DNA of 64,000 bases from Streptomyces olindensis (GTDB lineage: Bacteria > Actinomycetota > Actinomycetes > Streptomycetales > Streptomycetaceae): NCBI GenBank assembly GCA_000696115.1, contig JJOH01000019.1:579882-643881 (forward strand), written 5' to 3'. The notes below the pieces were generated by a model. That model did no database searches and was not told the origin of the DNA. It saw nothing but the letters and a program-made list of their open reading frames with translations. Shown one piece after another: positions 1 through 64,000 of this stretch. Each line of letters begins with the position of its first letter. Positions within the stretch are counted from its first letter, which is position 1. The position numbers were made by a program, and so were the translations under genes.

Positions 1-774
1 ATGGTGTCCTTCACCGGCGGATTCGCCACCGGCGAGGCCATCTCCCGCACGGCCGGCTTGAAGAAACTCGCCATGGACCTGGGCGGCAACGCCCCGGTCA
101 TCGTCATGGACGACGCCGACCTCGACGAGGCCGTCGCCTCCTGTGTCTCCGGCGCGTTCTGGGCCGCGGGCCAGAACTGCATCGGCACCCAGCGCATCCT
201 GATCGCCCACGAGGTCTACGACCGCTTCCGCGACGCCTTCGTCGCCCGCACCAAGGGGCTGCGCGTCGGTGACCCGCTCGACGAGCGCTCCGACGTCGGC
301 CCCATGATCACCCATCAGGCCGCGGCCGCCACCCGCGCCAAGGTCGATGCGGCGGTGGCCGAGGGCGCCGTGCTGCTGTGCGGCAACGACATCACCGGCG
401 CCCTGTACACGCCGGCCGTCCTGGAAGACGTCCCGGCGACCTGCTCGATCTGGCAGGAGGAGGTGTTCGCCCCGGTCGTCGTGCTGCAGCCGTTCACGTC
501 CTTCGAGGACGCCATCGAGCAGGCCAACGCCACCGAATACAGTCTCCACGCGGGCATCTTCACCTCGCGCCTGGACCGCGCCCTGAACGCGGCCCGGCTG
601 CTGGAAGCCGGCGGAGTCATGATCAACGACTCGTCCGACTACCGCTTCGACGCCATGCCCTTCGGCGGGTTCAAGTACGGCAGCATGGGCCGCGAAGGCG
701 TGCGCTTCGCCTTCGAGGAGATGACCCAGCCCAAGGTCGTCTGCATCAACCACATCACCGACGTGGTGCAATGA
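1..774 (+). CDS. NAD(P)-dependent aldehyde dehydrogenase, 5'-truncated by window edge
   Basis: C-terminal 257 residues of an aldehyde dehydrogenase. The first visible residues (MVSFTGG) match the internal VSFTGS segment of the family, so the true start lies outside the window and about half the protein is missing. The nucleophilic cysteine is C60 in GQNCIGTQR, followed by the EEVFAPV and PFGGFKYG signatures. The residue normally supplying the general-base glutamate (ELGG) is aspartate here (MDLGGNAP, D26), which is unusual. The aldehyde substrate cannot be told from this fragment. Its TGA overlaps an ATG that opens a broken aspA-like start. Confidence 0.9.
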
Positions 775-812
775 CCGCCTTCCGCGCCGAGCACGACTCC
801 CTGGGCAGGCCG
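771..812 (+). pseudogene. 5' remnant of an aspartate ammonia-lyase/class II fumarase-type gene
   Basis: An ATG overlapping the dehydrogenase stop (ATGA) reads [12 protein letters not shown], very like the N-terminus of aspartate ammonia-lyases (FRxEHDSLGEVxVP). The likeness ends after about 14 codons and the frame continues as unrelated sequence. I read it as the 5' stub of a gene that was translationally coupled to the dehydrogenase and later deleted. The match is short, so the family assignment is tentative. Confidence 0.5.
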
Positions 813-827
813 CGACCTGCCGGAGCA

Positions 828-892
828 TGTGTCCCGTACGTCCGGCATCTGGGCGATGGCTTCCCAGATGCCGGGCGTACCTGTTCCAGAAC
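828..892 (-). pseudogene. Remnant of a second Lrp/AsnC regulator gene (3' part)
   Basis: The minus strand encodes IWEAIAQMPDVRDT, nearly the same as IWEDIAQMPGVRDT near the C-terminus of the intact Lrp gene just downstream (978-1439). The two DNA stretches are a roughly 60-base direct repeat. No start, HTH or remaining domain is present. It is best explained as the scar of a tandem Lrp copy. Confidence 0.7.
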
Positions 893-977
893 GGGCAACA
901 CCAACTCCACGCCGTCGAGCCACTGATCGGGCACCTGGTACTGACCTCGGTCCAGGGCTCACATGCGGCTGCGCTGC

Positions 978-1439
978 TCACCCCGGTGCCGTTGCGCTCC
1001 GCCCTCCTCGCGGGCGGTTGACGATGCTGGACAGGGTGAGCGCGGTGACCGTGTCCCGTACGCCGGGCATCTGGGCGATGTCCTCCCAGATGACTCGTAC
1101 GCGTTCCAGCGAGGCAGCCTCCAGGCGCACCATGATGTCGAAGTCGCCGCTGAGGATCTCGCAGATGACGACCTCGGGGATGCGTTTGAGCGCGGCCAGG
1201 ACGTCGCCGCCGCGCATGCGGTCCTGGCGGTAGACGAGGACCAGCGCCGAGACGACATCGCCGGTGTCGTCGCCCGCGCGGACGATGGTGTAGCCGGCGA
1301 TGTGGCCCTGCCGCTCCAGCCGTTCGATGCGCTGGCGCACCGCGTTGCGGGAGAGCAGCACCTTGTCGGCCAGTTCGGAGTGCGAGATGCGGGCGTTGCG
1401 GGTCAGCTCGGCGATGATCTTCTCGTCGGTGGCGTCCAC
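978..1439 (-). CDS. Lrp/AsnC family transcriptional regulator
   Basis: 153 residues, the usual Lrp/AsnC length. The N-terminal winged HTH runs from about residue 4 to 55 (ISHSELADKVLLSRNAVRQR); the C-terminal RAM/ligand domain follows, with VICEILSGDFDIMVRLEA typical of the effector-binding sheet. The GTG start at 1439 has an AAGGAG element about 10 bases upstream. Family members sense amino acids and usually regulate adjacent genes; here the neighbours are two aldehyde dehydrogenases and a polyamine-type ABC operon, so control of amine or amino-acid catabolism is a reasonable inference. The DNA site is not evident. Confidence 0.9.
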   Translation of the reverse strand: MDATDEKIIAELTRNARISHSELADKVLLSRNAVRQRIERLERQGHIAGYTIVRAGDDTGDVVSALVLVYRQDRMRGGDVLAALKRIPEVVICEILSGDFDIMVRLEAASLERVRVIWEDIAQMPGVRDTVTALTLSSIVNRPRGGRSATAPG

Positions 1440-1778
1440 GGTAGACCGTCTCCTTCATGAAGTCGTTGGAGATGGCAGCACCCACGGCACGCGGATCGCG
1501 GGTGCCGTGGGTTCCTGCGGAGCATGGTGCGTGGTGGTTGCTGATCAGGCTCAGGATGTGCCCGGATCGGGATCATAGGCGGCAGCGCAAACGCGCGTGT
1601 CGGGCCTCTGGACGTCGAAAGCATCGTCCAAGGCGGTCCAGACCCGCGACATCAGGCTGCCAGAGGCTTTCGCGGCCACCAAGGTGAACCCAGCCGCGCT
1701 GCTGGTGGCCGTCGCCGAACGCCTCGTCACCACCGCCGCTCACCAGGACGCGGGCGAGCCCTGCGCCCGTGTGCTTGC
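1440..1778. other. Intergenic region, no supported gene
   Basis: 339 bases between the Lrp start and the end of the aldehyde dehydrogenase operon. Apart from the Lrp ribosome-binding site I see no conserved protein, RNA or clear terminator. Short open frames here have no recognisable family features. Confidence 0.6.
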
Positions 1779-3263
1779 TCAGCTGTGGAAGCCGGGCAGG
1801 GACAGGTACTTGAGCTGCTGGTACTCGTGGAGGCCCTCGGGTCCGCCCTCGCGACCCAGGCCGGACTGCTTGACGCCGCCGAAGGGTGCCGCGACCTCGG
1901 AGACCAGCCCGCGGTTGATGCCGACCATTCCGGCCTGCAGACGGGCGGCGACCCGGCGGGCACGGTCGATGTGGGACGTCATCACGTACGACGCGAGGCC
2001 GTGCTCGGTGTTGTTGGCCACCGCGATGGCCTCGGTCTCGGTGGAGAAGCGGTGGATGGCGGCGACGGGTCCGAAGACCTCCTCGTGCATGATCGCGGCG
2101 TCGGCGGGGACGTGGTCCAGCACGGTCGGGGCGGCCCAGTGGCCCGGCCCGTCAGGGACGTCCGCCTGGCCGATGACGACGGCACCACGGGCCACGGCGT
2201 CCTCGACGAGGCGGCGGACCTTGTCCACCGCACGGTGGTCGGCCAGCGGGCCGAGCTCGGTGTCCTCCCGGTCCGGGGCGCCCACCCGAATGGCGGCCAT
2301 GCGTTCGCCCAGCGCAGCGGCGAACGCGTCGGCGATTCCCTCCTGGACCAGGAACCGGTTGGCGCCGACACAGGACTGACCGCCCAGCCGCATCTTCGCG
2401 ATCATCGCTTCGCGGACCGCGAGGTCGAGGTCGGCGTCGTCGAAGACCAGGAACGGCGCGTTGCCGCCCAGCTCCATCGAGGTGCGCAGCACCCGGGCAC
2501 CGCTCTGCTGAAGCAGCAGCCTCCCGACCGGGGTGGACCCGGTGAAGGACAGCTTGCGCAGCCGGGGGTCGGCCAGCAGAGCCGTGGTGACCGCTGCCGC
2601 GTCACTGCTGGTGATCACGGTCAGGACACCCGCGGGCGCGCCGACCTCACGCGCCAACTCGCCCAGCAGCAGGGAGGACAGCGGGGTGAGCTCGGCCGGT
2701 TTGAGCACGGCGGTGCAGCCCGCGGCGAGGGCGGCGGCGGCCTTGCGGGCGGCCATGGCCAGCGGCACGTTCCACGGAGTGATCAGCAGGCAGGGCCCGA
2801 CCGGTTCGGCGACGGTGACGATATGGCTCCTGCCGTCCGGGGAGGGCGTGCTGCGCCCGTGCGGGCGAACCGCCTCCTCGGCGTACCAGCGGAAATAGGC
2901 CGCGGCGTAGTCGACCTCGCCCCGGGCTTCGGCGATCGTCTTGCCGATCTCCAGGGTGATGATCCGGGCCAACCGCTCACGGTGCTCGATCAGGGCGTCG
3001 GTGAGCCGGTGCAGGACGGCCGCGCGGTCCCGCGGGCTGGTGAGGGCCCACCCGTCGGCGGCCGCGGCCGCCGCGTCCAGTGCTCGCAACGCGTCCTGTG
3101 GGCCGCAGTCGGCGACGGTGGCGATGACTTCTTCGGTCGCGGGGTTGCGCACCTCGAAGGTGCGCCCGCCGGTGGCGGGTTGCCAGTCGTGGGCCAGGAA
3201 GCCACGGGGGACGGATTCCAGGACTGCCGACTGCCATGAGGGAGCGGTGAGCGTGTCAGTCAT
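1779..3263 (-). CDS. Succinate-semialdehyde dehydrogenase-like NAD(P)+ aldehyde dehydrogenase
   Basis: 494 residues, full length for the GabD-like branch. Visible are the cofactor-site segment ITPWNVPLAMAARKAAAALA, SFTGSTPVG, the general-base glutamate in SMELGGNAPFLVF, the catalytic cysteine in GGQSCVGANR, and the C-terminal PFGGVKQSGLGREGG. It is the last gene of a transporter operon (binding protein, ATPase, two permeases, then this gene, 60 bases after the second permease). This suggests it oxidises an aldehyde derived from the imported amine, such as succinate semialdehyde from GABA or putrescine. The family call is firm; the substrate is inferred. Confidence 0.9.
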   Translation of the reverse strand: MTDTLTAPSWQSAVLESVPRGFLAHDWQPATGGRTFEVRNPATEEVIATVADCGPQDALRALDAAAAAADGWALTSPRDRAAVLHRLTDALIEHRERLARIITLEIGKTIAEARGEVDYAAAYFRWYAEEAVRPHGRSTPSPDGRSHIVTVAEPVGPCLLITPWNVPLAMAARKAAAALAAGCTAVLKPAELTPLSSLLLGELAREVGAPAGVLTVITSSDAAAVTTALLADPRLRKLSFTGSTPVGRLLLQQSGARVLRTSMELGGNAPFLVFDDADLDLAVREAMIAKMRLGGQSCVGANRFLVQEGIADAFAAALGERMAAIRVGAPDREDTELGPLADHRAVDKVRRLVEDAVARGAVVIGQADVPDGPGHWAAPTVLDHVPADAAIMHEEVFGPVAAIHRFSTETEAIAVANNTEHGLASYVMTSHIDRARRVAARLQAGMVGINRGLVSEVAAPFGGVKQSGLGREGGPEGLHEYQQLKYLSLPGFHS

Positions 3264-3323
3264 GCGCGTGGCTCTTTCGCTGATCGCAGGGTGGTGTGTC
3301 GAGGGAGCACGATCGGTGGCTGG

Positions 3324-4190
3324 TCACACGGCCTCGCCTCCGGGGTTGGCGACGCCGACCGTGTTCTCGACCGAGAGCAGGGAGTCCTGTCGTCCGGAGC
3401 CGAGCCAGCGCACCAGGGCCACCAGGCCGAGGGCGAGGATGGCGAAGGCGGTGAGGAGCGCGCTGACGGCGGTGACGCTGGGGTCGATCTCGAAGGTCAG
3501 CGAGTTGTAGACCTGCACGGGCAGGGTGACGGTGTCGACCGAGGAGAGGAACTGGGAGATGTAGAACTCGTCGAAGCTGGTGATGAAGGAGAAGATCGCC
3601 GCCGCGATCATGCCGGGTGCGGCGAGGGGGAAGGTGATCTTCCGGGCGATCGTGAGGCGGCCGGCGCCCATGCTCGCGGCGGCGTCCTCGAGGCGTTCGT
3701 CGATCCCGCGCAGGGTCGCGATCAGGATCAGCACCGCGATCGGTGAGGCCAGCACGGTGTGTCCGAGGGCGATGGCGATGGGGCTGCCCAGCATCGCGGC
3801 GGGCTCGAACAGCAGGAACAGGCCGAGCGCGGTGACGATCTGCGGGATGACCAGAGGGCCGAGGACCAGGGCGAAGACCGCTGAGCGCAGCGGGAGTTCG
3901 CTGCGGACCAGAGCGGTTGCCGCGGTCACCCCGATGATCAGGGAGAACACGGTGCTCAGGGCGGCGATCAGGGCGCTCAGGGAGAGCGCGGCGGGCCATT
4001 TGCTGCCGTCGGCGAACAGGGCCTTGTACCAGTTCAGCGTCCACGCCTCGGGCGGGAAGGAGGCGAAGGCGTTGTTGCTGAAGGAGGTGACGAGGATGAC
4101 GACGATCGGCAGCGCCAGGAACAGCAGGATCACAGTGGCGACCGCGGTCAGGGCGATGCGTCCGGTGAGGGACTTGCGCAGTTCCATCAT
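3324..4190 (-). CDS. ABC transporter permease, PotC-like (spermidine/putrescine type)
   Basis: 288 residues with about six hydrophobic segments and the binding-protein-dependent permease EAA loop (DAAASMGAGRLTIARKITFP), which contacts the ATPase. Family members import spermidine, putrescine or related amines. Two adjacent ATGs open the frame behind GAGGAG, and the first overlaps the stop of the upstream permease (ATGA), which implies translational coupling. The C-terminal tail after the last membrane segment is hydrophilic. Substrate specificity cannot be read from the permease. Confidence 0.92.
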   Translation of the reverse strand: MMELRKSLTGRIALTAVATVILLFLALPIVVILVTSFSNNAFASFPPEAWTLNWYKALFADGSKWPAALSLSALIAALSTVFSLIIGVTAATALVRSELPLRSAVFALVLGPLVIPQIVTALGLFLLFEPAAMLGSPIAIALGHTVLASPIAVLILIATLRGIDERLEDAAASMGAGRLTIARKITFPLAAPGMIAAAIFSFITSFDEFYISQFLSSVDTVTLPVQVYNSLTFEIDPSVTAVSALLTAFAILALGLVALVRWLGSGRQDSLLSVENTVGVANPGGEAV

Positions 4191-5083
4191 GACGCACTCC
4201 TCTTCTTACGGCTGGCGCCCAGTGAGGTCACGGCCTTGACCAGGAGGAGTCCGGCCAGGGTGAGGACCAGCAGGATGACGCCTTGCGCGGCGGCGCCGTT
4301 CCACTGGTTCTCCTTGGTGACCTGCTGGTTGATGAGGGTGGCGATCATCGTCTGGTCGGGTCCGCCCATCAGGGCCGGGGTGATGTAGTAGCCCAGCGAG
4401 AGGATGAAGCTGAGCAGCCCGGCACTGGCCAAGCCGGGGGCGACCAGGGGCAGGTAGACCCTGCGGAAGATGGTCACCCGTCCGGCGCCCATGCTGGCCG
4501 CGGCCGCGAGCAGGCGGCGGTCCACGCCGCGCATCACGCCGTACAGCAGCAGCACCGTGTACGGCAGCATCATCGAGGTGGTGCCGATGACGACGCCGAG
4601 TTCGTTGTAGAGCAGCTGGAACGGCGCTCCGGGGACCGACATGGCGGCCAGCGTCTCGTTCACCAGGCCCTTGTCACCCAGCATGATGATCCAGCCGTAG
4701 GTGCGTACCAGGGCGGACACGAAGTGCGGGACGACCACGATCAGCATGGCCAGGCCCGCCAGGATGGGCTTGAGCCGCGTGATCGCCTGGGCCAGGACGA
4801 ACCCGAACACCAGGCTCAACACGGCCGTCTCGGCGGAGATCCGCAGCGTGGTGATCAGGACGGACAGGTTCACGCCGGTCAGGGCGTCGGCGTACCAGTG
4901 CAGGGTGAACGATCCGTCGGCGTCCTTCAGGCTGAGCAGCAGCGTGCTGAAGATCGGGTAGACGAACAGCACCAGCAGATACACGACGACCGGCAGCGCG
5001 TAGAGGATCCCGACGCGTGTCCTGCGCGAAGCCAGGAGTTTGCGCGGGCGGGCGGGGGCCCCCGCGGTGAGGGTGGCTGCCAT
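4187..5083 (-). CDS. ABC transporter permease, PotB-like
   Basis: 298 residues. A basic N-terminus (ARPRKLLASRRTRVG) precedes the first membrane segment, and about six membrane spans follow. The EAA loop reads AAAASMGAGRVTIFRRVYLP. It pairs with the overlapping downstream permease to form the membrane channel. The start lies 3 bases after the ATPase stop with an AGGGTGAG-type site upstream. Together with the neighbouring genes it forms a complete Pot-type importer. Confidence 0.92.
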   Translation of the reverse strand: MAATLTAGAPARPRKLLASRRTRVGILYALPVVVYLLVLFVYPIFSTLLLSLKDADGSFTLHWYADALTGVNLSVLITTLRISAETAVLSLVFGFVLAQAITRLKPILAGLAMLIVVVPHFVSALVRTYGWIIMLGDKGLVNETLAAMSVPGAPFQLLYNELGVVIGTTSMMLPYTVLLLYGVMRGVDRRLLAAAASMGAGRVTIFRRVYLPLVAPGLASAGLLSFILSLGYYITPALMGGPDQTMIATLINQQVTKENQWNGAAAQGVILLVLTLAGLLLVKAVTSLGASRKKRSAS

Positions 5084-5086
5084 GGC

Positions 5087-6226
5087 TCACCCTGCCTGTT
5101 CGTCTGCGAAGAGGTTGACGTCCTCGGGGTCGGCGGTGATCCCGATCCGCTCGCCCGCGACCGGGCCCCGGCCCGCCGGGACCTCCAGACGCAGCAGCGG
5201 TGCCTGACCGCCGTCGATGCGCACGCCGGCGCGGACCAGGGTGCCGACGTAGGTGGCGGTCTCGACCGCGCCGGTACAGAAGCCGTCGTCGGGGGCGCAG
5301 GCCCGCAGCCGGCCCGGCTGCACAGCCACCTTGACCGGGGTGTTGGCGGCCAGCTGGTGGCGGCGCGCCTTGATCAGGCCACCGGAGTTGTCGAGGCGGA
5401 CCAGGGTGTGCTGGCCGTCGTGCTGCTCGACGCGGCCGGGCAGGAAGTTGGCCGCGCCGAGGAAGTCCGCCACGAACGGCGTCTTCGGCCGCTCGAACAG
5501 CTCCCTGGGGGTGTCGAACTGCTCGATCAGGCCGTTGCGCATCACCGCGATACGGTCGGACATGACCAGCGCCTCTTCCTGATCGTGCGTCACATAGATG
5601 ACGGTCAGGCCGAGTTCCTGCTGGATGGTCTTGATCTCGACCTGGAGCTGGTCACGCAGCTTCTTGTCCAGCGCGCCGAGCGGTTCGTCCATGAGGATGA
5701 CCGGCGGGCGGTAGACCAGCGCCCGGCACAGGGCGACCCGCTGCTGCTGGCCACCGGACAGCTCACGCGGCTTACGCCCGCCGAACCCGGACAGGCCCGC
5801 GATCTCCAGCGTCTCCCCCACCCGGCGGCGGATCTCGTCCTTCGCCACTCCGCGCAGGGTGAGCGGGAAGGCGACGTTCTCGGCGACCGTCATGTGCGGG
5901 AAGAGCAGGTACTGCTGGAAGACGAAGCCCAGGCCACGTTTCTGCGGCGCGAGCCGGGTGACATCCCGGTCCCCGACGGTGATGGTGCCGGAGTCGGGTT
6001 CGCAGAACCCGGCGATCATCATCAGCGTCGTGGTCTTGCCCGACCCCGAGGAGCCGAGGAAGGTGACGAACTCCCCGGCGGCGATCTCCATGGACGCCTC
6101 GTCGACGGCGACCACGTCGCCGTAGGTCTTGCGCAGGGCCACCACCGACAGCGATTTGCCGGTCGCGGTGGCCGGCTTGCCGCCGGCCACCTTGACGGAC
6201 GGTGTGGCAACACCGAATTCAGCCAC
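5087..6226 (-). CDS. ABC transporter ATP-binding protein, PotA-like
   Basis: 379 residues. The ABC ATPase domain shows Walker A (GSSGSGKTT, about residue 57), Q-loop FQQYLLFPHMTV, signature LSGGQQQR, Walker B ILMDEPLGALD and the H-loop THDQEEA. A C-terminal TOBE-type regulatory domain follows (about residues 240-379), as in PotA/MalK proteins. The start overlaps the binding-protein stop by 8 bases. It powers the importer made of the adjacent permeases and lipoprotein. Confidence 0.94.
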   Translation of the reverse strand: MAEFGVATPSVKVAGGKPATATGKSLSVVALRKTYGDVVAVDEASMEIAAGEFVTFLGSSGSGKTTTLMMIAGFCEPDSGTITVGDRDVTRLAPQKRGLGFVFQQYLLFPHMTVAENVAFPLTLRGVAKDEIRRRVGETLEIAGLSGFGGRKPRELSGGQQQRVALCRALVYRPPVILMDEPLGALDKKLRDQLQVEIKTIQQELGLTVIYVTHDQEEALVMSDRIAVMRNGLIEQFDTPRELFERPKTPFVADFLGAANFLPGRVEQHDGQHTLVRLDNSGGLIKARRHQLAANTPVKVAVQPGRLRACAPDDGFCTGAVETATYVGTLVRAGVRIDGGQAPLLRLEVPAGRGPVAGERIGITADPEDVNLFADEQAG

Positions 6227-7319
6227 GAGCCCACTCCAACCAGCGCTTGGTGACGGCCGATTCGTTCTTCAGCCACCAGTCGACATCCGCGTCGAAACCC
6301 TTGTCGTAGTACTGCGGCGCGCCGGCGGAAGCGTTGCGCTGGTCCTCGGTGAGCTTTTCGTAGGCCACCGGAGAGGACGGGTTCGACGGAAAGAACTTGA
6401 CCAGGTTGGCCTGGCTCTCGGCACGCAGCGAGAAGTCCATGAGCTTGTAGGCGTTGTCCATGTTGGCCGCGCCCTTGGCGATGGCGTAGCCGGAGAACTG
6501 GCGGCGCGTGCCGTTGAGCTGCCGCTCGACCGGGACGCCCTGCTTCTGCAGGTCGGCGAGCCGGCCGTCCCAGACGGTGGACATCGTCACTTCCTGGCGG
6601 CTGAGCAGCACGCCCGGGAGCGGGCCGCTGTCCCAGAACTTCTTGATGTCGGGCCGCAGCTCGGTCAGCACCTTGAAGGCGCGGTCCACATCCAGCGGAT
6701 ACAGCTTGTCCATCGGGACGCCGTCGGCCAGCAGCGCGAACTCCAGCTCCGGCAGGTCACCGTCCGGGTGGACCATCGCACGGGAGCCCTGGAACGCCTT
6801 GGTGTCCCAGAAGTCCGCCCACGACTCGGGCTTCCGGCCCCCGAAGGCGTCGGTGCGGTAGCCGATGCACTGACCGTAGAAACTGTGTCCGATGGCATGG
6901 TCGGTGATCTGGGCCTTGGGGATCTTCGCGCTCCTCAGGCTCTTGACCCGGTCGAGGTCCAGCGCCTCCAGCGCGTCCTGCTTGACGTACTTGTAGTGAG
7001 ACATCATCGAGTTGTTGATGAGGTCGCACTGCGGGCGGCCCTGCTTGATCTGCGCCAGCAGCGGGGCGTCGTCCAGGTTGAGCACCTTGACCTGGATGCC
7101 GGTCTCCTGGGTGAACGGCGTGTAGATCGCCTTCTGCAGGGCCGCCCCGTAGGAACCGCCGCTGTCACGGACGACCACCGTCTTACCGCCACCCTTGCCT
7201 CCGGCCGCGGCGCGGCTGGTGCCGGTGCCGCAGGCGGCCAGGGAGGGAAGAGCGGCGAGGGCGGCGAGGCCGCCTGCTCCGCGCAGGAGCGCTCTACGAC
7301 CGATCTGGGCATCACTCAT
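6219..7319 (-). CDS. Extracellular substrate-binding lipoprotein, PotD-like
   Basis: About 366 residues. The N-terminus has a twin-arginine motif (GRRALLRGAGG), a hydrophobic stretch and a lipobox (SLAAC), so it is probably exported by Tat and lipid-anchored. The fold signature matches periplasmic spermidine/putrescine-binding proteins (family 1/PotD). I chose the ATG at 7319 (MSDAQIGRR) because GGAG lies 7 bases upstream; the ATG at 7334 overlaps that site. It is first in the operon that continues through the ATPase, two permeases and the aldehyde dehydrogenase. Confidence 0.9.
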   Translation of the reverse strand: MSDAQIGRRALLRGAGGLAALAALPSLAACGTGTSRAAAGGKGGGKTVVVRDSGGSYGAALQKAIYTPFTQETGIQVKVLNLDDAPLLAQIKQGRPQCDLINNSMMSHYKYVKQDALEALDLDRVKSLRSAKIPKAQITDHAIGHSFYGQCIGYRTDAFGGRKPESWADFWDTKAFQGSRAMVHPDGDLPELEFALLADGVPMDKLYPLDVDRAFKVLTELRPDIKKFWDSGPLPGVLLSRQEVTMSTVWDGRLADLQKQGVPVERQLNGTRRQFSGYAIAKGAANMDNAYKLMDFSLRAESQANLVKFFPSNPSSPVAYEKLTEDQRNASAGAPQYYDKGFDADVDWWLKNESAVTKRWLEWARG

Positions 7320-7913
7320 GGCAGTACTCCTCATATAGGGACGCGTGGGACCAGCTGTGCGGGGGCTTTACCTCGCAGGTGGGGGGTGGGATGTGCAGGG
7401 CGGCGAACGCGGACGGAAGAATTGCCCGCTTGCGTTGTCGGTCGCCTCTTTGGGCGCGTGTTCGCCGTGGATCGGGTCCCCGACGACCGTGTTGTCGGGG
7501 CGACTCCGGCTGGAAGACCGGATGAGTGGCGGCGGCGTCGGTCTTCGACGTTGCTCAGCAGGCAGCTTCGCGAGAGGTCTCGAAGACGATCGGGTCGCGC
7601 GGTACCGGCGTCACATCACGGTCACGTAGATCTTGCGGACGGTTTCGATGGCGGCACGTACGCGCGGGCGTGGCCCGTTCGCGAGGTGCGGAGGCCGGCG
7701 ACGCCTCGCGGCCGGCGTCGGGGTGGCCAGGGTTGCGCGGATGTGCTCTTCGGCACGGGCGCAGCGGGTAGCGCAGTCCGAGTGCGGCGATCGGGGCATG
7801 CGCTCGACTCGTGGTCGATCAGGCATGCCGCAAGCGGCGGTTGCCGAAGGCAGAAGACGAGACGGAGAACAGGTCGTTCAGCCGATGCTGGTGGTGATGC
7901 CCAGCAGGGATGC
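7320..7913. other. Intergenic region, no supported gene
   Basis: Nearly 600 bases between the transporter operon and the SDR gene. A 7-bp inverted repeat (CCCCGAC/GTCGGGG, 7478-7500, 9-base loop) could be a weak terminator. Short frames on both strands resemble nothing I recognise, and composition is less regular than in the coding neighbours, so decayed coding DNA is possible. The promoter of the transporter operon should lie in the first 150 bases but no clear -35/-10 pair stands out. Confidence 0.5.
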
Positions 7914-8648
7914 TCAGAAAGCGGTGTAGCCGCCGTCGACGGTCAGGACAGATCCGGTCACGTACGACGACTCCGAGGACGCGAAGAAGAGCACCGCGTC
8001 GGCGACCTCTTCAGGGGTGGCGAGGCGCTGGAGCGGGATCGTGCTCTCGCGCTCGCGGCGGTAGCCCTCGGGGTCGGGCCTGCGTTGGAACGCCGCTTCG
8101 ATGATCGGGGTGGCGGTCAGACCCGGAGCGACGACGTTGACACGGATGTTGCGCGGGGCCCATTCGATCGCGGCGCCCTTGGCGAGCATGATGAGGCCAC
8201 CCTTGGCGGCGGAGTACAGGACCTGCCCGGCCATGCCGACCATGCCCAGCCGTGAACTGACGCAGACGAACGAGCCGCCGGTCTCAGGCATCAGCGGCGC
8301 GAAGTGCTTCATCACCAGGAACGCGCTGAGCAGGTTGCTCTCGAGCACGTTCTTCGCGTCGTCGTAGGCCATCTCGGTGAGCGGACTGGCAGCCTGCAGG
8401 CCGTGGTTGAGGACGACGACGTCGACGGTGCCGAAGGACTCGGCGGCCTGCTTGGCCAGGTGCTCGACGAACGCCTCGTCGTTGAGGTCTCCGGGAACGT
8501 ACAGGTCGTCGGGCTCAGCACTGTCGAGCCGCTCCCTGCGTCCGGTCAGCAGCAGCCGCGCGCCCTCGCGGCGGAAGTGGGAACTCACGGCCTGCCCGAT
8601 GCCACTGCTGGCGCCGGTCACCAGGGCCGTGACGTTGTTGAGTCTCAT
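7914..8648 (-). CDS. Short-chain dehydrogenase/reductase (SDR), classical type
   Basis: 244 residues, standard SDR length. NAD(P)-binding TGASSGIG is near residue 13; LNHG, the catalytic serine in VSSRLGMVG and the YSAAK tyrosine/lysine pair are all present, ending with VTGSVLTVDGGYTAF. It is the third gene of a RidA - PLP enzyme - SDR cassette. The ATG at 8648 has AGGA 9 bases upstream; an ATG at 8657 would add three residues. A C-terminal fragment of a close paralogue sits at 14263-14385. It probably oxidises or reduces a hydroxy/keto intermediate; the substrate is unknown. Confidence 0.9.
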   Translation of the reverse strand: MRLNNVTALVTGASSGIGQAVSSHFRREGARLLLTGRRERLDSAEPDDLYVPGDLNDEAFVEHLAKQAAESFGTVDVVVLNHGLQAASPLTEMAYDDAKNVLESNLLSAFLVMKHFAPLMPETGGSFVCVSSRLGMVGMAGQVLYSAAKGGLIMLAKGAAIEWAPRNIRVNVVAPGLTATPIIEAAFQRRPDPEGYRRERESTIPLQRLATPEEVADAVLFFASSESSYVTGSVLTVDGGYTAF

Positions 8649-8719
8649 GTGGGGCATTCCTTTGCGGTGGAGGTAGGTCGGATTGCGGGCTCGGCCACGA
8701 ACATCTCGTCCCGTGCCGG

Positions 8720-9826
8720 TCAGTTGAGGAATCCGCGGGCGTCGACCGGCCACCGCTCCAGCGACGTGCCCGTGCTGTCGGTGACGATCAGTTCCTCGAA
8801 ACCGAGGACGACCGGGCACACGTGGTTCGGCACCACCGGTACGACGGTGCCGACGCTGGGGCGGAACTCGCCGTCTGGCAGCGGGAGGAATCCGTGGTAC
8901 TCGTTGACCTTGGACAGGACCGCCTTCGTGCCGGCGATGCCGCCGTAGCCGATCTCGGGGCTGCCTTCTTTGCTGAGGGCCTTGTTGCCCACATCGACGA
9001 TGACCTGGCCGGGGACCCAATCGCTGACCACGGTGCCGGCGACGAACAGCGCGATCTGGTCCTCCGTGCAGGAGCCCAACCGGGCGTTGTTCAGATCGCC
9101 GAAGACATACTCGCCGGGACGGATCTCGGTGATCACGCCGCTGGTGGAGAACTCGAGGGTGGGAGTGGACCCGGCGCTGACCACCTCAGCGGTGACCCCG
9201 ACGTCGGCGAGGCTGCGTACCGCGGTGATGAGCGCGGCCTCCTGGTCCTGCGCAGCGCGCCCGCGAGCGTCCCGACCGGCACCACCGTGACCCGGATAGG
9301 TGAAGACACCCACTGGTACCAGACCGCGCTTGCGGGCGGCGAGCGCGAGGTCGCCCGCAGCCTCGGGCGGCGCCCCGGAACGACGGGCGCCGCAGTCGAC
9401 CTCGACCACGACCTGCAGCCGGTCCGGTTCGTCCCCCATCGCGTCGGCGAGGGCCTCGATCGCCAGCACGTTGTCGACACCGACCCGCAGTCGGGCGGAC
9501 TCGGCAAGCCGGCGGATCCGGGGACCCTTCGTTCCCGCCGGCCAGACCGGGTAGGCGAGGAAGATGTCGTCGAATCCGGCCGCGGCAAAGACCTCGGCCT
9601 CACCGACGTTTCCCGCGGTGATCCCGACCGCGCCGGCCTCGATCTGGCGTCGCCCGATCTCCACGCACTTGTGCGTCTTGATGTGCGGCCTGACCTTGAG
9701 GTTGTGCTGGTCGGCGAAGCTCTGGATGCGGTCGATGTTGCCTTGCATGACGTCGACCAGCACGATCGGGGCGGGGGTGTCGATCCGCTCGACCACAGCG
9801 TCGAGTGCTCGTTGCAGCCGGTTCAC
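8720..9826 (-). CDS. PLP-dependent D-threonine aldolase/D-serine dehydratase-like enzyme (fold type III)
   Basis: 368 residues with an N-terminal alanine-racemase-like barrel and a C-terminal beta domain of the D-serine dehydratase-like type. The PLP lysine is in RPHIKTHKC (about residue 50). NHVCPV near residue 330 carries the His/Cys pair that binds metal in this family. Family members cleave or dehydrate D-beta-hydroxy amino acids. The GTG start at 9826 follows AAGGAGG by 6 bases. Placed between RidA and an SDR, it may produce enamines or ketones that those proteins process. The N-terminus of a second, destroyed copy lies at 14163-14260. Confidence 0.88.
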   Translation of the reverse strand: MNRLQRALDAVVERIDTPAPIVLVDVMQGNIDRIQSFADQHNLKVRPHIKTHKCVEIGRRQIEAGAVGITAGNVGEAEVFAAAGFDDIFLAYPVWPAGTKGPRIRRLAESARLRVGVDNVLAIEALADAMGDEPDRLQVVVEVDCGARRSGAPPEAAGDLALAARKRGLVPVGVFTYPGHGGAGRDARGRAAQDQEAALITAVRSLADVGVTAEVVSAGSTPTLEFSTSGVITEIRPGEYVFGDLNNARLGSCTEDQIALFVAGTVVSDWVPGQVIVDVGNKALSKEGSPEIGYGGIAGTKAVLSKVNEYHGFLPLPDGEFRPSVGTVVPVVPNHVCPVVLGFEELIVTDSTGTSLERWPVDARGFLN

Positions 9827-9949
9827 GCTGCCCTCCTTGTGATTCTGCCTGGAATGATCGAGGGGCGCGAGTGCTGACTCCCCTTGGATGCCGACGGCGC
9901 GCGGCCCGCGATATCGCGCGTCCTTGCGTACACCGCCGTCGAGACCGCC

Positions 9950-10435
9950 CTATACGGCGGTGCAGACCATCTGGATCTCGACCGGACTGTTGAGCGGCAG
10001 CCCGGCGACACCGATCGCGGTGCGGGCGTGCCGTCCCTTCTCCCCCAGCACCTCTATGAGCAGTTCACTGGCCGCGTTGGCGACCTTCGACTGCTCACCG
10101 AAGTCCGGCGTACTGGCCACGAAGACCAGCATCTGCACGATCCGGACCCGGTCCAGGTCGCCCACCGCCTGCACAGCAGCGGCGAGGCAGTTGAGCACGG
10201 CATGGCGCGCGAGTGACCGCGCCGTCTCCAGCTCGACGTCCCGGCCGACCGTGCCCTGACCCTGCAGCCAACCGTCCTGGTAGGGCAGCTGGCCCGAAAT
10301 GTAGATGCTGGAGCCCACGGTCCGGTGGTGGACGTAGTACGGGTTGTCACCGAGCTCGGGAAGGGCCAGACCCAGGGCCTGGAGCCGGTCGGAAGCCGAG
10401 CCGGTGTTCGCTGCCGAAGTCATGGACTGGCTCAT
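9950..10435 (-). CDS. RidA-family (YjgF/YER057c/UK114) enamine/imine deaminase-like protein, copy 1
   Basis: 161 residues, somewhat longer than canonical RidA (about 130), as in the group with an LGLxLPE N-terminal extension. RidA proteins hydrolyse reactive enamine/imine intermediates formed by PLP enzymes and amine oxidases. The start at 10435 is chosen for GGAGG 7 bases upstream; the open frame extends further only by chance. Its last 100 residues are almost identical in protein and DNA to the RidA at 13663-14148 on the other strand, while the first 60 differ clearly. It is first in the RidA-PLP-SDR cassette. Confidence 0.9.
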   Translation of the reverse strand: MSQSMTSAANTGSASDRLQALGLALPELGDNPYYVHHRTVGSSIYISGQLPYQDGWLQGQGTVGRDVELETARSLARHAVLNCLAAAVQAVGDLDRVRIVQMLVFVASTPDFGEQSKVANAASELLIEVLGEKGRHARTAIGVAGLPLNSPVEIQMVCTAV

Positions 10436-10541
10436 CGAGCCACCTCCCGCTTCGCATGAATCTTGATCATCTGCACTCGGTTCTCCTCTCGAGTAACAGC
10501 GGCGACATATCGCCGTATGGTGGCTTAAAACTGCCACCACA

Positions 10542-10584
10542 TTGTCGTTTGTCGACCATATGGCTGCCTGTCGAGCAGTGTCAA
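10542..10584 (-). promoter_or_regulatory. Promoter and GntR-type operator of RidA copy 1
   Basis: On the minus strand a perfect TTGACA (10584-10579) is followed after 18 bases by TATGGT (10560-10555). The sequence ATGGTCGACAAACGACAA (10559-10542) covers the -10 box and matches the operators beside the FadR-like gene. Just beyond lies TGGTGGC-N8-GCCACCA (10518-10539), a second inverted repeat of unknown use. Repression by the GntR protein at 12010-12675 is inferred. Confidence 0.7.
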
Positions 10585-11096
10585 TACGAACTTCAACCTG
10601 GCTCGCCGGTCTCATCCAGGTTCGACATGGACGAGCATGCGCAGGACACCCGTCCGCGACGATCCAGCAGCAAGAAGGCCGTGACGGAGCAACTCACCGA
10701 CACGGAGAGTAAGTTGACTGCACTGTCCTGGTCGGCTCTTTGGGTCTTGAGGCCGATCACGACAGCACGTGCGCCTTGCGGGCGCAGGCACCACCGGGTG
10801 CTCGCGACCTCCTCGATCACGCAGCCCCGGGGCCCCGGGTTCAGGCGGCGCGCCCCGCCCAAGCATCAGCCGACGCCCTGGACACGCGGCAACCGATCCG
10901 CCCTCGTTCTGCTCCTACGGCAACTCCCCGTCCGCGGTTGCGCCTCCGTCATGGCGCACCAGCCGTGGCCACGACTGAGGCCCGGACGCCGCACCAGTGA
11001 TCCGGGGCGGCGTCCGGGCAGGCCGAGAAGGGTTGCTCGGACGGGCGGCGCTCGATCGGCGACCGATGATGCGATGCGACAAGCGCACCATCCGGG
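10585..11096. other. Intergenic region, no supported gene
   Basis: About 510 bases upstream of RidA copy 1 and downstream of the DUF2180 gene. Frames on either strand have no recognisable family features. I see no strong terminator or RNA structure. Confidence 0.5.
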
Positions 11097-11306
11097 TCAG
11101 TGCGCCGTCTCGGCCATGTCGCAGGTGTGGCATACCACCCTGCGGGCCGGGATCCGGCCGTACGCAGCGCCCATGCCGAGCTGGCGGGTGACCTGTACCT
11201 GACGTACGCGGGCATGGTTCTCGCAGGTGGCCAAGCCGCAGCGCGAGCACACACCGATGCCGGTGGTGTCGCTGCGCGCCTCCTGAAGGCAGTCGTAGCA
11301 CCTCAT
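11097..11306 (-). CDS. DUF2180-like small zinc-ribbon protein
   Basis: 69 residues. Three cysteine pairs plus C-x3-H (MRCYDCLQ, CSRCGLATCENH, VCHTCDMAE) give the spacing of a double zinc-ribbon/B-box-like fold and match the small actinobacterial DUF2180 proteins. The ATG at 11306 follows GGAG by 6 bases. A sigma-70-like promoter lies about 95 bases upstream. It stands alone, so context gives no function; protein or nucleic-acid binding is only a guess from the fold. Confidence 0.8.
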   Translation of the reverse strand: MRCYDCLQEARSDTTGIGVCSRCGLATCENHARVRQVQVTRQLGMGAAYGRIPARRVVCHTCDMAETAH

Positions 11307-11398
11307 GTTCAACTCCGATTTCAGCGGGGGCCAGGTGCGGCGGCCGACCAACATGAACAAACCCACCTAGGCCACGCACACCTACTCAAGGAGCTTGA

Positions 11399-11427
11399 AA
11401 AGTATGCGCCAGTTTAGACTTTGTCAA
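11399..11427 (-). promoter_or_regulatory. Probable promoter of the DUF2180 gene
   Basis: The minus strand has TTGACA (11427-11422), a 17-base spacer and TACTTT (11404-11399). Transcription would start near 11392, giving a leader of about 85 bases before the ATG at 11306. Confidence 0.55.
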
Positions 11428-12009
11428 GACTGAGACTCGATCGCGCTCGTCCGGCCAGGGTCCTCGTCCGGCCAGGGCGCGATGCGGTGCGGGTGGTGGA
11501 CGGCGGCGGGCCGGTGACCGCGACACTCCGCGAGCGGGCACCTCCGTGGCCTCGCCCGGCTGCTGACTGCGGGCAGTTGCCTCCACATTCGGGCCGGCCA
11601 TGCGCCAGCTCGTGGGCGGCTGCCACCACCGCGCACCGGCCGTTGGGTGCGGTTCGTCAGCGAGCAGATCCGCCGGCCGCCCGCTGGGGCCCCTGCCGGC
11701 GGGCACGCCGTTGCCGGCGGACCGAAGGGCTTCTCCGGATCTCCACCGTGCCCCGCAGCCACAGCGAAACGGGCATCGACCGGCTGTGGCAGGGCAAGAA
11801 TGCCGTGGTGCCACTGGTGCGCCAGGCCTTCCAGCTGCCGCGAGTTCTCCAGGAGAAGGCCACGGCCGAGCGCGACGTCGATCCCCGGCGTGCCCCTGGC
11901 CGAGGTCCTGCCCCTGGTCGCCACCGCGCCCCGCCGTCCGGTGAAGGAACGGCCCCGCCCGCGCGACTGCCCGCCCGGCGGCACGGCCTCACACTTGCCC
12001 TGGCAGGCG
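11428..12009. other. Intergenic region, no supported gene
   Basis: About 580 bases between the DUF2180 promoter and the end of the GntR gene. Minus-strand frames are open but proline/arginine-rich in the way expected of chance frames in GC-rich DNA. Some stretches vaguely recall decayed coding sequence, but nothing could be assigned. Confidence 0.5.
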
Positions 12010-12675
12010 TTACCCCGAGTCCCCCGTTCGGCCTCCCAGTCCCACGGGGAAGTGGGCAGCCAGTTCCTGGCGGAACGCGTCGGTGTCGCCTTCCAGGGCA
12101 ACCGCGGCCAACCGCTCGTGCTCGACGACCAATTGCTGCGGGTCGTCGCTGTAAGTGCGGTGATCGACGCTGAGGTGAAGGCGCAGCTTGGTCTCCCAGC
12201 CGTTCCAGAGACTCTGCAGGACGCCATGACCGGAGAGATCGTAGAAGAGCCTGTGGAAGCGAAGATGCGCGTCGATGCTGGCCGGGATGTCGCCCTTCTC
12301 CATCGCCCGGCGGAGGTCCTCGACGGTTTGCAGCAACTGAGGCCGCTCGGAACCACGCAGCTTTTCGGCCGAGAGCTCGGCGGCGTACGGCTCGACCCGC
12401 AGCCGGACCGAGTCGATCTCGGCGACCTCACGAGCGCTCACCTCTACGACGAACGCCCCGCGGTAGGGGATCTTGACGACGAGCCCTTCCTCCTCCAGCT
12501 TGGTCAGCGCTTCCCGCAGCGGGGACCGGCTGATGCCGAGATCCGCGGCGATGTGCGCCTCACGCAGCTGGCCACCAGGAGGCACGGTGCCGTCGAGGAT
12601 GGCGGCACGCAGTGTGCGGTAGACGCCGTCCGGCGTCGTCATCCGCTGCTCCTGCCACTCGAACTTGTGGTCCAC
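12010..12675 (-). CDS. GntR family transcriptional regulator, FadR/FCD subfamily
   Basis: About 221 residues. The N-terminal winged HTH contains GGQLREAHIAADLGISRSPL (GntR signature LREAL.KLEEEGLV follows), and the all-helical FCD domain occupies the rest with histidines in HLRFHRLFYD and VEHERLAAVA suitable for metal or ligand binding. GTG at 12675 has GGAGG 8 bases upstream; an ATG at 12642 with GGAG is an alternative start. It is divergent from the HAD-RidA operon. Inverted repeats TGGTCGA-N3-TCGACCA flank it and recur before RidA copy 1, so it probably represses both cassettes and itself. Confidence 0.9.
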   Translation of the reverse strand: MDHKFEWQEQRMTTPDGVYRTLRAAILDGTVPPGGQLREAHIAADLGISRSPLREALTKLEEEGLVVKIPYRGAFVVEVSAREVAEIDSVRLRVEPYAAELSAEKLRGSERPQLLQTVEDLRRAMEKGDIPASIDAHLRFHRLFYDLSGHGVLQSLWNGWETKLRLHLSVDHRTYSDDPQQLVVEHERLAAVALEGDTDAFRQELAAHFPVGLGGRTGDSG

Positions 12676-12708
12676 CCCGTCGTCCTCCCTCAGTGCCCTG
12701 CCGACCAC

Positions 12709-12728
12709 TTGGTCGTTTGTCGACTATA
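12709..12728 (-). promoter_or_regulatory. Operator over the GntR gene's own -10 box
   Basis: Minus-strand TATAGT (12728-12723) is overlapped by ATAGTCGACAAACGACCAA (12727-12709), an imperfect copy of the operator found twice at 12843-12888. This supports negative autoregulation. Confidence 0.6.
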
Positions 12729-12825
12729 GCGCCCGCCCTGCACGGAACTCCCTGGATTCAGGGGCCCGCACCCCGTCCGGCTCGCCGGTCGCGACGCCAG
12801 GTCCGGGCCCGCTTCTCCGACTCTA

Positions 12826-12888
12826 TTGACAGCCGGGATTCACTTGGTCGACAATCGACCAAGAGGCGGGATGGTCGACAATCGACCA
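12826..12888 (+). promoter_or_regulatory. Promoter with tandem operators for the HAD-RidA-oxidase operon
   Basis: TTGACA (12826-12831), 18 bases, then GACAAT (12850-12855). The -10 lies inside CTTGGTCGA-CAA-TCGACCAAG (12843-12863), a 9-bp-arm inverted repeat. A second copy, TGGTCGA-CAA-TCGACCA (12872-12888), is centred 27 bases further. Two sites about 2.5 helical turns apart suit dimeric GntR repressor binding. Confidence 0.75.
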
Positions 12889-12926
12889 AACGCAAGACTG
12901 TTCCACTGACACACCAGGAGGACCCA

Positions 12927-13607
12927 GTGGGATTCGACGTCAAGCCCAAGTTCGTGACGTTCGACATGAACGGAACGCTGATCAACTTCCGCATCAACGA
13001 CACGATGCGTGAGGTCCTGGGTGACCGGCTGCCGGCCGAGGTCGCCGATGAGTTCCTGCGGATCTGCAAGGCGTACCGGATCGACGAGTGCACGGGCGCG
13101 TACCAGCCCTTCCACCAGGTCGTCGCGCGCTCGATGGAGCGCGCCCTGCACAAGGTCGGTCTCGAGTACCGCGAGGACGAGGCGCGGGCGGTGTACGAGC
13201 GCATCCCCACCTGGGGCCCGCACCCCGGTGTCACCGAGGCGCTGAACCGCCTGGCCGAGGAGGTCCCGCTGGTCATCATCACCAACAGCGACACCGCGCA
13301 CGCCGTGCGCCTCGCGGAGAACCTCAAGGCCCCGTTCGAGGTCGTCATCAGCGCCGAGGAGATGGGCGTCTACAAGCCGCGACTCCGCGCCTTCGAGTAC
13401 ATGTTTGACAAGCTCGGCGTGACACCCGACGAGCTCGTGCACGTCTCCGCGAGCCCGATGTACGACCTGCGCTCCGCGGCCATCATGGGCATCGAGAACA
13501 AGGTGTACGTCGACCGCGGCTGGGAGCACGACGAGCACTGGCTCGGCTACGAGCGGATCACCGACATCGCCGACCTCCCCGTCCTCTTCGGCCTGCCGCG
13601 CCCCTGA
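12927..13607 (+). CDS. HAD-superfamily hydrolase, 2-haloacid dehalogenase-like
   Basis: 226 residues. The four HAD motifs are visible: nucleophilic aspartate in FVTFDMNGTL (about residue 13), motif II IITNSD, the motif III lysine in GVYKPRLRAFEY, and a motif IV region HVSASPMYDLRSA. The cap follows motif I as in L-2-haloacid dehalogenase-like proteins. GTG at 12927 follows GGAGGACCCA. It is the first gene after the tandem GntR operators and precedes RidA. Whether it removes a halide or a phosphate is not clear; the operon suggests a small amine-pathway metabolite. Confidence 0.85.
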   Translation: MGFDVKPKFVTFDMNGTLINFRINDTMREVLGDRLPAEVADEFLRICKAYRIDECTGAYQPFHQVVARSMERALHKVGLEYREDEARAVYERIPTWGPHPGVTEALNRLAEEVPLVIITNSDTAHAVRLAENLKAPFEVVISAEEMGVYKPRLRAFEYMFDKLGVTPDELVHVSASPMYDLRSAAIMGIENKVYVDRGWEHDEHWLGYERITDIADLPVLFGLPRP

Positions 13608-13636
13608 CGCCTGAGCCTGAGCGGAGAACCGAGGAA

Positions 13637-13666
13637 ATGATCCACAGCAAGACGGTGGCGGAATGA
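13637..13666 (+). other. Nine-codon leader ORF coupled to RidA copy 2
   Basis: An ATG behind GAGGAA encodes MIHSKTVAE and its TGA overlaps the RidA ATG (ATGA). RidA copy 2 has no good ribosome-binding site of its own, so this short frame may hand ribosomes to it. It may also be what remains of a deleted gene. Confidence 0.35.
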
Positions 13667-14148
13667 GTCAGCCCCTGCCTCAAACCGTCAAGGGTGACTC
13701 GGCTTCAGAAAGGCTCCGGGCCCTGGGACTGGAGCTACCCGTCCTCGCCGGCACCACGTACCTCGTGCCCCACCGGACGGTGGGCTCCACCATCCACCTC
13801 TCCGGCCAACTCCCCTTCAAGGACGGCGAGCTGCTGGGGCAGGGCGTTGTCGGCCGGGACGTGGAGCTGGAGACCGCGCAGGAGCTCGCACGCCATGCCG
13901 TGCTCAACTGCCTCGCCGCTGCTGTGCAGGCGGTGGGCGATCTGGACCGGGTCCGGATCGTGCAGATGCTGGTCTTCGTGGCCAGTACGCCGGACTTCGG
14001 TGAGCAGTCGAAGGTCGCCAACGCGGCCAGTGAACTGCTCATCGAGGTACTGGGTGAGAACGGACGGCACGCCCGCACCGCGATCGGTGTCGCCGGGCTG
14101 CCGCTCAACAAGCCTGTCGAGATCCAGGTCGTCTGCACCGCCGTATAG
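13663..14148 (+). CDS. RidA-family enamine/imine deaminase-like protein, copy 2
   Basis: 161 residues, paralogue of 9950-10435. The C-terminal 100 residues (from GRDVELETA onward) differ at only a few positions; DNA identity there is also very high, whereas the N-terminal 60 residues diverge. This mosaic suggests recent gene conversion or unequal selection. It follows the HAD gene in the GntR-controlled operon and precedes two FAD amine oxidases whose imine products RidA proteins can hydrolyse. The start overlaps a tiny upstream frame. Confidence 0.9.
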   Translation: MSQPLPQTVKGDSASERLRALGLELPVLAGTTYLVPHRTVGSTIHLSGQLPFKDGELLGQGVVGRDVELETAQELARHAVLNCLAAAVQAVGDLDRVRIVQMLVFVASTPDFGEQSKVANAASELLIEVLGENGRHARTAIGVAGLPLNKPVEIQVVCTAV

Positions 14149-14162
14149 CGGCGAGCCACTCA

Positions 14163-14260
14163 TGAGCAGCGCGGCGGTGGCCCGGCATCGACAGGCACTC
14201 GACGCCCTCGGCCAGCACGATCGACACCCCGGTGCGGATCCTGCTGGCCGACGGGAGGGG
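14163..14260 (+). pseudogene. 5' remnant of a second D-threonine aldolase-like gene
   Basis: After the ATG at 14163, RQALDALGQH and then, one frame over, IDTPVRILLADG match RALDAVVERIDTPAPIVLVD at the N-terminus of the intact enzyme at 8720-9826. A frameshift lies near 14220, and the gene is cut at about 14260 where SDR sequence begins. Over 1 kb of the gene is missing. Confidence 0.75.
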
Positions 14261-14262
14261 CG

Positions 14263-14385
14263 ATTTCACTCAGGCACCTCGCCGCTCCCGAGGAGATCGC
14301 CGACGCCGTTCTGTTCCTCGCGTCGTCGGAGTCCTCGTACATCACCGGGGCAACCCACCCCGTCGACGGCGGCCACACCGCCTTC
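14263..14385 (+). pseudogene. 3' remnant of a second SDR gene
   Basis: Reads HLAAPEEIADAVLFLASS and YITGATHPVDGGHTAF, closely matching the last 40 residues of the SDR at 7914-8648. The N-terminal 200 residues are absent. The usual stop has been lost and the frame runs on into the downstream oxidase, in phase with its ATG at 14431. Confidence 0.8.
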
Positions 14386-14430
14386 CGGCAGTGGTCCACG
14401 CGGTTCCCAGAGACAGATGAAGGACACACC

Positions 14431-15834
14431 ATGAACGCCCCAGCGGCACCACCCCGCAACGGAGAGCTCGGCTTCTGGGTGGCCCAACTGGCCGACAGGA
14501 AGCCCTCGTTCCCCCGCTTCACCGGCCAGGACTCCGTCGACGTGGCCATTGTGGGCGGCGGCTACACCGGCCTCTGGGCGGCGTACTTCGCCAAGAAGCT
14601 CGAACCCTCGCTCTCGGTCACCGTCTTCGAGGCCGAGCAGGTGGGCTACGGCGCGTCAGGGCGCAACGGTGGCTGGCTCTCGGCCATGCCGCCGGGAAAC
14701 CGTGCCACCTTCGCCCGCGCCGGGGGAGGGCTGGAGGCGAGCCGGGCGCTGCAGCAGGAGTTCGTCGCCGGCGTCGACGCTGTCCTGGACATCCTTGAGG
14801 CCGAGGGCATCGATGCCGATCAGCACAAGGGCGGCGCGCTCGTCGCCGCTCACACTCGGGCGGGGCTGGGCCGACTGGTCACCAGGCGTGACGCCGAACT
14901 GAAGTACGGGCTGACCGACGACGAAGTCCACCTGCTCGACCGGGACGAGTTCCAGTCCCGGATCAACATCTCCACCGTTCACGGCGGACTCTTCTACAAG
15001 CACTGCGCGCGGATCCACCCCGCGAAACTCGTCTACGGCCTCGCCGACACCCTGACCTCCATGGGGGTCAGGATCTACGAGAGCAGCCGCGTGGACCGTG
15101 TCGAGGGCAAGACCCTCACCCTGGCCGACGGGCGTGTCACCGCGGCGAAGACATTCATCTGCACCGAAGGCTATTCGGGACAGCTGCTGGGCCGCCGGAG
15201 CCTGATCCCGGTCAATTCCTCGATGATCGTGACCAAGCCCCTGCCGGAGGAGGCCTGGCAGCAGATCGGCTGGGACGGGCCCCAGTGCCTCAACGACTCC
15301 GCGCACACGTTCATCTACTCCCAGCGGACATCCGACGGCCGTATCGCCATGGGGGGCCGTGGCGTCCCCTACCGCTTCGGGTCCGGCACGGGGGGAGCCG
15401 GTGCGACTCCCCAGTCCACCATCGACCTGATCTCGCACAAGCTCAGTACCTTCTTCCCGGGCATCTCCTTCGAGGTGGATCACGCCTGGTCGGGAGTCCT
15501 GGGCGTCACGCGTGACTGGAACGGCGGTGTGCACTGGGACCCGGCATCCGGGATCGGGTCGTCCACCGGCTACGCGGGACACGGTGTCACGGCGGCCTAC
15601 GTCGGCGGCAGGACCCTCGTGGAGCTCGCCTTCGAGAAGGAAACCGAACGGACCACCCTTCCCTGGGTCGGCTACCGGGCACGGAAGTGGGAACCGGAAC
15701 CCATCCGCTGGCTGGGCGTTCACGCCATGTACCGGCTCTTCGGCATCGCCGACCAGTGGGAGGAGCGCAGGGGATCCACCGCCACCTCGCTCCTGGCCAG
15801 ATTCGGCAGCAGGCTCGCCGGACTTCACGAGTAG
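14431..15834 (+). CDS. FAD-dependent amine/amino-acid oxidoreductase (DAO family, PuuB-like)
   Basis: 467 residues. The dinucleotide-binding motif VAIVGGGYTGLWAAYFAKK lies near residue 37 and GASGRNGGW near residue 75; the C-terminal GYAGHGVTAAY motif closes the FAD site. The layout resembles gamma-glutamylputrescine oxidases and other DAO-family enzymes that oxidise a C-N bond to an imine. The ATG at 14431 has AAGGA upstream. It lies in the GntR-regulated operon between an SDR remnant and another FAD oxidase. The substrate is unknown. Confidence 0.87.
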   Translation: MNAPAAPPRNGELGFWVAQLADRKPSFPRFTGQDSVDVAIVGGGYTGLWAAYFAKKLEPSLSVTVFEAEQVGYGASGRNGGWLSAMPPGNRATFARAGGGLEASRALQQEFVAGVDAVLDILEAEGIDADQHKGGALVAAHTRAGLGRLVTRRDAELKYGLTDDEVHLLDRDEFQSRINISTVHGGLFYKHCARIHPAKLVYGLADTLTSMGVRIYESSRVDRVEGKTLTLADGRVTAAKTFICTEGYSGQLLGRRSLIPVNSSMIVTKPLPEEAWQQIGWDGPQCLNDSAHTFIYSQRTSDGRIAMGGRGVPYRFGSGTGGAGATPQSTIDLISHKLSTFFPGISFEVDHAWSGVLGVTRDWNGGVHWDPASGIGSSTGYAGHGVTAAYVGGRTLVELAFEKETERTTLPWVGYRARKWEPEPIRWLGVHAMYRLFGIADQWEERRGSTATSLLARFGSRLAGLHE

Positions 15835-15855
15835 ACGAAAAGGACAATTGCTCAC

Positions 15856-17001
15856 ATGGACGCACAACTCGCCGTCATCGGCCTGGGCAGCATCGGAAGC
15901 ATGGCCCTATGGCAGGCCTCCCGGCTGGGCGGCTCGGTCGTGGGCTTCGAGGCCGCCACGCCGGCCCACGGCCGGAGTGCCGTGGGCGGGGACACCCGGC
16001 TGTTCCGCATGGTCTACCTCGGCAAGCCCGACTACTACCCCATCATCGAACGCTCCCGCAGCCTGTGGGCCGAACTCGAAGCGGAAACCGGGCAGGAAAT
16101 CCTCACCCCTACCGGGGGCCTGTCCATCGGGACGGTGAACGGCAGGTTCATCAACGGCCTCCTCGAGACAGCGCGCGCCAACGGAGCCGAGCACCGCGTC
16201 CTCAGCCGGGAGGAATTGGCGAAGCGCTACCCCCAGCACAACCTGCGCCCCGACGACTGTGCCCTCTATGACCCCCGCGCCGGCGTTCTGCGCACCGACC
16301 GCGCCGTCAGCGCTGCCGTCACGGCGGCCCAGGCCAACGGCGCCACAGTCCTCCAGAACACACCCGTGGACAGCATCACCGAAACCGACCACGGCGTGGT
16401 CGTCACTTCGGGCGACAGGAGCTGGACGTTCGAGAAGGTCATCGTCGCCTCGGGCGGCTGGTCCCGCAGGCTCATGCCCGACCACCTCAAGGCCGTCACG
16501 GAAACCCATCGGATCGTCCTGACCTGGTTCGTCGCCCAGGACGCCACACAGTTCTCGCCGGAGAACTTCCCCGTCTTCAGCCGGCTGTACGGCGATCGCT
16601 CCCTGTACGGCGCACCCGCCGTCGACGGCGTGACGGTCAAGGCATCGGTGGACGGACCGCTGGACGGACGCGGAAGGGAAACTCCCGACCCGGACTCCGT
16701 GCCCAGGGAACTCACCCGGCGCGAAATCGAGAAGGTCACCGAGATCGTCACCGACTTCTTTCCCGGCCTGATCCCCACCATCGTGCGCGCCGACGCCTTC
16801 CCCGACCTCTTCACCGAGGACAGGCACCCCCTCCTCGGCTGGCTGGACGAGAACAGCAGAGTCTACTGCGCCACCGGATTCTCCGGGAAGGGCTTCAAGA
16901 TGGCCACCGGCTACGGTCACATCGCCGCACACGAGGCGCTCGGCAAACAGACCATAGGGGGCCTGGATTTCGTGCGTCCGGACCGGTTCAAGATCAGGTA
17001 G
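15856..17001 (+). CDS. Sarcosine oxidase/N-methyltryptophan oxidase-like FAD enzyme (MSOX/SolA family)
   Basis: 381 residues, the normal monomeric sarcosine oxidase length. The N-terminus has [16 protein letters not shown], and [10 protein letters not shown] is the C-terminal FAD motif. Family members usually attach FAD to a cysteine in a CxYTxTPD segment around residue 310-320; the corresponding segment here ([18 protein letters not shown]) has no cysteine, so FAD is probably non-covalent. It lies 21 bases after the previous oxidase in the same operon. The substrate is probably a secondary amine, not necessarily sarcosine. Confidence 0.85.
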
Positions 17002-17171
17002 CCCACCCACGTCCGCTGCCGCGGCACGCGGTAGCGCCGGTATCGCGCCGTTCGGCTGATGTTCGTGGCGGGACTCATCTCGTGATGTCCCGCCACGATG
17101 CCGAGAACCAGCCGTATGCCGAACGCGCTCCCAGCGACGCCACGCTGATCGCGCCACCGCACCTTCGGCTT

Positions 17172-17460
17172 CAATCCGCGCGTCCAGCAGCTCGCCCTCG
17201 GGCGAGAACAGCCCGGCGGCATACAGTCCGCCGGTCCGGTCGAACACCCGCTGTGCGGCCCGCAGTCGGTCGGGCAGGGCGGCCAGCAGCTCGGCGGTGA
17301 CACGGACCGGAGGCGTGTCGGCGATCGGCCACCGCGCCGTGGTCCGTACGGCGTTCGCCACTTCCTCGGCCCGCCCGGCCCAGACCAGCGTGTCCGGGCG
17401 CGTGCTCGGCGCACCGTCCCGGATCCGCAGCACGCGCCGTCGCTCGGTGACCCGTCCCAT
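17172..17460 (-). pseudogene. fdhD: Remnant of fdhD (formate dehydrogenase accessory sulfurtransferase)
   Basis: [16 protein letters not shown] and STRPDTLV match the FdhD N-terminus. After a gap that removes the central part, including the CGxCG sulfur-carrying cysteines, the frame rejoins FdhD-like sequence ([49 protein letters not shown]) and is lost again after about residue 95. It cannot be functional. It lies 15 bases after sdaA. A formate dehydrogenase-like enzyme is encoded at 49.6-52 kb, and an intact fdhD would be needed elsewhere. Confidence 0.8.
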
Positions 17461-17475
17461 GCTCCGTCCGTCTCC

Positions 17476-18858
17476 TCAGCACTCGATGACGTTGACGGCC
17501 AGGCCGCCGCGGGCGGTCTCCTTGTACTTGACCTTCATGTCGGCGCCGGTCTCCTTCATCGTCTTGATGACCTTGTCGAGGGAGACGTGGTGGCGGCCGT
17601 CGCCGCGCAGCGCCATCCGGGCGGCGGTGACGGCCTTGACCGCGGCCATGCCGTTGCGTTCGATGCAGGGGATCTGGACGAGGCCGCCGACCGGGTCGCA
17701 GGTCAGGCCGAGGTTGTGTTCCATGCCGATCTCCGCGGCGTTCTCCACCTGTTCGGGGCTGCCGCCGAGGACCTCGGCGAGACCGCCGGCGGCCATCGAG
17801 CAGGCGGAGCCGACCTCGCCCTGGCAGCCGACCTCGGCGCCGGAGATGGACGCGTTCTCCTTGAAGAGCATGCCGATGGCGCCGGCCGCGAGCAGGAAGC
17901 GGACGATGCCGTCCTCGTCGGCGCCGGGCACGAAGTCGAGGTAGTAGCGCAGCACGGCCGGGATGATGCCCGCCGCGCCGTTCGTCGGCGCGGTGACGAC
18001 CCGGCCGCCGGCGGCGTTCTCCTCGTTCACCGCCATCGCGTAGAGGGTCACCCACTCCAGCGCGCGGACCGCCGCGTTGCCCTCGCTGCGCAGTGCCCGG
18101 GCCGCCGCCGCGGCCCGCCGACGGACCTTCAGGCCGCCGGGGAGGATGCCCTCACGGCCCAGTCCGCGCGCGACACAGGCCTCCATGGCCCGCCAGATCT
18201 CCAGCAGGCCCGCGCGGATCTCGTCCTCGGTGCGCCAGGCCTTCTCGTTCTCCAGCATCAACGCGGAGATCGACAGACCGGTCTCCTTCGTCAGGCACAG
18301 GAGTTCGTCGCCGGTGCGGAATGCGTGGGGCAGCACCGTGGCGTCGGGGGTGACGCGGTCCGCGCCGACCGCGTCCTCGTCGACGACGAAGCCGCCCCCC
18401 ACCGAGTAGTACGTCTTCTCCAGCAGCGGCACCCCGTCGGCGTCGTACGCGAAAAGGATCATGCCGTTGGCGTGGTACGGCAGCGAGCGCCGACGGTGCA
18501 GGACCAGCTGGGTCGAGGCGTCGAAGCCGATCTCGTGGGCCGGGCCGATCTCGGCGCCGAGGAGCCGGATGCGTCCGGTGCCGCGGATCCGGTCGACGTC
18601 CAGGTCGGCCCGGGCGACGTCGACCGTGTGCGGTTCGTTGCCCTCCAGCCCGAGCAGCACCGCCTTCGGGGTGCCGTGACCGTGGCCGGTGGCACCGAGG
18701 GAGCCGAACAGCTCCGCCCGGACCGCGGCGGTCTGGGCAAGCAGCCCGTCCTGCTTCAGCCGGGCGACGAACATCCCGGCGGCCCGCATCGGGCCGACGG
18801 TGTGCGAACTGGACGGACCGATGCCTATGGAGAACAGGTCGAAGACGCTGATTGCCAC
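17476..18858 (-). CDS. sdaA: L-serine ammonia-lyase (L-serine dehydratase), iron-sulfur type
   Basis: 460 residues, the single-chain alpha-beta form. The N-terminal beta domain starts [20 protein letters not shown]; the alpha domain has [12 protein letters not shown] and the cluster cysteines in [13 protein letters not shown] and [14 protein letters not shown]. It converts L-serine to pyruvate and ammonia. GTG at 18858 has GGAG 6 bases upstream. It is third in the ferredoxin reductase - glyA - sdaA operon, so glycine from sarcosine would be turned into serine by GlyA and then to pyruvate here. Confidence 0.95.
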
Positions 18859-18926
18859 GCCACACTCCGTGGGATCGGCAGGGGCGTGACGCGCTGTCAC
18901 GGCACGCCCCTGCGGGAGGTTGTCGC

Positions 18927-20186
18927 CTACAGGCCGGGGTACAGCGGGTGCTCGTCGGCCAGGGCCTGCACCCTGGCCTTGAGGGCCTGTGCGTCGTACG
19001 ACGGCTTGAGCGCCTCGGCGATGACGCCGGCGACCTCGGCGAAGTCCGCCGCCGTGAAGCCCCGGGTGGCCAGGGCCGGGGTGCCGATGCGCAGGCCGGA
19101 GGTGACCATCGGGGGGCGCGGGTCGTCGGGGACGGCGTTGCGGTTGACCGTGATGCCGACCTCGTGGAGGCGGTCCTCGGCCTGCTGTCCGTCCAGCTCG
19201 GACGCGCGCAGGTCGACCAGGATCAGGTGGACGTCGGTGCCGCCGGACAGCACGTTCACCCCGGCTGCCCGTACATCGGGCGCGGTCAGCCGCTCGGCGA
19301 GGATCTTCGCGCCCTCGACCGTACGGCGCTGACGCTCCTTGAACTCCTCGCTCGCGGCGACCTTGAAGGAGACCGCCTTGGCCGCGATCACGTGCTCCAG
19401 GGGGCCGCCCTGGAACCCCGGGAAGACCGAGGAGTTCAGCTTCTTCGCGAAGTCCCGCTTCGCCAGGATGATGCCGCCGCGCGGCCCGCCCAGGGTCTTG
19501 TGCGTCGTGGACGTCACCACGTCCGCGTACTCCACCGGGTTCGGGTGCAGCCCCGCCGCGACCAGACCCGCGAAGTGCGCCATGTCCACCCACAGGTACG
19601 CCCCGACCTCGTCGGCGATCCGCCGGAACTCCGCGAAGTCCAGCTGCCGCGGGTACGCCGACCACCCGGCGATGATCACCTTCGGCCGGTGCTCCTTCGC
19701 GAGCCGCTCCAGCTCCGCCATGTCGACCAGGCCGGTCGCGGCGTCCACGTGGTACGGGACCACGTCGAACTGCTTGCCCGAGAAGTTGATCTTCATGCCG
19801 TGGGTGAGGTGACCTCCGTGGGCCAGGTCCAGGCCCAGGACGGTGTCGCCGGGCCGGGCCAGGGCGAACAGAGCCGCCTGGTTGGCCGAGGCGCCGGAGT
19901 GGGGCTGGACGTTGGCGTACTCGGCCCCGAACAGCTCCTTGACCCGGTCGATGGCGATCTGCTCGGTGACGTCGACGTGCTCGCAGCCGCCGTAGTAGCG
20001 GCGTCCCGGGTAGCCCTCGGCGTACTTGTTGGTCAGCACCGAGCCCTGCGCCTGAAGCACCGCGACGGGCGCGAAGTTCTCCGAGGCGATCATCTCCAGG
20101 GTCGACTGCTGGCGCTCCAGCTCGGCGTCGACCGCGGCGGCCACCTCCGGGTCGAGCTCGTGCAGGGGCTGGTCGAACAGGGTCAT
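18927..20186 (-). CDS. glyA: Serine hydroxymethyltransferase
   Basis: 419 residues, typical SHMT length. The PLP lysine is in [12 protein letters not shown] (about residue 230); [15 protein letters not shown] and [14 protein letters not shown] are family signatures. It interconverts glycine plus 5,10-methylene-THF with serine. ATG at 20186 follows GGAG by 8 bases. Its position between a catabolic reductase and sdaA under the TTGCG operator suggests a dedicated catabolic copy that consumes sarcosine-derived glycine and methylene-THF. An additional housekeeping glyA elsewhere is likely. Confidence 0.96.
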
Positions 20187-20235
20187 CGGCGGTCTCCTTG
20201 CGTGTGGGCGCGGTGGGCGGCGCGGGCACCGGCGG

Positions 20236-21417
20236 TCAGCACACGACGGCCGGGGCGGCGGGGACGAGGGTGCGGCGGAGGCGGTTGAAGAACTTCGGCT
20301 GGTTCAGGGAGAGGACGGCGACGGGAGTGCCCTCGTACCGGTAGACGGCCGTGAAGGTGCGGCTGTCGATGTCGCCCTCGACGACCTCGGGTTCGGCACC
20401 CGGGGTGACGTGTCCGGCGAACTGGATCCGCACCCGGTACTGGTCGGACCAGAAGTACGGAGGCGTGAGCGGGGCCTCGGCCGGCACACCGGTCAGCAGC
20501 GTGCGGGCGGCGGTCTTCGCCTGCTCGGTGGCGTTGCTCCAGTGCTCGACGCGGGCGTGCAGTCCGGTGAACGGGTCGGGGCAGCGGGCGACGTCACCGA
20601 CGGCGACCACGCCCGGTACGCCGGTCGCGCAGCCGGCGTCGCACACGACGCCGTCGTCCACGCGCACACCGGAGCCGACGAGCCAGTCGGTGTTGGGCCG
20701 CACGCCCACGCCGGCCACGACGATGTCGGCGGGCAGCACCCGCCCGTCCGTCAGCCGTACGCCCGTGACCCGGCTCTCGCCGATCAGTTCCGCCACGCCG
20801 GTTCCGCACAGCAGCCGGACCCCGTGGTCGCCGTGGAGCGAGGAGACCACCAGCCCCATCTCGCGCCCGAGCTGACGCTCCAGGGGGACGGGGAGCGCCT
20901 CGACGACGGTGACGTGGAGTCCGAGCCGGTGCGCGGTGGCGGCCACCTCGGCACCGATGAACCCCGCGCCGATCACGACGACCCTGGGCAGGCCGTCCAG
21001 CAACTCGGCACGCAGGGCCCGGGCGTCGTCCAGAGTGCGCAGGGTGTGGACACCGGCCTTCCCGTCCGCGCCGGGGAGCGTACGGGGGCTCGCGCCGGTC
21101 GCCACGACGACGCCCTCGGTGCGCACGTGCCGCCCGCCGGCCAGGGTGACGGTGCGGGCGACGGGATCGAGCCCTACCGCACGCTCGCCGAGCAGCCACT
21201 GCGCGTCCAGGATCTCGAACTCGTCCGCGTCGCCGAGCGCGAGCGCCTCGGCATCGACGTCTCCCGTGAGGAAGTCCTTGGACAACGGCGGGCGGTCGTA
21301 GGGAGCGTGGCGCTCCTCCCCCACGACGACGATCTCGCCGTCGTAGCCCTCTGCGCGCAGCGCGCGGACGGTGCTCAGGCCCGCCAGCGACGCTCCGACG
21401 ACGGTGATGCTCCTCAT
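20236..21417 (-). CDS. FAD/NAD(P)-dependent ferredoxin reductase-like oxidoreductase, copy 1
   Basis: 393 residues. N-terminal FAD motif [19 protein letters not shown] motif [13 protein letters not shown] near residue 150, and VAVGDVA near residue 270, as in reductases of Rieske oxygenases. ATG at 21417 is chosen for AGGAG 5 bases upstream; the open frame continues to 21471 without a ribosome site. It closely resembles copy 2 at 44037-45200, which sits with the Rieske ferredoxin. It heads the glyA-sdaA operon but has no ferredoxin gene beside it, so it may act as a second reductase for the demethylase. Confidence 0.88.
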
Positions 21418-21451
21418 GCCGGCTCCTGACGGGAGGGTGTCTCGCGGATGT

Positions 21452-21515
21452 CTCGCATAACACAACGACATTCGCTATACGCAACATGCTTTCGGCGCGG
21501 CACAGGTGTTGTCAA
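21452..21515 (-). promoter_or_regulatory. Promoter and operators of reductase 1-glyA-sdaA operon
   Basis: Minus strand: TTGACA (21515-21510), then two inverted-repeat-like sites, TTGCGTATAGCGAA (21484-21471) and TTGTGTTATGCGAG (21465-21452). The whole promoter overlaps the 3' coding end of the upstream mycothiol dehydrogenase, whose TAG stop lies inside the first site. Confidence 0.75.
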
Positions 21516-22626
21516 GGGAGGTGCCGCAGACGCGTGCGCGGCGCGGGATGACCACCGAGCGCAGGACGTCCCCGTGGCGCATCCTGGTGAACGCGGCCTC
21601 CACGCCGTCCAGGGCGATCGTCTCGGTGACGAAGTCGCCCAGGGCGAAGCGGCCTTGGAGGTAGAGGTCGATCAGGGCGGGGAAGTCCCGGGCGGGCAGA
21701 CAGTCGCCGTACCAGGAGGGCTTCAGAGCCCCGCCGCGGCCGAACACGTCCAGCAGGGGCAGGTCGAGGGTCGGTTCCGGGGCGGGGACGCCGACCAGGA
21801 CGGCGGTGCCGGCCAGGTCCCGGGCGTAGAAGGCCTGCCGGAAGGTCTCGGGGCGACCGACCGCGTCCACGACGACATCGGCGCCGAAACCGCCGGTGAG
21901 CGCGCGGATCGCCTCGACGGCGTCGGTGCGCGAGGAGTCGACGGTGTCGGTGGCGCCGAACCGTTCGGCCAGCTTCAGCTTCCGCTCGTCGACGTCCACG
22001 GCGATGATCCGGCTCGCACCGGCCACCTTGGAGCCCGCGACAGCGGCCATGCCGACGCCGCCGCACCCGATCACCGCGACCGAGTCGCCGCGGCCCACAC
22101 CGCCGGTGTTGACCGCGGCTCCGAACCCGGCCATCACCCCGCAGCCGAGCAGCCCGGCCGCGGCGGGCGCGGCGGCAGGGTCGACCTTGGTGCACTGGCC
22201 CGCGGCGACCAGGGTCTTCTCGGCGAAGGCACCGATGCCGAGGGCCGGGGACAGCCGGGTTCCGTCGGCCAGGGTCATCGGCCGGGCGGCGTTGCGGGTG
22301 GCGAAGCAGTACCACGGCTTGCCCCTGCCGCAGGCCCGGCAAGAGCCGCAGACGGCACGCCGGTTGAGGACGACGAAGTCGCCGGGTGACACGTCCGTGA
22401 CGCCCTCACCGACCGACTCGACGACACCGGCCGCCTCATGGCCGAGCAGGAACGGGAACTCGTCGCCGATCCCGCCCTCCCGGTAGCGCAGGTCGGTGGG
22501 GCAGACACCGCAGGCCCGTACCCGCACCAGCGCCTCACCGGGGCCGGGGTCCGGCACCAGGACGGTCTCGACCGAGACCGGTGCGCCCGCCTTCCGGGCG
22601 ACGACGGCGCGTACCTCGTGTGTCAC
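21475..22626 (-). CDS. mscR: S-(hydroxymethyl)mycothiol dehydrogenase-like zinc alcohol dehydrogenase, copy 1
   Basis: 383 residues. Catalytic-zinc ligands are in [15 protein letters not shown] and GHEAAG; structural-zinc cysteines in [15 protein letters not shown]; the Rossmann motif is [11 protein letters not shown]. MscR oxidises the formaldehyde-mycothiol adduct. Proline replaces the usual histidine after the second cysteine (CGVCPTD versus CGVCHTD in copy 2). The C-terminus carries about 20 extra residues beyond the copy 2 end because the frame runs through the next promoter. GTG at 22626 has GAGGAG 7 bases upstream. Formaldehyde from demethylation is the likely substrate source. Confidence 0.9.
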
Positions 22627-22687
22627 GGTCGATCTCCTCGTCGATGTCCAGCCGGATGTGATCTTGAGCGATCGAGGGGAACCTTCG

Positions 22688-22761
22688 TTGCGTATAGCGC
22701 AACATTGTTCGCTATGGGCGACAACCGCCCAAACTGTCTCCCCGCGGACACGCACTGTCAA
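22688..22761 (-). promoter_or_regulatory. Promoter and operators of mscR copy 1
   Basis: Minus strand TTGACA (22761-22756) followed by a degenerate site (22724-22708) and a near-perfect TTGCGCTATACGCAA (22702-22688, reading the minus strand). Same layout as the other promoters of the choline/betaine genes. Confidence 0.75.
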
Positions 22762-22824
22762 GGGGCGGCCGGAGCGAAGTCGCGCACCTCGCGAGCGCCC
22801 GGGCCACTTCCACCGCCCGACCTC

Positions 22825-22889
22825 TTGACCGTCCGGTCACCCCCATTCGATGATGTTGCGCATAGCTCACCGCGTTGCGCCATCCGCAC
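22825..22889 (+). promoter_or_regulatory. Promoter and operators of purU
   Basis: TTGACC (22825-22830), 18 bases, GATGAT (22849-22854), then TTGCGCATAGCTCAC (22856-22870) and TTGCGCCATCCGCAC (22875-22889). The purU ATG lies 21 bases after the second site. Confidence 0.7.
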
Positions 22890-22909
22890 CACCGACATCG
22901 GAGGAAGGC

Positions 22910-23782
22910 ATGTCTCCTCGACCGCAGCCCGGCCGTGAGTTCATCCTCACCCTTTCCTGTCCCGACCAGGCCGGCCTCGTCCACGCCGTGACCTCCTTCC
23001 TCGTGAGCCATTCCGGCAACATCCTGGAGAGCCAGCAGTTCGACGACCGCCTGCACGACCGCTTCTTCATGCGGGTGCACTTCGACGTCTCGGAGTCCGG
23101 CATCTCCCTGGAGGACCTGCGCACCGGCTTCGGCCCGGTCGGCCAGGCGTACGGCATCACCTGGCAGCTGCGCGACGCGTCGATCCCGACGCGCACACTG
23201 ATCATGGTGTCGAAGTTCGGCCACTGCCTGAACGACCTGCTGTTCCGCAGGTCCACGGGCGCCCTCGACATCGAGATCCCGGCGATCGTCTCCAACCACC
23301 GCGACTTCGAGGCGCTGGCGCGGAGTTACGGCATCCCCTTCCACCACATCCCGGTGACCAAGGAGAACAAGGCGCAGGCCGAGGCGCGGCTGCTGGAGCT
23401 GGTGCGTGAGCTCGACATCGACCTGGTGGTGCTGGCCCGCTACATGCAGATCCTCTCCGACGACCTGTGCAAGCAGCTCGACGGCAAGGCCATCAACATC
23501 CACCACTCGTTCCTGCCGAGCTTCAAGGGAGCCCGGCCGTACGTCCAGGCGCACGAGCGCGGCGTGAAGCTCGTCGGCGCCACGGCGCACTACGTCACGC
23601 CCGACCTCGACGAGGGCCCGATCATCGAGCAGGACGTCGTCCGTGTGGACCACTCCCGCACCCCCGACGAGTTGGTCACCATCGGCCGCGACGTCGAGGC
23701 CCAGGTACTCGCCCGCGCCGTCGAATGGCACAGTCGGAGCCGGGTGCTGGTGAACGGACACTGCACCGTGGTCTTCCGCTGA
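22910..23782 (+). CDS. purU: Formyltetrahydrofolate deformylase
   Basis: 290 residues. An N-terminal ACT domain (FILTLSCPDQAGLVHAVTSF) is followed by a formyltransferase-type hydrolase domain with HHSFLPSFKGARPY and VGATAHYVTPDLDEGPIIEQ, the catalytic Asn/His/Asp region. It hydrolyses 10-formyl-THF to THF and formate. ATG at 22910 follows GGAGG; the longer frame would start inside the operator. The gene shares the regulon operator, so it probably drains one-carbon units produced by dimethylglycine and sarcosine oxidation (through FolD) to formate. Confidence 0.95.
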   Translation: MSPRPQPGREFILTLSCPDQAGLVHAVTSFLVSHSGNILESQQFDDRLHDRFFMRVHFDVSESGISLEDLRTGFGPVGQAYGITWQLRDASIPTRTLIMVSKFGHCLNDLLFRRSTGALDIEIPAIVSNHRDFEALARSYGIPFHHIPVTKENKAQAEARLLELVRELDIDLVVLARYMQILSDDLCKQLDGKAINIHHSFLPSFKGARPYVQAHERGVKLVGATAHYVTPDLDEGPIIEQDVVRVDHSRTPDELVTIGRDVEAQVLARAVEWHSRSRVLVNGHCTVVFR

Positions 23783-23867
23783 CGCGACGGGCCGTGCGAC
23801 CATGCGGGCGGCCGAGAACCGCCCGTTCCACCCCGCCGTCCGGGGCTCGTGGGGCCGGTGCGGCCTC

Positions 23868-23912
23868 TTGAAGATCCGGGGATACCCCTGCCTATAGTTG
23901 CGTTATGAGCAA
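23868..23912 (+). promoter_or_regulatory. Promoter/operator of iclR copy 1, overlapping the start codon
   Basis: TTGAAG (23868-23873), 19 bases, TATAGT (23893-23898). Transcription would begin about 23905, the A of the ATG, implying a leaderless mRNA. TTGCGTTATGAGCAA (23898-23912) spans the last -10 base and the first codons, so regulator binding would block its own gene. Confidence 0.7.
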
Positions 23913-24702
23913 CTACACCGCAGATGGCGAAACAGCAGGTCCCGCGGTGAGTGGGGTGCAGTCCGTCGACCGGGCCGTCAGCGTCCTGGAGATCCTCGCC
24001 CAACGCGGCGAGGCGGGCGTCAGCGAAGTGGCCGCCGAGATCGATGTCCACAAGTCGACCGCGTTCCGCCTGCTCGGGGCTCTGGAGGCACGCGGCCTGG
24101 TCGAACAGACGGCGGAGCGGGGCAAGTACCGTCTGGGTTTCGGCATCGTCCGCCTGGCCGGCGCGGTCACCGGCCGCCTCGACATCACCCAGCAGGGCCG
24201 GCCCGTGTGCGAGCGGCTCAGCGAGGAGATCGGCGAGACCGTCAACATCGCCGTCCTGCAGGAGCACTTCGCCGTCAGCCTGTGTCAGGTACGCGGCCCG
24301 GGAGCCGTCGGCACCCACAACTGGGTCGGCCAGCTCACCCCGGTCCACGCCACGTCGAGCGGCAAGATCCTGCTGGCCCACCTGCCGGCGGACGAGCGCG
24401 CCGGCGTGCTCGCGGAGTCCGGGATGCGCAAGCTCACGCCGCACACCCTGACGGCCAGGACGAAGCTGGAGAAGAACCTCGCCGAGGCGCGGGAGCGCGG
24501 ATACGCGTGGACGCTGGAGGAGTTGGAGATCGGTCTGCACGCCATGGCGGCCCCGATCCGCTCCCGTGACGGCGAGGTCATCGCCGCGCTCAGCGCCTCC
24601 GGCCCCGCGTACCGCTTCACCGAGGAACGCATGCACGAGCTGGCACCCGAGCTGATCGGCGGCGCGCAGGAGATCAGCCACCGGATGGGCCATCCGGGCT
24701 GA
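23905..24702 (+). CDS. IclR family transcriptional regulator, copy 1
   Basis: 265 residues. The winged HTH (about residues 25-80) includes [20 protein letters not shown]; the effector domain has the IclR C-terminal signature region with [14 protein letters not shown] and [16 protein letters not shown]. It is about 80 percent identical to copy 2 at 42044-42841. It follows purU on the plus strand, is probably leaderless and has an operator over its start. I infer that it and copy 2 control the TTGCG-N5-CGCAA promoters of this region; whether as repressor or activator is unknown. Confidence 0.92.
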   Translation: MSNYTADGETAGPAVSGVQSVDRAVSVLEILAQRGEAGVSEVAAEIDVHKSTAFRLLGALEARGLVEQTAERGKYRLGFGIVRLAGAVTGRLDITQQGRPVCERLSEEIGETVNIAVLQEHFAVSLCQVRGPGAVGTHNWVGQLTPVHATSSGKILLAHLPADERAGVLAESGMRKLTPHTLTARTKLEKNLAEARERGYAWTLEELEIGLHAMAAPIRSRDGEVIAALSASGPAYRFTEERMHELAPELIGGAQEISHRMGHPG

Positions 24703-24854
24703 CACCCCTCAGCGGCACCAGGCCCGGCGGCGTTTCAGCGCACGCGGCTCAGCGACGACCGTGCCGGCGCACGAGCAGGCACCAGGCGCCCTGTGCCGCG
24801 GCGAGGACGGACCCAGCGGTCGTCCGGGCCGCGCAGTCCGTGCGGGTGAACAGG

Positions 24855-24881
24855 GTGGGAGCCCCTCGACGGGGCTCCCAC
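24855..24881. terminator. Bidirectional hairpin between iclR copy 1 and soxG
   Basis: GTGGGAGCCCC-(5)-GGGGCTCCCAC is a perfect 11-bp stem with a 5-base loop, midway between convergent genes. It lacks a U tract, as is common in Streptomyces. Confidence 0.7.
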
Positions 24882-24924
24882 GGGGCGGACGGGCGAACCC
24901 GTCCACGGCCCCCGACGTATGGCG

Positions 24925-25527
24925 TCAGACGTATTCCGTCGCCGCGTCGAGCAGCCAGTCCGCCAGGTAGCCGGCGAACGTCGAGCGCACCAGGACCCAG
25001 AACCCGGCCCTCGGATCGTCGCGGGCGACCAGGACGACCTGCGTGCGGCCAAGGGTCGTCTGGGCGCAGCGTCCGGGCCCGAAGGCCCGCGGGTGCAGGT
25101 CCAGCGGACAGCCGTGGGCCAGCAGGTCGCGGGCGCGGGGGCCCGTGACCAGGAGTGTGGTGCGCTGCGCGGAGACGTCGATCACGGAGACGAACTCGTC
25201 GCCCGCGGCCTCACGGATCCGGCCCTCGAGGTCCCGCTCGGTCCCCGGCGGTCCCACCAGCAGCCACTCGTCCGGGCCGAGCCACAGCGCGGTCAACTCC
25301 CCGGCGCGCACGGTGGTGTTCGGCTGGAGGGGCAGTTGGAGGTCCAGTGCGAGCCCGACGGCGGCCGCCGCCGCTCCCTTGGCGTCGAGGCGCAGGTTGA
25401 TCTGGGTCAGGAAGGGGAGTTCGGCCAGCCGGATCGCGCCCCCGGACGCACGTGTCGCGGTGGCGAGGCGGTCCGCGGCCTGCGACAGCGGGCTGCGGAG
25501 CGGGGCGGTCAGGGCGTTGTCAGCCAT
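24925..25527 (-). CDS. soxG: Sarcosine oxidase, gamma subunit
   Basis: 200 residues, matching the heterotetrameric enzyme's gamma subunit, which resembles a GcvT half-domain without catalysis. Typical features are LWLGPDEWLLVGPPG, VIDVSAQRTTLLVTGP and LLAHGCPLDLHPRAFGPG. The ATG overlaps the soxA stop by 8 bases, as in other soxBDAG operons. It stabilises the complex that oxidises sarcosine to glycine. It is last in the operon starting with the dimethylglycine enzyme. Confidence 0.93.
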   Translation of the reverse strand: MADNALTAPLRSPLSQAADRLATATRASGGAIRLAELPFLTQINLRLDAKGAAAAAVGLALDLQLPLQPNTTVRAGELTALWLGPDEWLLVGPPGTERDLEGRIREAAGDEFVSVIDVSAQRTTLLVTGPRARDLLAHGCPLDLHPRAFGPGRCAQTTLGRTQVVLVARDDPRAGFWVLVRSTFAGYLADWLLDAATEYV

Positions 25528-28500
25528 CGCGGCGGGCTCCCTCGGGGTCGTAGAGGACGGGGCTGGCGACGGTCACCGGGACGAGTCGGTCGCCGACGGG
25601 GGCGTACAGGCGCTGGCCGATGCGGTCCCGGCCGCCCTTGATCAGGGCGAGCGCGAAGGTCCGGCCGAGGGCGGCGCTGCGATAGCTGGAGGTGACGTGG
25701 CCGAGCATCGGGACGGGCGGAGCCGGCAGCACGCTCTCGGAGACCAGGTGGGTGCCTTCCGGGAGGAAGGTGTCCGGGTCCTCGGGAAGGAGACCGACCA
25801 GGTGCTTGCGGTCGGGGCGGGCGGTGTCGGCGCGGGCGTGGGACCGCTTGCCGATGAAATCCGCCTTCTTCTTCGACACCACCCAGTTCATCCCCAGGTC
25901 CTGGGGCGTGACGGTGCCGTCCGTGTCCTGGCCGATGATGGGGTAGCCCTTCTCGGCGCGCAGGACGTGCATGGTCTCCGTGCCGTACGGGGTGATGCCG
26001 TACGGGGCGCCGGCCTCGTACACGGCCTCCCACAGGGCGAGGCCCTGCCACGGCGACACGTTGATCTCGAAGGCGAGTTCGCCGGAGAAGCTGATCCGGC
26101 AGACCCGGGCCCCGATGCCCGCGACGGTCGTCTCCCGCCAGGCCATGAACGGGAAGTCGTCGTTGGCCACGGCGAGTTGAGGTGCGAGCGAGGCGAGGAC
26201 CTCACGGGACTTCGGGCCGACCAGGGCGACCGTGGCCCACTGCTCGGTCACGGAGGTGCAGTGGACCTTCAGCTCGGGCCACTCGGTCTGGAGCCACTCC
26301 TCCATCCAGTCGAGTACGGCGGCGGCGTTGCCCGTCGTCGTGGTGACCAGGAAGCGGTCCCGGGCGACGCGGATGACCGTGCCGTCGTCGAAGACCATGC
26401 CGTCCGGGCGGCACATGACGCCGTAGCGGATCATGCCGACCTTCAGGGTGCTCATCACGTTGGTGTAGAGCCGGTCGAGGAAGACGCCGGCGTCCGGGCC
26501 CTGCACATCGATCTTGCCGAGGGTGGAGGCGTCCATGAAGGCCACGCCCTCGCGGGCCGCCCGGCACTCGCGCAGCACGGCGGCTGCCATGTCCTCGCCG
26601 TCCTGCGGGTAGTACCAGGGGCGCTTCCACTGGCCGACGTTCTCGAACAGGGCGCCGTGCGCGACGTGCCATTCGTGGAGGGCGGTCGTGCGGACCGGGT
26701 CGCTCAGCGTGCCTCGGTCGCGGCCCGCGAGGGCGGCGAAGGAGACCGGCGTGTAGGGCGGGCGGAACGTGGTCGTGCCGAGCGCCGAGATGTCCACGCC
26801 GAGGAGTTCCGCGACGACGCCACTGGCCAGGACACCGGACGTCTTGCCCTGGTCGTTGGCGGTGCCGGCCGTCGTGTAGCGCTTGGTGTGCTCGACCGAG
26901 CGCAGGCCGGCGCCGGTCGCGCGGGCCAGGTCGTCGACGGTGACGTCACGTTGGAGGTCGACGAAACGGGGGGCGTCCGAGTCGCCCGGGACGACGTACA
27001 CGTGCATGGGGGGCGTCGGCCGCGGCTGTTCGGCCACCTCGGGGAGGCGGGGCGCCTCAGCCGTGTAGCCCTCGGCCTCGACGGCGCGGGCACCGGCGGC
27101 AGCGCCCTGTGCCAGGACGGTGGCCGGGTCGAGGGCACCGCTCGCGCTGCCGACGACCTCGACGGCCTGGCGGGTGGTGTCGGGGACGAAGGAGCCCAGC
27201 GTGTCGTCGTAGCGCAGTTTGCCGCCCGACTGGCTGAACAGGTGCGCCACCGGGTTCCAGCCGCCGGAGACCAGCAGCAGGTCGGCGGCGAACTCCCGTC
27301 GGCCCACGGACTCTCCGTACGGGGCGACCGTCACCGCGGTGAGGCGCGCGTCGCCGCCTTCCGTGCCGGTGACGGCGTGGCCGGGCAGAACTTCGATGCC
27401 GGCCGCCCTCGCGTGCTCGGCCCACTCGCCCGGTTCAGGGCGGGTGTCGACGATCGCCCCGATGGCGAGGCCGGCCTGGGCCAGGTCCAGCGCCGCCGCG
27501 TACGCGCTGTCGTTCGTCGTGAAGACGACCGCGTGACGGCCGGGCAGGACGCCGTGCCGGTTGGCGTACGAGCGGGCCGAGGCGGCCAGCATCACGCCCG
27601 GGCGGTCGTTGTCCGCGAAGGCCAGCGAGCGCTCGTGGGCGCCGGTGGCGAGGACGACCCGGCGGGCGCGGATGCGCCAGACGCGTTCGCGGGAGACGTT
27701 CTCGGGGGCGTCGGCGCCGAGGTGGTTCGTGCGGCGCTCGACGGCGAGGAGGTGGTTGTCGTCGTAGTAGCCGAAGACGGTGGTGCGGCGCAGGACGCGG
27801 ACCTCGGGGGCGGCGTCGAGCCGGCCGGTGACGTCCTGGACCCAGTCGAGGTGTTCGCCGGTGCCCAGGAGGCTGCCGCCGAGTTCCGGTCGGTCGTCGG
27901 CGAGGATGACGCGGGCGCCGCTGTGCGCTGCCGCCGCCGCTGCCGCGAGGCCGGCCGGGCCGCCGCCCACGATCAGCAGGTCGCAGTGGGCGTGTACGGC
28001 GTCGTAGCGGGCGGGGTCCGGGTCGGTGGCGAGGCGGCCCTGGCCGGGGAGGCTGCTCGCGACCAGGCCGTCGTAGAGCTCGACGGTGGTGGCCGGGAGC
28101 ATGGGCTCCGGGAACGGTTCCTCGATCTGGACGACCGCGTTGGGCTCCTCCACGCCGGCGGAGAAGATGCCGCGGGGGCGGCCGAGCTTGATGCTGGTGC
28201 CGGCCTGGATGACGCCGTTGGCGAGGAGGGCGGAGGCGAGGGTGTCGCCCCTGTAGCCCTGGTATGCGGTGCCGTCGAAGGTGAAGGTGAGGGGGGTGTC
28301 GCGGTGGATTCGGCCGCGGGTCGCGTGGCGGAACAGTTGTGTCTCGTCCCCGCCGCCCCTACCCGTCCCATCCTGAAGGGGCTCCGCCCCTTCGACCCCG
28401 CCAGGGGGCTCTGCCCCCTGGACCCCCGTCGGCCCCGAAAGGGCCTCGTCCTCAAACGCCGGACGGGCTGGGACAGCCGGCCTCGGCTCACTGGTCACCG

Positions 28501-28765
28501 GGCGCTCCTCCCCCGCCCGATACACCGTCAGGATCTCGTTCGTCGACGTGTCCCGCACGGCGTTGAACCAGCGGCGGCAGCCCGACGCGTGGGTCCAGCG
28601 CTCGGCGAAGGGGCCCTTGGGGTTGTCGCGGAAGAAGAGGTAGCGGGCCCATTCCTCGTCGGAGAGGGACGCCGGGTCCTCCGGGTACGGCACGTGGGCC
28701 TGACCGCCGTAGTGGAACTCGGCCTCGTCGCGGGGCCCGCACCACGGGCAGGGGATGAGCAGCAT
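25520..28765 (-). CDS. soxA: Fused sarcosine oxidase delta (SoxD) and alpha (SoxA) subunits
   Basis: One uninterrupted 1081-codon frame. Residues 1-89 are a complete SoxD with zinc-ligand-like CPWCG and THASGCRRWF. Residues 98-140 are a glycine/proline-rich linker encoded by a Streptomyces intergenic repeat. Residues from about 145 are SoxA: TRGRIHRDTPLTFTFDG, FAD/NAD motif IVGGGPAGLAAAAAAA, and a C-terminal GcvT-like folate domain that makes 5,10-methylene-THF. ATG at 28765 has GGAG 7 bases upstream. A GTG at 28498 behind GAGGAG could give a separate SoxA, so the proteins may be made fused, apart, or both. The two subunits are normally separate genes. Confidence 0.88.
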   Translation of the reverse strand: MLLIPCPWCGPRDEAEFHYGGQAHVPYPEDPASLSDEEWARYLFFRDNPKGPFAERWTHASGCRRWFNAVRDTSTNEILTVYRAGEERPVTSEPRPAVPARPAFEDEALSGPTGVQGAEPPGGVEGAEPLQDGTGRGGGDETQLFRHATRGRIHRDTPLTFTFDGTAYQGYRGDTLASALLANGVIQAGTSIKLGRPRGIFSAGVEEPNAVVQIEEPFPEPMLPATTVELYDGLVASSLPGQGRLATDPDPARYDAVHAHCDLLIVGGGPAGLAAAAAAAHSGARVILADDRPELGGSLLGTGEHLDWVQDVTGRLDAAPEVRVLRRTTVFGYYDDNHLLAVERRTNHLGADAPENVSRERVWRIRARRVVLATGAHERSLAFADNDRPGVMLAASARSYANRHGVLPGRHAVVFTTNDSAYAAALDLAQAGLAIGAIVDTRPEPGEWAEHARAAGIEVLPGHAVTGTEGGDARLTAVTVAPYGESVGRREFAADLLLVSGGWNPVAHLFSQSGGKLRYDDTLGSFVPDTTRQAVEVVGSASGALDPATVLAQGAAAGARAVEAEGYTAEAPRLPEVAEQPRPTPPMHVYVVPGDSDAPRFVDLQRDVTVDDLARATGAGLRSVEHTKRYTTAGTANDQGKTSGVLASGVVAELLGVDISALGTTTFRPPYTPVSFAALAGRDRGTLSDPVRTTALHEWHVAHGALFENVGQWKRPWYYPQDGEDMAAAVLRECRAAREGVAFMDASTLGKIDVQGPDAGVFLDRLYTNVMSTLKVGMIRYGVMCRPDGMVFDDGTVIRVARDRFLVTTTTGNAAAVLDWMEEWLQTEWPELKVHCTSVTEQWATVALVGPKSREVLASLAPQLAVANDDFPFMAWRETTVAGIGARVCRISFSGELAFEINVSPWQGLALWEAVYEAGAPYGITPYGTETMHVLRAEKGYPIIGQDTDGTVTPQDLGMNWVVSKKKADFIGKRSHARADTARPDRKHLVGLLPEDPDTFLPEGTHLVSESVLPAPPVPMLGHVTSSYRSAALGRTFALALIKGGRDRIGQRLYAPVGDRLVPVTVASPVLYDPEGARRDG
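28350..28472 (-). repeat. Streptomyces intergenic hairpin repeat inside the soxD-soxA frame
   Basis: Two strong hairpins, CCAGGGGGC/GCCCCCTGG type (28401-28421) and AAGGGGC/GCCCCTT type (28376-28392), are flanked by the ends typical of this family: GCGTTTGAGGACGAGGCCC and GGGACGGGTAGGGGCGGCGG on the minus strand. Such elements usually lie after stop codons. Here it is translated in frame as part of the linker. Confidence 0.85.
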
Positions 28766-28791
28766 GGATCGGCTCCCAGATTCCAGTGGTC

Positions 28792-30024
28792 CTAGTGGGC
28801 CACCGCGGCCGCGCCGTGCTCGTCGACGAGCGCGCCGGTGGTGAAACGGTCGAGCGAGAAGGGGGCGTTGAGGGCGTGCGGGGTGTCGTGGGCGATGGTG
28901 TGGGCGTAGACCCAGCCGACGCCCGGCGTGGCCTTGAAACCGCCCGTTCCCCAGCCACAGTTGAGGTAGAGGTTGTCGACGGGGGTGAGCCCGATGATCG
29001 GTGAGGCGTCGGGGCTGACGTCGACGATGCCGCCCCAGGTGCGCAGGACGTGGGCGCGGGCGAAGACCGGGAAGAGTTCCAGGGCCGCCGCCATCTGCTC
29101 CTCGATGATGTGGAAGGCGCCGCGCTGGGTGTAGGAGTTGTAGGCGTCGATGCCAGCGCCCATCACCAGCTCGCCCTTGTGGGCCTGGCTGACGTACACG
29201 TGGACCGCGTTGGACATGACCACCGTGGGGTGGACGGGCTCCAGGAGCTCCGACACCAGCGCCTGCAACGGGTGGCTCTGGAGCGGGAGTTCGATGCCCG
29301 CCATGGCGGCGAGGACCGAGGTGTGGCCCGCCGAGCACAGTGCCACCTTGCCGGCCGCAATGGGGCCCAGGTTCGTCCGGACCCCCACCACCCGGTTGCC
29401 GACCACCTCCAGGCCGGTGACCTCGCAGTTCTGGATGATGTCGATGCCGGCGGCGTCCGCCGAGCGGGCCAGGCCCCAGGCCACGTGGTCGTGCTTGGCG
29501 ATCCCGGCGCGCGGCTGGTAGGTGGCGCCGAGGACCGGGTAGCGCACGTCCGGGGAGGTGTTGACGATCGGGCAGACGTCCTTGACGCCGTCCGCGTCGA
29601 GCCATTCCGCGTCCACGCCGTTGAGGCGGTTGGCCTCCACGCGGCGCACGCTGTCTCGGACGTCCTGGAGGCTGTGCGCGAGGTTCAGCACGCCGCGCTG
29701 GGAGAAGAGGATCGGGTAGTCGAGTTCCTCCGCCAGGCCCTCCCACAGCTTGAGGGCGTGCTCGTAGATGCCGGCGCTCTCGTCCCACAGGTAGTTGGAG
29801 CGGATGATGGTGGTGTTGCGGGCCATGTTGCCGCCCGCCAGCCAGCCCTTCTCCAGCACGGCGACGTTCGTGATGCCGTGGTTCTTCGCCAGGTAGTGGG
29901 CGGTGGCGAGGCCGTGTCCGCCGCCGCCGACGATGACGACGTCGTACGAGCGCTTCGGCTCGGGGGTGCGCCACAGCCAGTCGGGGTGCTCGGGGAGCTC
30001 GGCGCCGGGGGTGCGGGGGCTCAT
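28792..30024 (-). CDS. soxB: Sarcosine oxidase, beta subunit
   Basis: 410 residues. The N-terminal [20 protein letters not shown] binds [20 protein letters not shown] and the histidine in [11 protein letters not shown] (the expected covalent FMN site) are typical of heterotetrameric Sox[14 protein letters not shown] closes the flavin site. It catalyses demethylation of sarcosine at the flavin, passing the methylene group to the folate site in SoxA. It lies 35 bases after folD and 26 before soxD in the same operon. Confidence 0.95.
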
Positions 30025-30058
30025 CGGATGTCTCCAGCCAGTGGGGTGTTCAGCGCGT

Positions 30059-30919
30059 TCATACGGCGGTGGCGTTCCTCTCGGCGGCCTCGACGACGTT
30101 GGCGAGCAGCATCGCCCGGGTCATGGGGCCCACACCGCCGGGCATGGGGGCGAGCCGGCCGGCGACCTGGGCGGCGTCCGGGTGGATGTCGCCGACCAGC
30201 CCGTGGTCGGTGCGGGTGATGCCGACGTCCAGCACGGCCGCTCCGGGGCGCAGCATGTCCTTGGTGATCAGCCCGGGTGAGCCGGCGGCCGCGACGACGA
30301 TGTCCGCCTCGCGTACGTGCCAGGCCAGGCCCTTGGTGCCGGTGTGGCAGAGGGTGACGGTGGCGTTCTCGGAGCGGCGGGTCAGGAGCAGTCCGATGGG
30401 GCGTCCGACCGTGATGCCCCGGCCGATCACACAGACCCGCGCCCCGGCGAGGGGCACCTCGTGGCGGCGGAGCAGTTCGACGATGCCGCGCGGGGTGCAC
30501 GGCAGCGGGGCCTCGACGCCCAGGACGAGCCGGCCGAGGTTGACGGGGTGCAGGCCGTCGGCGTCCTTGGCCGGGTCCATGCGTTCCAGTACGGCGTTCG
30601 CGTCCAGGTGGCGCGGCAGCGGGAGCTGGACGATGTAGCCGGTGCAGGCCGGGTCGGCGTTGAGTTCGTCGATGACCTCCTCGACCTGCTGCTGGGAGGC
30701 GTCGGCGGGCAGTTCCCGGCGGATGGACGCGATGCCCACCTGCGCGCAGTCGCGGTGCTTGCCGGTGACGTAGGCGTGGCTGCCGGGGTCGTCGCCGACC
30801 AGGACGGTGCCGAGCCCCGGCGGGCGGCCGACGGTGGCGGTCACCTTGGCGACGCGCTCCGCGAGTTCACGGCGGATGCCGGCGGCGGTCGCCTTGCCGT
30901 CAAGGAGTTGTGCGGTCAT
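30059..30919 (-). CDS. folD: Bifunctional methylene-THF dehydrogenase/methenyl-THF cyclohydrolase
   Basis: 286 residues. [20 protein letters not shown] and [11 protein letters not shown] are FolD signatures, the catalytic lysine is in YVTGKHRDC, and [11 protein letters not shown] and [15 protein letters not shown] complete the NADP site. It converts 5,10-methylene-THF to 10-formyl-THF. ATG at 30919 has GAGGTG 8 bases upstream. Placed between the dimethylglycine and sarcosine oxidase genes, both methylene-THF producers, it feeds PurU. Confidence 0.95.
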
Positions 30920-30940
30920 GGGAGGCACCTCTTCGCACGG

Positions 30941-33464
<2,524 letters not shown>

Positions 33465-33504
33465 GAGGTCCGGTGACGTCGGAGAACGGCGTGGAAAACA
33501 GGAA

Positions 33505-33548
33505 TGCCCGGCGGGCGGCGCGTGTCCGTGCGCACCGCCCACCGGGCA
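33505..33548. terminator. Terminator after the glycine betaine ABC operon
   Basis: TGCCCGGCGGGCGG/CCGCCCACCGGGCA, a 14-bp stem with one mismatch and a 16-base loop, starts 12 bases beyond the binding-protein stop at 33561. Confidence 0.7.
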
Positions 33549-33560
33549 TCCGTGCAGGGC

Positions 33561-34547
33561 CTACTTGAGCCAGGCGTCCACCTTGGCGCGGTTGGCCTCG
33601 ACCCACTTCTTCGCCGCCGCCTCGGGGGCCATCTTGTCGACCGCGATGTACTTCGCCACGACGTTCTGGTCGTCGTTGGTCCAGGTGAAGTTCTTCACCA
33701 GGTCATAGGCGGGGCTGCCCGACTTGGCGAACTTCGCACTGACGATCTTGTCGAGCTTGTACACGGGGTAGTCGCAGGCGACCTTCTCCGCGTCGGCGTC
33801 GCAGCCCTCCTTGTACTCGGGCAGCTTGACCTTCTTCAGCGGCACCTCGGACATGAACCACTGCGGCTCGTAGAAGTAGCCGATCACCCATTCCCTGTCC
33901 TTCTCCGCCTTGCGGAAGGCCTGGATGAGGGCGGTCTCGCTGCCCGCGTACACCACCTTGTAGTCGAGCTTCAGGTTCTTCACCAGGGCCTCGTCGTTGG
34001 TGACGAACGACGGGTCGCCGTCGAGGAGTTGGCCCTTGCCGCCGGACTCGGAGGTCTTGAACTCGGCCGCGTACTTGTTGAGGTTCTTCCAGTCGAGGAT
34101 GTCCGGGTGCTCCTTGGCCAGCCACGGCGGCACGTACCAGCCGATGAGGCCTTCGTTGCCGGTCGGGCCGGCGTCGACGGCGGTCTTCTGGTCGGTGATG
34201 TACTTCTTCTTCAGGTCGTCGTGACCCCAGTTCTCGACGACGGCGTCGACCTCGCCCGTGCCGAAGCCCTGCCAGGCGATCTCCTCCTTCAGGTCCTTCT
34301 GGGTGACCTTGCAACCGAGGTCGTGCTCCGCCACGTACGCGATGACCGCCGCGTTGGCCTCGTAGCCCACCCACGGGTTGACCGCGAGGTTGAAGGTGCC
34401 GCACTTGGCGGAGCCGCCCGAGCCGCCGGCCTCCGAGGAGCTGTCACCGACCTTCGCGCCGCCGCAGGCGGTGAGGGTGAGCCCGAGAACGGCCACGCCC
34501 GCTATGCCGGCCGCGCCGACTCTCCAGTGTCTTGCTTGCCTTGCCAT
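33561..34547 (-). CDS. Glycine betaine/proline betaine ABC transporter, substrate-binding lipoprotein
   Basis: 328 residues. A signal peptide ends in the lipobox LTLTACGG, followed by a serine/glycine linker. The body is OpuAC/ProX-like (NLAVNPWVGYEANAAVIAYV; GYFYEPQWFM with aromatic residues suited to a quaternary amine). ATG at 34547 follows AAGGAG by 9 bases and lies 13 bases after the permease stop. It delivers betaine to the permease and ATPase of the same operon. Confidence 0.93.
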   Translation of the reverse strand: MARQARHWRVGAAGIAGVAVLGLTLTACGGAKVGDSSSEAGGSGGSAKCGTFNLAVNPWVGYEANAAVIAYVAEHDLGCKVTQKDLKEEIAWQGFGTGEVDAVVENWGHDDLKKKYITDQKTAVDAGPTGNEGLIGWYVPPWLAKEHPDILDWKNLNKYAAEFKTSESGGKGQLLDGDPSFVTNDEALVKNLKLDYKVVYAGSETALIQAFRKAEKDREWVIGYFYEPQWFMSEVPLKKVKLPEYKEGCDADAEKVACDYPVYKLDKIVSAKFAKSGSPAYDLVKNFTWTNDDQNVVAKYIAVDKMAPEAAAKKWVEANRAKVDAWLK

Positions 34548-34560
34548 GGTCAGTTGCTCC

Positions 34561-36560
34561 TTACGCGCTGGTACGCCGCGCCGCTGCCTGAGTGATCCGG
34601 TCGAACATGACTCCGAGAAGGACGATGGCGAGCCCTGCGGCCAGTCCCTTCCCGAACAGCTGCCCCTGTGAGAAGCCGGCCACGACGTCGTAGCCGAGGG
34701 CGCCCGCTCCTACCAGGCCGCCCACCACAACCATCGACAGCACGTAGATCAGGCCCTGGTTGGTCGCGAGAGTCAGGGCGCCGCGTGCCATCGGCAGTTG
34801 GACCTTGGTGATGATCTGCCAGGTGTTGCACCCGGCGGAGGTGGCCGCCTCCACGGTCGTCGCGGGGACGTTCCGCACCCCGTCCGCGATGATCTTCATG
34901 GCGACGGGGGCCGCGTAGACGACGGCGGCGACGATCGCCGTGAAGCGGGTCGCGCCGAACAGCGCGAGGAACGGTACGAGATAGACGAACGGCGGCATGA
35001 CCTGTGCCGCGTCCAGGCTGGGCCGCAGCATCCGGTCCACGAGTGCGCTGCGTCCCATCCACACGCCGAAGACGATGCCGAGAAGCATCACGAGCACCGT
35101 GGCGACGAGGGTCGAGGCCAGCGTCGTCATGCCGTCCGACCACACGCCGGTGGCGACCAGCAGCCCCACGCACACCGTCGTGGTGAGACCGGCGCGCACC
35201 CCGCCGAGGACGACGCCGAGCGCGATCAGCACGGCGCCGACGAGCCACCACGGGGAGTCGGTGAGCAGAGACTGGAACGGGTTGAGCAGCCCGTTGGTGA
35301 TGACGTCGCGGACGGCGTTGGTCAGGCCCGAGAGGTTGTCCTGCACCCAGGTCGTCGCGGTGTCGGCCGCGCTCGCGATGGTGCTGCCGGTCCCGCCCTC
35401 GCCCGGGAACTCCGCCGCCCACACGTAGGTGTGCGACATGTAGATCAGGACGGCCGTCGCCGCGGCGCCCGCGCCCAGCAGCGGCCGCCGCCACGCCAGG
35501 AAGCGGTTCTTCGATCGCCGGGCCGCCTCCTCGCGCGCGCTGGCCGCGGTCGTGACCCGGTCCAGCACGATCGCCATGACGACGATGGACAGTCCCGCGT
35601 TGAAGGCCGTGCCCACATCCAGCGACTGCAGCGCCTGTACGACGGTCTTGCCGAGGCCGGGCGCGTCGATGAGGGCCGCGATGGTCACCATGGCCAGGGC
35701 GGCCATGATGGTCTGGTTGACGCCCATCACCACGGTTCGCTTGGACATCGGCAGCAGGACCTTCAGCAGGGCCTGGCGTCGCGTCGCCCCCAGCGAGTCG
35801 GCCGCTTCCACCGTGGCCTCGGGCACGGAACGGATGGCGTGGGCGGTGATGCGGATCGCCGGCGGTGCCGCGTAGATCACCGTGGCGATGGTGGCGGAGG
35901 CTCCGCCGATGAGGAAGAACAGTGTCAGCGGGGCCAGGTAGACGAAGGTGGGCATCGTCTGCATGAAGTCCAGCACGGGCGTGATGATCCGGTTGAACCG
36001 GTCGGACAGCCCCGCGAACACACCCAGCGGGAGGGCGAACAGCAGCGCCACGAAGACGGCCGAGAGGGTGAGCGCCAGGGTGTCCATGCTCTCCTGCCAC
36101 AGCCCCTGGAGCCCCAGGAAGGTGAAGCCGGCCACCGCCAGCAGCGCGACGCGCCAGTTGCCCACGGCCCAGGACACATAGCCGGCGATGCCGACGACAC
36201 CCAGCCACCCGATCTGCGGGGCGGGGCGGTCGGCGGAGGGCTGTGAGATCAGCTCCTGCACGAAGGTCACCAGGGTGTCGATGACCAGGCGGATCTCGTT
36301 GAAGAAGTACAGGAAGAGGGGGTTGGAGTTGCGGTTCGCGCCGATGGAGTCGTTGACGTCGTTGAACCACCGGTGCAGGTCGGTCAGGTCCGCCGCGGCC
36401 AGCGCGAGGGTCTGCTTCCCGCGCAGGACGGCGAAGAGCACCAGCCAGACGACCAGGATGGCGCCGACCACCATGGACCTGCTGACCTTGCGTGCCGCTT
36501 CGGCGGCGGGAGCGGGCTGCGCCGTCCGCGTCTCGTCGGGCTTCTCGACGGCGACGGTCA

Positions 36561-36561
<1 letters not shown>
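34561..36561 (-). CDS. Glycine betaine ABC transporter permease with two tandem permease domains
   Basis: 666 residues, twice the usual OpuAB length. It carries two copies of the binding-protein-dependent permease domain, each with its EAA-type loop: EAADSLGATRRQALLKVLLP (about residue 265) and EAATSAGCNTWQIITKVQLP (about residue 570). The second half has its own membrane segments and a spacer near residue 380. The ATG overlaps the ATPase stop (TGATG). Domain duplication in one chain means the transporter may not need a permease dimer. Confidence 0.92.
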
Positions 36562-39225
<2,664 letters not shown>

Positions 39226-39250
39226 GAGGGGGACGGATGACGATTTCGCC

Positions 39251-39292
39251 ATGCGCGTGGTGGACGGCGACCGCACGGTGGTCTTCCGCTGA
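39251..39292 (+). pseudogene. Possible 3' scar of a second purU
   Basis: The frame MRVVDGDRTVVFR ends like PurU (RVLVNGHCTVVFR), including an identical 15-base run GTGGTCTTCCGCTGA with the stop. It is followed at once by a strong terminator. Only a dozen codons survive, so chance cannot be excluded. Confidence 0.4.
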
Positions 39293-39309
39293 ACCGAGGT
39301 CACGAAGGC

Positions 39310-39334
39310 GTCGGGACCGGATTCCGGTCCCGAC
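39310..39334. terminator. Strong hairpin terminator
   Basis: GTCGGGACCGG-ATT-CCGGTCCCGAC, a perfect 11-bp stem with a 3-base loop followed by CTTTCGT on the plus strand. It could also end metF transcripts arriving from the other side. Confidence 0.75.
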
Positions 39335-39382
39335 CTTTCGTATACGGCGCGAGTCGGTCTCCGTCTCCTGCCTTCTCCCGGT

Positions 39383-40222
39383 TCAGCCGCCCAGCCGGTC
39401 CAGCAGCGCACGGCGCCACCGCTCCGTTTCGGCGATCTGGTTGAACGTGAACAGGTGCAGGCCCGCCACGCCCGCCGAGGGTGCGGTGAGGGCCTCCTCG
39501 GCACGGGACAGCAGCCGCTCGGGGGCGTACCCGCCGGGGGCCGCGAAACGCACGAACCAGGAGGCGTGCTTCGTCAGGAAGCGCGTCGACTCCCCCACCC
39601 CGATCCTGGTGGCCATGGCCAGCAGCTTCGCCCGCTGCACGGGCCCGGCGACCCCCATGTACACGGGCAGGGTGATGTCACGGCGCCGGACGCGCACGAG
39701 CCATTCCCCGAGCACCCGTGGGTCGAAGCACAGGTTGCTCACGATGTAGGTGGCGTGCTCGCGCTTGTCCCACATGGCCTGGACGGTGACGTCGTCGTCG
39801 ATGAGCGGATGGCTCTCCGGGTAGCCGGTGATCCCGACGCGGGCGAAGGGACTGCCCAGCTCGCTCAGCCTGCGCAGGACCGGGAGGGCGCCGCCGTAGG
39901 CCCCGGCGGGCGGGTCGCTGTCACCGGCGGGGACGAACACGTCGTCCACGCCCGCCTCCAGGAGCCGGCCCGTGACCTCCTTCAGGTGGAGGTCGTCCCG
40001 CAGCAGCCGGGCCGGCACGTGCGGGACGACCCGGTAGCCCTGCGCGGCGAGCCTGGAGGCGAGGGTCAGGGTCGGTTCCAGGCCCTTGACCGGCGACGCC
40101 GTCACGGTGACGACGAGGTCGCGCGGGACGTGGGCGAGGACCTTGTCCTCGGTGGCCTTCGCGGGCAGCACCTCGTAGCGGACGCTCTCCAGCAGCGCCC
40201 TCAGACCTGTCGCGCTCAACAC
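39383..40222 (-). CDS. Methylenetetrahydrofolate reductase-like protein
   Basis: 279 residues, MetF-type barrel. VVTVTASPVKGLEPTLTLAS, GVDDVFVPAGDSDPPAG, RVGITGYPESHPLI and SNLCFDPRVL follow the order of MetF motifs. It would reduce 5,10-methylene-THF to 5-methyl-THF with FAD. GTG at 40222 (or TTG at 40219) abuts the betA stop, and the ribosome site GGAG is in the betA end, so translation is coupled. A second metF in this catabolic setting suggests routing of released one-carbon units toward methyl-THF. Confidence 0.85.
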   Translation of the reverse strand: MLSATGLRALLESVRYEVLPAKATEDKVLAHVPRDLVVTVTASPVKGLEPTLTLASRLAAQGYRVVPHVPARLLRDDLHLKEVTGRLLEAGVDDVFVPAGDSDPPAGAYGGALPVLRRLSELGSPFARVGITGYPESHPLIDDDVTVQAMWDKREHATYIVSNLCFDPRVLGEWLVRVRRRDITLPVYMGVAGPVQRAKLLAMATRIGVGESTRFLTKHASWFVRFAAPGGYAPERLLSRAEEALTAPSAGVAGLHLFTFNQIAETERWRRALLDRLGG

Positions 40223-41893
40223 CTACTCCGTCTGCTCCTGGACGTCACGATGGCGGTAGTACGCGGCCTTCGACGGCGCCGGCGGCTCCTTGCCGAGGAT
40301 CAGGTCGGCGGCCTTCTCGGCGACCATCATCACCGGGGCGTAGATGTTGCCGTTGGTGACGTACGGCATCACCGACGCGTCGACGACGCGCAGGCCGTCC
40401 ACGCCGTGCACCCGCATGCTGGTGGGATCGACGACGGACATCTCGTCGGTGCCCATCTTGCAGGTGCAGGACGGGTGCAGGGCGGTCTCGCCGTCCTTGG
40501 CGACCCAGGCGAGGATCTCCTCGTCGGTCTCCACCGACGGACCGGGTGAGATCTCCCCGTCGTTGTAGGGGGCGAGCGCGGGCTGGTTGAGGATCCTGCG
40601 CGCGACCCTGATCGCCTCGACCCACTCGCGGCGGTCCTGTTCGGTGGAGAGGTAGTTGAAGCGCAGCGCCGGGTGCTCGCGCGGGTCCCTGCTCTTGATC
40701 TTCACGGAGCCGATGGCGTCGGAGTACATGGGTCCGACGTGCACCTGGTAGCCGTGGCCGCCGGCGGGCACGGAGCCGTCGTAGCGGACCGCGATGGGCA
40801 GGAAGTGGAACATCAGGTTGGGGTAGTCCACGTCCTCGTTGCTGCGGGCGAAGCCGCCGGCCTCGAAGTGGTTGGTCGCGGCCGGGCCCTTCCTGAACAG
40901 CCACTGCAGACCGATGAAGGGGGCCCGCCACTTCGCCAGGTACGGCTGCATGGAGACGGGCTGCTTGCAGGCGTACTGGATGTACACCTCCAGGTGGTCC
41001 TGCAGGTTCTCGCCGACGCCCGGCAGGTCGTGGACGACGTCGATGCCGAGGGCGCGCAGCTCCCCGGCGTTGCCGACGCCGGACAGCTGGAGCAACTGCG
41101 GGGAGTTGATGGCGCCGCCGCACAGGATGACCTCCTTGGCGCGGACCTGCTGGAGGGCGCCCCGGCCGCGCTGGTACTCGACTCCGACCGCGCGCTTGCC
41201 CTCGAAGAGGACGCGGGTGACGAGACAGCGGGTCCTGACGGTGAGGTTGGGCCGCTTCATCGCGGGCTTGAGGTACGCCTTCGAGGCCGACAGCCGGCGT
41301 CCGCGATGGACATTCCGGTCGAACTTGGCGAAACCTTCCTGCCGGTAGCCGTTGACGTCGTCCGTGGGCGCGTAGCCCGCCTCCTCGGTGGCCTTGAGGA
41401 AGGCGTCGAAGAGGGGGTTGGACGCCGGGCCGCGTTCGAGGACGAGAGGGCCGTCGTGGCCACGGAACTCGTCGTCGGGGTCGGCCGCGAGGCAGTTCTC
41501 CATGCGCCGGAAGTACGGCAGGCAGTGCGCGTAGTCCCAGGTCTCCATGCCGGGGTCGGCCGCCCAGCGCTCGTAGTCCATGGGGTTGCCGCGCTGGAAG
41601 ATCATGCCGTTGATGCTGCTGGAGCCGCCCAGCACCTTGCCGCGCGCGTGGTAGACGCGCCGGCCGCCCATGTGGGGCTCGGGCTCGGACTCGTACTTCC
41701 AGTCGTAGAAACGGCTGCCGATCGGGTAGGTCAGCGCCGCGGGCATGTGGATGAAGACGTCCCACGGGTAGTCCGGCCGGCCCGCCTCCACTACCAGTAC
41801 CCGGTTGGCCGGGTCGGCGGAGAGCCGGTTCGCCAGCGCACTGCCGGCCGAACCGCCACCGACGATGACGAAGTCGTACTGCAGGGGAGCCAT
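40223..41893 (-). CDS. betA: Choline dehydrogenase (GMC oxidoreductase)
   Basis: 556 residues, standard BetA length. FAD motif [38 protein letters not shown] signature [15 protein letters not shown], and catalytic His/Asn region [10 protein letters not shown] with [20 protein letters not shown]. It oxidises choline to betaine aldehyde, possibly on to betaine. ATG at 41893 has GAGG 4 bases upstream. It is divergent from iclR copy 2, coupled to a metF-like gene, and preceded by TTGCGAACAACGCAA. Confidence 0.93.
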
Positions 41894-41962
41894 GGTGCCT
41901 CGTCTCGCTCGCGCCGTAGATGTGCGAGGCATGCTAGACCTGGTCCCGCTATGCGCACCAGG

Positions 41963-42051
41963 TTGCGAACAACGCAACTTGCCGAGCATCGTTTCGGCAG
42001 CGTTACTTGCAGGTGTGTTGTTTACTGCGCGTATAGTTTTACTGTGAGCAA
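41963..42051. promoter_or_regulatory. Divergent betA/iclR control region
   Basis: TTGCGAACAACGCAA (41963-41977) is a perfect TTGCG-N5-CGCAA operator on the betA side. On the iclR side, TTGCAG (42007-42012), 19 bases and TATAGT (42032-42037) place the transcript start about 42044, the first base of the GTG, so the mRNA is probably leaderless; TTTTACTGTGAGCAA (42037-42051) covers the start. Confidence 0.7.
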
Positions 42052-42841
42052 CTACAGCCCTGACACAGAAGCGTCGAATTCGCACGCCGGCGGCGTGCAG
42101 TCGGTGGACCGCGCCATCAGCGTTCTGGAGATCCTCGCTCAGCGTGGCGAGGCGGGGGTCAGCGAGGTGGCGGGCGAGATCGACGTCCACAAGTCCACCG
42201 CCTTCCGTCTGCTCGGCGCCCTGGAGGCGCGCGGTCTGGTGGAGCAGGCCGGCGAGCGCGGGAAGTACCGGCTCGGCTTCGGCATCGTGCGCCTGGCCGG
42301 CGCGGTCACGGGCCGTATCGACATCACCCAGCAGGGCCGTCCGGTCTGCGAGCGTCTCGCCGAGGAGATCGGCGAGACGGTCAACATCGCCGTCATGCAG
42401 GAGCACTACGCGATCAACCTGTACCAGGTGCGCGGCCCGGGCGCGGTCACCGCGCACAACTGGGTCGGCCAGCTGACCCCGCTGCACGCCACGTCCAGCG
42501 GCAAGATCCTGCTGGCCCACATGCCCGCGAAGGAGCGCGCCGCGCTGCTGGCCGCCGCCGGGATGAAGAAGGTCACCCCGCGGACCATCACCGCGAAGAC
42601 GAAGCTGGAGAAGAACCTCGCCGAGGCCCGCGAGCGCGGCTACGCATGGACGCTGGAGGAGCTGGAGATCGGCCTGCACGCCATGGCCGCGCCGGTTCGC
42701 AACCGGGACGGCGAGGTCATCGCGGCGCTCAGCGCCTCCGGACCCGCGTACCGGTTCACCGAGGAGCGTCTGCACGAGCTGGCCCCGGTGCTGCTCAAGG
42801 GCGCCGAGGAGATCAGCCACCGGATGGGCTACCTGGGCTGA
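42044..42841 (+). CDS. IclR family transcriptional regulator, copy 2
   Basis: 265 residues. [23 protein letters not shown], effector domain with [14 protein letters not shown] and [16 protein letters not shown]. About 80 percent identical to copy 1 at 23905-24702; the HTH region is almost the same, so both probably bind the same sites. The GTG at 42044 matches the copy 1 start (SNY residues) and the predicted transcript start; there is no ribosome-binding site. Divergent from betA and convergent with the Rieske oxygenase gene 12 bases away. Confidence 0.92.
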
Positions 42842-42853
42842 GTCCCGGCCGAG

Positions 42854-43984
42854 TCACCCCTGAGGGGTGCCCAGGCGCTCGTTCACCCAGTCGTGGAAGG
42901 CGCCGATGTGGTGCTCGCTGGGCACCAGCACGCCGCCCTTGGCGTACATCCGGGAGCCCATTCCGGGCTGTGTGCGTTCGCAGGCGTCGAAGTCCTGTTG
43001 ATTGACCCGGTGGAACAGTTCCACGGACCGGCTGACGTCCTTGCCGCTCTCGACGACGTGCGGCAGGTACAGCCAGTCGCACTCGACGACCGTGCGGTCC
43101 ACGGACACCGGATACATCCGGTGGAAGATCACGTGGTCGGGCACCAGATTGATGAACACCTGGGGCTTGACGGTGATCGCGTAGTAGCGGCGGTCCTGGT
43201 CCTCGGCGACGCCGGGAATGCGGTCCAGGCCCTCGGAGCCGTCGACGGTGAAGCCCTGGACCTCCTCGCCGAACTCGGCGCCGTGGCCGACGTAGTACTG
43301 GGCGGCGTAACCGTCCGCGAACTCCGGCAGCACCTCGGTGAGTTCGGGGTGGATCGTGGCGCAGTGGTAGCACTCCATGAAGTTCTCGATGATGAGCTTC
43401 CAGTTCGCCTTCACGTCGTAGACGATCCGCTTGCCGACGGAGAGGTCCTCGATGCCGTAGCGCTCGATCGACTCGACGTCGCCGAGGCGGGCGACGATCT
43501 CGCCGATGACCTCCTTCTCGAAGGAGGGCGGGTTCTCCGCGAGGCAGACCCAGACGTAGCCGAGCCATTCGCGCACGGCCACGCTCGCCAGGCCGTACTC
43601 GGTGCGGCCGATGTCGGGCATCTTGGTGAGGTTGGGCGCCGCGACGAGCTTGCCGTCCAGGCCGTACGTCCAGGCGTGGTACGGGCACTGGAAGGCCCGC
43701 TTGACCTCACCGGTCTCCTCGGTGCAGAGCTTGGCACCGCGGTGCCGGCACACGTTGAAGTACGCCCGGACGCTGTGGTCCCTCGCCCGGGTGACGAGGA
43801 TGCTCTCGCGGCCCACGTCGACGGTGCGGAAGGCACCGGGCTTCGCCAGCTCGGAGGCACGCGCCACGCAGAACCACATGGTCTCGAATATGCGCTCCTG
43901 CTCCTGGGCGAAGATCCCCGGGTCCGTGTAGGAGGAGCCGGGGAGGGTGGCGATCAGACTGTCCGGCAGGCTGGTCGAGGTCAC
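42854..43984 (-). CDS. Rieske non-heme iron oxygenase, glycine betaine demethylase-type alpha subunit (GbcA-like)
   Basis: 376 residues. The Rieske cluster ligands are CRHRGAKLC and CPYHAWTYGLDG; the mononuclear iron site is ANWKLIIENFMECYHCATIH. The arrangement matches oxygenases acting on quaternary amines (glycine betaine, stachydrine, carnitine). Context favours glycine betaine to dimethylglycine with release of formaldehyde. GTG at 43984 is chosen because GAGGAG lies 6 bases upstream; ATGs at 44008 and 44023 lack one. Last gene of the ferredoxin-reductase-oxygenase operon. Confidence 0.9.
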   Translation of the reverse strand: MTSTSLPDSLIATLPGSSYTDPGIFAQEQERIFETMWFCVARASELAKPGAFRTVDVGRESILVTRARDHSVRAYFNVCRHRGAKLCTEETGEVKRAFQCPYHAWTYGLDGKLVAAPNLTKMPDIGRTEYGLASVAVREWLGYVWVCLAENPPSFEKEVIGEIVARLGDVESIERYGIEDLSVGKRIVYDVKANWKLIIENFMECYHCATIHPELTEVLPEFADGYAAQYYVGHGAEFGEEVQGFTVDGSEGLDRIPGVAEDQDRRYYAITVKPQVFINLVPDHVIFHRMYPVSVDRTVVECDWLYLPHVVESGKDVSRSVELFHRVNQQDFDACERTQPGMGSRMYAKGGVLVPSEHHIGAFHDWVNERLGTPQG

Positions 43985-44036
43985 GTTGCACTCCTCGGAA
44001 GACGTCATGGAGGGGTCGTTCACGCGCCGAGAACAG

Positions 44037-45200
44037 TCAGGACGCGGCGGCGGCGAGTTGCTTGCGCCAGCGCATGAACAGCCGCGGCTGGTTCATGCCG
44101 AGCACGGCGACCGGGTCCCCGGCCCGCCGGTAGACGGCCAGGACATCGCGGTCGTCCGCGGTGCCCGCCTCGATGGTCACGCTGTCGGCGCCGGTCGCGT
44201 GACCGGCGAACTGGATCTTGACGCCGTACTGGTCGGACCAGAAGTACGGCGGCCGGGGCGCCCCCGGTTCCACCGCACCCCCCGCCAGCAGCGTGGCGAC
44301 GGCTGCGTCGGGGCGCTCGCGCGCGCCCGTCCAGTGCTCGACGCGTCGGTGCAGGCCCGTGCGCGGGTCGTACCAGTTGGCACAGTCACCGACCGCGACC
44401 ACGCCGGCCAGGGAGGTACGGCCGTCGGCGCCGCACTTGACGCCGTCGTCGAGAGCGATGCCGGAGCCTGCCAGCCACTCGACGTTGGGGCGGGCACCCA
44501 CGCCGACCACCACGATGTCGGCGGGGACGCTGCGGCCGTCCTCCAGCAGGACGGCGTCGACACGCCGCTCCCCGCTCAGTCCCTTGACGCCCGCACCGCA
44601 CTCCAGTCGTACGCCGTGGTCGGCGTGGAGGGCGGAGACGATGGCCCCCATGGCCTCGCCCAGCGGTCCGGCGAGCGGCGTCCGAGCGGCCTCGACGACG
44701 GTCACGTCCAGTCCGAGGGAGGACGCGGTGGAGGCGACCTCGGCTCCGATGAAGCCTCCGCCGATCACCACCAGGCGTCCACCGCGGAGCAGTTCGTCCC
44801 GCAGGGCGCGGGCGTCGTCCAGGGTGCGCAGCGTGTGCACGCCGGCCAGGCCCTCGGAGCCGGGGAGCGTGCGTGCCGCGGCACCCGTCGCGATGACGAC
44901 CCCGTCGGCCTGCACCTCCCGCCCGTCACCCAGCCGGACGGCACGCCGCGCGTGGTCGAGTCCCGTGGCGCGGACGCCGAGCAGCCAATCCGCCCCGAGG
45001 TCCTCGTCGTCCGTCTCCAGCGCGAGTTCGGCTTCGCCCAGCGTGCCGACCAGGAACTCCTTGGACAGCGGGGGCCGGTCGTACGGGCGGTGGAGTTCGT
45101 CGCCGATGACGACGAGCCGGCCGTCGTAGCCCCGCTTGCGCAGGGAGCGCGCCGCCGACAGGCCGGCCAGCGAGGCGCCGACCACGGCGACCGTCCTCAC
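44037..45200 (-). CDS. FAD/NAD(P)-dependent ferredoxin reductase, copy 2
   Basis: 387 residues. FAD motif [32 protein letters not shown] motif [14 protein letters not shown] and VAVGDCANWYDP, as in reductases of Rieske dioxygenase systems. GTG at 45200 has GGAGG 6 bases upstream and overlaps the ferredoxin stop (GTGA). It should move electrons from NAD(P)H to the neighbouring Rieske ferredoxin and on to the oxygenase. Paralogue of 20236-21417. Confidence 0.92.
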   Translation of the reverse strand: MRTVAVVGASLAGLSAARSLRKRGYDGRLVVIGDELHRPYDRPPLSKEFLVGTLGEAELALETDDEDLGADWLLGVRATGLDHARRAVRLGDGREVQADGVVIATGAAARTLPGSEGLAGVHTLRTLDDARALRDELLRGGRLVVIGGGFIGAEVASTASSLGLDVTVVEAARTPLAGPLGEAMGAIVSALHADHGVRLECGAGVKGLSGERRVDAVLLEDGRSVPADIVVVGVGARPNVEWLAGSGIALDDGVKCGADGRTSLAGVVAVGDCANWYDPRTGLHRRVEHWTGARERPDAAVATLLAGGAVEPGAPRPPYFWSDQYGVKIQFAGHATGADSVTIEAGTADDRDVLAVYRRAGDPVAVLGMNQPRLFMRWRKQLAAAAS

Positions 45201-45559
45201 GCGGGACCTCCGGCGAGCCGGGCCGCGATGCAGGGCGGCAGGTTGGGCGCGTCCGTGGACAGCCGGACGTAGATCATGCCGGCCTCGACGAAGACCTCGT
45301 GCGTCCGGACCGGAAGCTTGGCCGGCGGGGCGTCGACCGCACCGGTCCGCAGGTCGAACTTCGAAGCATGCAGCGGGCATTCCACCTCGCAGCCCTCCAG
45401 CCAGCCGTCGGCGAGCGACGCGTCCTGGTGGGTGCAGGTGTCGTCGATGGCGAAGAGTTCGCCGTCGTCGGTGTGGAACACCGAGACCGGCGGATCGATG
45501 TCGAGCCGGTGGGCCTCGCCCCGGGGGAGATCCTCGAGACGGCACGCGGGAATCATCAT
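45197..45559 (-). CDS. Rieske [2Fe-2S] ferredoxin
   Basis: 120 residues. Cluster ligands CTHQDASL and CPLHASKFDL (CxH...CxxH) are in the usual order for small bacterial Rieske ferredoxins such as BphF/NirD-like proteins. Two ATGs open the frame behind GAGG. It is the first gene of the demethylase operon, directly after the TTGCG operators, and links the reductase to the terminal oxygenase. Confidence 0.93.
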   Translation of the reverse strand: MMIPACRLEDLPRGEAHRLDIDPPVSVFHTDDGELFAIDDTCTHQDASLADGWLEGCEVECPLHASKFDLRTGAVDAPPAKLPVRTHEVFVEAGMIYVRLSTDAPNLPPCIAARLAGGPA

Positions 45560-45568
45560 GACACCTCG

Positions 45569-45635
45569 GTGCGTATAACGAAACGGATTGCGGTAAGCGC
45601 AACATCAGTCTGGGGTTGCCCAGAACCCTTGTCAA
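45569..45635 (-). promoter_or_regulatory. Promoter and operators of the Rieske demethylase operon
   Basis: Minus-strand TTGACA (45635-45630), then TTGCGCTTACCGCAA (45602-45588) and TTTCGTTATACGCAC (45583-45569), 10 bases before the first ATG. Confidence 0.78.
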
Positions 45636-45705
45636 GGCATTCAGAGGCCGCTCTGGGCGGTTCCTTTTGTTGCGTCAGACAAAACTCAACTCACATACAA
45701 CAACA

Positions 45706-45750
45706 GCCCGTCCCATCGGATCGCGATCGCCGCGAGCCGATGGGACGGGC
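45706..45750. terminator. Terminator after the mscR-hydrolase operon
   Basis: GCCCGTCCCATCGG/CCGATGGGACGGGC, a perfect 14-bp stem with a 17-base loop that has its own CGCG fold, followed on the minus strand by a T-rich run (TGTTGTTGTATG). Confidence 0.8.
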
Positions 45751-45772
45751 CTGCGTGGGACCCCCGAGGGCG

Positions 45773-46402
45773 TCAGAAGCCGCGGTCGATCCACTCCTGG
45801 AGGTGCGGGGCCTCGGCGCCGACGGTGGTCGTGTCCCCGTGTCCGGTGTGCACGACGGTCTCTTCGGGCAGCGTCAGCAGCCGGTCCCGGATCGATTCCA
45901 CGATGGTCGGGAAATGGCTGTACGACCGCCCTGTGGCCCCTGGCCCGCCGGCGAACAGCGTGTCGCCGCTGAAGAGCGCGCCGAGGGCCGGCGCGTACAG
46001 GCAGACCGCCCCGGGGGCGTGGCCGGGCGTGTGCAGCACGGTCAGCTCGATCCCGGCGACCGAGAGGCCCTGGCCGTCGGTCAGTTCGGCGTCCGGCGCC
46101 CTGTCGGGGTGGGTCTGTTTCCACAGCGGCAGATCGTCCGGATGGAGGAGGACCGGGGCGCCGGTGCGCGCCGCGAGTTCGGGGGCGGCGTCGATGTGGT
46201 CGTTGTGGGCGTGGGTGCACACGATCGCGGCCAGACGCCGGTCGCCGACGGCCTCGGCGATGGTGCCTGCGTCGTGGGCGGCGTCGATGACGATCGCCTC
46301 GGTGTCGTCGCCGACGATCCAGACGTTGTTGTCGACGTCCCAGGTGCCACCGTCGAGGGTGAACTGCCCCGAGGTGACCAGGCGGTCGATGCGGGCGGCC
46401 AT
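45773..46402 (-). CDS. Metallo-beta-lactamase-fold hydrolase, probable S-formylmycothiol/thioester hydrolase
   Basis: 209 residues. Metal ligands: THAHNDHIDA (HxHxDH), HTPGHAPG, FSGDTLF and HTGHGD. The family includes glyoxalase II-type thioesterases. Its ATG overlaps the stop of mscR copy 2 (TGATG). MBL-fold genes are commonly paired with mscR in actinobacteria, so hydrolysis of the formyl-mycothiol product to formate and mycothiol is the likely role. The fold is certain; the substrate is inferred. Confidence 0.87.
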   Translation of the reverse strand: MAARIDRLVTSGQFTLDGGTWDVDNNVWIVGDDTEAIVIDAAHDAGTIAEAVGDRRLAAIVCTHAHNDHIDAAPELAARTGAPVLLHPDDLPLWKQTHPDRAPDAELTDGQGLSVAGIELTVLHTPGHAPGAVCLYAPALGALFSGDTLFAGGPGATGRSYSHFPTIVESIRDRLLTLPEETVVHTGHGDTTTVGAEAPHLQEWIDRGF

Positions 46403-47487
46403 CAGAGGACCACCACCGAGCGCAGGACGTCACCGTGGTGCATGCGCTCGAAGGCCTTCTCGACCTCGTCCAGTGCGATGGTCTCGGTGACGAAGGCGTC
46501 CAGGTCCAGCCGGCCCTGCAGATACAGGTCGATGAGCATCGGGAAGTCCCTGCTCGGCAGGCAGTCGCCGTACCAGGACGACTTCAGGGCACCGCCGCGG
46601 CCGAAGACGTCCAGCAGCGGCAGTTCGAGCTTCATCTCCGGGGTGGGCACACCGACCAGGACGACCGTACCGGCCAGGTCGCGGGCGTAGAAGGCCTGCT
46701 TGTACGTCTCCGGGCGGCCGACCGCCTCGATCACCACGTCGGCGCCGAAGCCGCCGGTCAGCTCGCGGATCGCCTCGACCGCGTCGGTCTCCTTGGAGTT
46801 GACGGTGTGGGTCGCGCCCAGCTTCGCGGCCGTCTCCAGCTTGCGGTCGTCGATGTCGACCGCGATGACCTTCGCCGCACCCGCCAGGTTCGCCCCCGCG
46901 ATCGCCGCGGCCCCGACACCACCGCAGCCGATGACGGCGACCGAGTCGCCCCGTCCGACGTTCCCGGTGTTGATGGCCGCGCCGATGCCCGCCATCACTC
47001 CGCATCCCAGCAGACCGGCGGCGGCCGCCGACGCGGTCGGGTCGACCTTGGTGCACTGCCCGGCGGCGACCAGCGTCTTCTCCGCGAACGCGCCGATGCC
47101 CAGGGCCGGGGACAGCTCGGTGCCGTCGGTCAGAGTCATCTTCTGCTTCGCGTTGTGGGTGGCGAAGCAGTACCACGGCCGTCCGCGCAGACAGGCCCGG
47201 CACTGCCCGCACACGGCACGCCAGTTGAGGATGACGAAGTCGCCGGGCGCGAGGTCGGTGACGCCCTCCCCCACCGACTCCACGACACCCGCGGCCTCGT
47301 GGCCCAGCAGGAACGGGAAGTCGTCGTTGATGCCGCCCTCGCGATAGTGCAGATCGGTGTGGCACACCCCGCAGGCCTCGATCTTCACCAGCGCCTCACC
47401 GGGGCCCGGGTCGGGCACGATGATCGTTTCCAGGCTGACGGGGGCGCCCTTGCCCCGCGCGACGACAGCACGGACCTGGTGCGTCAT
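46402..47487 (-). CDS. mscR: S-(hydroxymethyl)mycothiol dehydrogenase, copy 2
   Basis: 361 residues, the normal MscR length. Zinc ligands [21 protein letters not shown] and [15 protein letters not shown]; Rossmann motif [14 protein letters not shown] at 47487 has GGAG 5 bases upstream; a GTG two codons earlier is possible. It is coupled to the MBL-fold hydrolase and has the regulon operators upstream. Close paralogue of 21475-22626. It oxidises formaldehyde released by the Rieske demethylase as its mycothiol adduct. Confidence 0.93.
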
Positions 47488-47522
47488 GGCCACTCCTCGA
47501 CTGATGGAGACTCGAACAGGAT

Positions 47523-47589
47523 GTTGCTTATTACGGCACGCATCTCACTTGTCGCAACACAGCATGATTGAGGGCCGAGCGGGGGTCAA
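47523..47589 (-). promoter_or_regulatory. Promoter and operators of mscR copy 2
   Basis: Minus-strand TTGACC (47589-47584) followed by GTTGCGACAAGTGAG (47559-47545) and a site at 47538-47523 (GTGCCGTAATAAGCAA), degenerate forms of the TTGCG repeat. Confidence 0.65.
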
Positions 47590-47642
47590 GGAGCGCGACG
47601 AGGTTCCCTCAGCGGGGCGGATCGTGGCCGGAACAGCGGGAA

Positions 47643-47693
47643 CGCCCGGCGGGGCCGTGGCGGACCAGGTCCGTGCCACGACCCCGCCGGGCG
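47643..47693. terminator. Terminator after the BCCT transporter gene
   Basis: CGCCCGGCGGGGCCGTGGC pairs with GCCACGACCCCGCCGGGCG over 19 bp with one mismatch and a 13-base loop, 16 bases past the transporter stop. Confidence 0.8.
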
Positions 47694-47708
47694 AGGGGAC
47701 TTGCGGGC

Positions 47709-49472
47709 TCAGCGAGCGGACGCGGAGGGGGACTGCGTCGCTGGCGGGGACTTCTGGGACGGCGGCGCGGCTTCCGTGGTCTCGTTGCACGCGACGGGGC
47801 CGATGCGCAGCTCGAAATCGCCGTCGTACTTCTCGTGGCCGGTGATGACGGCAGTTTCGATGGCTTCCTTGCCGATGCGCCCGCGGATGATGAGCGGGTC
47901 CTGGCGCAGATCGCGGGTGAGCGCGACACACAGGCCGACCATGACCAGGGTGAAGGGCGCCGCCGCGAGGATGGTGAGGTTCTGCAGTCCGGTGAGTGCG
48001 TCCCCCTTGCCACCGCCGATGAGCAGCATGATCGCGGCGACCGCCCCGGTCAGCACCCCCCAGAACACCACGATGCCCCGGGTCGGTTCCAGGGATCCGC
48101 GCTGCGAGAGCGTGCCCATCACGATCGAGGCGGCGTCGGCGCCGGAGACGAAGAAGATCCCGACGAGGACCATCACCACCACGCTCGTCACCGTGGCGAC
48201 CGGGTACTGCTGGAGCACGTCGAAGAGCTGGCCCTGGGCGGTCGAGGCGCCGTCGAGGCGCTTCTCGTCCTGGAGGTGCATCGCAGAGCCGCCGAAGACG
48301 GCGAACCACATCAGGCTGACGGTGCTCGGCACCAGGATGACCCCGCCCACGAACTGCCGGATGGTCCGGCCGCGGCTGATGCGCGCGATGAACATGCCGA
48401 CGAACGGCGTCCAGGAGATCCACCAGGCCCAGTAGAAGACCGTCCAGCCGGCCAGCCAGTCCGCCACGCCCTCGCCGCTGGACGCCTCGGTACGCCCCGC
48501 CATCTGGGTCAGGTCGCCGAAGAAGGCGCCGAGGGAGGTGGGCAGCAGGTCGAGGATGAAGATGGTCGGCCCGACGAGGAACACGAAGACGGCGAGCGAC
48601 ACCGCCAGCACCATGTTGATGTTGGACAGCCACTGGATGCCCTTGGCGATCCCGGACACGGCCGAGGCGACGAACGCGACGGTCAGCACCGCGATCACGG
48701 CGACCAGCAGACCGGTGCCGGCGGATCCCATCCAGCCCAGTCCGGTGAAGCCGCTGCCGATCTGCAGGGCGCCGAGCCCGAGGGAGGCCGCGGAGCCGAA
48801 GAGGGTGGCGAAGATGGCGAGGATGTCGATGATCCGGCCACCCCAGCCGTTCGCCCGCCGCTCGCCGATGAGCGGGGTGAACACGGCGCTGATCAGCTGT
48901 CGGCGGCCGCGCCGGAAGGTGCTGTAGGCGATCGCCAGGCCCACCACCGCGTACATCGCCCACGGGTGCAGCGTCCAGTGGAAGAGAGTGGTGGCCATGG
49001 CGGTCTCCATGGCCTCGTTGGCGTCGGCCGGGTCGGTGCCCGGCGGTGGCGTGACGAAGTGGGACAGCGGCTCGCTCACGCCGTAGAACATCAGGCCTAT
49101 GCCCATGCCCGCGCTGAACATCATGGCGATCCACGAGACCGTGCGGAACTCGGGCTCCTCACCCTCCGCTCCCAGGGTGATCCGCCCGTAACGGCTGACC
49201 GCCAGCCAGAGGGCGAAGACCACGAAGCCCGAGGCGGCGAGGACGAAGGCCCAGCCGCCGTTGCGGATGGTTCCGTCCAGCAGCCTCCCCGACACGCTCT
49301 CCAGTGTGTCGGTCGCGGTGGCTCCCCACACGACGAAGGCCAGGGTGAGGGCCGCGGCGACGCCGAAGACGATCAGATCGGTCCGAGGGCCGGTGGACGC
49401 GGCCGGGCTGCCCGGCAGATCCGCTTCGACGGGACTACTGCGGCCATCATCCCTTTCGCGGGTTCTGTTCAT
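47709..49472 (-). CDS. BCCT family betaine/choline/carnitine transporter
   Basis: 587 residues, about 12 membrane segments. Signatures MFSAGMGIGLMFYGVSEPL and FYWAWWISWTPFVGMFIARI (aromatic substrate box) are diagnostic of BetP/OpuD/BetT. A hydrophilic C-terminal tail of about 70 residues ends in SPPATQSPSASAR. It imports a quaternary amine using an ion gradient; choline versus betaine is undecided. ATG at 49472 has AGGA 7 bases upstream. It is monocistronic, between a regulon promoter and a strong terminator. Confidence 0.94.
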   Translation of the reverse strand: MNRTRERDDGRSSPVEADLPGSPAASTGPRTDLIVFGVAAALTLAFVVWGATATDTLESVSGRLLDGTIRNGGWAFVLAASGFVVFALWLAVSRYGRITLGAEGEEPEFRTVSWIAMMFSAGMGIGLMFYGVSEPLSHFVTPPPGTDPADANEAMETAMATTLFHWTLHPWAMYAVVGLAIAYSTFRRGRRQLISAVFTPLIGERRANGWGGRIIDILAIFATLFGSAASLGLGALQIGSGFTGLGWMGSAGTGLLVAVIAVLTVAFVASAVSGIAKGIQWLSNINMVLAVSLAVFVFLVGPTIFILDLLPTSLGAFFGDLTQMAGRTEASSGEGVADWLAGWTVFYWAWWISWTPFVGMFIARISRGRTIRQFVGGVILVPSTVSLMWFAVFGGSAMHLQDEKRLDGASTAQGQLFDVLQQYPVATVTSVVVMVLVGIFFVSGADAASIVMGTLSQRGSLEPTRGIVVFWGVLTGAVAAIMLLIGGGKGDALTGLQNLTILAAAPFTLVMVGLCVALTRDLRQDPLIIRGRIGKEAIETAVITGHEKYDGDFELRIGPVACNETTEAAPPSQKSPPATQSPSASAR

Positions 49473-49557
49473 CGGCTGGTCCTTTCCACAGACGGCAGTG
49501 GTGGTGGAGTCCTGGTCGCGGAAGAAGGTCAGGCGGAGCGGTCACCGTGACGCGTCG

Positions 49558-49635
49558 TTGCGCATAACCGTTGCGGATAATGCATAAGGCTTCACTATGA
49601 GCAACAACCATCCGAGGCCCGGAGAGGGCTGTCAA
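49558..49635 (-). promoter_or_regulatory. Promoter and operators of the BCCT gene
   Basis: Minus-strand TTGACA (49635-49630), then GTTGCTCATAGTGAA (49605-49591), ATGCATTATCCGCAA (49585-49571) and AACGGTTATGCGCAA (49572-49558): three adjacent TTGCG-type sites. The -35 box contains the stop codon of the upstream oxidoreductase gene. Confidence 0.72.
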
Positions 49636-51968
49636 GAGGGCGGACGTGCCGTTGTCCCGCCGGACCGGGCACCGGCGGACCGCGGTTCCAGCCGGACGAC
49701 GATGGACTTCGACGTGGGGGTGTTGCTGACGGCCGCCGTGGAGTCCAGGGGGACGAGGACGTTGGTCTCGGGGAAATAGGCGGCGCAGCAGCCCCGGGGG
49801 GTCGGGTACGGCACCGCCCGGAAGGCCGGTGCGCGGCGTTCCACGCCGTCCTCGAACTCACTGACGATGTCGACGAGGTCGCCGTCGGCCAGGCCTCGCT
49901 CGGCGAGGTCGTCGGGGTGCAGGAAGAGGACCCGGCGGCCCTGGTGGATGCCGCGGTAGCGGTCGTCCAGGCCGTAGATGGTGGTGTTGTACTGGTCGTG
50001 GGAGCGGAGCGTCTGCAGCAGCAGCCGGCCCGGCGGGACATCGGGGCTCTCCAGCCGGTTGACGGTGAAGTTGGCCAGGCCGGTGGCGGTCGGGAACCGG
50101 CGCTCGTCACGGGGCGGATGGGGCAGGCCGAAGCCGCCCGGCCGCCGCACCCGGGAGTTGAAGTCCTGGAAGCCGGGGATCACGCGTGCGATGCGGTCGC
50201 GGATGCGGTCGTAGTCCTCCTCGAAGTCGTCCCACGGCACCTGGGAGCCGGCCTCCCCGAGTGCGGCCCGCGCCATCCGGCAGATGATCGCGACCTCGCT
50301 CAGCAGCCGGCCGGACGCGGGCGCCAGCCGTCCCCGCGAGAGGTGCACCATGCCCATGGAGTCCTCCACCGTGACCAACTGGGGCCCGTTCGGCCGCAGG
50401 TCGGCCTCGGTCCGGCCGAGGCACGGGAGGATGAGGGCCTGCTCCCCGGCGACGACATGGGAGCGATTGAGCTTGGTCGAGATCTGGACGGTGAGACGAC
50501 ACCTGCGCAGTGCCTGCTCGGTCAGGTCGGTGTCGGGGGCCGCGGCGACGAAGTTGCCGCCCAGCGCGACGAAGACCCGCACCTCCCCGTCGCGCATGGC
50601 GCGGATGCTGTTGACCGCGTCGTGGCCGTGGTGGCGCGGGGGCGTGAAGGCGAACTCGTCGCCGAGCCGGTCCAGGAAGGCGTCGTCCGGCTTCTCGTGG
50701 ATGCCCATCGTCCGGTCGCCCTGCACATTGGAATGCCCGCGCACCGGGCACAGGCCGGCGCCCGGGCGCCCGATGTTGCCGCGCAGCAGCAGGAAGTTGA
50801 CGACGTCCCGGATGGTGGGCACGGAGTGCTGGTGCTGGGTCAGGCCCATCGCCCAGCAGACGACGATCCTCTCGGCGCCCAGCACCTGGCGGAACGCGGA
50901 CCGGATCTCCTCCTCGGACAGGCCGGTGGCCGCCAGGATGTCCGCCCAGGACGCCTTGCGGGCGTGCTCGGCGAACTCCTCGAAGCCATGCGTGTACCGG
51001 TCGATGAAGGAGGTGTCCAGACAGGTGCCCGGCGCCTCGTCCTCCGTCTCCAGCAGCATGCGGTTGAAGGCCTGGAAGAGTGCCTGGTCTCCGCCCAGTC
51101 TGATCTGCAGGAACCGGTCCGCCAGCTTGGTGCCGCCGCCGAGGACACCGGAGGGCCGCTGGGGGTTCTTGAACCGGAGCAGCCCGGCCTCGGGCAGCGG
51201 GTTGACCGCGATGACACGGGCGCCCCGCTGCTTGGCCTTCTCCAGCGCGGAGAGCATGCGGGGGTGGTTGGTGCCGGGGTTCTGGCCGACCACGAGGATG
51301 AGGTCGGCTTCGTGGAGGTCCTCCAGGCTGAGGCTGCCCTTGCCGATGCCGATGGTCTCCGTCAGGGCCGAGCCGCTGGACTCGTGGCACATGCTGGAGC
51401 AGTCCGGCAGGTTGTTGGTGCCGAACATGCGGACGAAGAGCTGGTAGAGGAACGCGGCCTCGTTGCTCGCCCGTCCCGAGGTGTAGAAGGCCGCCTGGTC
51501 CGGGTGATCGAGCGCGGCGAGTTCGCGGGCGATCACGGCGAACGCGTCGTCCCAGGTGATCGGCCGGTAGCGGTCGTCGCCGGCGGGGCGGTACATGGGG
51601 TGCGTGAGGCGTCCCTGCTGTCCGAGCCAGTAGTCGCTGCGCGGGAGCAGATCCTCCAGGGTGTGCTCGGCGAAGAAGTCCGGGGTCACCCGGCGGAGGG
51701 TCGCCTCCTCGGCCACGGCCTTGGCCCCGTTCTCGCAGAACTCCGCCTTGTGCCGGTGTTCCGGTTCGGGCCAGGCGCAGCCGGGGCAGTCGAAGCCCTC
51801 CTTCTGGTTGACCCGGAGCAGAGTGAGCAGGCTGCGGCGGGCCCCCATCTGTTCGCTCGCGTGCCGGAGCGAGGAGGTGACCGCGGGGATGCCGGCGGCG
51901 TACTCCTTCGGCGGGCCGACCCGCAGACGGGCGTCACCGGGGTCCTCGGCAGGTGGCTTGCGAGTCAT
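49632..51968 (-). CDS. Molybdopterin oxidoreductase, FdhF/YdeP family (formate dehydrogenase-like)
   Basis: 778 residues. The N-terminal cluster region is FDCPGCAWPEPEHRH with FCENGAKAV, the variant seen in YdeP-type enzymes. YTSGRASNEAAFLYQLFVR, the probable Mo-ligand cysteine in SMCHESSGSAL, and the molybdopterin-guanine domain at the C-terminus (LRSHDQYNTTIYGLDDRYRG) follow. ATG at 51968 has GGAG 11 bases upstream. The last dozen residues (after VVRLEP) run into the next promoter. The regulon operator upstream suggests it oxidises formate made by PurU and the mycothiol route; YdeP-family substrates are otherwise poorly known. Confidence 0.87.
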   Translation of the reverse strand: MTRKPPAEDPGDARLRVGPPKEYAAGIPAVTSSLRHASEQMGARRSLLTLLRVNQKEGFDCPGCAWPEPEHRHKAEFCENGAKAVAEEATLRRVTPDFFAEHTLEDLLPRSDYWLGQQGRLTHPMYRPAGDDRYRPITWDDAFAVIARELAALDHPDQAAFYTSGRASNEAAFLYQLFVRMFGTNNLPDCSSMCHESSGSALTETIGIGKGSLSLEDLHEADLILVVGQNPGTNHPRMLSALEKAKQRGARVIAVNPLPEAGLLRFKNPQRPSGVLGGGTKLADRFLQIRLGGDQALFQAFNRMLLETEDEAPGTCLDTSFIDRYTHGFEEFAEHARKASWADILAATGLSEEEIRSAFRQVLGAERIVVCWAMGLTQHQHSVPTIRDVVNFLLLRGNIGRPGAGLCPVRGHSNVQGDRTMGIHEKPDDAFLDRLGDEFAFTPPRHHGHDAVNSIRAMRDGEVRVFVALGGNFVAAAPDTDLTEQALRRCRLTVQISTKLNRSHVVAGEQALILPCLGRTEADLRPNGPQLVTVEDSMGMVHLSRGRLAPASGRLLSEVAIICRMARAALGEAGSQVPWDDFEEDYDRIRDRIARVIPGFQDFNSRVRRPGGFGLPHPPRDERRFPTATGLANFTVNRLESPDVPPGRLLLQTLRSHDQYNTTIYGLDDRYRGIHQGRRVLFLHPDDLAERGLADGDLVDIVSEFEDGVERRAPAFRAVPYPTPRGCCAAYFPETNVLVPLDSTAAVSNTPTSKSIVVRLEPRSAGARSGGTTARPPS

Positions 51969-52020
51969 CTGTAGCGCTACTCCGCGGTGTGGGGAGACCG
52001 GAGTCACGCCATGACCCCAG

Positions 52021-52090
52021 GTTGCGCATCACACAACGGTATCGTGATGCGCAACATGGAAAGAGAAACCTCGGAGCGGCGCCGTGTCAA
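52021..52090 (-). promoter_or_regulatory. Promoter and operator of the molybdopterin oxidoreductase gene
   Basis: Minus-strand TTGACA (52090-52085), then a perfect inverted repeat with 12-bp arms GTTGCGCATCAC (52021-52032) and GTGATGCGCAAC (52044-52055) around an 11-base centre. Each arm is itself a TTGCG-type half site. Confidence 0.77.
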
Positions 52091-52660
52091 GAGAACGACG
52101 GCAAGGGGGGAGGAACCGGAGCACCTGCTCGACGCCGTCCGCCTGTCGCGGCCGGTGTCCATTCGGCCGGGCCGGCCGTGGCGGGGCTCAGGCCCAGGCC
52201 GTCACCGGCACGAACGAACTGTCCTGCCGGGAACGTCCTGATGCTTCTGGGCACCGCGCTGACCTGCGTAGTAGCCCCATCGCGCAGCACCCCGTGCACA
52301 TCGCGTGCACAATGGCAGCGGCCGGCTCAGTGAGCGAGGCGCGCACGGTGAGGCCGCAGATCATCTCTGCCCCCTCCCCTTGCGAGCTGTGACAGCTGAG
52401 CCCGACACCCGCTTGATTGGTGCGCCGCCCCGGTGGCCACGCCCCCGCCCCACGTCAGCTTGTCGTCCCCGCCGCTGTGAGCGCGGCACCAGCGCCGCGT
52501 CGGGCAGTCCCACTGGGGCCGGAATGCCGAACAGCTCCTCGAAGGAAGCCGGTGCAGTTCCCAGTCCACTTCCAGGGCGAAGCCATTAGTCGCGCCCCTT
52601 CACTTCCGGCCCCGGGGCCTGCCGGACGGGTCAGACCCCGGGACCGAACACAGCGATGGC
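52091..52660. other. Intergenic region, no supported gene
   Basis: About 570 bases separating the betaine region from the copper cluster. Frames on both strands lack family features. CGGCCCCGGGGCCTGCCGG-like GC-rich symmetry just after the multicopper oxidase (52610-52630) could terminate that operon, but pairing is imperfect. Confidence 0.5.
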
Positions 52661-52662
52661 GG

Positions 52663-54264
52663 TCAGCTCTGGTAGGCGATCAGAGCCATCATGCCGACCT
52701 CCCCGTGGTACGCGTTGTGGCAGTGCATCATCCACTGGCCGGGGTTGTCGGCGTCGAAGACGACGGAGAGCTTCTTCTTGGGCAGCACGATGGCGGTGTC
52801 CTTGCGCGGGCCACTGTCCCCGAGCTGGTAGGTGTGCCCGTGCAGGTGCATCGGGTGCCACATCTCCGTGCTGTTGACGAAGTCCAGCCGGACCCGCTGC
52901 CCTTCCTCGACCGTGAGCGGATTCGCGGTCGGGTCGGCCATGTCGTAGGCCTTGCCGTTGACGGCCCAGTCGTACTTGTCCATGCCGCCGGTCAGCTCGA
53001 CGCGGTGCACCCGGTCCACCTTCTTGGACGGAAGGCGTACGTCGTCAGCCGCGCGCAGCTCTGACGCCGTCAGGATCCTGCCGTTCAGTTCCTTCGGGCG
53101 GACGGTGGCCTTCGGCGCACCGCCGGATGCCGTACGCGCCAGGGCCATGCCGGTGGCGTCCTTGCCCTCGGCCAGCGCGACGAGCGGGAAGACGCCGTCT
53201 CCGAGGGTGACCAGGACGTCGTACCGCTCCCCCATGCCGATCAGCAGGGCGTCGACCTGCTGGTGCTCGACAGGGAAGCCGTCGGTGTGGGTGATGGTCA
53301 GCTTGTGGCCGCCGAGCGCCACCCGATACGCCGTGTCGCCGCCCGCGTTGATGATGCGCAGCCGGACCCGCCGGCCGGGCTTGGTCTGCAAGACGGCGGG
53401 GTCAGCGGGGACACGGCCATTGACCAAGTGGTACGGGTACTTCACGTCGCCGGCGTCGCCACCGAGCAGCTCGCTCTCGGCACCCATCAGCATGAACTTC
53501 ATCGACGAGCCACCGGACGAGGGTGAGGCGGACGGGGACGGCGAGTCCTCCCCCATGTCCATGTCGCCCATGTCGTGGCCCTCGTGAGCACCGGAGCCGG
53601 CGTGGCCGCCCATGTCCATGCCGCTCATACCGCGCCGCATCTCGGCAAGGACCTCGTCGGGGGTGCCGGTGACTCCGTCGACCCAGTCGTCCAGGACGAC
53701 GACCCATTCGTCGTCGTACGACAGCGGTTCCTTCGGGTCCTCGACGATCAGCGGCGCGTAGAGGCCCCGGTCGAGTTGGACGCCGACGTGGGGGTGGAAG
53801 AAGTACGTGCCGGGGGCGTCGGCGATGAAGCGGTAGGTGAAGTTGGCGCCCGCGCGTACGGCCTGCTGGGTAACCGGTGGTACCCCGTCCATATCGTTGC
53901 GCATGGCGATGCCGTGCCAGTGGATGGACGTGGTGGTCTTACTCGGCAGCTGGTTGGAGAGTTCGGCGGCCAGGGTGTCGCCGGCGGACAGGCGGATCTC
54001 CTTGCCCGGGGCCTGGCCGCTGAAGGCCCAGCTCTTGGCCATGACGCCGCCCCCGAGGTCGAGCATGGCGGGCGCGGCGGTCAGGGCCACCTTCTGCGTC
54101 CTGCCGGTGCACTTCCGCTTCCTCTCGGCTGCGGCGACCGCCGAGCCTGAGGGGCTGACCAGGGCGGGTGCCGCGCTGGAGCCGCTGCTGCAGGCGGCGA
54201 GCGCGCCGACGCCCGCGACGCCGAGCCCGGCGAGCAGGACGGAGCGGCGGTTGATGCTGTTCAT
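52663..54264 (-). CDS. Multicopper oxidase (CueO/CopA-like), exported lipoprotein
   Basis: 533 residues. Tat-type signal (INRRSVLLAGLGVAG) ends in lipobox LAACSS. The four copper-binding strings are HWHGIA, FFHPHVG, HPMHLHGH and MHCHNAYHGEVGMM (type 1 site with methionine). Between domains 1 and 2 lies a Met/His-rich loop (MSGMDMGGHAG, HEGHDMGDMDMG) like that of CueO, which binds cuprous ions. Probably oxidises Cu(I) outside the membrane. ATG at 54264 has GAGGA upstream. It follows a DUF6153-like gene by about 95 bases. Confidence 0.92.
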   Translation of the reverse strand: MNSINRRSVLLAGLGVAGVGALAACSSGSSAAPALVSPSGSAVAAAERKRKCTGRTQKVALTAAPAMLDLGGGVMAKSWAFSGQAPGKEIRLSAGDTLAAELSNQLPSKTTTSIHWHGIAMRNDMDGVPPVTQQAVRAGANFTYRFIADAPGTYFFHPHVGVQLDRGLYAPLIVEDPKEPLSYDDEWVVVLDDWVDGVTGTPDEVLAEMRRGMSGMDMGGHAGSGAHEGHDMGDMDMGEDSPSPSASPSSGGSSMKFMLMGAESELLGGDAGDVKYPYHLVNGRVPADPAVLQTKPGRRVRLRIINAGGDTAYRVALGGHKLTITHTDGFPVEHQQVDALLIGMGERYDVLVTLGDGVFPLVALAEGKDATGMALARTASGGAPKATVRPKELNGRILTASELRAADDVRLPSKKVDRVHRVELTGGMDKYDWAVNGKAYDMADPTANPLTVEEGQRVRLDFVNSTEMWHPMHLHGHTYQLGDSGPRKDTAIVLPKKKLSVVFDADNPGQWMMHCHNAYHGEVGMMALIAYQS

Positions 54265-54358
54265 GGGTGTCCTCGATCTCAGTGTGCGCATACGGTGGTT
54301 GGCGTGCTGGGACGGCTCCTCGGCATGACGAAGGCGCGAGGAAGCCGTTGGGCACGGC

Positions 54359-54856
54359 CTAAATGCGCAGTTGAGAGAGAACGGACAGGTCCGGGGGCGC
54401 TCGATCCACTGTCCCGGCGGAATGGGGCGCTGCGGCGACGGCTCCGGGAGCGGGGAGACCCCACGGCGCCGGGGTCTGTACCGGCACCGGGACCTTCACG
54501 ACCTCCAAGCTCCCGGTCGAGCAGTGCTGCATGGCCACACCGGAGCAGGGCGGGCCATCAGCACTGCTCATCGGCGGCGCGGAGGCCATCGTCGGCTCTG
54601 CGGCCTGCCCGGCGGTGCTTCCGTGCTCATGCCCGGACATGGCCGTCGCCGGTGCGCTATGGCCGCCCGACATCACCATGCCGGACGTCATCACATGCGT
54701 GGCGGATGAAGCGGTCGGGCCGATCGCCACGGCGGCCGTCTCATGGTGAATCAGTACGGCGAGTGCTGCGAGCAGAGCGATGACGGCGGCACGTACCCAG
54801 CGGACGACGCCGTGCGCGGCATGGGTCCGCGGGGCACAAGCTCCACGTGGGGGCAT
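54359..54856 (-). CDS. DUF6153-like small membrane-anchored protein, copy 1
   Basis: 165 residues. A basic start, one membrane segment (VRAAVIALLAALAVLIHHE) and a Met/His-rich middle (VMTSGMVMSGGHSA, SGHEHG) with two or more cysteines suggest metal handling outside the cell. The C-terminus RAPPDLSVLSQLRI matches the closing motif of DUF6153 proteins and of the second copy at 59404-59877. A TACCC-N5-GGGTA box lies 40 bases upstream of the ATG. Probably co-transcribed with the multicopper oxidase. Function unknown. Confidence 0.8.
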   Translation of the reverse strand: MPPRGACAPRTHAAHGVVRWVRAAVIALLAALAVLIHHETAAVAIGPTASSATHVMTSGMVMSGGHSAPATAMSGHEHGSTAGQAAEPTMASAPPMSSADGPPCSGVAMQHCSTGSLEVVKVPVPVQTPAPWGLPAPGAVAAAPHSAGTVDRAPPDLSVLSQLRI

Positions 54857-54896
54857 CGCTTCCCTCTGGGTTCCGGTGAGACGACTGCCGCCAATA

Positions 54897-54911
54897 TACC
54901 CGTAGGGGGTA
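54897..54911 (-). promoter_or_regulatory. Candidate CsoR copper-repressor box
   Basis: TACCCGTAGGGGGTA has the TACCC-N5-GGGTA form of Streptomyces CsoR operators and sits 40 bases before the DUF6153-like/multicopper oxidase genes. No csoR gene is in the window. Confidence 0.6.
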
Positions 54912-54952
54912 AGCCGAACTCCGGGCCGCAGACGCGCCCGACCGCAGTGCCC

Positions 54953-55501
54953 TCACGTCTGAGGCACGGACACCGCACCCGGCGCGCTACGCCCCTCGCG
55001 CTGCGCTCCCTGCTTTCGCTGCCCGAACGGAGTGACGCCCCGCGGCTTGTACACCGCGAGCGCCATGGCCAGCAGCAGCACGACCAGTGCGAGCACGGAG
55101 TGCAGCACAGGAGAGAAGTCGCGCACCGAGGACAGCTCAGCCTCCGGGTCCGCCGCCCTGTGCGCCATGGACCTGAACGTCCCCATGTAGATCAGCAGGA
55201 CGACGGTGGCCACGACGTTGATCAGAAGCTTGAACAGGACCCAGTAGTGACGGAAGAGGCCCCAAGGCGTCCCCAGCGACTGGACGATGCCGGTGAGCAG
55301 CGCGGCAAAGGCGAGCGGGACGAGGGTGTACCAGGCGGTCGGCTCCATCACGAGGTAGACGCCGCGCACCGTCGCCGGGTCCTGGCTGGTTGTGCCGATC
55401 ACCGCCAGGGCGAGAAAGGCCACGACCGCGCCGAGCCAACCGACCGAGGACGTGACGTGCGCGACGAGGGCCAGCTTGCGCAGGCGGGGCGGCATGGTCA
55501 T
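54953..55501 (-). CDS. DUF2269-like four-helix membrane protein
   Basis: 182 residues with four hydrophobic segments (about 10-32, 55-75, 85-107, 130-150) and histidines in VAHVTSSVGWLGA and RHYWVLFK. The pattern resembles DUF2269/CopD-like membrane proteins. A basic tail follows the last helix. The ATG overlaps the stop of the small upstream gene (ATGA). The neighbouring copper genes hint at a role in metal or heme handling, but nothing more specific can be said. Confidence 0.72.
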   Translation of the reverse strand: MTMPPRLRKLALVAHVTSSVGWLGAVVAFLALAVIGTTSQDPATVRGVYLVMEPTAWYTLVPLAFAALLTGIVQSLGTPWGLFRHYWVLFKLLINVVATVVLLIYMGTFRSMAHRAADPEAELSSVRDFSPVLHSVLALVVLLLAMALAVYKPRGVTPFGQRKQGAQREGRSAPGAVSVPQT

Positions 55502-55746
55502 CCGATGCCCCCGGTGGACGGTCCGTCGGGTGCAGACACGCCGACGGGCGGAGCCTGTCCCCCGAAGTGACTGCCGGGACCGTGACCACCCGGTCCCGCC
55601 ACCAGATGCATGATCACGAAGAGCAGGACCACGACCAGCGCGACGAACCCGGCCTTCACCCAGCGCGGCACTCCCGCGCGCGTTGCGCTGCCGGAAGTCC
55701 CATCGGCCGTCTTGCGAGTGGCCGGCTCCTGGGACGGATCCACCAT
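55498..55746 (-). CDS. Small single-pass membrane protein, unknown function
   Basis: 82 residues. A hydrophilic N-terminus, one membrane segment (WVKAGFVALVVVLLFVIMHL) and a Gly/His/Pro-rich outer tail (GPGGHGPGSHFGGQ). ATG at 55746 is supported by AAGGAG 8 bases upstream; longer frames are not. Overlaps the next gene by ATGA, so both are made together. No family recognised. Confidence 0.72.
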   Translation of the reverse strand: MVDPSQEPATRKTADGTSGSATRAGVPRWVKAGFVALVVVLLFVIMHLVAGPGGHGPGSHFGGQAPPVGVSAPDGPSTGGIG

Positions 55747-55801
55747 GAGGGTTCTCCTTTTCTCGCCCAGGCCTGGGCGGCGTGCCGGTCGAACGAGCCC
55801 A

Positions 55802-55843
55802 GCTTTATCGAGACACTCTGTCGCTGTCAAACCATAGTGTCTC
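55802..55843. promoter_or_regulatory. Divergent promoter region with TetR-type inverted repeat
   Basis: GAGACACT (55810-55817) and AGTGTCTC (55836-55843) form an 8-bp inverted repeat. On the minus strand TTGACA (55830-55825), 17 bases and TAAAGC (55807-55802) make a promoter for the small membrane genes; the repeat brackets the -35 box. Confidence 0.62.
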
Positions 55844-55870
55844 CACATCGGCGTCCCGTACGCTTTCTGC

Positions 55871-56458
55871 GTGCCGAAGCTCTGGAACGAGACGATCGAG
55901 GCGCACCGCCGCGAGGTGCGCGACGCCATCCTGGACAGCACCGCCGCACTCGCGGCCGAGAAGGGCCCCCTGTCGGTGACGATGTCTCAGATCGCGGAGA
56001 AGGCCGGTATCGGGCGGGCCACGCTGTACAAGTACTTCCCGGACGTCGAAGCGATCCTGCACGCCTGGCACGCGCGCGAGATCGCCGGGCACCTGGCCCG
56101 GTTGACGGAAGTCCGGGACCGGACCGACGGACCGGGCAAGCGCCTCGAAGCGGTCCTGGAGGCCTACGCCCTCATCACCCATGCGTCCCACGGCCACCAC
56201 GACACGGACCTGGGAGCGTTCCTGCATCGGGACAGCGGCGACCACCTCGCCCACTCACACCGTCGCCTCCAGCACATGGTCCAGGACCTGCTGACCGAGG
56301 CGGCACAGGCCGGCGACGTCAGGGCCGACATCCCGCCCGCCGAACTCACGCGCTACTGCCTCAGCGCCCTGGCGGCAGCACGAACCCTGCCGTCCGAGGC
56401 CGCCGTGCGACGCCTGGTCACGGTCACCCTGGCCGGCGTGCGCCCTTCACCGCACTGA
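55871..56458 (+). CDS. TetR family transcriptional regulator
   Basis: 195 residues. N-terminal HTH with VTMSQIAEKAGIGRATLYKYFPDVEAIL (residues about 37-64) and an all-helical ligand domain containing the His-rich patch HASHGHHDTD, possibly for metal binding. The GTG start at 55871 has no strong ribosome site. It is divergent from the membrane-protein pair and lies beside an 8-bp inverted repeat that probably is its operator. Confidence 0.9.
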   Translation: MPKLWNETIEAHRREVRDAILDSTAALAAEKGPLSVTMSQIAEKAGIGRATLYKYFPDVEAILHAWHAREIAGHLARLTEVRDRTDGPGKRLEAVLEAYALITHASHGHHDTDLGAFLHRDSGDHLAHSHRRLQHMVQDLLTEAAQAGDVRADIPPAELTRYCLSALAAARTLPSEAAVRRLVTVTLAGVRPSPH

Positions 56459-56609
56459 CGCCCTCGGAGAGGGAACTTCCGCCTTCTGAACGCGCCTTGG
56501 CCTCACCACGTACTAAGGGCATCCGTAGACAACAGCCAGAGGACGGCCCACGTCGACGCGTCCGCGAACCACCGCACGCGCGACGGCCGGTCGATGCGGA
56601 GGGCAGCAA

Positions 56610-57509
56610 ATGGGAAGTCCGGCTCTGACCTGGACGCTGACGACGGTCGCCGCACTCGTGACCGTCGTGAGCGCAGCCCGGCTCGCCGCAGCGGGCAACG
56701 GAGAGGCCCGATTCGCCGCCGGAGGCGACGTCGTCATGGCCGGTGGCATGGCCGCGATGTTCCTGCCCGCGACGGCAGCCAGCTTCGGCGACCACGGCCT
56801 GTGGTGGGTCACGGCGTTCACCGCCGTCGGCCTCGGCGGTGTGGCCCTGTCCGTGCACCACGCTCGGCTGCACGGCTGGCAACACGGTCGCCGCTGGGCA
56901 CACCACGTCATCGGCAGTGCCGCGATGGTGATCATGACGCTGGCCATGCCGGGCACCGATTCCCCGCCGGCTCTGGCTCTGGGTGGGCACTCGATGGCCG
57001 GCATGAATCACGGACATGGCCACGGGTCCGCCGGAACGTCCGACGCCCCGGAGCTGGCGGGCATGGCCGGCATGGACCACTCCTCAGGGATGACCGCCCA
57101 CGACATGACGACCGGCGCCGGCCACAGCGCCGCGGCGGGAGGCTCCGCTTCTGTGTGGCGTGTCGTTCTGTTCGCGCTGGCCTTGTACTTCCTGCTCTCG
57201 ATCGTCGCGTCCGTATGGGCGCGGCTCCGCGGCACCGACCGGCAGGCGGGCGCGGGCCGCGGCGCAGCCAGGGGCCGCTGGGCACGACGGTTCCTGGCCC
57301 TGCCCGACGCGATCGTGGTGTTCGTCGCGTCCCTGGCCCTGTCCGTCTGGGACAAGGCCCGGTCGGGAGGGAACAAGCGCCGGGCCCACGCGGCGGCAGG
57401 CAACCGGAGCCGCCGTCGCCCGCCGGGTACGTCACCGGCCGCAGCGCTGATGGCCCACATCGGCATGGGCGGCACGATGTGCGCCATGCTCGTCATGATG
57501 GCCGGCTGA
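56610..57509 (+). CDS. DUF5134-like multi-pass membrane protein
   Basis: 299 residues. Several hydrophobic segments: four in the first 125 residues (LTTVAALVTVVSAARLAA; GGDVVMAGGMAAMFLPA; WWVTAFTAVGLGGVALS; HHVIGSAAMVIMTLAMPG), a Met/His/Gly-rich loop (HSMAGMNHGHGHG, MAGMDHSSGM) and two more membrane segments. The N-terminal half matches actinobacterial DUF5134 proteins. ATG at 56610 follows GAGGGCAGCAA. The loop composition fits the copper cluster, but the activity is unknown. Confidence 0.8.
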   Translation: MGSPALTWTLTTVAALVTVVSAARLAAAGNGEARFAAGGDVVMAGGMAAMFLPATAASFGDHGLWWVTAFTAVGLGGVALSVHHARLHGWQHGRRWAHHVIGSAAMVIMTLAMPGTDSPPALALGGHSMAGMNHGHGHGSAGTSDAPELAGMAGMDHSSGMTAHDMTTGAGHSAAAGGSASVWRVVLFALALYFLLSIVASVWARLRGTDRQAGAGRGAARGRWARRFLALPDAIVVFVASLALSVWDKARSGGNKRRAHAAAGNRSRRRPPGTSPAAALMAHIGMGGTMCAMLVMMAG

Positions 57510-57639
57510 CGCCCCGTCGCCCGGACTTGGAGCACAGGGTGAGGCCCCTGCGGCGTCGGGAGCCATCGGGCACCGCAGGGGTCCACGTGGACGCCGAGTC
57601 GAGCTCTGGTGTGAAGTCGCGCGGCCCGGGAGATACCGC

Positions 57640-58500
57640 TCAGTGGGCGCCGTTCGATTCGACGGCGAGGCGCTTCGTGAACGCGTTGCCGCCGTTCTTC
57701 GACTCGTACACCCCGGTCTGGGTGGCTACCAGGATGTGCTCGGCGTCGACGGCCGTGAGTGCTTGGGGCTGGCCGCCCGGCACGGTGGCGACCTTCTTCC
57801 AGGTGCGTCCGCCGTCACTGCTGCGGTGTACGCCCCCGGAGGTGTCGATGCCGTACAAGTCGTTCTTCGCCGCCCAGGAGAGGAAGGCCATCACCGGCTT
57901 CTCGCCCTTGGCGAAGGTCCTGCCGCCATCGGCGCTCCGGGCCACGCCGTCGGCGGTGGTGGCGAGCACGAGGTCGGGGTCCTGCGGGCTGACCGCGATG
58001 TCGATGGCTTCCAGCCGCGCGCCGTCCTTCCAGGAGACGCCGTCCTTGGTCGTGCGGACCAGGCCGTTGGTGGAGTCGTAGCCGTAGACCGTGCCGTGGG
58101 CGAACTCCAGGGCGTGGAAGTCCGACTCGCCGGACAGGGACAGGGACTTCCAGCTCCTGCCCGCGTCGGTGCTCTTGATGAGCCCCTTGTTGCCACCGGA
58201 GGCCGGGTGGCCGCTGGCGTAGAAGGTCTTGGCCCCGGCCACGGTGAAGCCCATGAAGTCGTCCTTGCTGTCACCCACCAGCTCGGGCTCCCCCTTGGCG
58301 TCGGGGCTGTAGACGCCCTCGTGGGTGGCGACGTACAGGCGCTGATCGGCGGGGTCCAGACCGAGACCGTGGATGTGACTCACGGTCGTCCCAGAAGCGG
58401 CGGAGCCGGTCGCGGCGTCGCCTCCGCTGCCGGAGCAGGCGGCCAGGGTGAGGGCAAGAGCCAGGGCAGTGGCTGCCACGGCGGCAGGGCGCTTGTTCAT
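57640..58500 (-). CDS. BNR-repeat lipoprotein (F510_1955-like, beta-propeller)
   Basis: 286 residues. Signal peptide with lipobox LTLAACSGS. The body has several Asp-box (SxDxGxxW) repeats: STDAGRSWKSL, SADGGRTFAKG, SSDGGRTWKKV, as in sialidase-like propellers. HIHGLGLDPADQRLYVATH at the start matches a family often found in metal-resistance clusters. ATG at 58500 follows GAGGAATC. Sugar cleavage is not supported by any visible catalytic site. Confidence 0.82.
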   Translation of the reverse strand: MNKRPAAVAATALALALTLAACSGSGGDAATGSAASGTTVSHIHGLGLDPADQRLYVATHEGVYSPDAKGEPELVGDSKDDFMGFTVAGAKTFYASGHPASGGNKGLIKSTDAGRSWKSLSLSGESDFHALEFAHGTVYGYDSTNGLVRTTKDGVSWKDGARLEAIDIAVSPQDPDLVLATTADGVARSADGGRTFAKGEKPVMAFLSWAAKNDLYGIDTSGGVHRSSDGGRTWKKVATVPGGQPQALTAVDAEHILVATQTGVYESKNGGNAFTKRLAVESNGAH

Positions 58501-58629
58501 GATTCCTCGGGGCGTACGTGTGCACCGGAGCGGCGACGGCCGATCACGGTGATGGCGGCGTGGGGAGACGACCGCCCGGGCTCCTCGGGTGGCGCCTCGG
58601 AGCCCTGGGCGGTCAGTGGGTGATGCGGA

Positions 58630-59310
58630 TCAGAGCCGGTCGAGGATCTTCTCGAACTTCTCGACCTCGGCGGACTGGGTCTTCACGACGTCGGCTGCGA
58701 GCTTCTTGGCCGTGGCGTTGCGGCCGTTCTTCTGCTCGTCCTCCGCCATGGTGATCGCGCCCTTGTGGTGCTCGATCATCATCTCCGCGAACATGCGGTC
58801 GAACTCGGTGCCCTTGGCGGCCTCGAGCTTCTTCATGTCCTCGTCGGACATCATTCCGGACATCCCGGATTCGTGGTCCATGCCACCGGACCCGTGGTCC
58901 ATGCCGGGCATGCTCTCCTCGGCGGACTCCGGCTTGTCCCAGGCCTTCAGCCAGGACTTCATGGTCTGGATCTCGGGATCCTGGGCCTTCTCGATCTCCG
59001 CGGACAGGGTCTTGATCTCCGCGTCGTAAGCCCGGCCGTCCGCGAGCTTGGACATCTCCAGAGCCTGCTCGTGGTGCGGGATCATCATCTGGGCGAACAT
59101 CACGTCGGCGTCGTTGAACGCGCCGGGCGCCGGGTTGTCGCCCGCGGTCTGCGTGGGCGTGGCGGAGGCGGGGCTACCGCTCCCGTGGTCCATGCCCTCC
59201 ATGTCGTCCCCGCCGCAGGCGGCGAGCAGCAGCCCGCCTGCCGCGACGGTGCTCACGATCGCCATACGACGACGGAAACGGCGGCGCAGGGCAGGGTTGT
59301 GGGCAGTCAT
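58630..59310 (-). CDS. DUF305 lipoprotein
   Basis: 226 residues. Basic start RRRFRRRMAIVS, signal helix, lipobox LLAACGG. Two DUF305 repeats follow: MFAQMMIPHHEQALEMSKLA and MFAEMMIEHHKGAITMAEDE, each with the MMxxHH motif; a Met/Asp/His-rich linker (MPGMDHGSGGMDHESGMSG) joins them. DUF305 proteins are ferritin-like helical bundles linked to copper and metal tolerance. ATG at 59310 has GAGG 9 bases upstream. Confidence 0.92.
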   Translation of the reverse strand: MTAHNPALRRRFRRRMAIVSTVAAGGLLLAACGGDDMEGMDHGSGSPASATPTQTAGDNPAPGAFNDADVMFAQMMIPHHEQALEMSKLADGRAYDAEIKTLSAEIEKAQDPEIQTMKSWLKAWDKPESAEESMPGMDHGSGGMDHESGMSGMMSDEDMKKLEAAKGTEFDRMFAEMMIEHHKGAITMAEDEQKNGRNATAKKLAADVVKTQSAEVEKFEKILDRL

Positions 59311-59403
59311 GTGCGAATACCTCGCTTGATCAGTTCTGTCAGTGAAGGTGGGGGATACACGCCGTGTGCACGGGCATGACGAAGCCCGGGCTGCGGCTCC
59401 GGC

Positions 59404-59877
59404 CTATATCCGCAGCACTGACAGCTGAACGAGGAGAGGTCTGGGCGGTGGCGGGAAGGGACGCAGCACTGCCATCGCGCGGGCGAGCAGGGCCGTCAGC
59501 TGGCCTTTCCGACGAGCCGCCGCGCACGGGAACAGCCAGAGCAGCCATCCGGTGAGAACAGCCACGCACACGGACAGCACGTCCATGCCGGTAACGGGCC
59601 CTTCCGCGGTCGGTTCGGTCGGTGCAACCGCCCCATGGTCCACCATTGCCACGGGCTCGGTGGAGGTCCGGGTCTCTGCAGCTCCCTGGGCCATGTCGTC
59701 CTGGTGCGTGACCGAGACGGCATGAGATGCGCCGCCCGTTCCTGAGCCGGACGAGTGCTCCGGATGTCCCATCGTGTGCATGGCGAAGACGCCGAATGCG
59801 AGCGCGGCGACCAGCAGCAGGTACCCGAAGGCCCCTCCCACACGCAGCCGACTGCTCACACGCAACATGCCGGACAT
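59404..59877 (-). CDS. DUF6153-like small membrane protein, copy 2
   Basis: 157 residues. Membrane segment near the start (GGAFGYLLLVAALAFGVF), His-rich linker (HTMGHPEHSSG), a second membrane segment (VLSVCVAVLTGWLLWLFPCA) and a C-terminus RPLLVQLSVLRI like the closing motif of copy 1. The start at 59877 or 59868 is uncertain; ribosome-site support is weak. It precedes the DUF305 gene by about 95 bases and probably forms one transcript with it. Confidence 0.72.
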   Translation of the reverse strand: MSGMLRVSSRLRVGGAFGYLLLVAALAFGVFAMHTMGHPEHSSGSGTGGASHAVSVTHQDDMAQGAAETRTSTEPVAMVDHGAVAPTEPTAEGPVTGMDVLSVCVAVLTGWLLWLFPCAAARRKGQLTALLARAMAVLRPFPPPPRPLLVQLSVLRI

Positions 59878-60063
59878 GCTACTAAGACGCTTCCTGGGAC
59901 GGCGACCTGCCGACCGGCCCCGCAAGCTCACCCTCGCACCAGCCGTCGCAGATGCCTGGACATATTCACGCCGGTCCGCCACCACCTCAGCCGTGTCGCC
60001 TCACCGGCCAGGATCGACACCATGCGCGTACCCCTGATCAGCAGTGATGACGCGTCTGGCCCG

Positions 60064-61490
60064 TCAGCGCGAGAGTGGTCCGCCCAGTACGTCCAGGACG
60101 GTCCCGCCGAGCACTCCGAGTACGACGGATCCGGTGGCCGCCCCGTAGGCGACTGCGGCAGCTGACCTGGACATCGCGCCCGGATCACTCCCGGGTCCGC
60201 GTGCGAGAAAGGCTGGGGCGATCCAGCGCAGGTAGTAGAAGAGGGAGGCCACCGTGTTGACGGCCGCGACGACGGCGAGCCATGCGTAGCCGCCGTCGAT
60301 GGCCGCGCTGAAGGCTTCCAGTTTGCCGAGGAAGACGGCGGTCGGGGGTGTGCCCACCAGGCCCAGCAGGCAGACGACGAGCGAGGCGACCAGGGCCGGG
60401 TGCGCCCGTGCCAGGCCGCGGTAGTCGTCGATGGCGTGGGCGCCCGGGAGCGCGCAGACGACGGCGAAGGCGCCGAGGTTGGTCAGCGCGTACGCGGCGA
60501 GGTAGTACAGCAGCGCCTCCTGGTCGAGGGCGGTGCGCCCGGCGACGGCCACCGGGAGCAGGAGGTAGCCGACCTGGCTGATGGTGGAGTACGCGAGCAG
60601 GCGCTTGACATCCTGCTGGAAGAAGGCCGCCAGGTTGCCCAACGTCATCGAGGCGACCGAGAGCACCGCCACCAGGCCGGCCCACGGCAGGTCGGCGTCC
60701 GCGAGCGGCACGGCGGCGAGCCGGTAGAACGCCGCCAGGGCGCCGATCTTCGGGATCGTGGTGAGGAAGGCAGCAACGGGCCCCGAGCTGCCCTGGACCG
60801 CGTCCGGCACCCAGAAGTGGCCGGGCACGCCTCCGGCCTTGAACAGGACGCCGGCGAGCAGGGCGAGCGTGCCGGCTGCCACCAGTCCCGCCGGTGCCTC
60901 GGCGAGTTCAGTGCGCAGCATCGGGTACGACGTGACGCGCCCGGCGGCGAGGAGGGCGGTGATACCGGCGAGCATCACGACGCCGAGGAGCGCACCCACC
61001 ACGTAGAACTTCATGGCCGCCTCGGTGCCGGGGCCGTCCTTGCGGAACCCTGCGAGCGCGTAGGCGGGCACGCTGGCCAGCAGGTAACCGGCAGCGAGGA
61101 GGAGCAGGTCCTGGGCGCCGGCCATCATCAGGGCGCCGGCGGAGGCGAGCTGGAGAAGGACGTAGAACTCCGTCTCGCGTGGGTCGGCGTACATGCGTGG
61201 CATTGCCAGCGCGAGGACCAGCAGTGTGGCGCCGAGGATGACGATCCTGCTGGTGGCAGTGAGCGTGTCCAGGGCGAAGGAGTCGCCGAAAGCCGTCTCC
61301 ACGGGGCCGGCCGCCGCAATCGCGGCGGCCACGACCCCCCCGGTGCAGGCCGCGCCGGCCATCGCTCCGGTAAGCCACTGGCGGCCGCGCGGCAGCCACG
61401 CTCCGAGCAGCAGACCGAGCACGGCCGAGGCGCCGAGCAGGACCTCGGGCAGGAGGTCGAGGGGGTTCTCGTTCATCCCGGTCATCTCGT

Positions 61491-61494
<4 letters not shown>
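60064..61494 (-). CDS. nuoN: NADH-quinone oxidoreductase subunit N
   Basis: 476 residues with about 14 membrane segments. Antiporter-like motifs are present: FRKDGPGTEAAMKFYVVGAL, the lysine-bearing FKAGGVPGHFWVPDAVQGSS and FQQDVKRLLAYSTISQVGYL. It is a proton-pumping membrane subunit of complex I. The ATG overlaps the nuoM stop (ATGA). Gene order L-M-N matches nuo clusters. Confidence 0.93.
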
Positions 61495-63004
<1,510 letters not shown>

Positions 63005-63008
<4 letters not shown>

Positions 63009-64000
63009 CTCACAAGGACGAGGACGACGGCGAGGACGGTGAAGGCGGCGATCGCCTGCGCGATGTACTGGTGCAGCTGTCCGGTCTGCGGCCGTCGCGC
63101 CCAGCGGCCGAGCGCACGGGTACCGCCCGCGACGCCCTCCACGGCGCCGTCGACGAGCCGCTCCGCCTGGGCGTTGGTCCACTGCGCCAACCGGACCGAG
63201 CCGCGGGCGGTGTCCTCGACGGCGCGGTCCAGTACGCGGTCGTCGAAGGTGGCGAGCGCGCCGGCGAGGCGTAGTACAGGGTTCACGAAGAGGAAGCGTG
63301 CGGCGGTCTCCAGGCGAATCCAGTCCGAAGCCCAGGCAGTCAATCGGCTGAGCACGGCGAGGAGTTGAGGACCATGGATCCAGACCAGGGCCGAGACAGC
63401 GACCGCAAGCGCGCCCGACAGGGCGAACTCCCAAAAGTACGGGCCCGGTTCCGCCTCTCCCCCGAGAACCCGCCCCACCGCGTCCCGGACGGGTGGGAAG
63501 GACGGGGCGGTGAGTGCGGCGCAGGCGACGGCCAGAGTCACGAGCGGCAGCCGGGCCACATGCGGCAGCGGCTGCCCGCGATCGTCCGGTAGGGGCACGG
63601 GCACGGGCTGCCAGACGAACCACAGGGCCTTGACGCTGTAGACAGCGGAGATCACCGCACCGGCCAGCCCGACGACGTACAGCGCCGCGTTGTCCTCAAG
63701 GGCGTCGGCGAGGAGCACATCCTTGGCCGCCCACAGGGCCAGAGGCGGGACACCGGCCAGAGTAAGGCCCGCAACGGTGAACGTGATCCCGGCCGTACGG
63801 TGCCGCCGGGCCGCCCCGCGCAGGGCGGACAGCGCCTTGGCGCCGAAGGCTGTCAGCCAGGCGCCCGCGACGAGGAAGGCCAGGCTCTTCGCGGCGGCAT
63901 GGGCGATGAGCTGTAAGGTTCCGCCAGTTACCGCACCAGCCCCGGCGGCGAGCATCATGAAGCCGATCTGGGCACAGGTCGAGGCGGCGAGCAGCTGCTT
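63005..64000 (-). CDS. nuoL: NADH-quinone oxidoreductase subunit L, N-terminus beyond window
   Basis: The C-terminal 331 codons; the frame stays open to the window edge (KQLLAASTCAQIGF before the first visible methionines), corresponding to the KxxLAxSTxSQxGY region of NuoL. IAHAAAKSLAFLVAGAWL and LALWAAKDVLLADALEDN follow; the tail includes the long lateral helix region. Only the part from the middle of the antiporter domain onward is seen. Confidence 0.9.

Follow-up and report, generated by a model that had tools for sequence, protein, structure and literature searches.

Interlocus gene conversion between duplicates is a general phenomenon, and mosaic operons form by gene displacement in situ, with genes swapped inside one operon. 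Among individual systems, the bacterial gibberellin operon has an inactive ggps and a recruited ggps2, as parts of the published account state (PMC7273348), and on plasmid pJP4 two homologous clusters, tfdI and tfdII, serve the same catabolic pathway; one of them has a truncated regulator gene, and the other occurs in deletion variants (again from parts of the account, PMC10531765). The Streptomyces olindensis locus described here lies in a stretch of 64,000 nucleotides (the window) and resembles each of these in some respects. Like mosaic operons it combines genes of mixed ancestry, but both operons persist as arms and the displaced genes are visible as remnants; as in other interlocus gene conversion, a homogenised stretch lies beside a diverged one, but unlike fresh duplicates the copies are inverted and fall into different groups of the 5′ tree. 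With the gibberellin operon, as covered by those parts of the account (PMC7273348), it would share horizontal movement, a separately acquired homologue that covers a broken gene and lesions distinct between strains, whereas a single gene was replaced there and two whole operons stand head to head here, with losses on both arms and the duplicate converted. The likeness to tfdI and tfdII is that of two homologous pathway clusters on one replicon; both of those keep their core genes in the parts of the account concerned (PMC10531765), whereas here RidA alone of the shared genes has more than one full copy, and many Streptomyces species carry the arrangement. Literature searches on this gene set and on operon merging gave, among the matches listed and judged by titles and the starts of abstracts, no published work on this locus.

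We consider it probable (about 0.83) that at this locus two xenologous versions of a single catabolic operon have merged head to head, with complementary losses. In the window, the minus arm reads GntR-RidA1-PLP-SDR-ABC and the plus arm HAD-RidA2-[PLP-SDR remnant]-DAO1-DAO2. The features are as follows.

4187-6226: further ABC genes beyond the minus arm
6219..7334, minus strand: ABC substrate-binding protein after the minus arm (PF13416), polyamine/aminoethylphosphonate-like, below equivalog cut-offs
7914..8672, minus strand: SDR oxidoreductase, intact, minus arm (PF13561, E 1.4e-57)
8720..9826, minus strand: PLP enzyme, D-threonine aldolase / D-3-hydroxyaspartate aldolase-like, intact, minus arm (PF01168 and PF14031 above cut-off)
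9950..10435, minus strand: RidA1, minus arm (PF14588, E 1.3e-19)
10076..10195, minus strand: core of the converted stretch within RidA1, with 98-100% identity to RidA2 (60-nt identities, shuffles)
10544..10556: palindromic operator-like site GTCGTTTGTCGAC, upstream of RidA1
12010..12708, minus strand: GntR/FCD regulator of the minus-arm type, between the RidA copies (PF00392 and PF07729, both above cut-off)
12712..12724: operator-like site GTCGTTTGTCGAC, upstream of gntR
12847..12859: operator-like site GTCGACAATCGAC, first of a pair upstream of HAD
12874..12886: operator-like site GTCGACAATCGAC, second of the pair upstream of HAD
12927..13607, plus strand: HAD hydrolase (haloacid dehalogenase type II family), first plus-arm gene (TIGR01428, 144.8 bits, cut-off 125.4)
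13663..14148, plus strand: RidA2, plus arm (PF14588, E 3.9e-20)
13903..14022, plus strand: core of the converted stretch within RidA2 (blastn, 60-nt identities, shuffles)
14177..14256, plus strand: remnant of the PLP gene, covering roughly its first 80 nt (blastn, alignment of relatives)
14256..14257: site of a second, nested 79-bp deletion (gap in an alignment of loci)
14257..14385, plus strand: remnant of the SDR gene, from its 3′ end (blastn)
14431..15834, plus strand: DAO1, FAD-dependent oxidoreductase (PF01266, E 3.8e-54; NCBIfam models under cut-off)
15856..17001, plus strand: DAO2, FAD-dependent oxidase (NF008425 N-methyl-L-tryptophan oxidase, 273 bits, cut-off 257)

Both RidA proteins belong to the Rid family, with PF14588 and PF01042 above the curated cut-off, and neither reaches the cut-off of TIGR00004. 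The nearest PDB chain to the intact PLP enzyme is 4v15_A, a D-threonine aldolase (E 1.8e-49), and the enzyme is 31-35% identical to the other three matches in its own genome. Against NF045642 (BhcC 3-hydroxy-D-aspartate aldolase) it scores 147.7 bits, where the cut-off of 690 is not reached; judged by this profile score, it is a relative of BhcC and not an equivalog. The intact SDR falls under the cut-off for all 25 models among the NCBIfam matches listed, DAO1 gave one weak PDB match, and no GntR gene was seen next to DAO2 on the plus arm.

The preliminary description had reported two RidA copies in opposite orientation around a GntR gene, the second followed by a collapsed PLP-SDR copy that had lost about 1.7 kb in total and matched the first in order and orientation, and our alignments agree with it on all these points. 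Comparison by blastn of window positions 7401-10900 with 10901-15500 gave 401 of 456 identical positions for RidA1 (9953-10435, minus strand) and RidA2 (13663-14148, plus strand; 88%, E 2e-165). By blastn, 54 of 72 positions of the PLP remnant (14182-14253) agree with the intact PLP gene at its 5′ end (one indel, E 2e-7) and 96 of 125 positions of the SDR remnant (14261-14385) with the intact SDR gene at its 3′ end (E 4e-22), with copies in the same order and orientation and significant similarity to both genes within 14177-14385. The proposed PLP-SDR fusion is real, and its position moves from about 14260 to about 14256/14257, with the PLP part starting at 14177; 282 bp separate the RidA2 stop from the DAO1 start. 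Relatives hold a longer version of the same remnant, and 79 bp inside the older junction are missing in 6 of 11 aligned loci, including the window, and retained in the other five. The single internal deletion first proposed thus gives way to at least two that, on this alignment, shaped the window junction.

No intact second copy turned up in related genomes: a full PLP or SDR gene was found on the plus arm in none of the 46 Streptomyces loci (DAO1 match of at least 80%; genus sample of 392 genomes), and PLP-SDR is missing from the same arm in all merged loci examined. Some genomes contribute two loci, so that 46 loci are not 46 species. L080, which falls outside this count by the DAO1 80% threshold, also has only PLP and SDR remnants. 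Sequences that were short or judged duplicates by contig position (L002, L084-L091, L094-L096, L098 and L106-L111) were left out of the junction, spacer, site and plus-arm counts. The junction survey covered 40 stretches, the DAO1 start being missing in 9 further loci. Several independent PLP-SDR losses were considered, a view weakened by junctions 98/555, 115/668 and 63/585, all of which could nest within an older 160/510 deletion. In L007 and L099, PLP is kept to nt 451-472 and SDR was not found, a junction type that can neither derive from the 160/510 deletion nor be its source; at least two deletions are thus mutually underivable, yet a single early inactivation could underlie them all. 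Intact PLP is present elsewhere in 7 of the genomes of the 8 loci without PLP in reach.

Similarity between RidA1 and RidA2 is uneven, the identity per 60 nt from 5′ to 3′ being 67, 73, 77, 83, 98, 100, 93 and 92% (the underlying data set includes L030, whose plus copy is cut). Across 16 genomes, the own-pair identity of the 3′ half was reached by 0 of 20,000 shuffles and that of the 5′ half by 11,050 of 20,000, and the own-genome partner was the best or tied match in 6 of 16 genomes for the 3′ half versus 1 of 16 for the 5′ half. Ectopic gene conversion between the inverted copies homogenises the RidA 3′ halves. Whole-gene RidA identity was discarded as a clock because the two halves give different histories. 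A local inverted duplication would leave the two copies as each other's nearest relatives throughout; they are sister-like in the 3′ half only. RidA2 is full in 26 of the 46 plus arms, partial in 13 and absent in 7, and about half of the loci have full-length RidA on both arms. A high-identity inverted repeat can consist of copies of different descent homogenised by gene conversion and need not be a recent duplication.

Unmerged forms of both parent operons exist. One Streptomyces locus (L114) has ABC, SDR, PLP, RidA, GntR and HAD, all on one strand, with a HAD 76% identical to that of the window; DAO1 was found in 19 genomes, and the genome of L114 (G099) is none of these. Of 19 loci from the Arthrobacter group and Nocardia, 13 have a stand-alone HAD-RidA-PLP-SDR-DAO1 series in this order, 5 have HAD alone and 1 ends after RidA; most operons of this type have their own GntR. 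Nine of the 45 spacers between GntR and HAD contain a decayed HAD on the minus strand, all at E 5e-9 or below, and seven of the nine best match the HAD of the S. coeruleorubidus/S. swartbergensis type, the stand-alone type that is 88-90% identical to the L114 HAD; the other two (L082 and L093) best match the usual Streptomyces HAD. Across merged loci both arms thus show decayed genes where a merger would predict them and on the predicted strand, with no HAD remnant found in the 218-bp spacer of the window. Together these form a well-sampled record of two side-by-side operon versions, in which relatives of both unmerged parents can be compared with 46 partly decayed merged loci.

The inverted duplication put forward in the preliminary description is probably not the origin of the arms, which fall into different tree groups and have both kinds of operon unmerged elsewhere. 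We regard it as very unlikely that RidA-PLP-SDR was duplicated locally and in inverted orientation in an ancestral Streptomyces and then underwent a single internal deletion; this would account for the inverted symmetry and high RidA identity, but the RidA copies differ much at the 5′ end and are highly similar only where the 3′ half has been converted, and neither the HAD remnants of the other type nor the nested deletions fit it. In the RidA 5′-half tree, built from a codon alignment, 34 minus-arm rows, RidA1 among them, form one clade with the unmerged L103 (97/99), and RidA2 lies in another of 30 rows, 24 from plus arms and 6 from the Arthrobacter/Nocardia group (100/97). Left out of this tree, the shuffles and the narrow AU tests were the minus copy of L029 and both copies of L030, which have cut or odd starts. 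Among identical rows, one of L072/L074 and the L038 plus RidA, the same as L105, had been removed when the row set was made. A single clade of merged-locus RidA copies was rejected (5′ half, p-AU 0.0013), as was one of merged-locus PLP with two remnants (p-AU 0.008). In the best RidA tree neither the minus arm with unmerged copies (p-AU 0.25) nor the plus arm with all Arthrobacter/Nocardia rows (0.32) is a clade, and the minus-arm PLP genes are not a single clade, so some of the force of these narrow rejections may come from unmerged copies that nest among merged ones. All p-values are optimistic, the groups having been named from a first quick tree. With L103 allowed into the clade, the test is marginal for RidA (p-AU 0.046) and gives no rejection for PLP (p-AU 0.10) or for the short SDR remnants (p-AU 0.25), as a local duplication would allow.

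Slightly more credible, though still improbable, is an old duplication long predating the present species, with the plus arm passing later from Streptomyces to Arthrobacter and Nocardia. The broad PLP test accords with it, as do the plus-arm RidA rows, which form no clade apart from some Arthrobacter-group rows. Against it, DAO1 and DAO2 are exclusive to the plus arm, the window GntR is separate from the Arthrobacter-type GntR group in a quick tree, and six plus-arm PLP remnants form one clade nested in the Arthrobacter/Nocardia clade (99/98), the window PLP remnant being too short for placement. Eighteen SDR remnants form one clade (100/95) and are too short to say more of arm descent. The HAD tree is mixed: the window HAD groups with L103, which is unmerged, and with two operons from Nocardioides that have the order HAD-GntR, which makes the history of HAD less clean. 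Separate descent of the arms is favoured by the RidA 5′ half and PLP. It is hardly credible that the remnant at 14177-14434 was retained as a short coding or coupling element, its open frame ending in a TGA that overlaps the DAO1 ATG. The frame stops at the DAO1 ATGA in 8 of 23 loci, and 5 of 23 (L005, L007, L011, L027 and L099) have no stop before or in the first 60 nt of DAO1, but 8/23 is about one third and not above expectation, frames vary across species and junctions, and 7 of the 46 loci have no RidA2, PLP or SDR trace at the thresholds used.

Under the merger that we prefer, the minus arm would descend from an operon HAD'-GntR-RidA-PLP-SDR-ABC of Streptomyces, whose unmerged form persists in L114, and the plus arm from an Arthrobacter/Nocardia-type operon HAD-RidA-PLP-SDR-DAO1-DAO2. 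Once joined, the shared genes would have been redundant and open to complementary losses, of PLP and SDR from the plus arm and of HAD' from the minus arm, where some species keep its remnant. This would leave one each of HAD, GntR, PLP and SDR, both oxidases and the transporter, with gene conversion keeping the 3′ halves of the two RidA copies alike. The arms may act as one pathway, in which the FAD oxidases would produce imines for RidA to hydrolyse, the PLP enzyme would cleave or dehydrate a D-beta-hydroxy amino acid and the SDR would act on a carbonyl product. One type of palindromic site precedes both arms, and its common core is suggestive of a single regulated pathway, with GntR as the putative ligand of the sites. 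The 19-nt context of GTCGTTTGTCGAC at RidA and at gntR is identical in the window and the unmerged L114, and the paired sites upstream of HAD are present also in most Arthrobacter and Nocardia loci.

In one of the 46 loci, L018 (S. afghaniensis), DAO1 lies on the strand opposite HAD and the RidA 3′ ends and flanks are exchanged, in a draft scaffold where an identical repeat of at least 180 nt could mislead assembly. It is a tentative and rather doubtful idea that the inverted RidA copies, kept similar by repeated gene conversion, thereby let the GntR-HAD segment invert as a slow switch that needs no recombinase and alternates between two operon wirings, with L018 in the flipped state; if so, inversion would swap which genes stand behind which promoter.

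The preliminary description had claimed an inverted duplication of a RidA-PLP-SDR cassette whose second copy was shortened by one internal deletion. The homologies that it drew were borne out by direct comparison of the two regions: RidA1 of the minus arm and RidA2 of the plus arm share 401 of 456 nucleotides, the plus-arm remnant resembles the intact PLP (54/72 identical) and SDR (96/125 identical) genes, and the order and orientation of RidA, PLP and SDR match as claimed. The 9.37 Mb genome of the window contains three matches to the Rid query, two of them inside the window, and one close PLP gene. Pfam assigned the Rid proteins, SDR, GntR/FCD regulator, HAD hydrolase and two DAO-type FAD oxidoreductases, and gave the PLP enzyme Ala_racemase_N and D-ser_dehydrat domains. 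By NCBIfam, HAD is a haloacid dehalogenase type II and DAO2 an N-methyl-L-tryptophan oxidase, both above cut-off; no cut-off was reached by the PLP enzyme, DAO1, GntR or the binding protein. A small DUF2180 protein gene (11100-11306) lies between gntR and RidA1, likewise in many relatives; the DUF2180 query found no match in L114, an unmerged Streptomyces operon of minus-arm type.

Within genomes, identity between RidA1 and RidA2 averages 61% over the first 60 nt and is 91-96% from nt 241 onward (17 genomes). In the tree of the RidA 5' half (codons 1-75), 34 minus-arm copies and the unmerged L103 form one clade (97/99), while a 30-row clade (100/97) unites 24 plus-arm copies with six Arthrobacter/Nocardia-group rows. 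Forcing together the RidA copies of merged loci (Streptomyces loci with both arms head to head), with the unmerged L114 and L115 included, was rejected (p-AU 0.0013). Six PLP remnants group together (100/98) within the Arthrobacter/Nocardia clade (99/98), and forcing the two longest, from L007 and L099, with the merged-locus PLP genes was also rejected (p-AU 0.008); the 18 SDR remnants form one clade (100/95) of unsure placement. When L103 was permitted in the clade, p-AU was 0.046 for RidA, 0.10 for PLP and 0.25 for SDR. The tested groups were picked following a first tree. Since the minus-arm PLP genes do not form a single clade, and the best RidA tree has neither 'minus arm + unmerged' (p-AU 0.25) nor 'plus arm + Arthrobacter/Nocardia' (p-AU 0.32) as a clade, yet neither is rejected, the narrow rejections may partly stem from unmerged copies nesting among merged ones. 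In quick trees, the window HAD falls into one group (99) with L103 and two Nocardioides operons, adjoining Arthrobacter (93), and the Streptomyces GntR stands apart from the Arthrobacter-type GntR (92).

In the RidA 3' half, the two arms bear the marks of gene conversion: their copies are intermixed, with 10 and 11 label changes. A single clade of minus-arm copies was rejected there (p-AU 0.007), as was plus arm with Arthrobacter/Nocardia (p-AU 0.0017); one clade of all Streptomyces copies was not (p-AU 0.32). The observed mean for own-genome pairs was reached by none of 20,000 shuffles in the 3' half and by 11,050 of 20,000 in the 5' half, and a genome's own partner ranked first or equal first in 6 of 16 genomes for the 3' half and in 1 of 16 for the 5' half. 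The window's RidA1 and RidA2 are mutual nearest relatives in the 3' half. Rough dN/dS values (pairwise NG86, 60 pairs each) were 0.33 (5') and 0.14 (3') for RidA1 and 0.44 and 0.19 for RidA2, so that full-length RidA2 looks constrained.

The remnant junction varies between species in the 40 stretches surveyed: one group joins PLP nt 98 to SDR nt 555, a second about nt 160 to nt 510-532, a third nt 115 to nt 668, and locus L027 nt 63 to nt 585; L007 and L099 retain PLP to nt 451-472, with SDR not found, and six others show no trace. The smaller remnants could be nested inside an older 160|510 deletion; the L007/L099 type alone cannot be, which implies at least two independent deletions. A single early inactivation may have preceded them all. 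The window and loci L004, L005, L008, L011 and L022 lack a further 79 bp that is still present in five other 98|555-type loci. Thus the loss of about 1.7 kb stands, but not as a single step: at least two were needed, the first of about 1.6 kb as estimated from gene coordinates. In L005, L007, L011, L027 and L099, the frame from the remnant's PLP start is stop-free up to and through the first 60 nt of DAO1, and on this reading of the sequence the remnant could extend the DAO1 N-terminus.

Counting a gene as full when a single piece covers at least 95% of its length at 60% identity, none of 46 loci has a full PLP or SDR on the plus arm; 26 have a full RidA2 there, 13 a partial one, and in 7 RidA2 was not found. 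Elsewhere in the locus PLP is full in 33/46 and partial in 5/46; for the eight loci without PLP in reach, an intact copy lies elsewhere in seven genomes and none in S. tuirus (L022 was assigned to genome G239 through its coordinates). The S. tuirus genome has no PLP match at E 1e-60, and RidA2, DAO1 and DAO2 of its locus L019 match only in pieces, a pattern that either true decay or sequencing error would give. In L093 (genome G104), an intact PLP gene lies ~69 kb from the plus-arm HAD; its arms may have separated again.

Decay looks reciprocal, and on the minus arm it would have struck HAD. The HAD of the unmerged L114 adjoins GntR on the same strand, so a merger placing the plus arm beside such a HAD predicts a decayed minus-strand HAD between GntR and the present HAD. 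Such a remnant, matching at E 5e-9 or better (one weaker case, L015), is present in 9 of 45 GntR-HAD spacers; none was found in the window's short spacer. The closest type in seven of the nine is the S. coeruleorubidus/S. swartbergensis HAD, 88-90% identical to that of L114, and the usual Streptomyces HAD scores top in L082 and L093.

Relatives were taken as the best 80 loci of a HAD-protein scan and laid out in a synteny map. HAD-RidA-PLP-SDR-DAO1 occurs in order in 13 of 19 Arthrobacter-group and Nocardia loci, with DAO2 and GntR near most; the remainder have HAD alone (5/19) or end after RidA (1/19). Nocardioides, Promicromonospora, Isoptericola and Antribacter have HAD-GntR-RidA-PLP-SDR, and in Lentzea and some Amycolatopsis RidA-PLP-SDR lies farther from HAD, with GntR on the opposite strand. 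In window-like Streptomyces the locus is divergent: one side has an intact RidA-PLP-SDR, and the opposite side reads HAD-RidA2-remnant-DAO1-DAO2. It is patchily distributed in the genus: of 392 sampled genomes, 21 have HAD (E up to 1e-90) and 19 have DAO1 (E up to 1e-180). Some Streptomyces genomes have two such loci (L033+L037, L038+L036, L092+L105, L004+L007); DAO1 is down to about its last 59 codons beside a full RidA2 in L033, L038 and L105, and is full with RidA2 not seen in L036 and L037. A distant DAO oxidase (29-33%) accompanies a distant HAD (32-35%), or lies beside HAD itself, in L020, L028, L030, L040 and L103, and this recurrence near these operons hints at a wider HAD-plus-oxidase module.

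HAD and DAO1 share a strand in 45 of 46 loci, the exception being L018 (S. afghaniensis), where the RidA 3' ends, together with the genes that follow them, have traded places relative to L017; either a crossover in the RidA repeats or misassembly across a long identical repeat would give this arrangement.

Upstream of HAD, a GTCGACAATCGAC core is paired in most merged loci, the window included, and in most Arthrobacter/Nocardia loci; it is single in the merged loci L007, L024, L032, L035 and L099 and in Nocardioides- and Promicromonospora-type operons. GTCGTTTGTCGAC precedes both RidA1 and gntR in the window, in L114 and in most merged loci; the L114 sites before RidA and gntR have 19-nt contexts common to the window. 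From position and symmetry, we infer that GntR binds these putative sites.

DAO1 and DAO2 would oxidise an imported amine or hydroxy-amino acid, RidA would hydrolyse the resulting imines, and the PLP enzyme and SDR would handle a D-beta-hydroxy amino acid and the compound derived from it. The transporter is polyamine/aminoethylphosphonate-like, with no NCBIfam equivalog cut-off reached. Eight proteins were scanned at 17476-33379 of the window, two of them without a match at 1e-20. L-serine ammonia-lyase, SHMT, S-(hydroxymethyl)mycothiol dehydrogenase and a sarcosine oxidase beta family member scored above cut-off, and a ferredoxin reductase-like and a FAD-GcvT-like protein below it. By these assignments, the genes of this region fit glycine betaine/sarcosine breakdown, and those for the serine dehydratase, SHMT, S-(hydroxymethyl)mycothiol dehydrogenase and sarcosine oxidase-like protein next to the locus would suit demethylation of an N-methylated compound.
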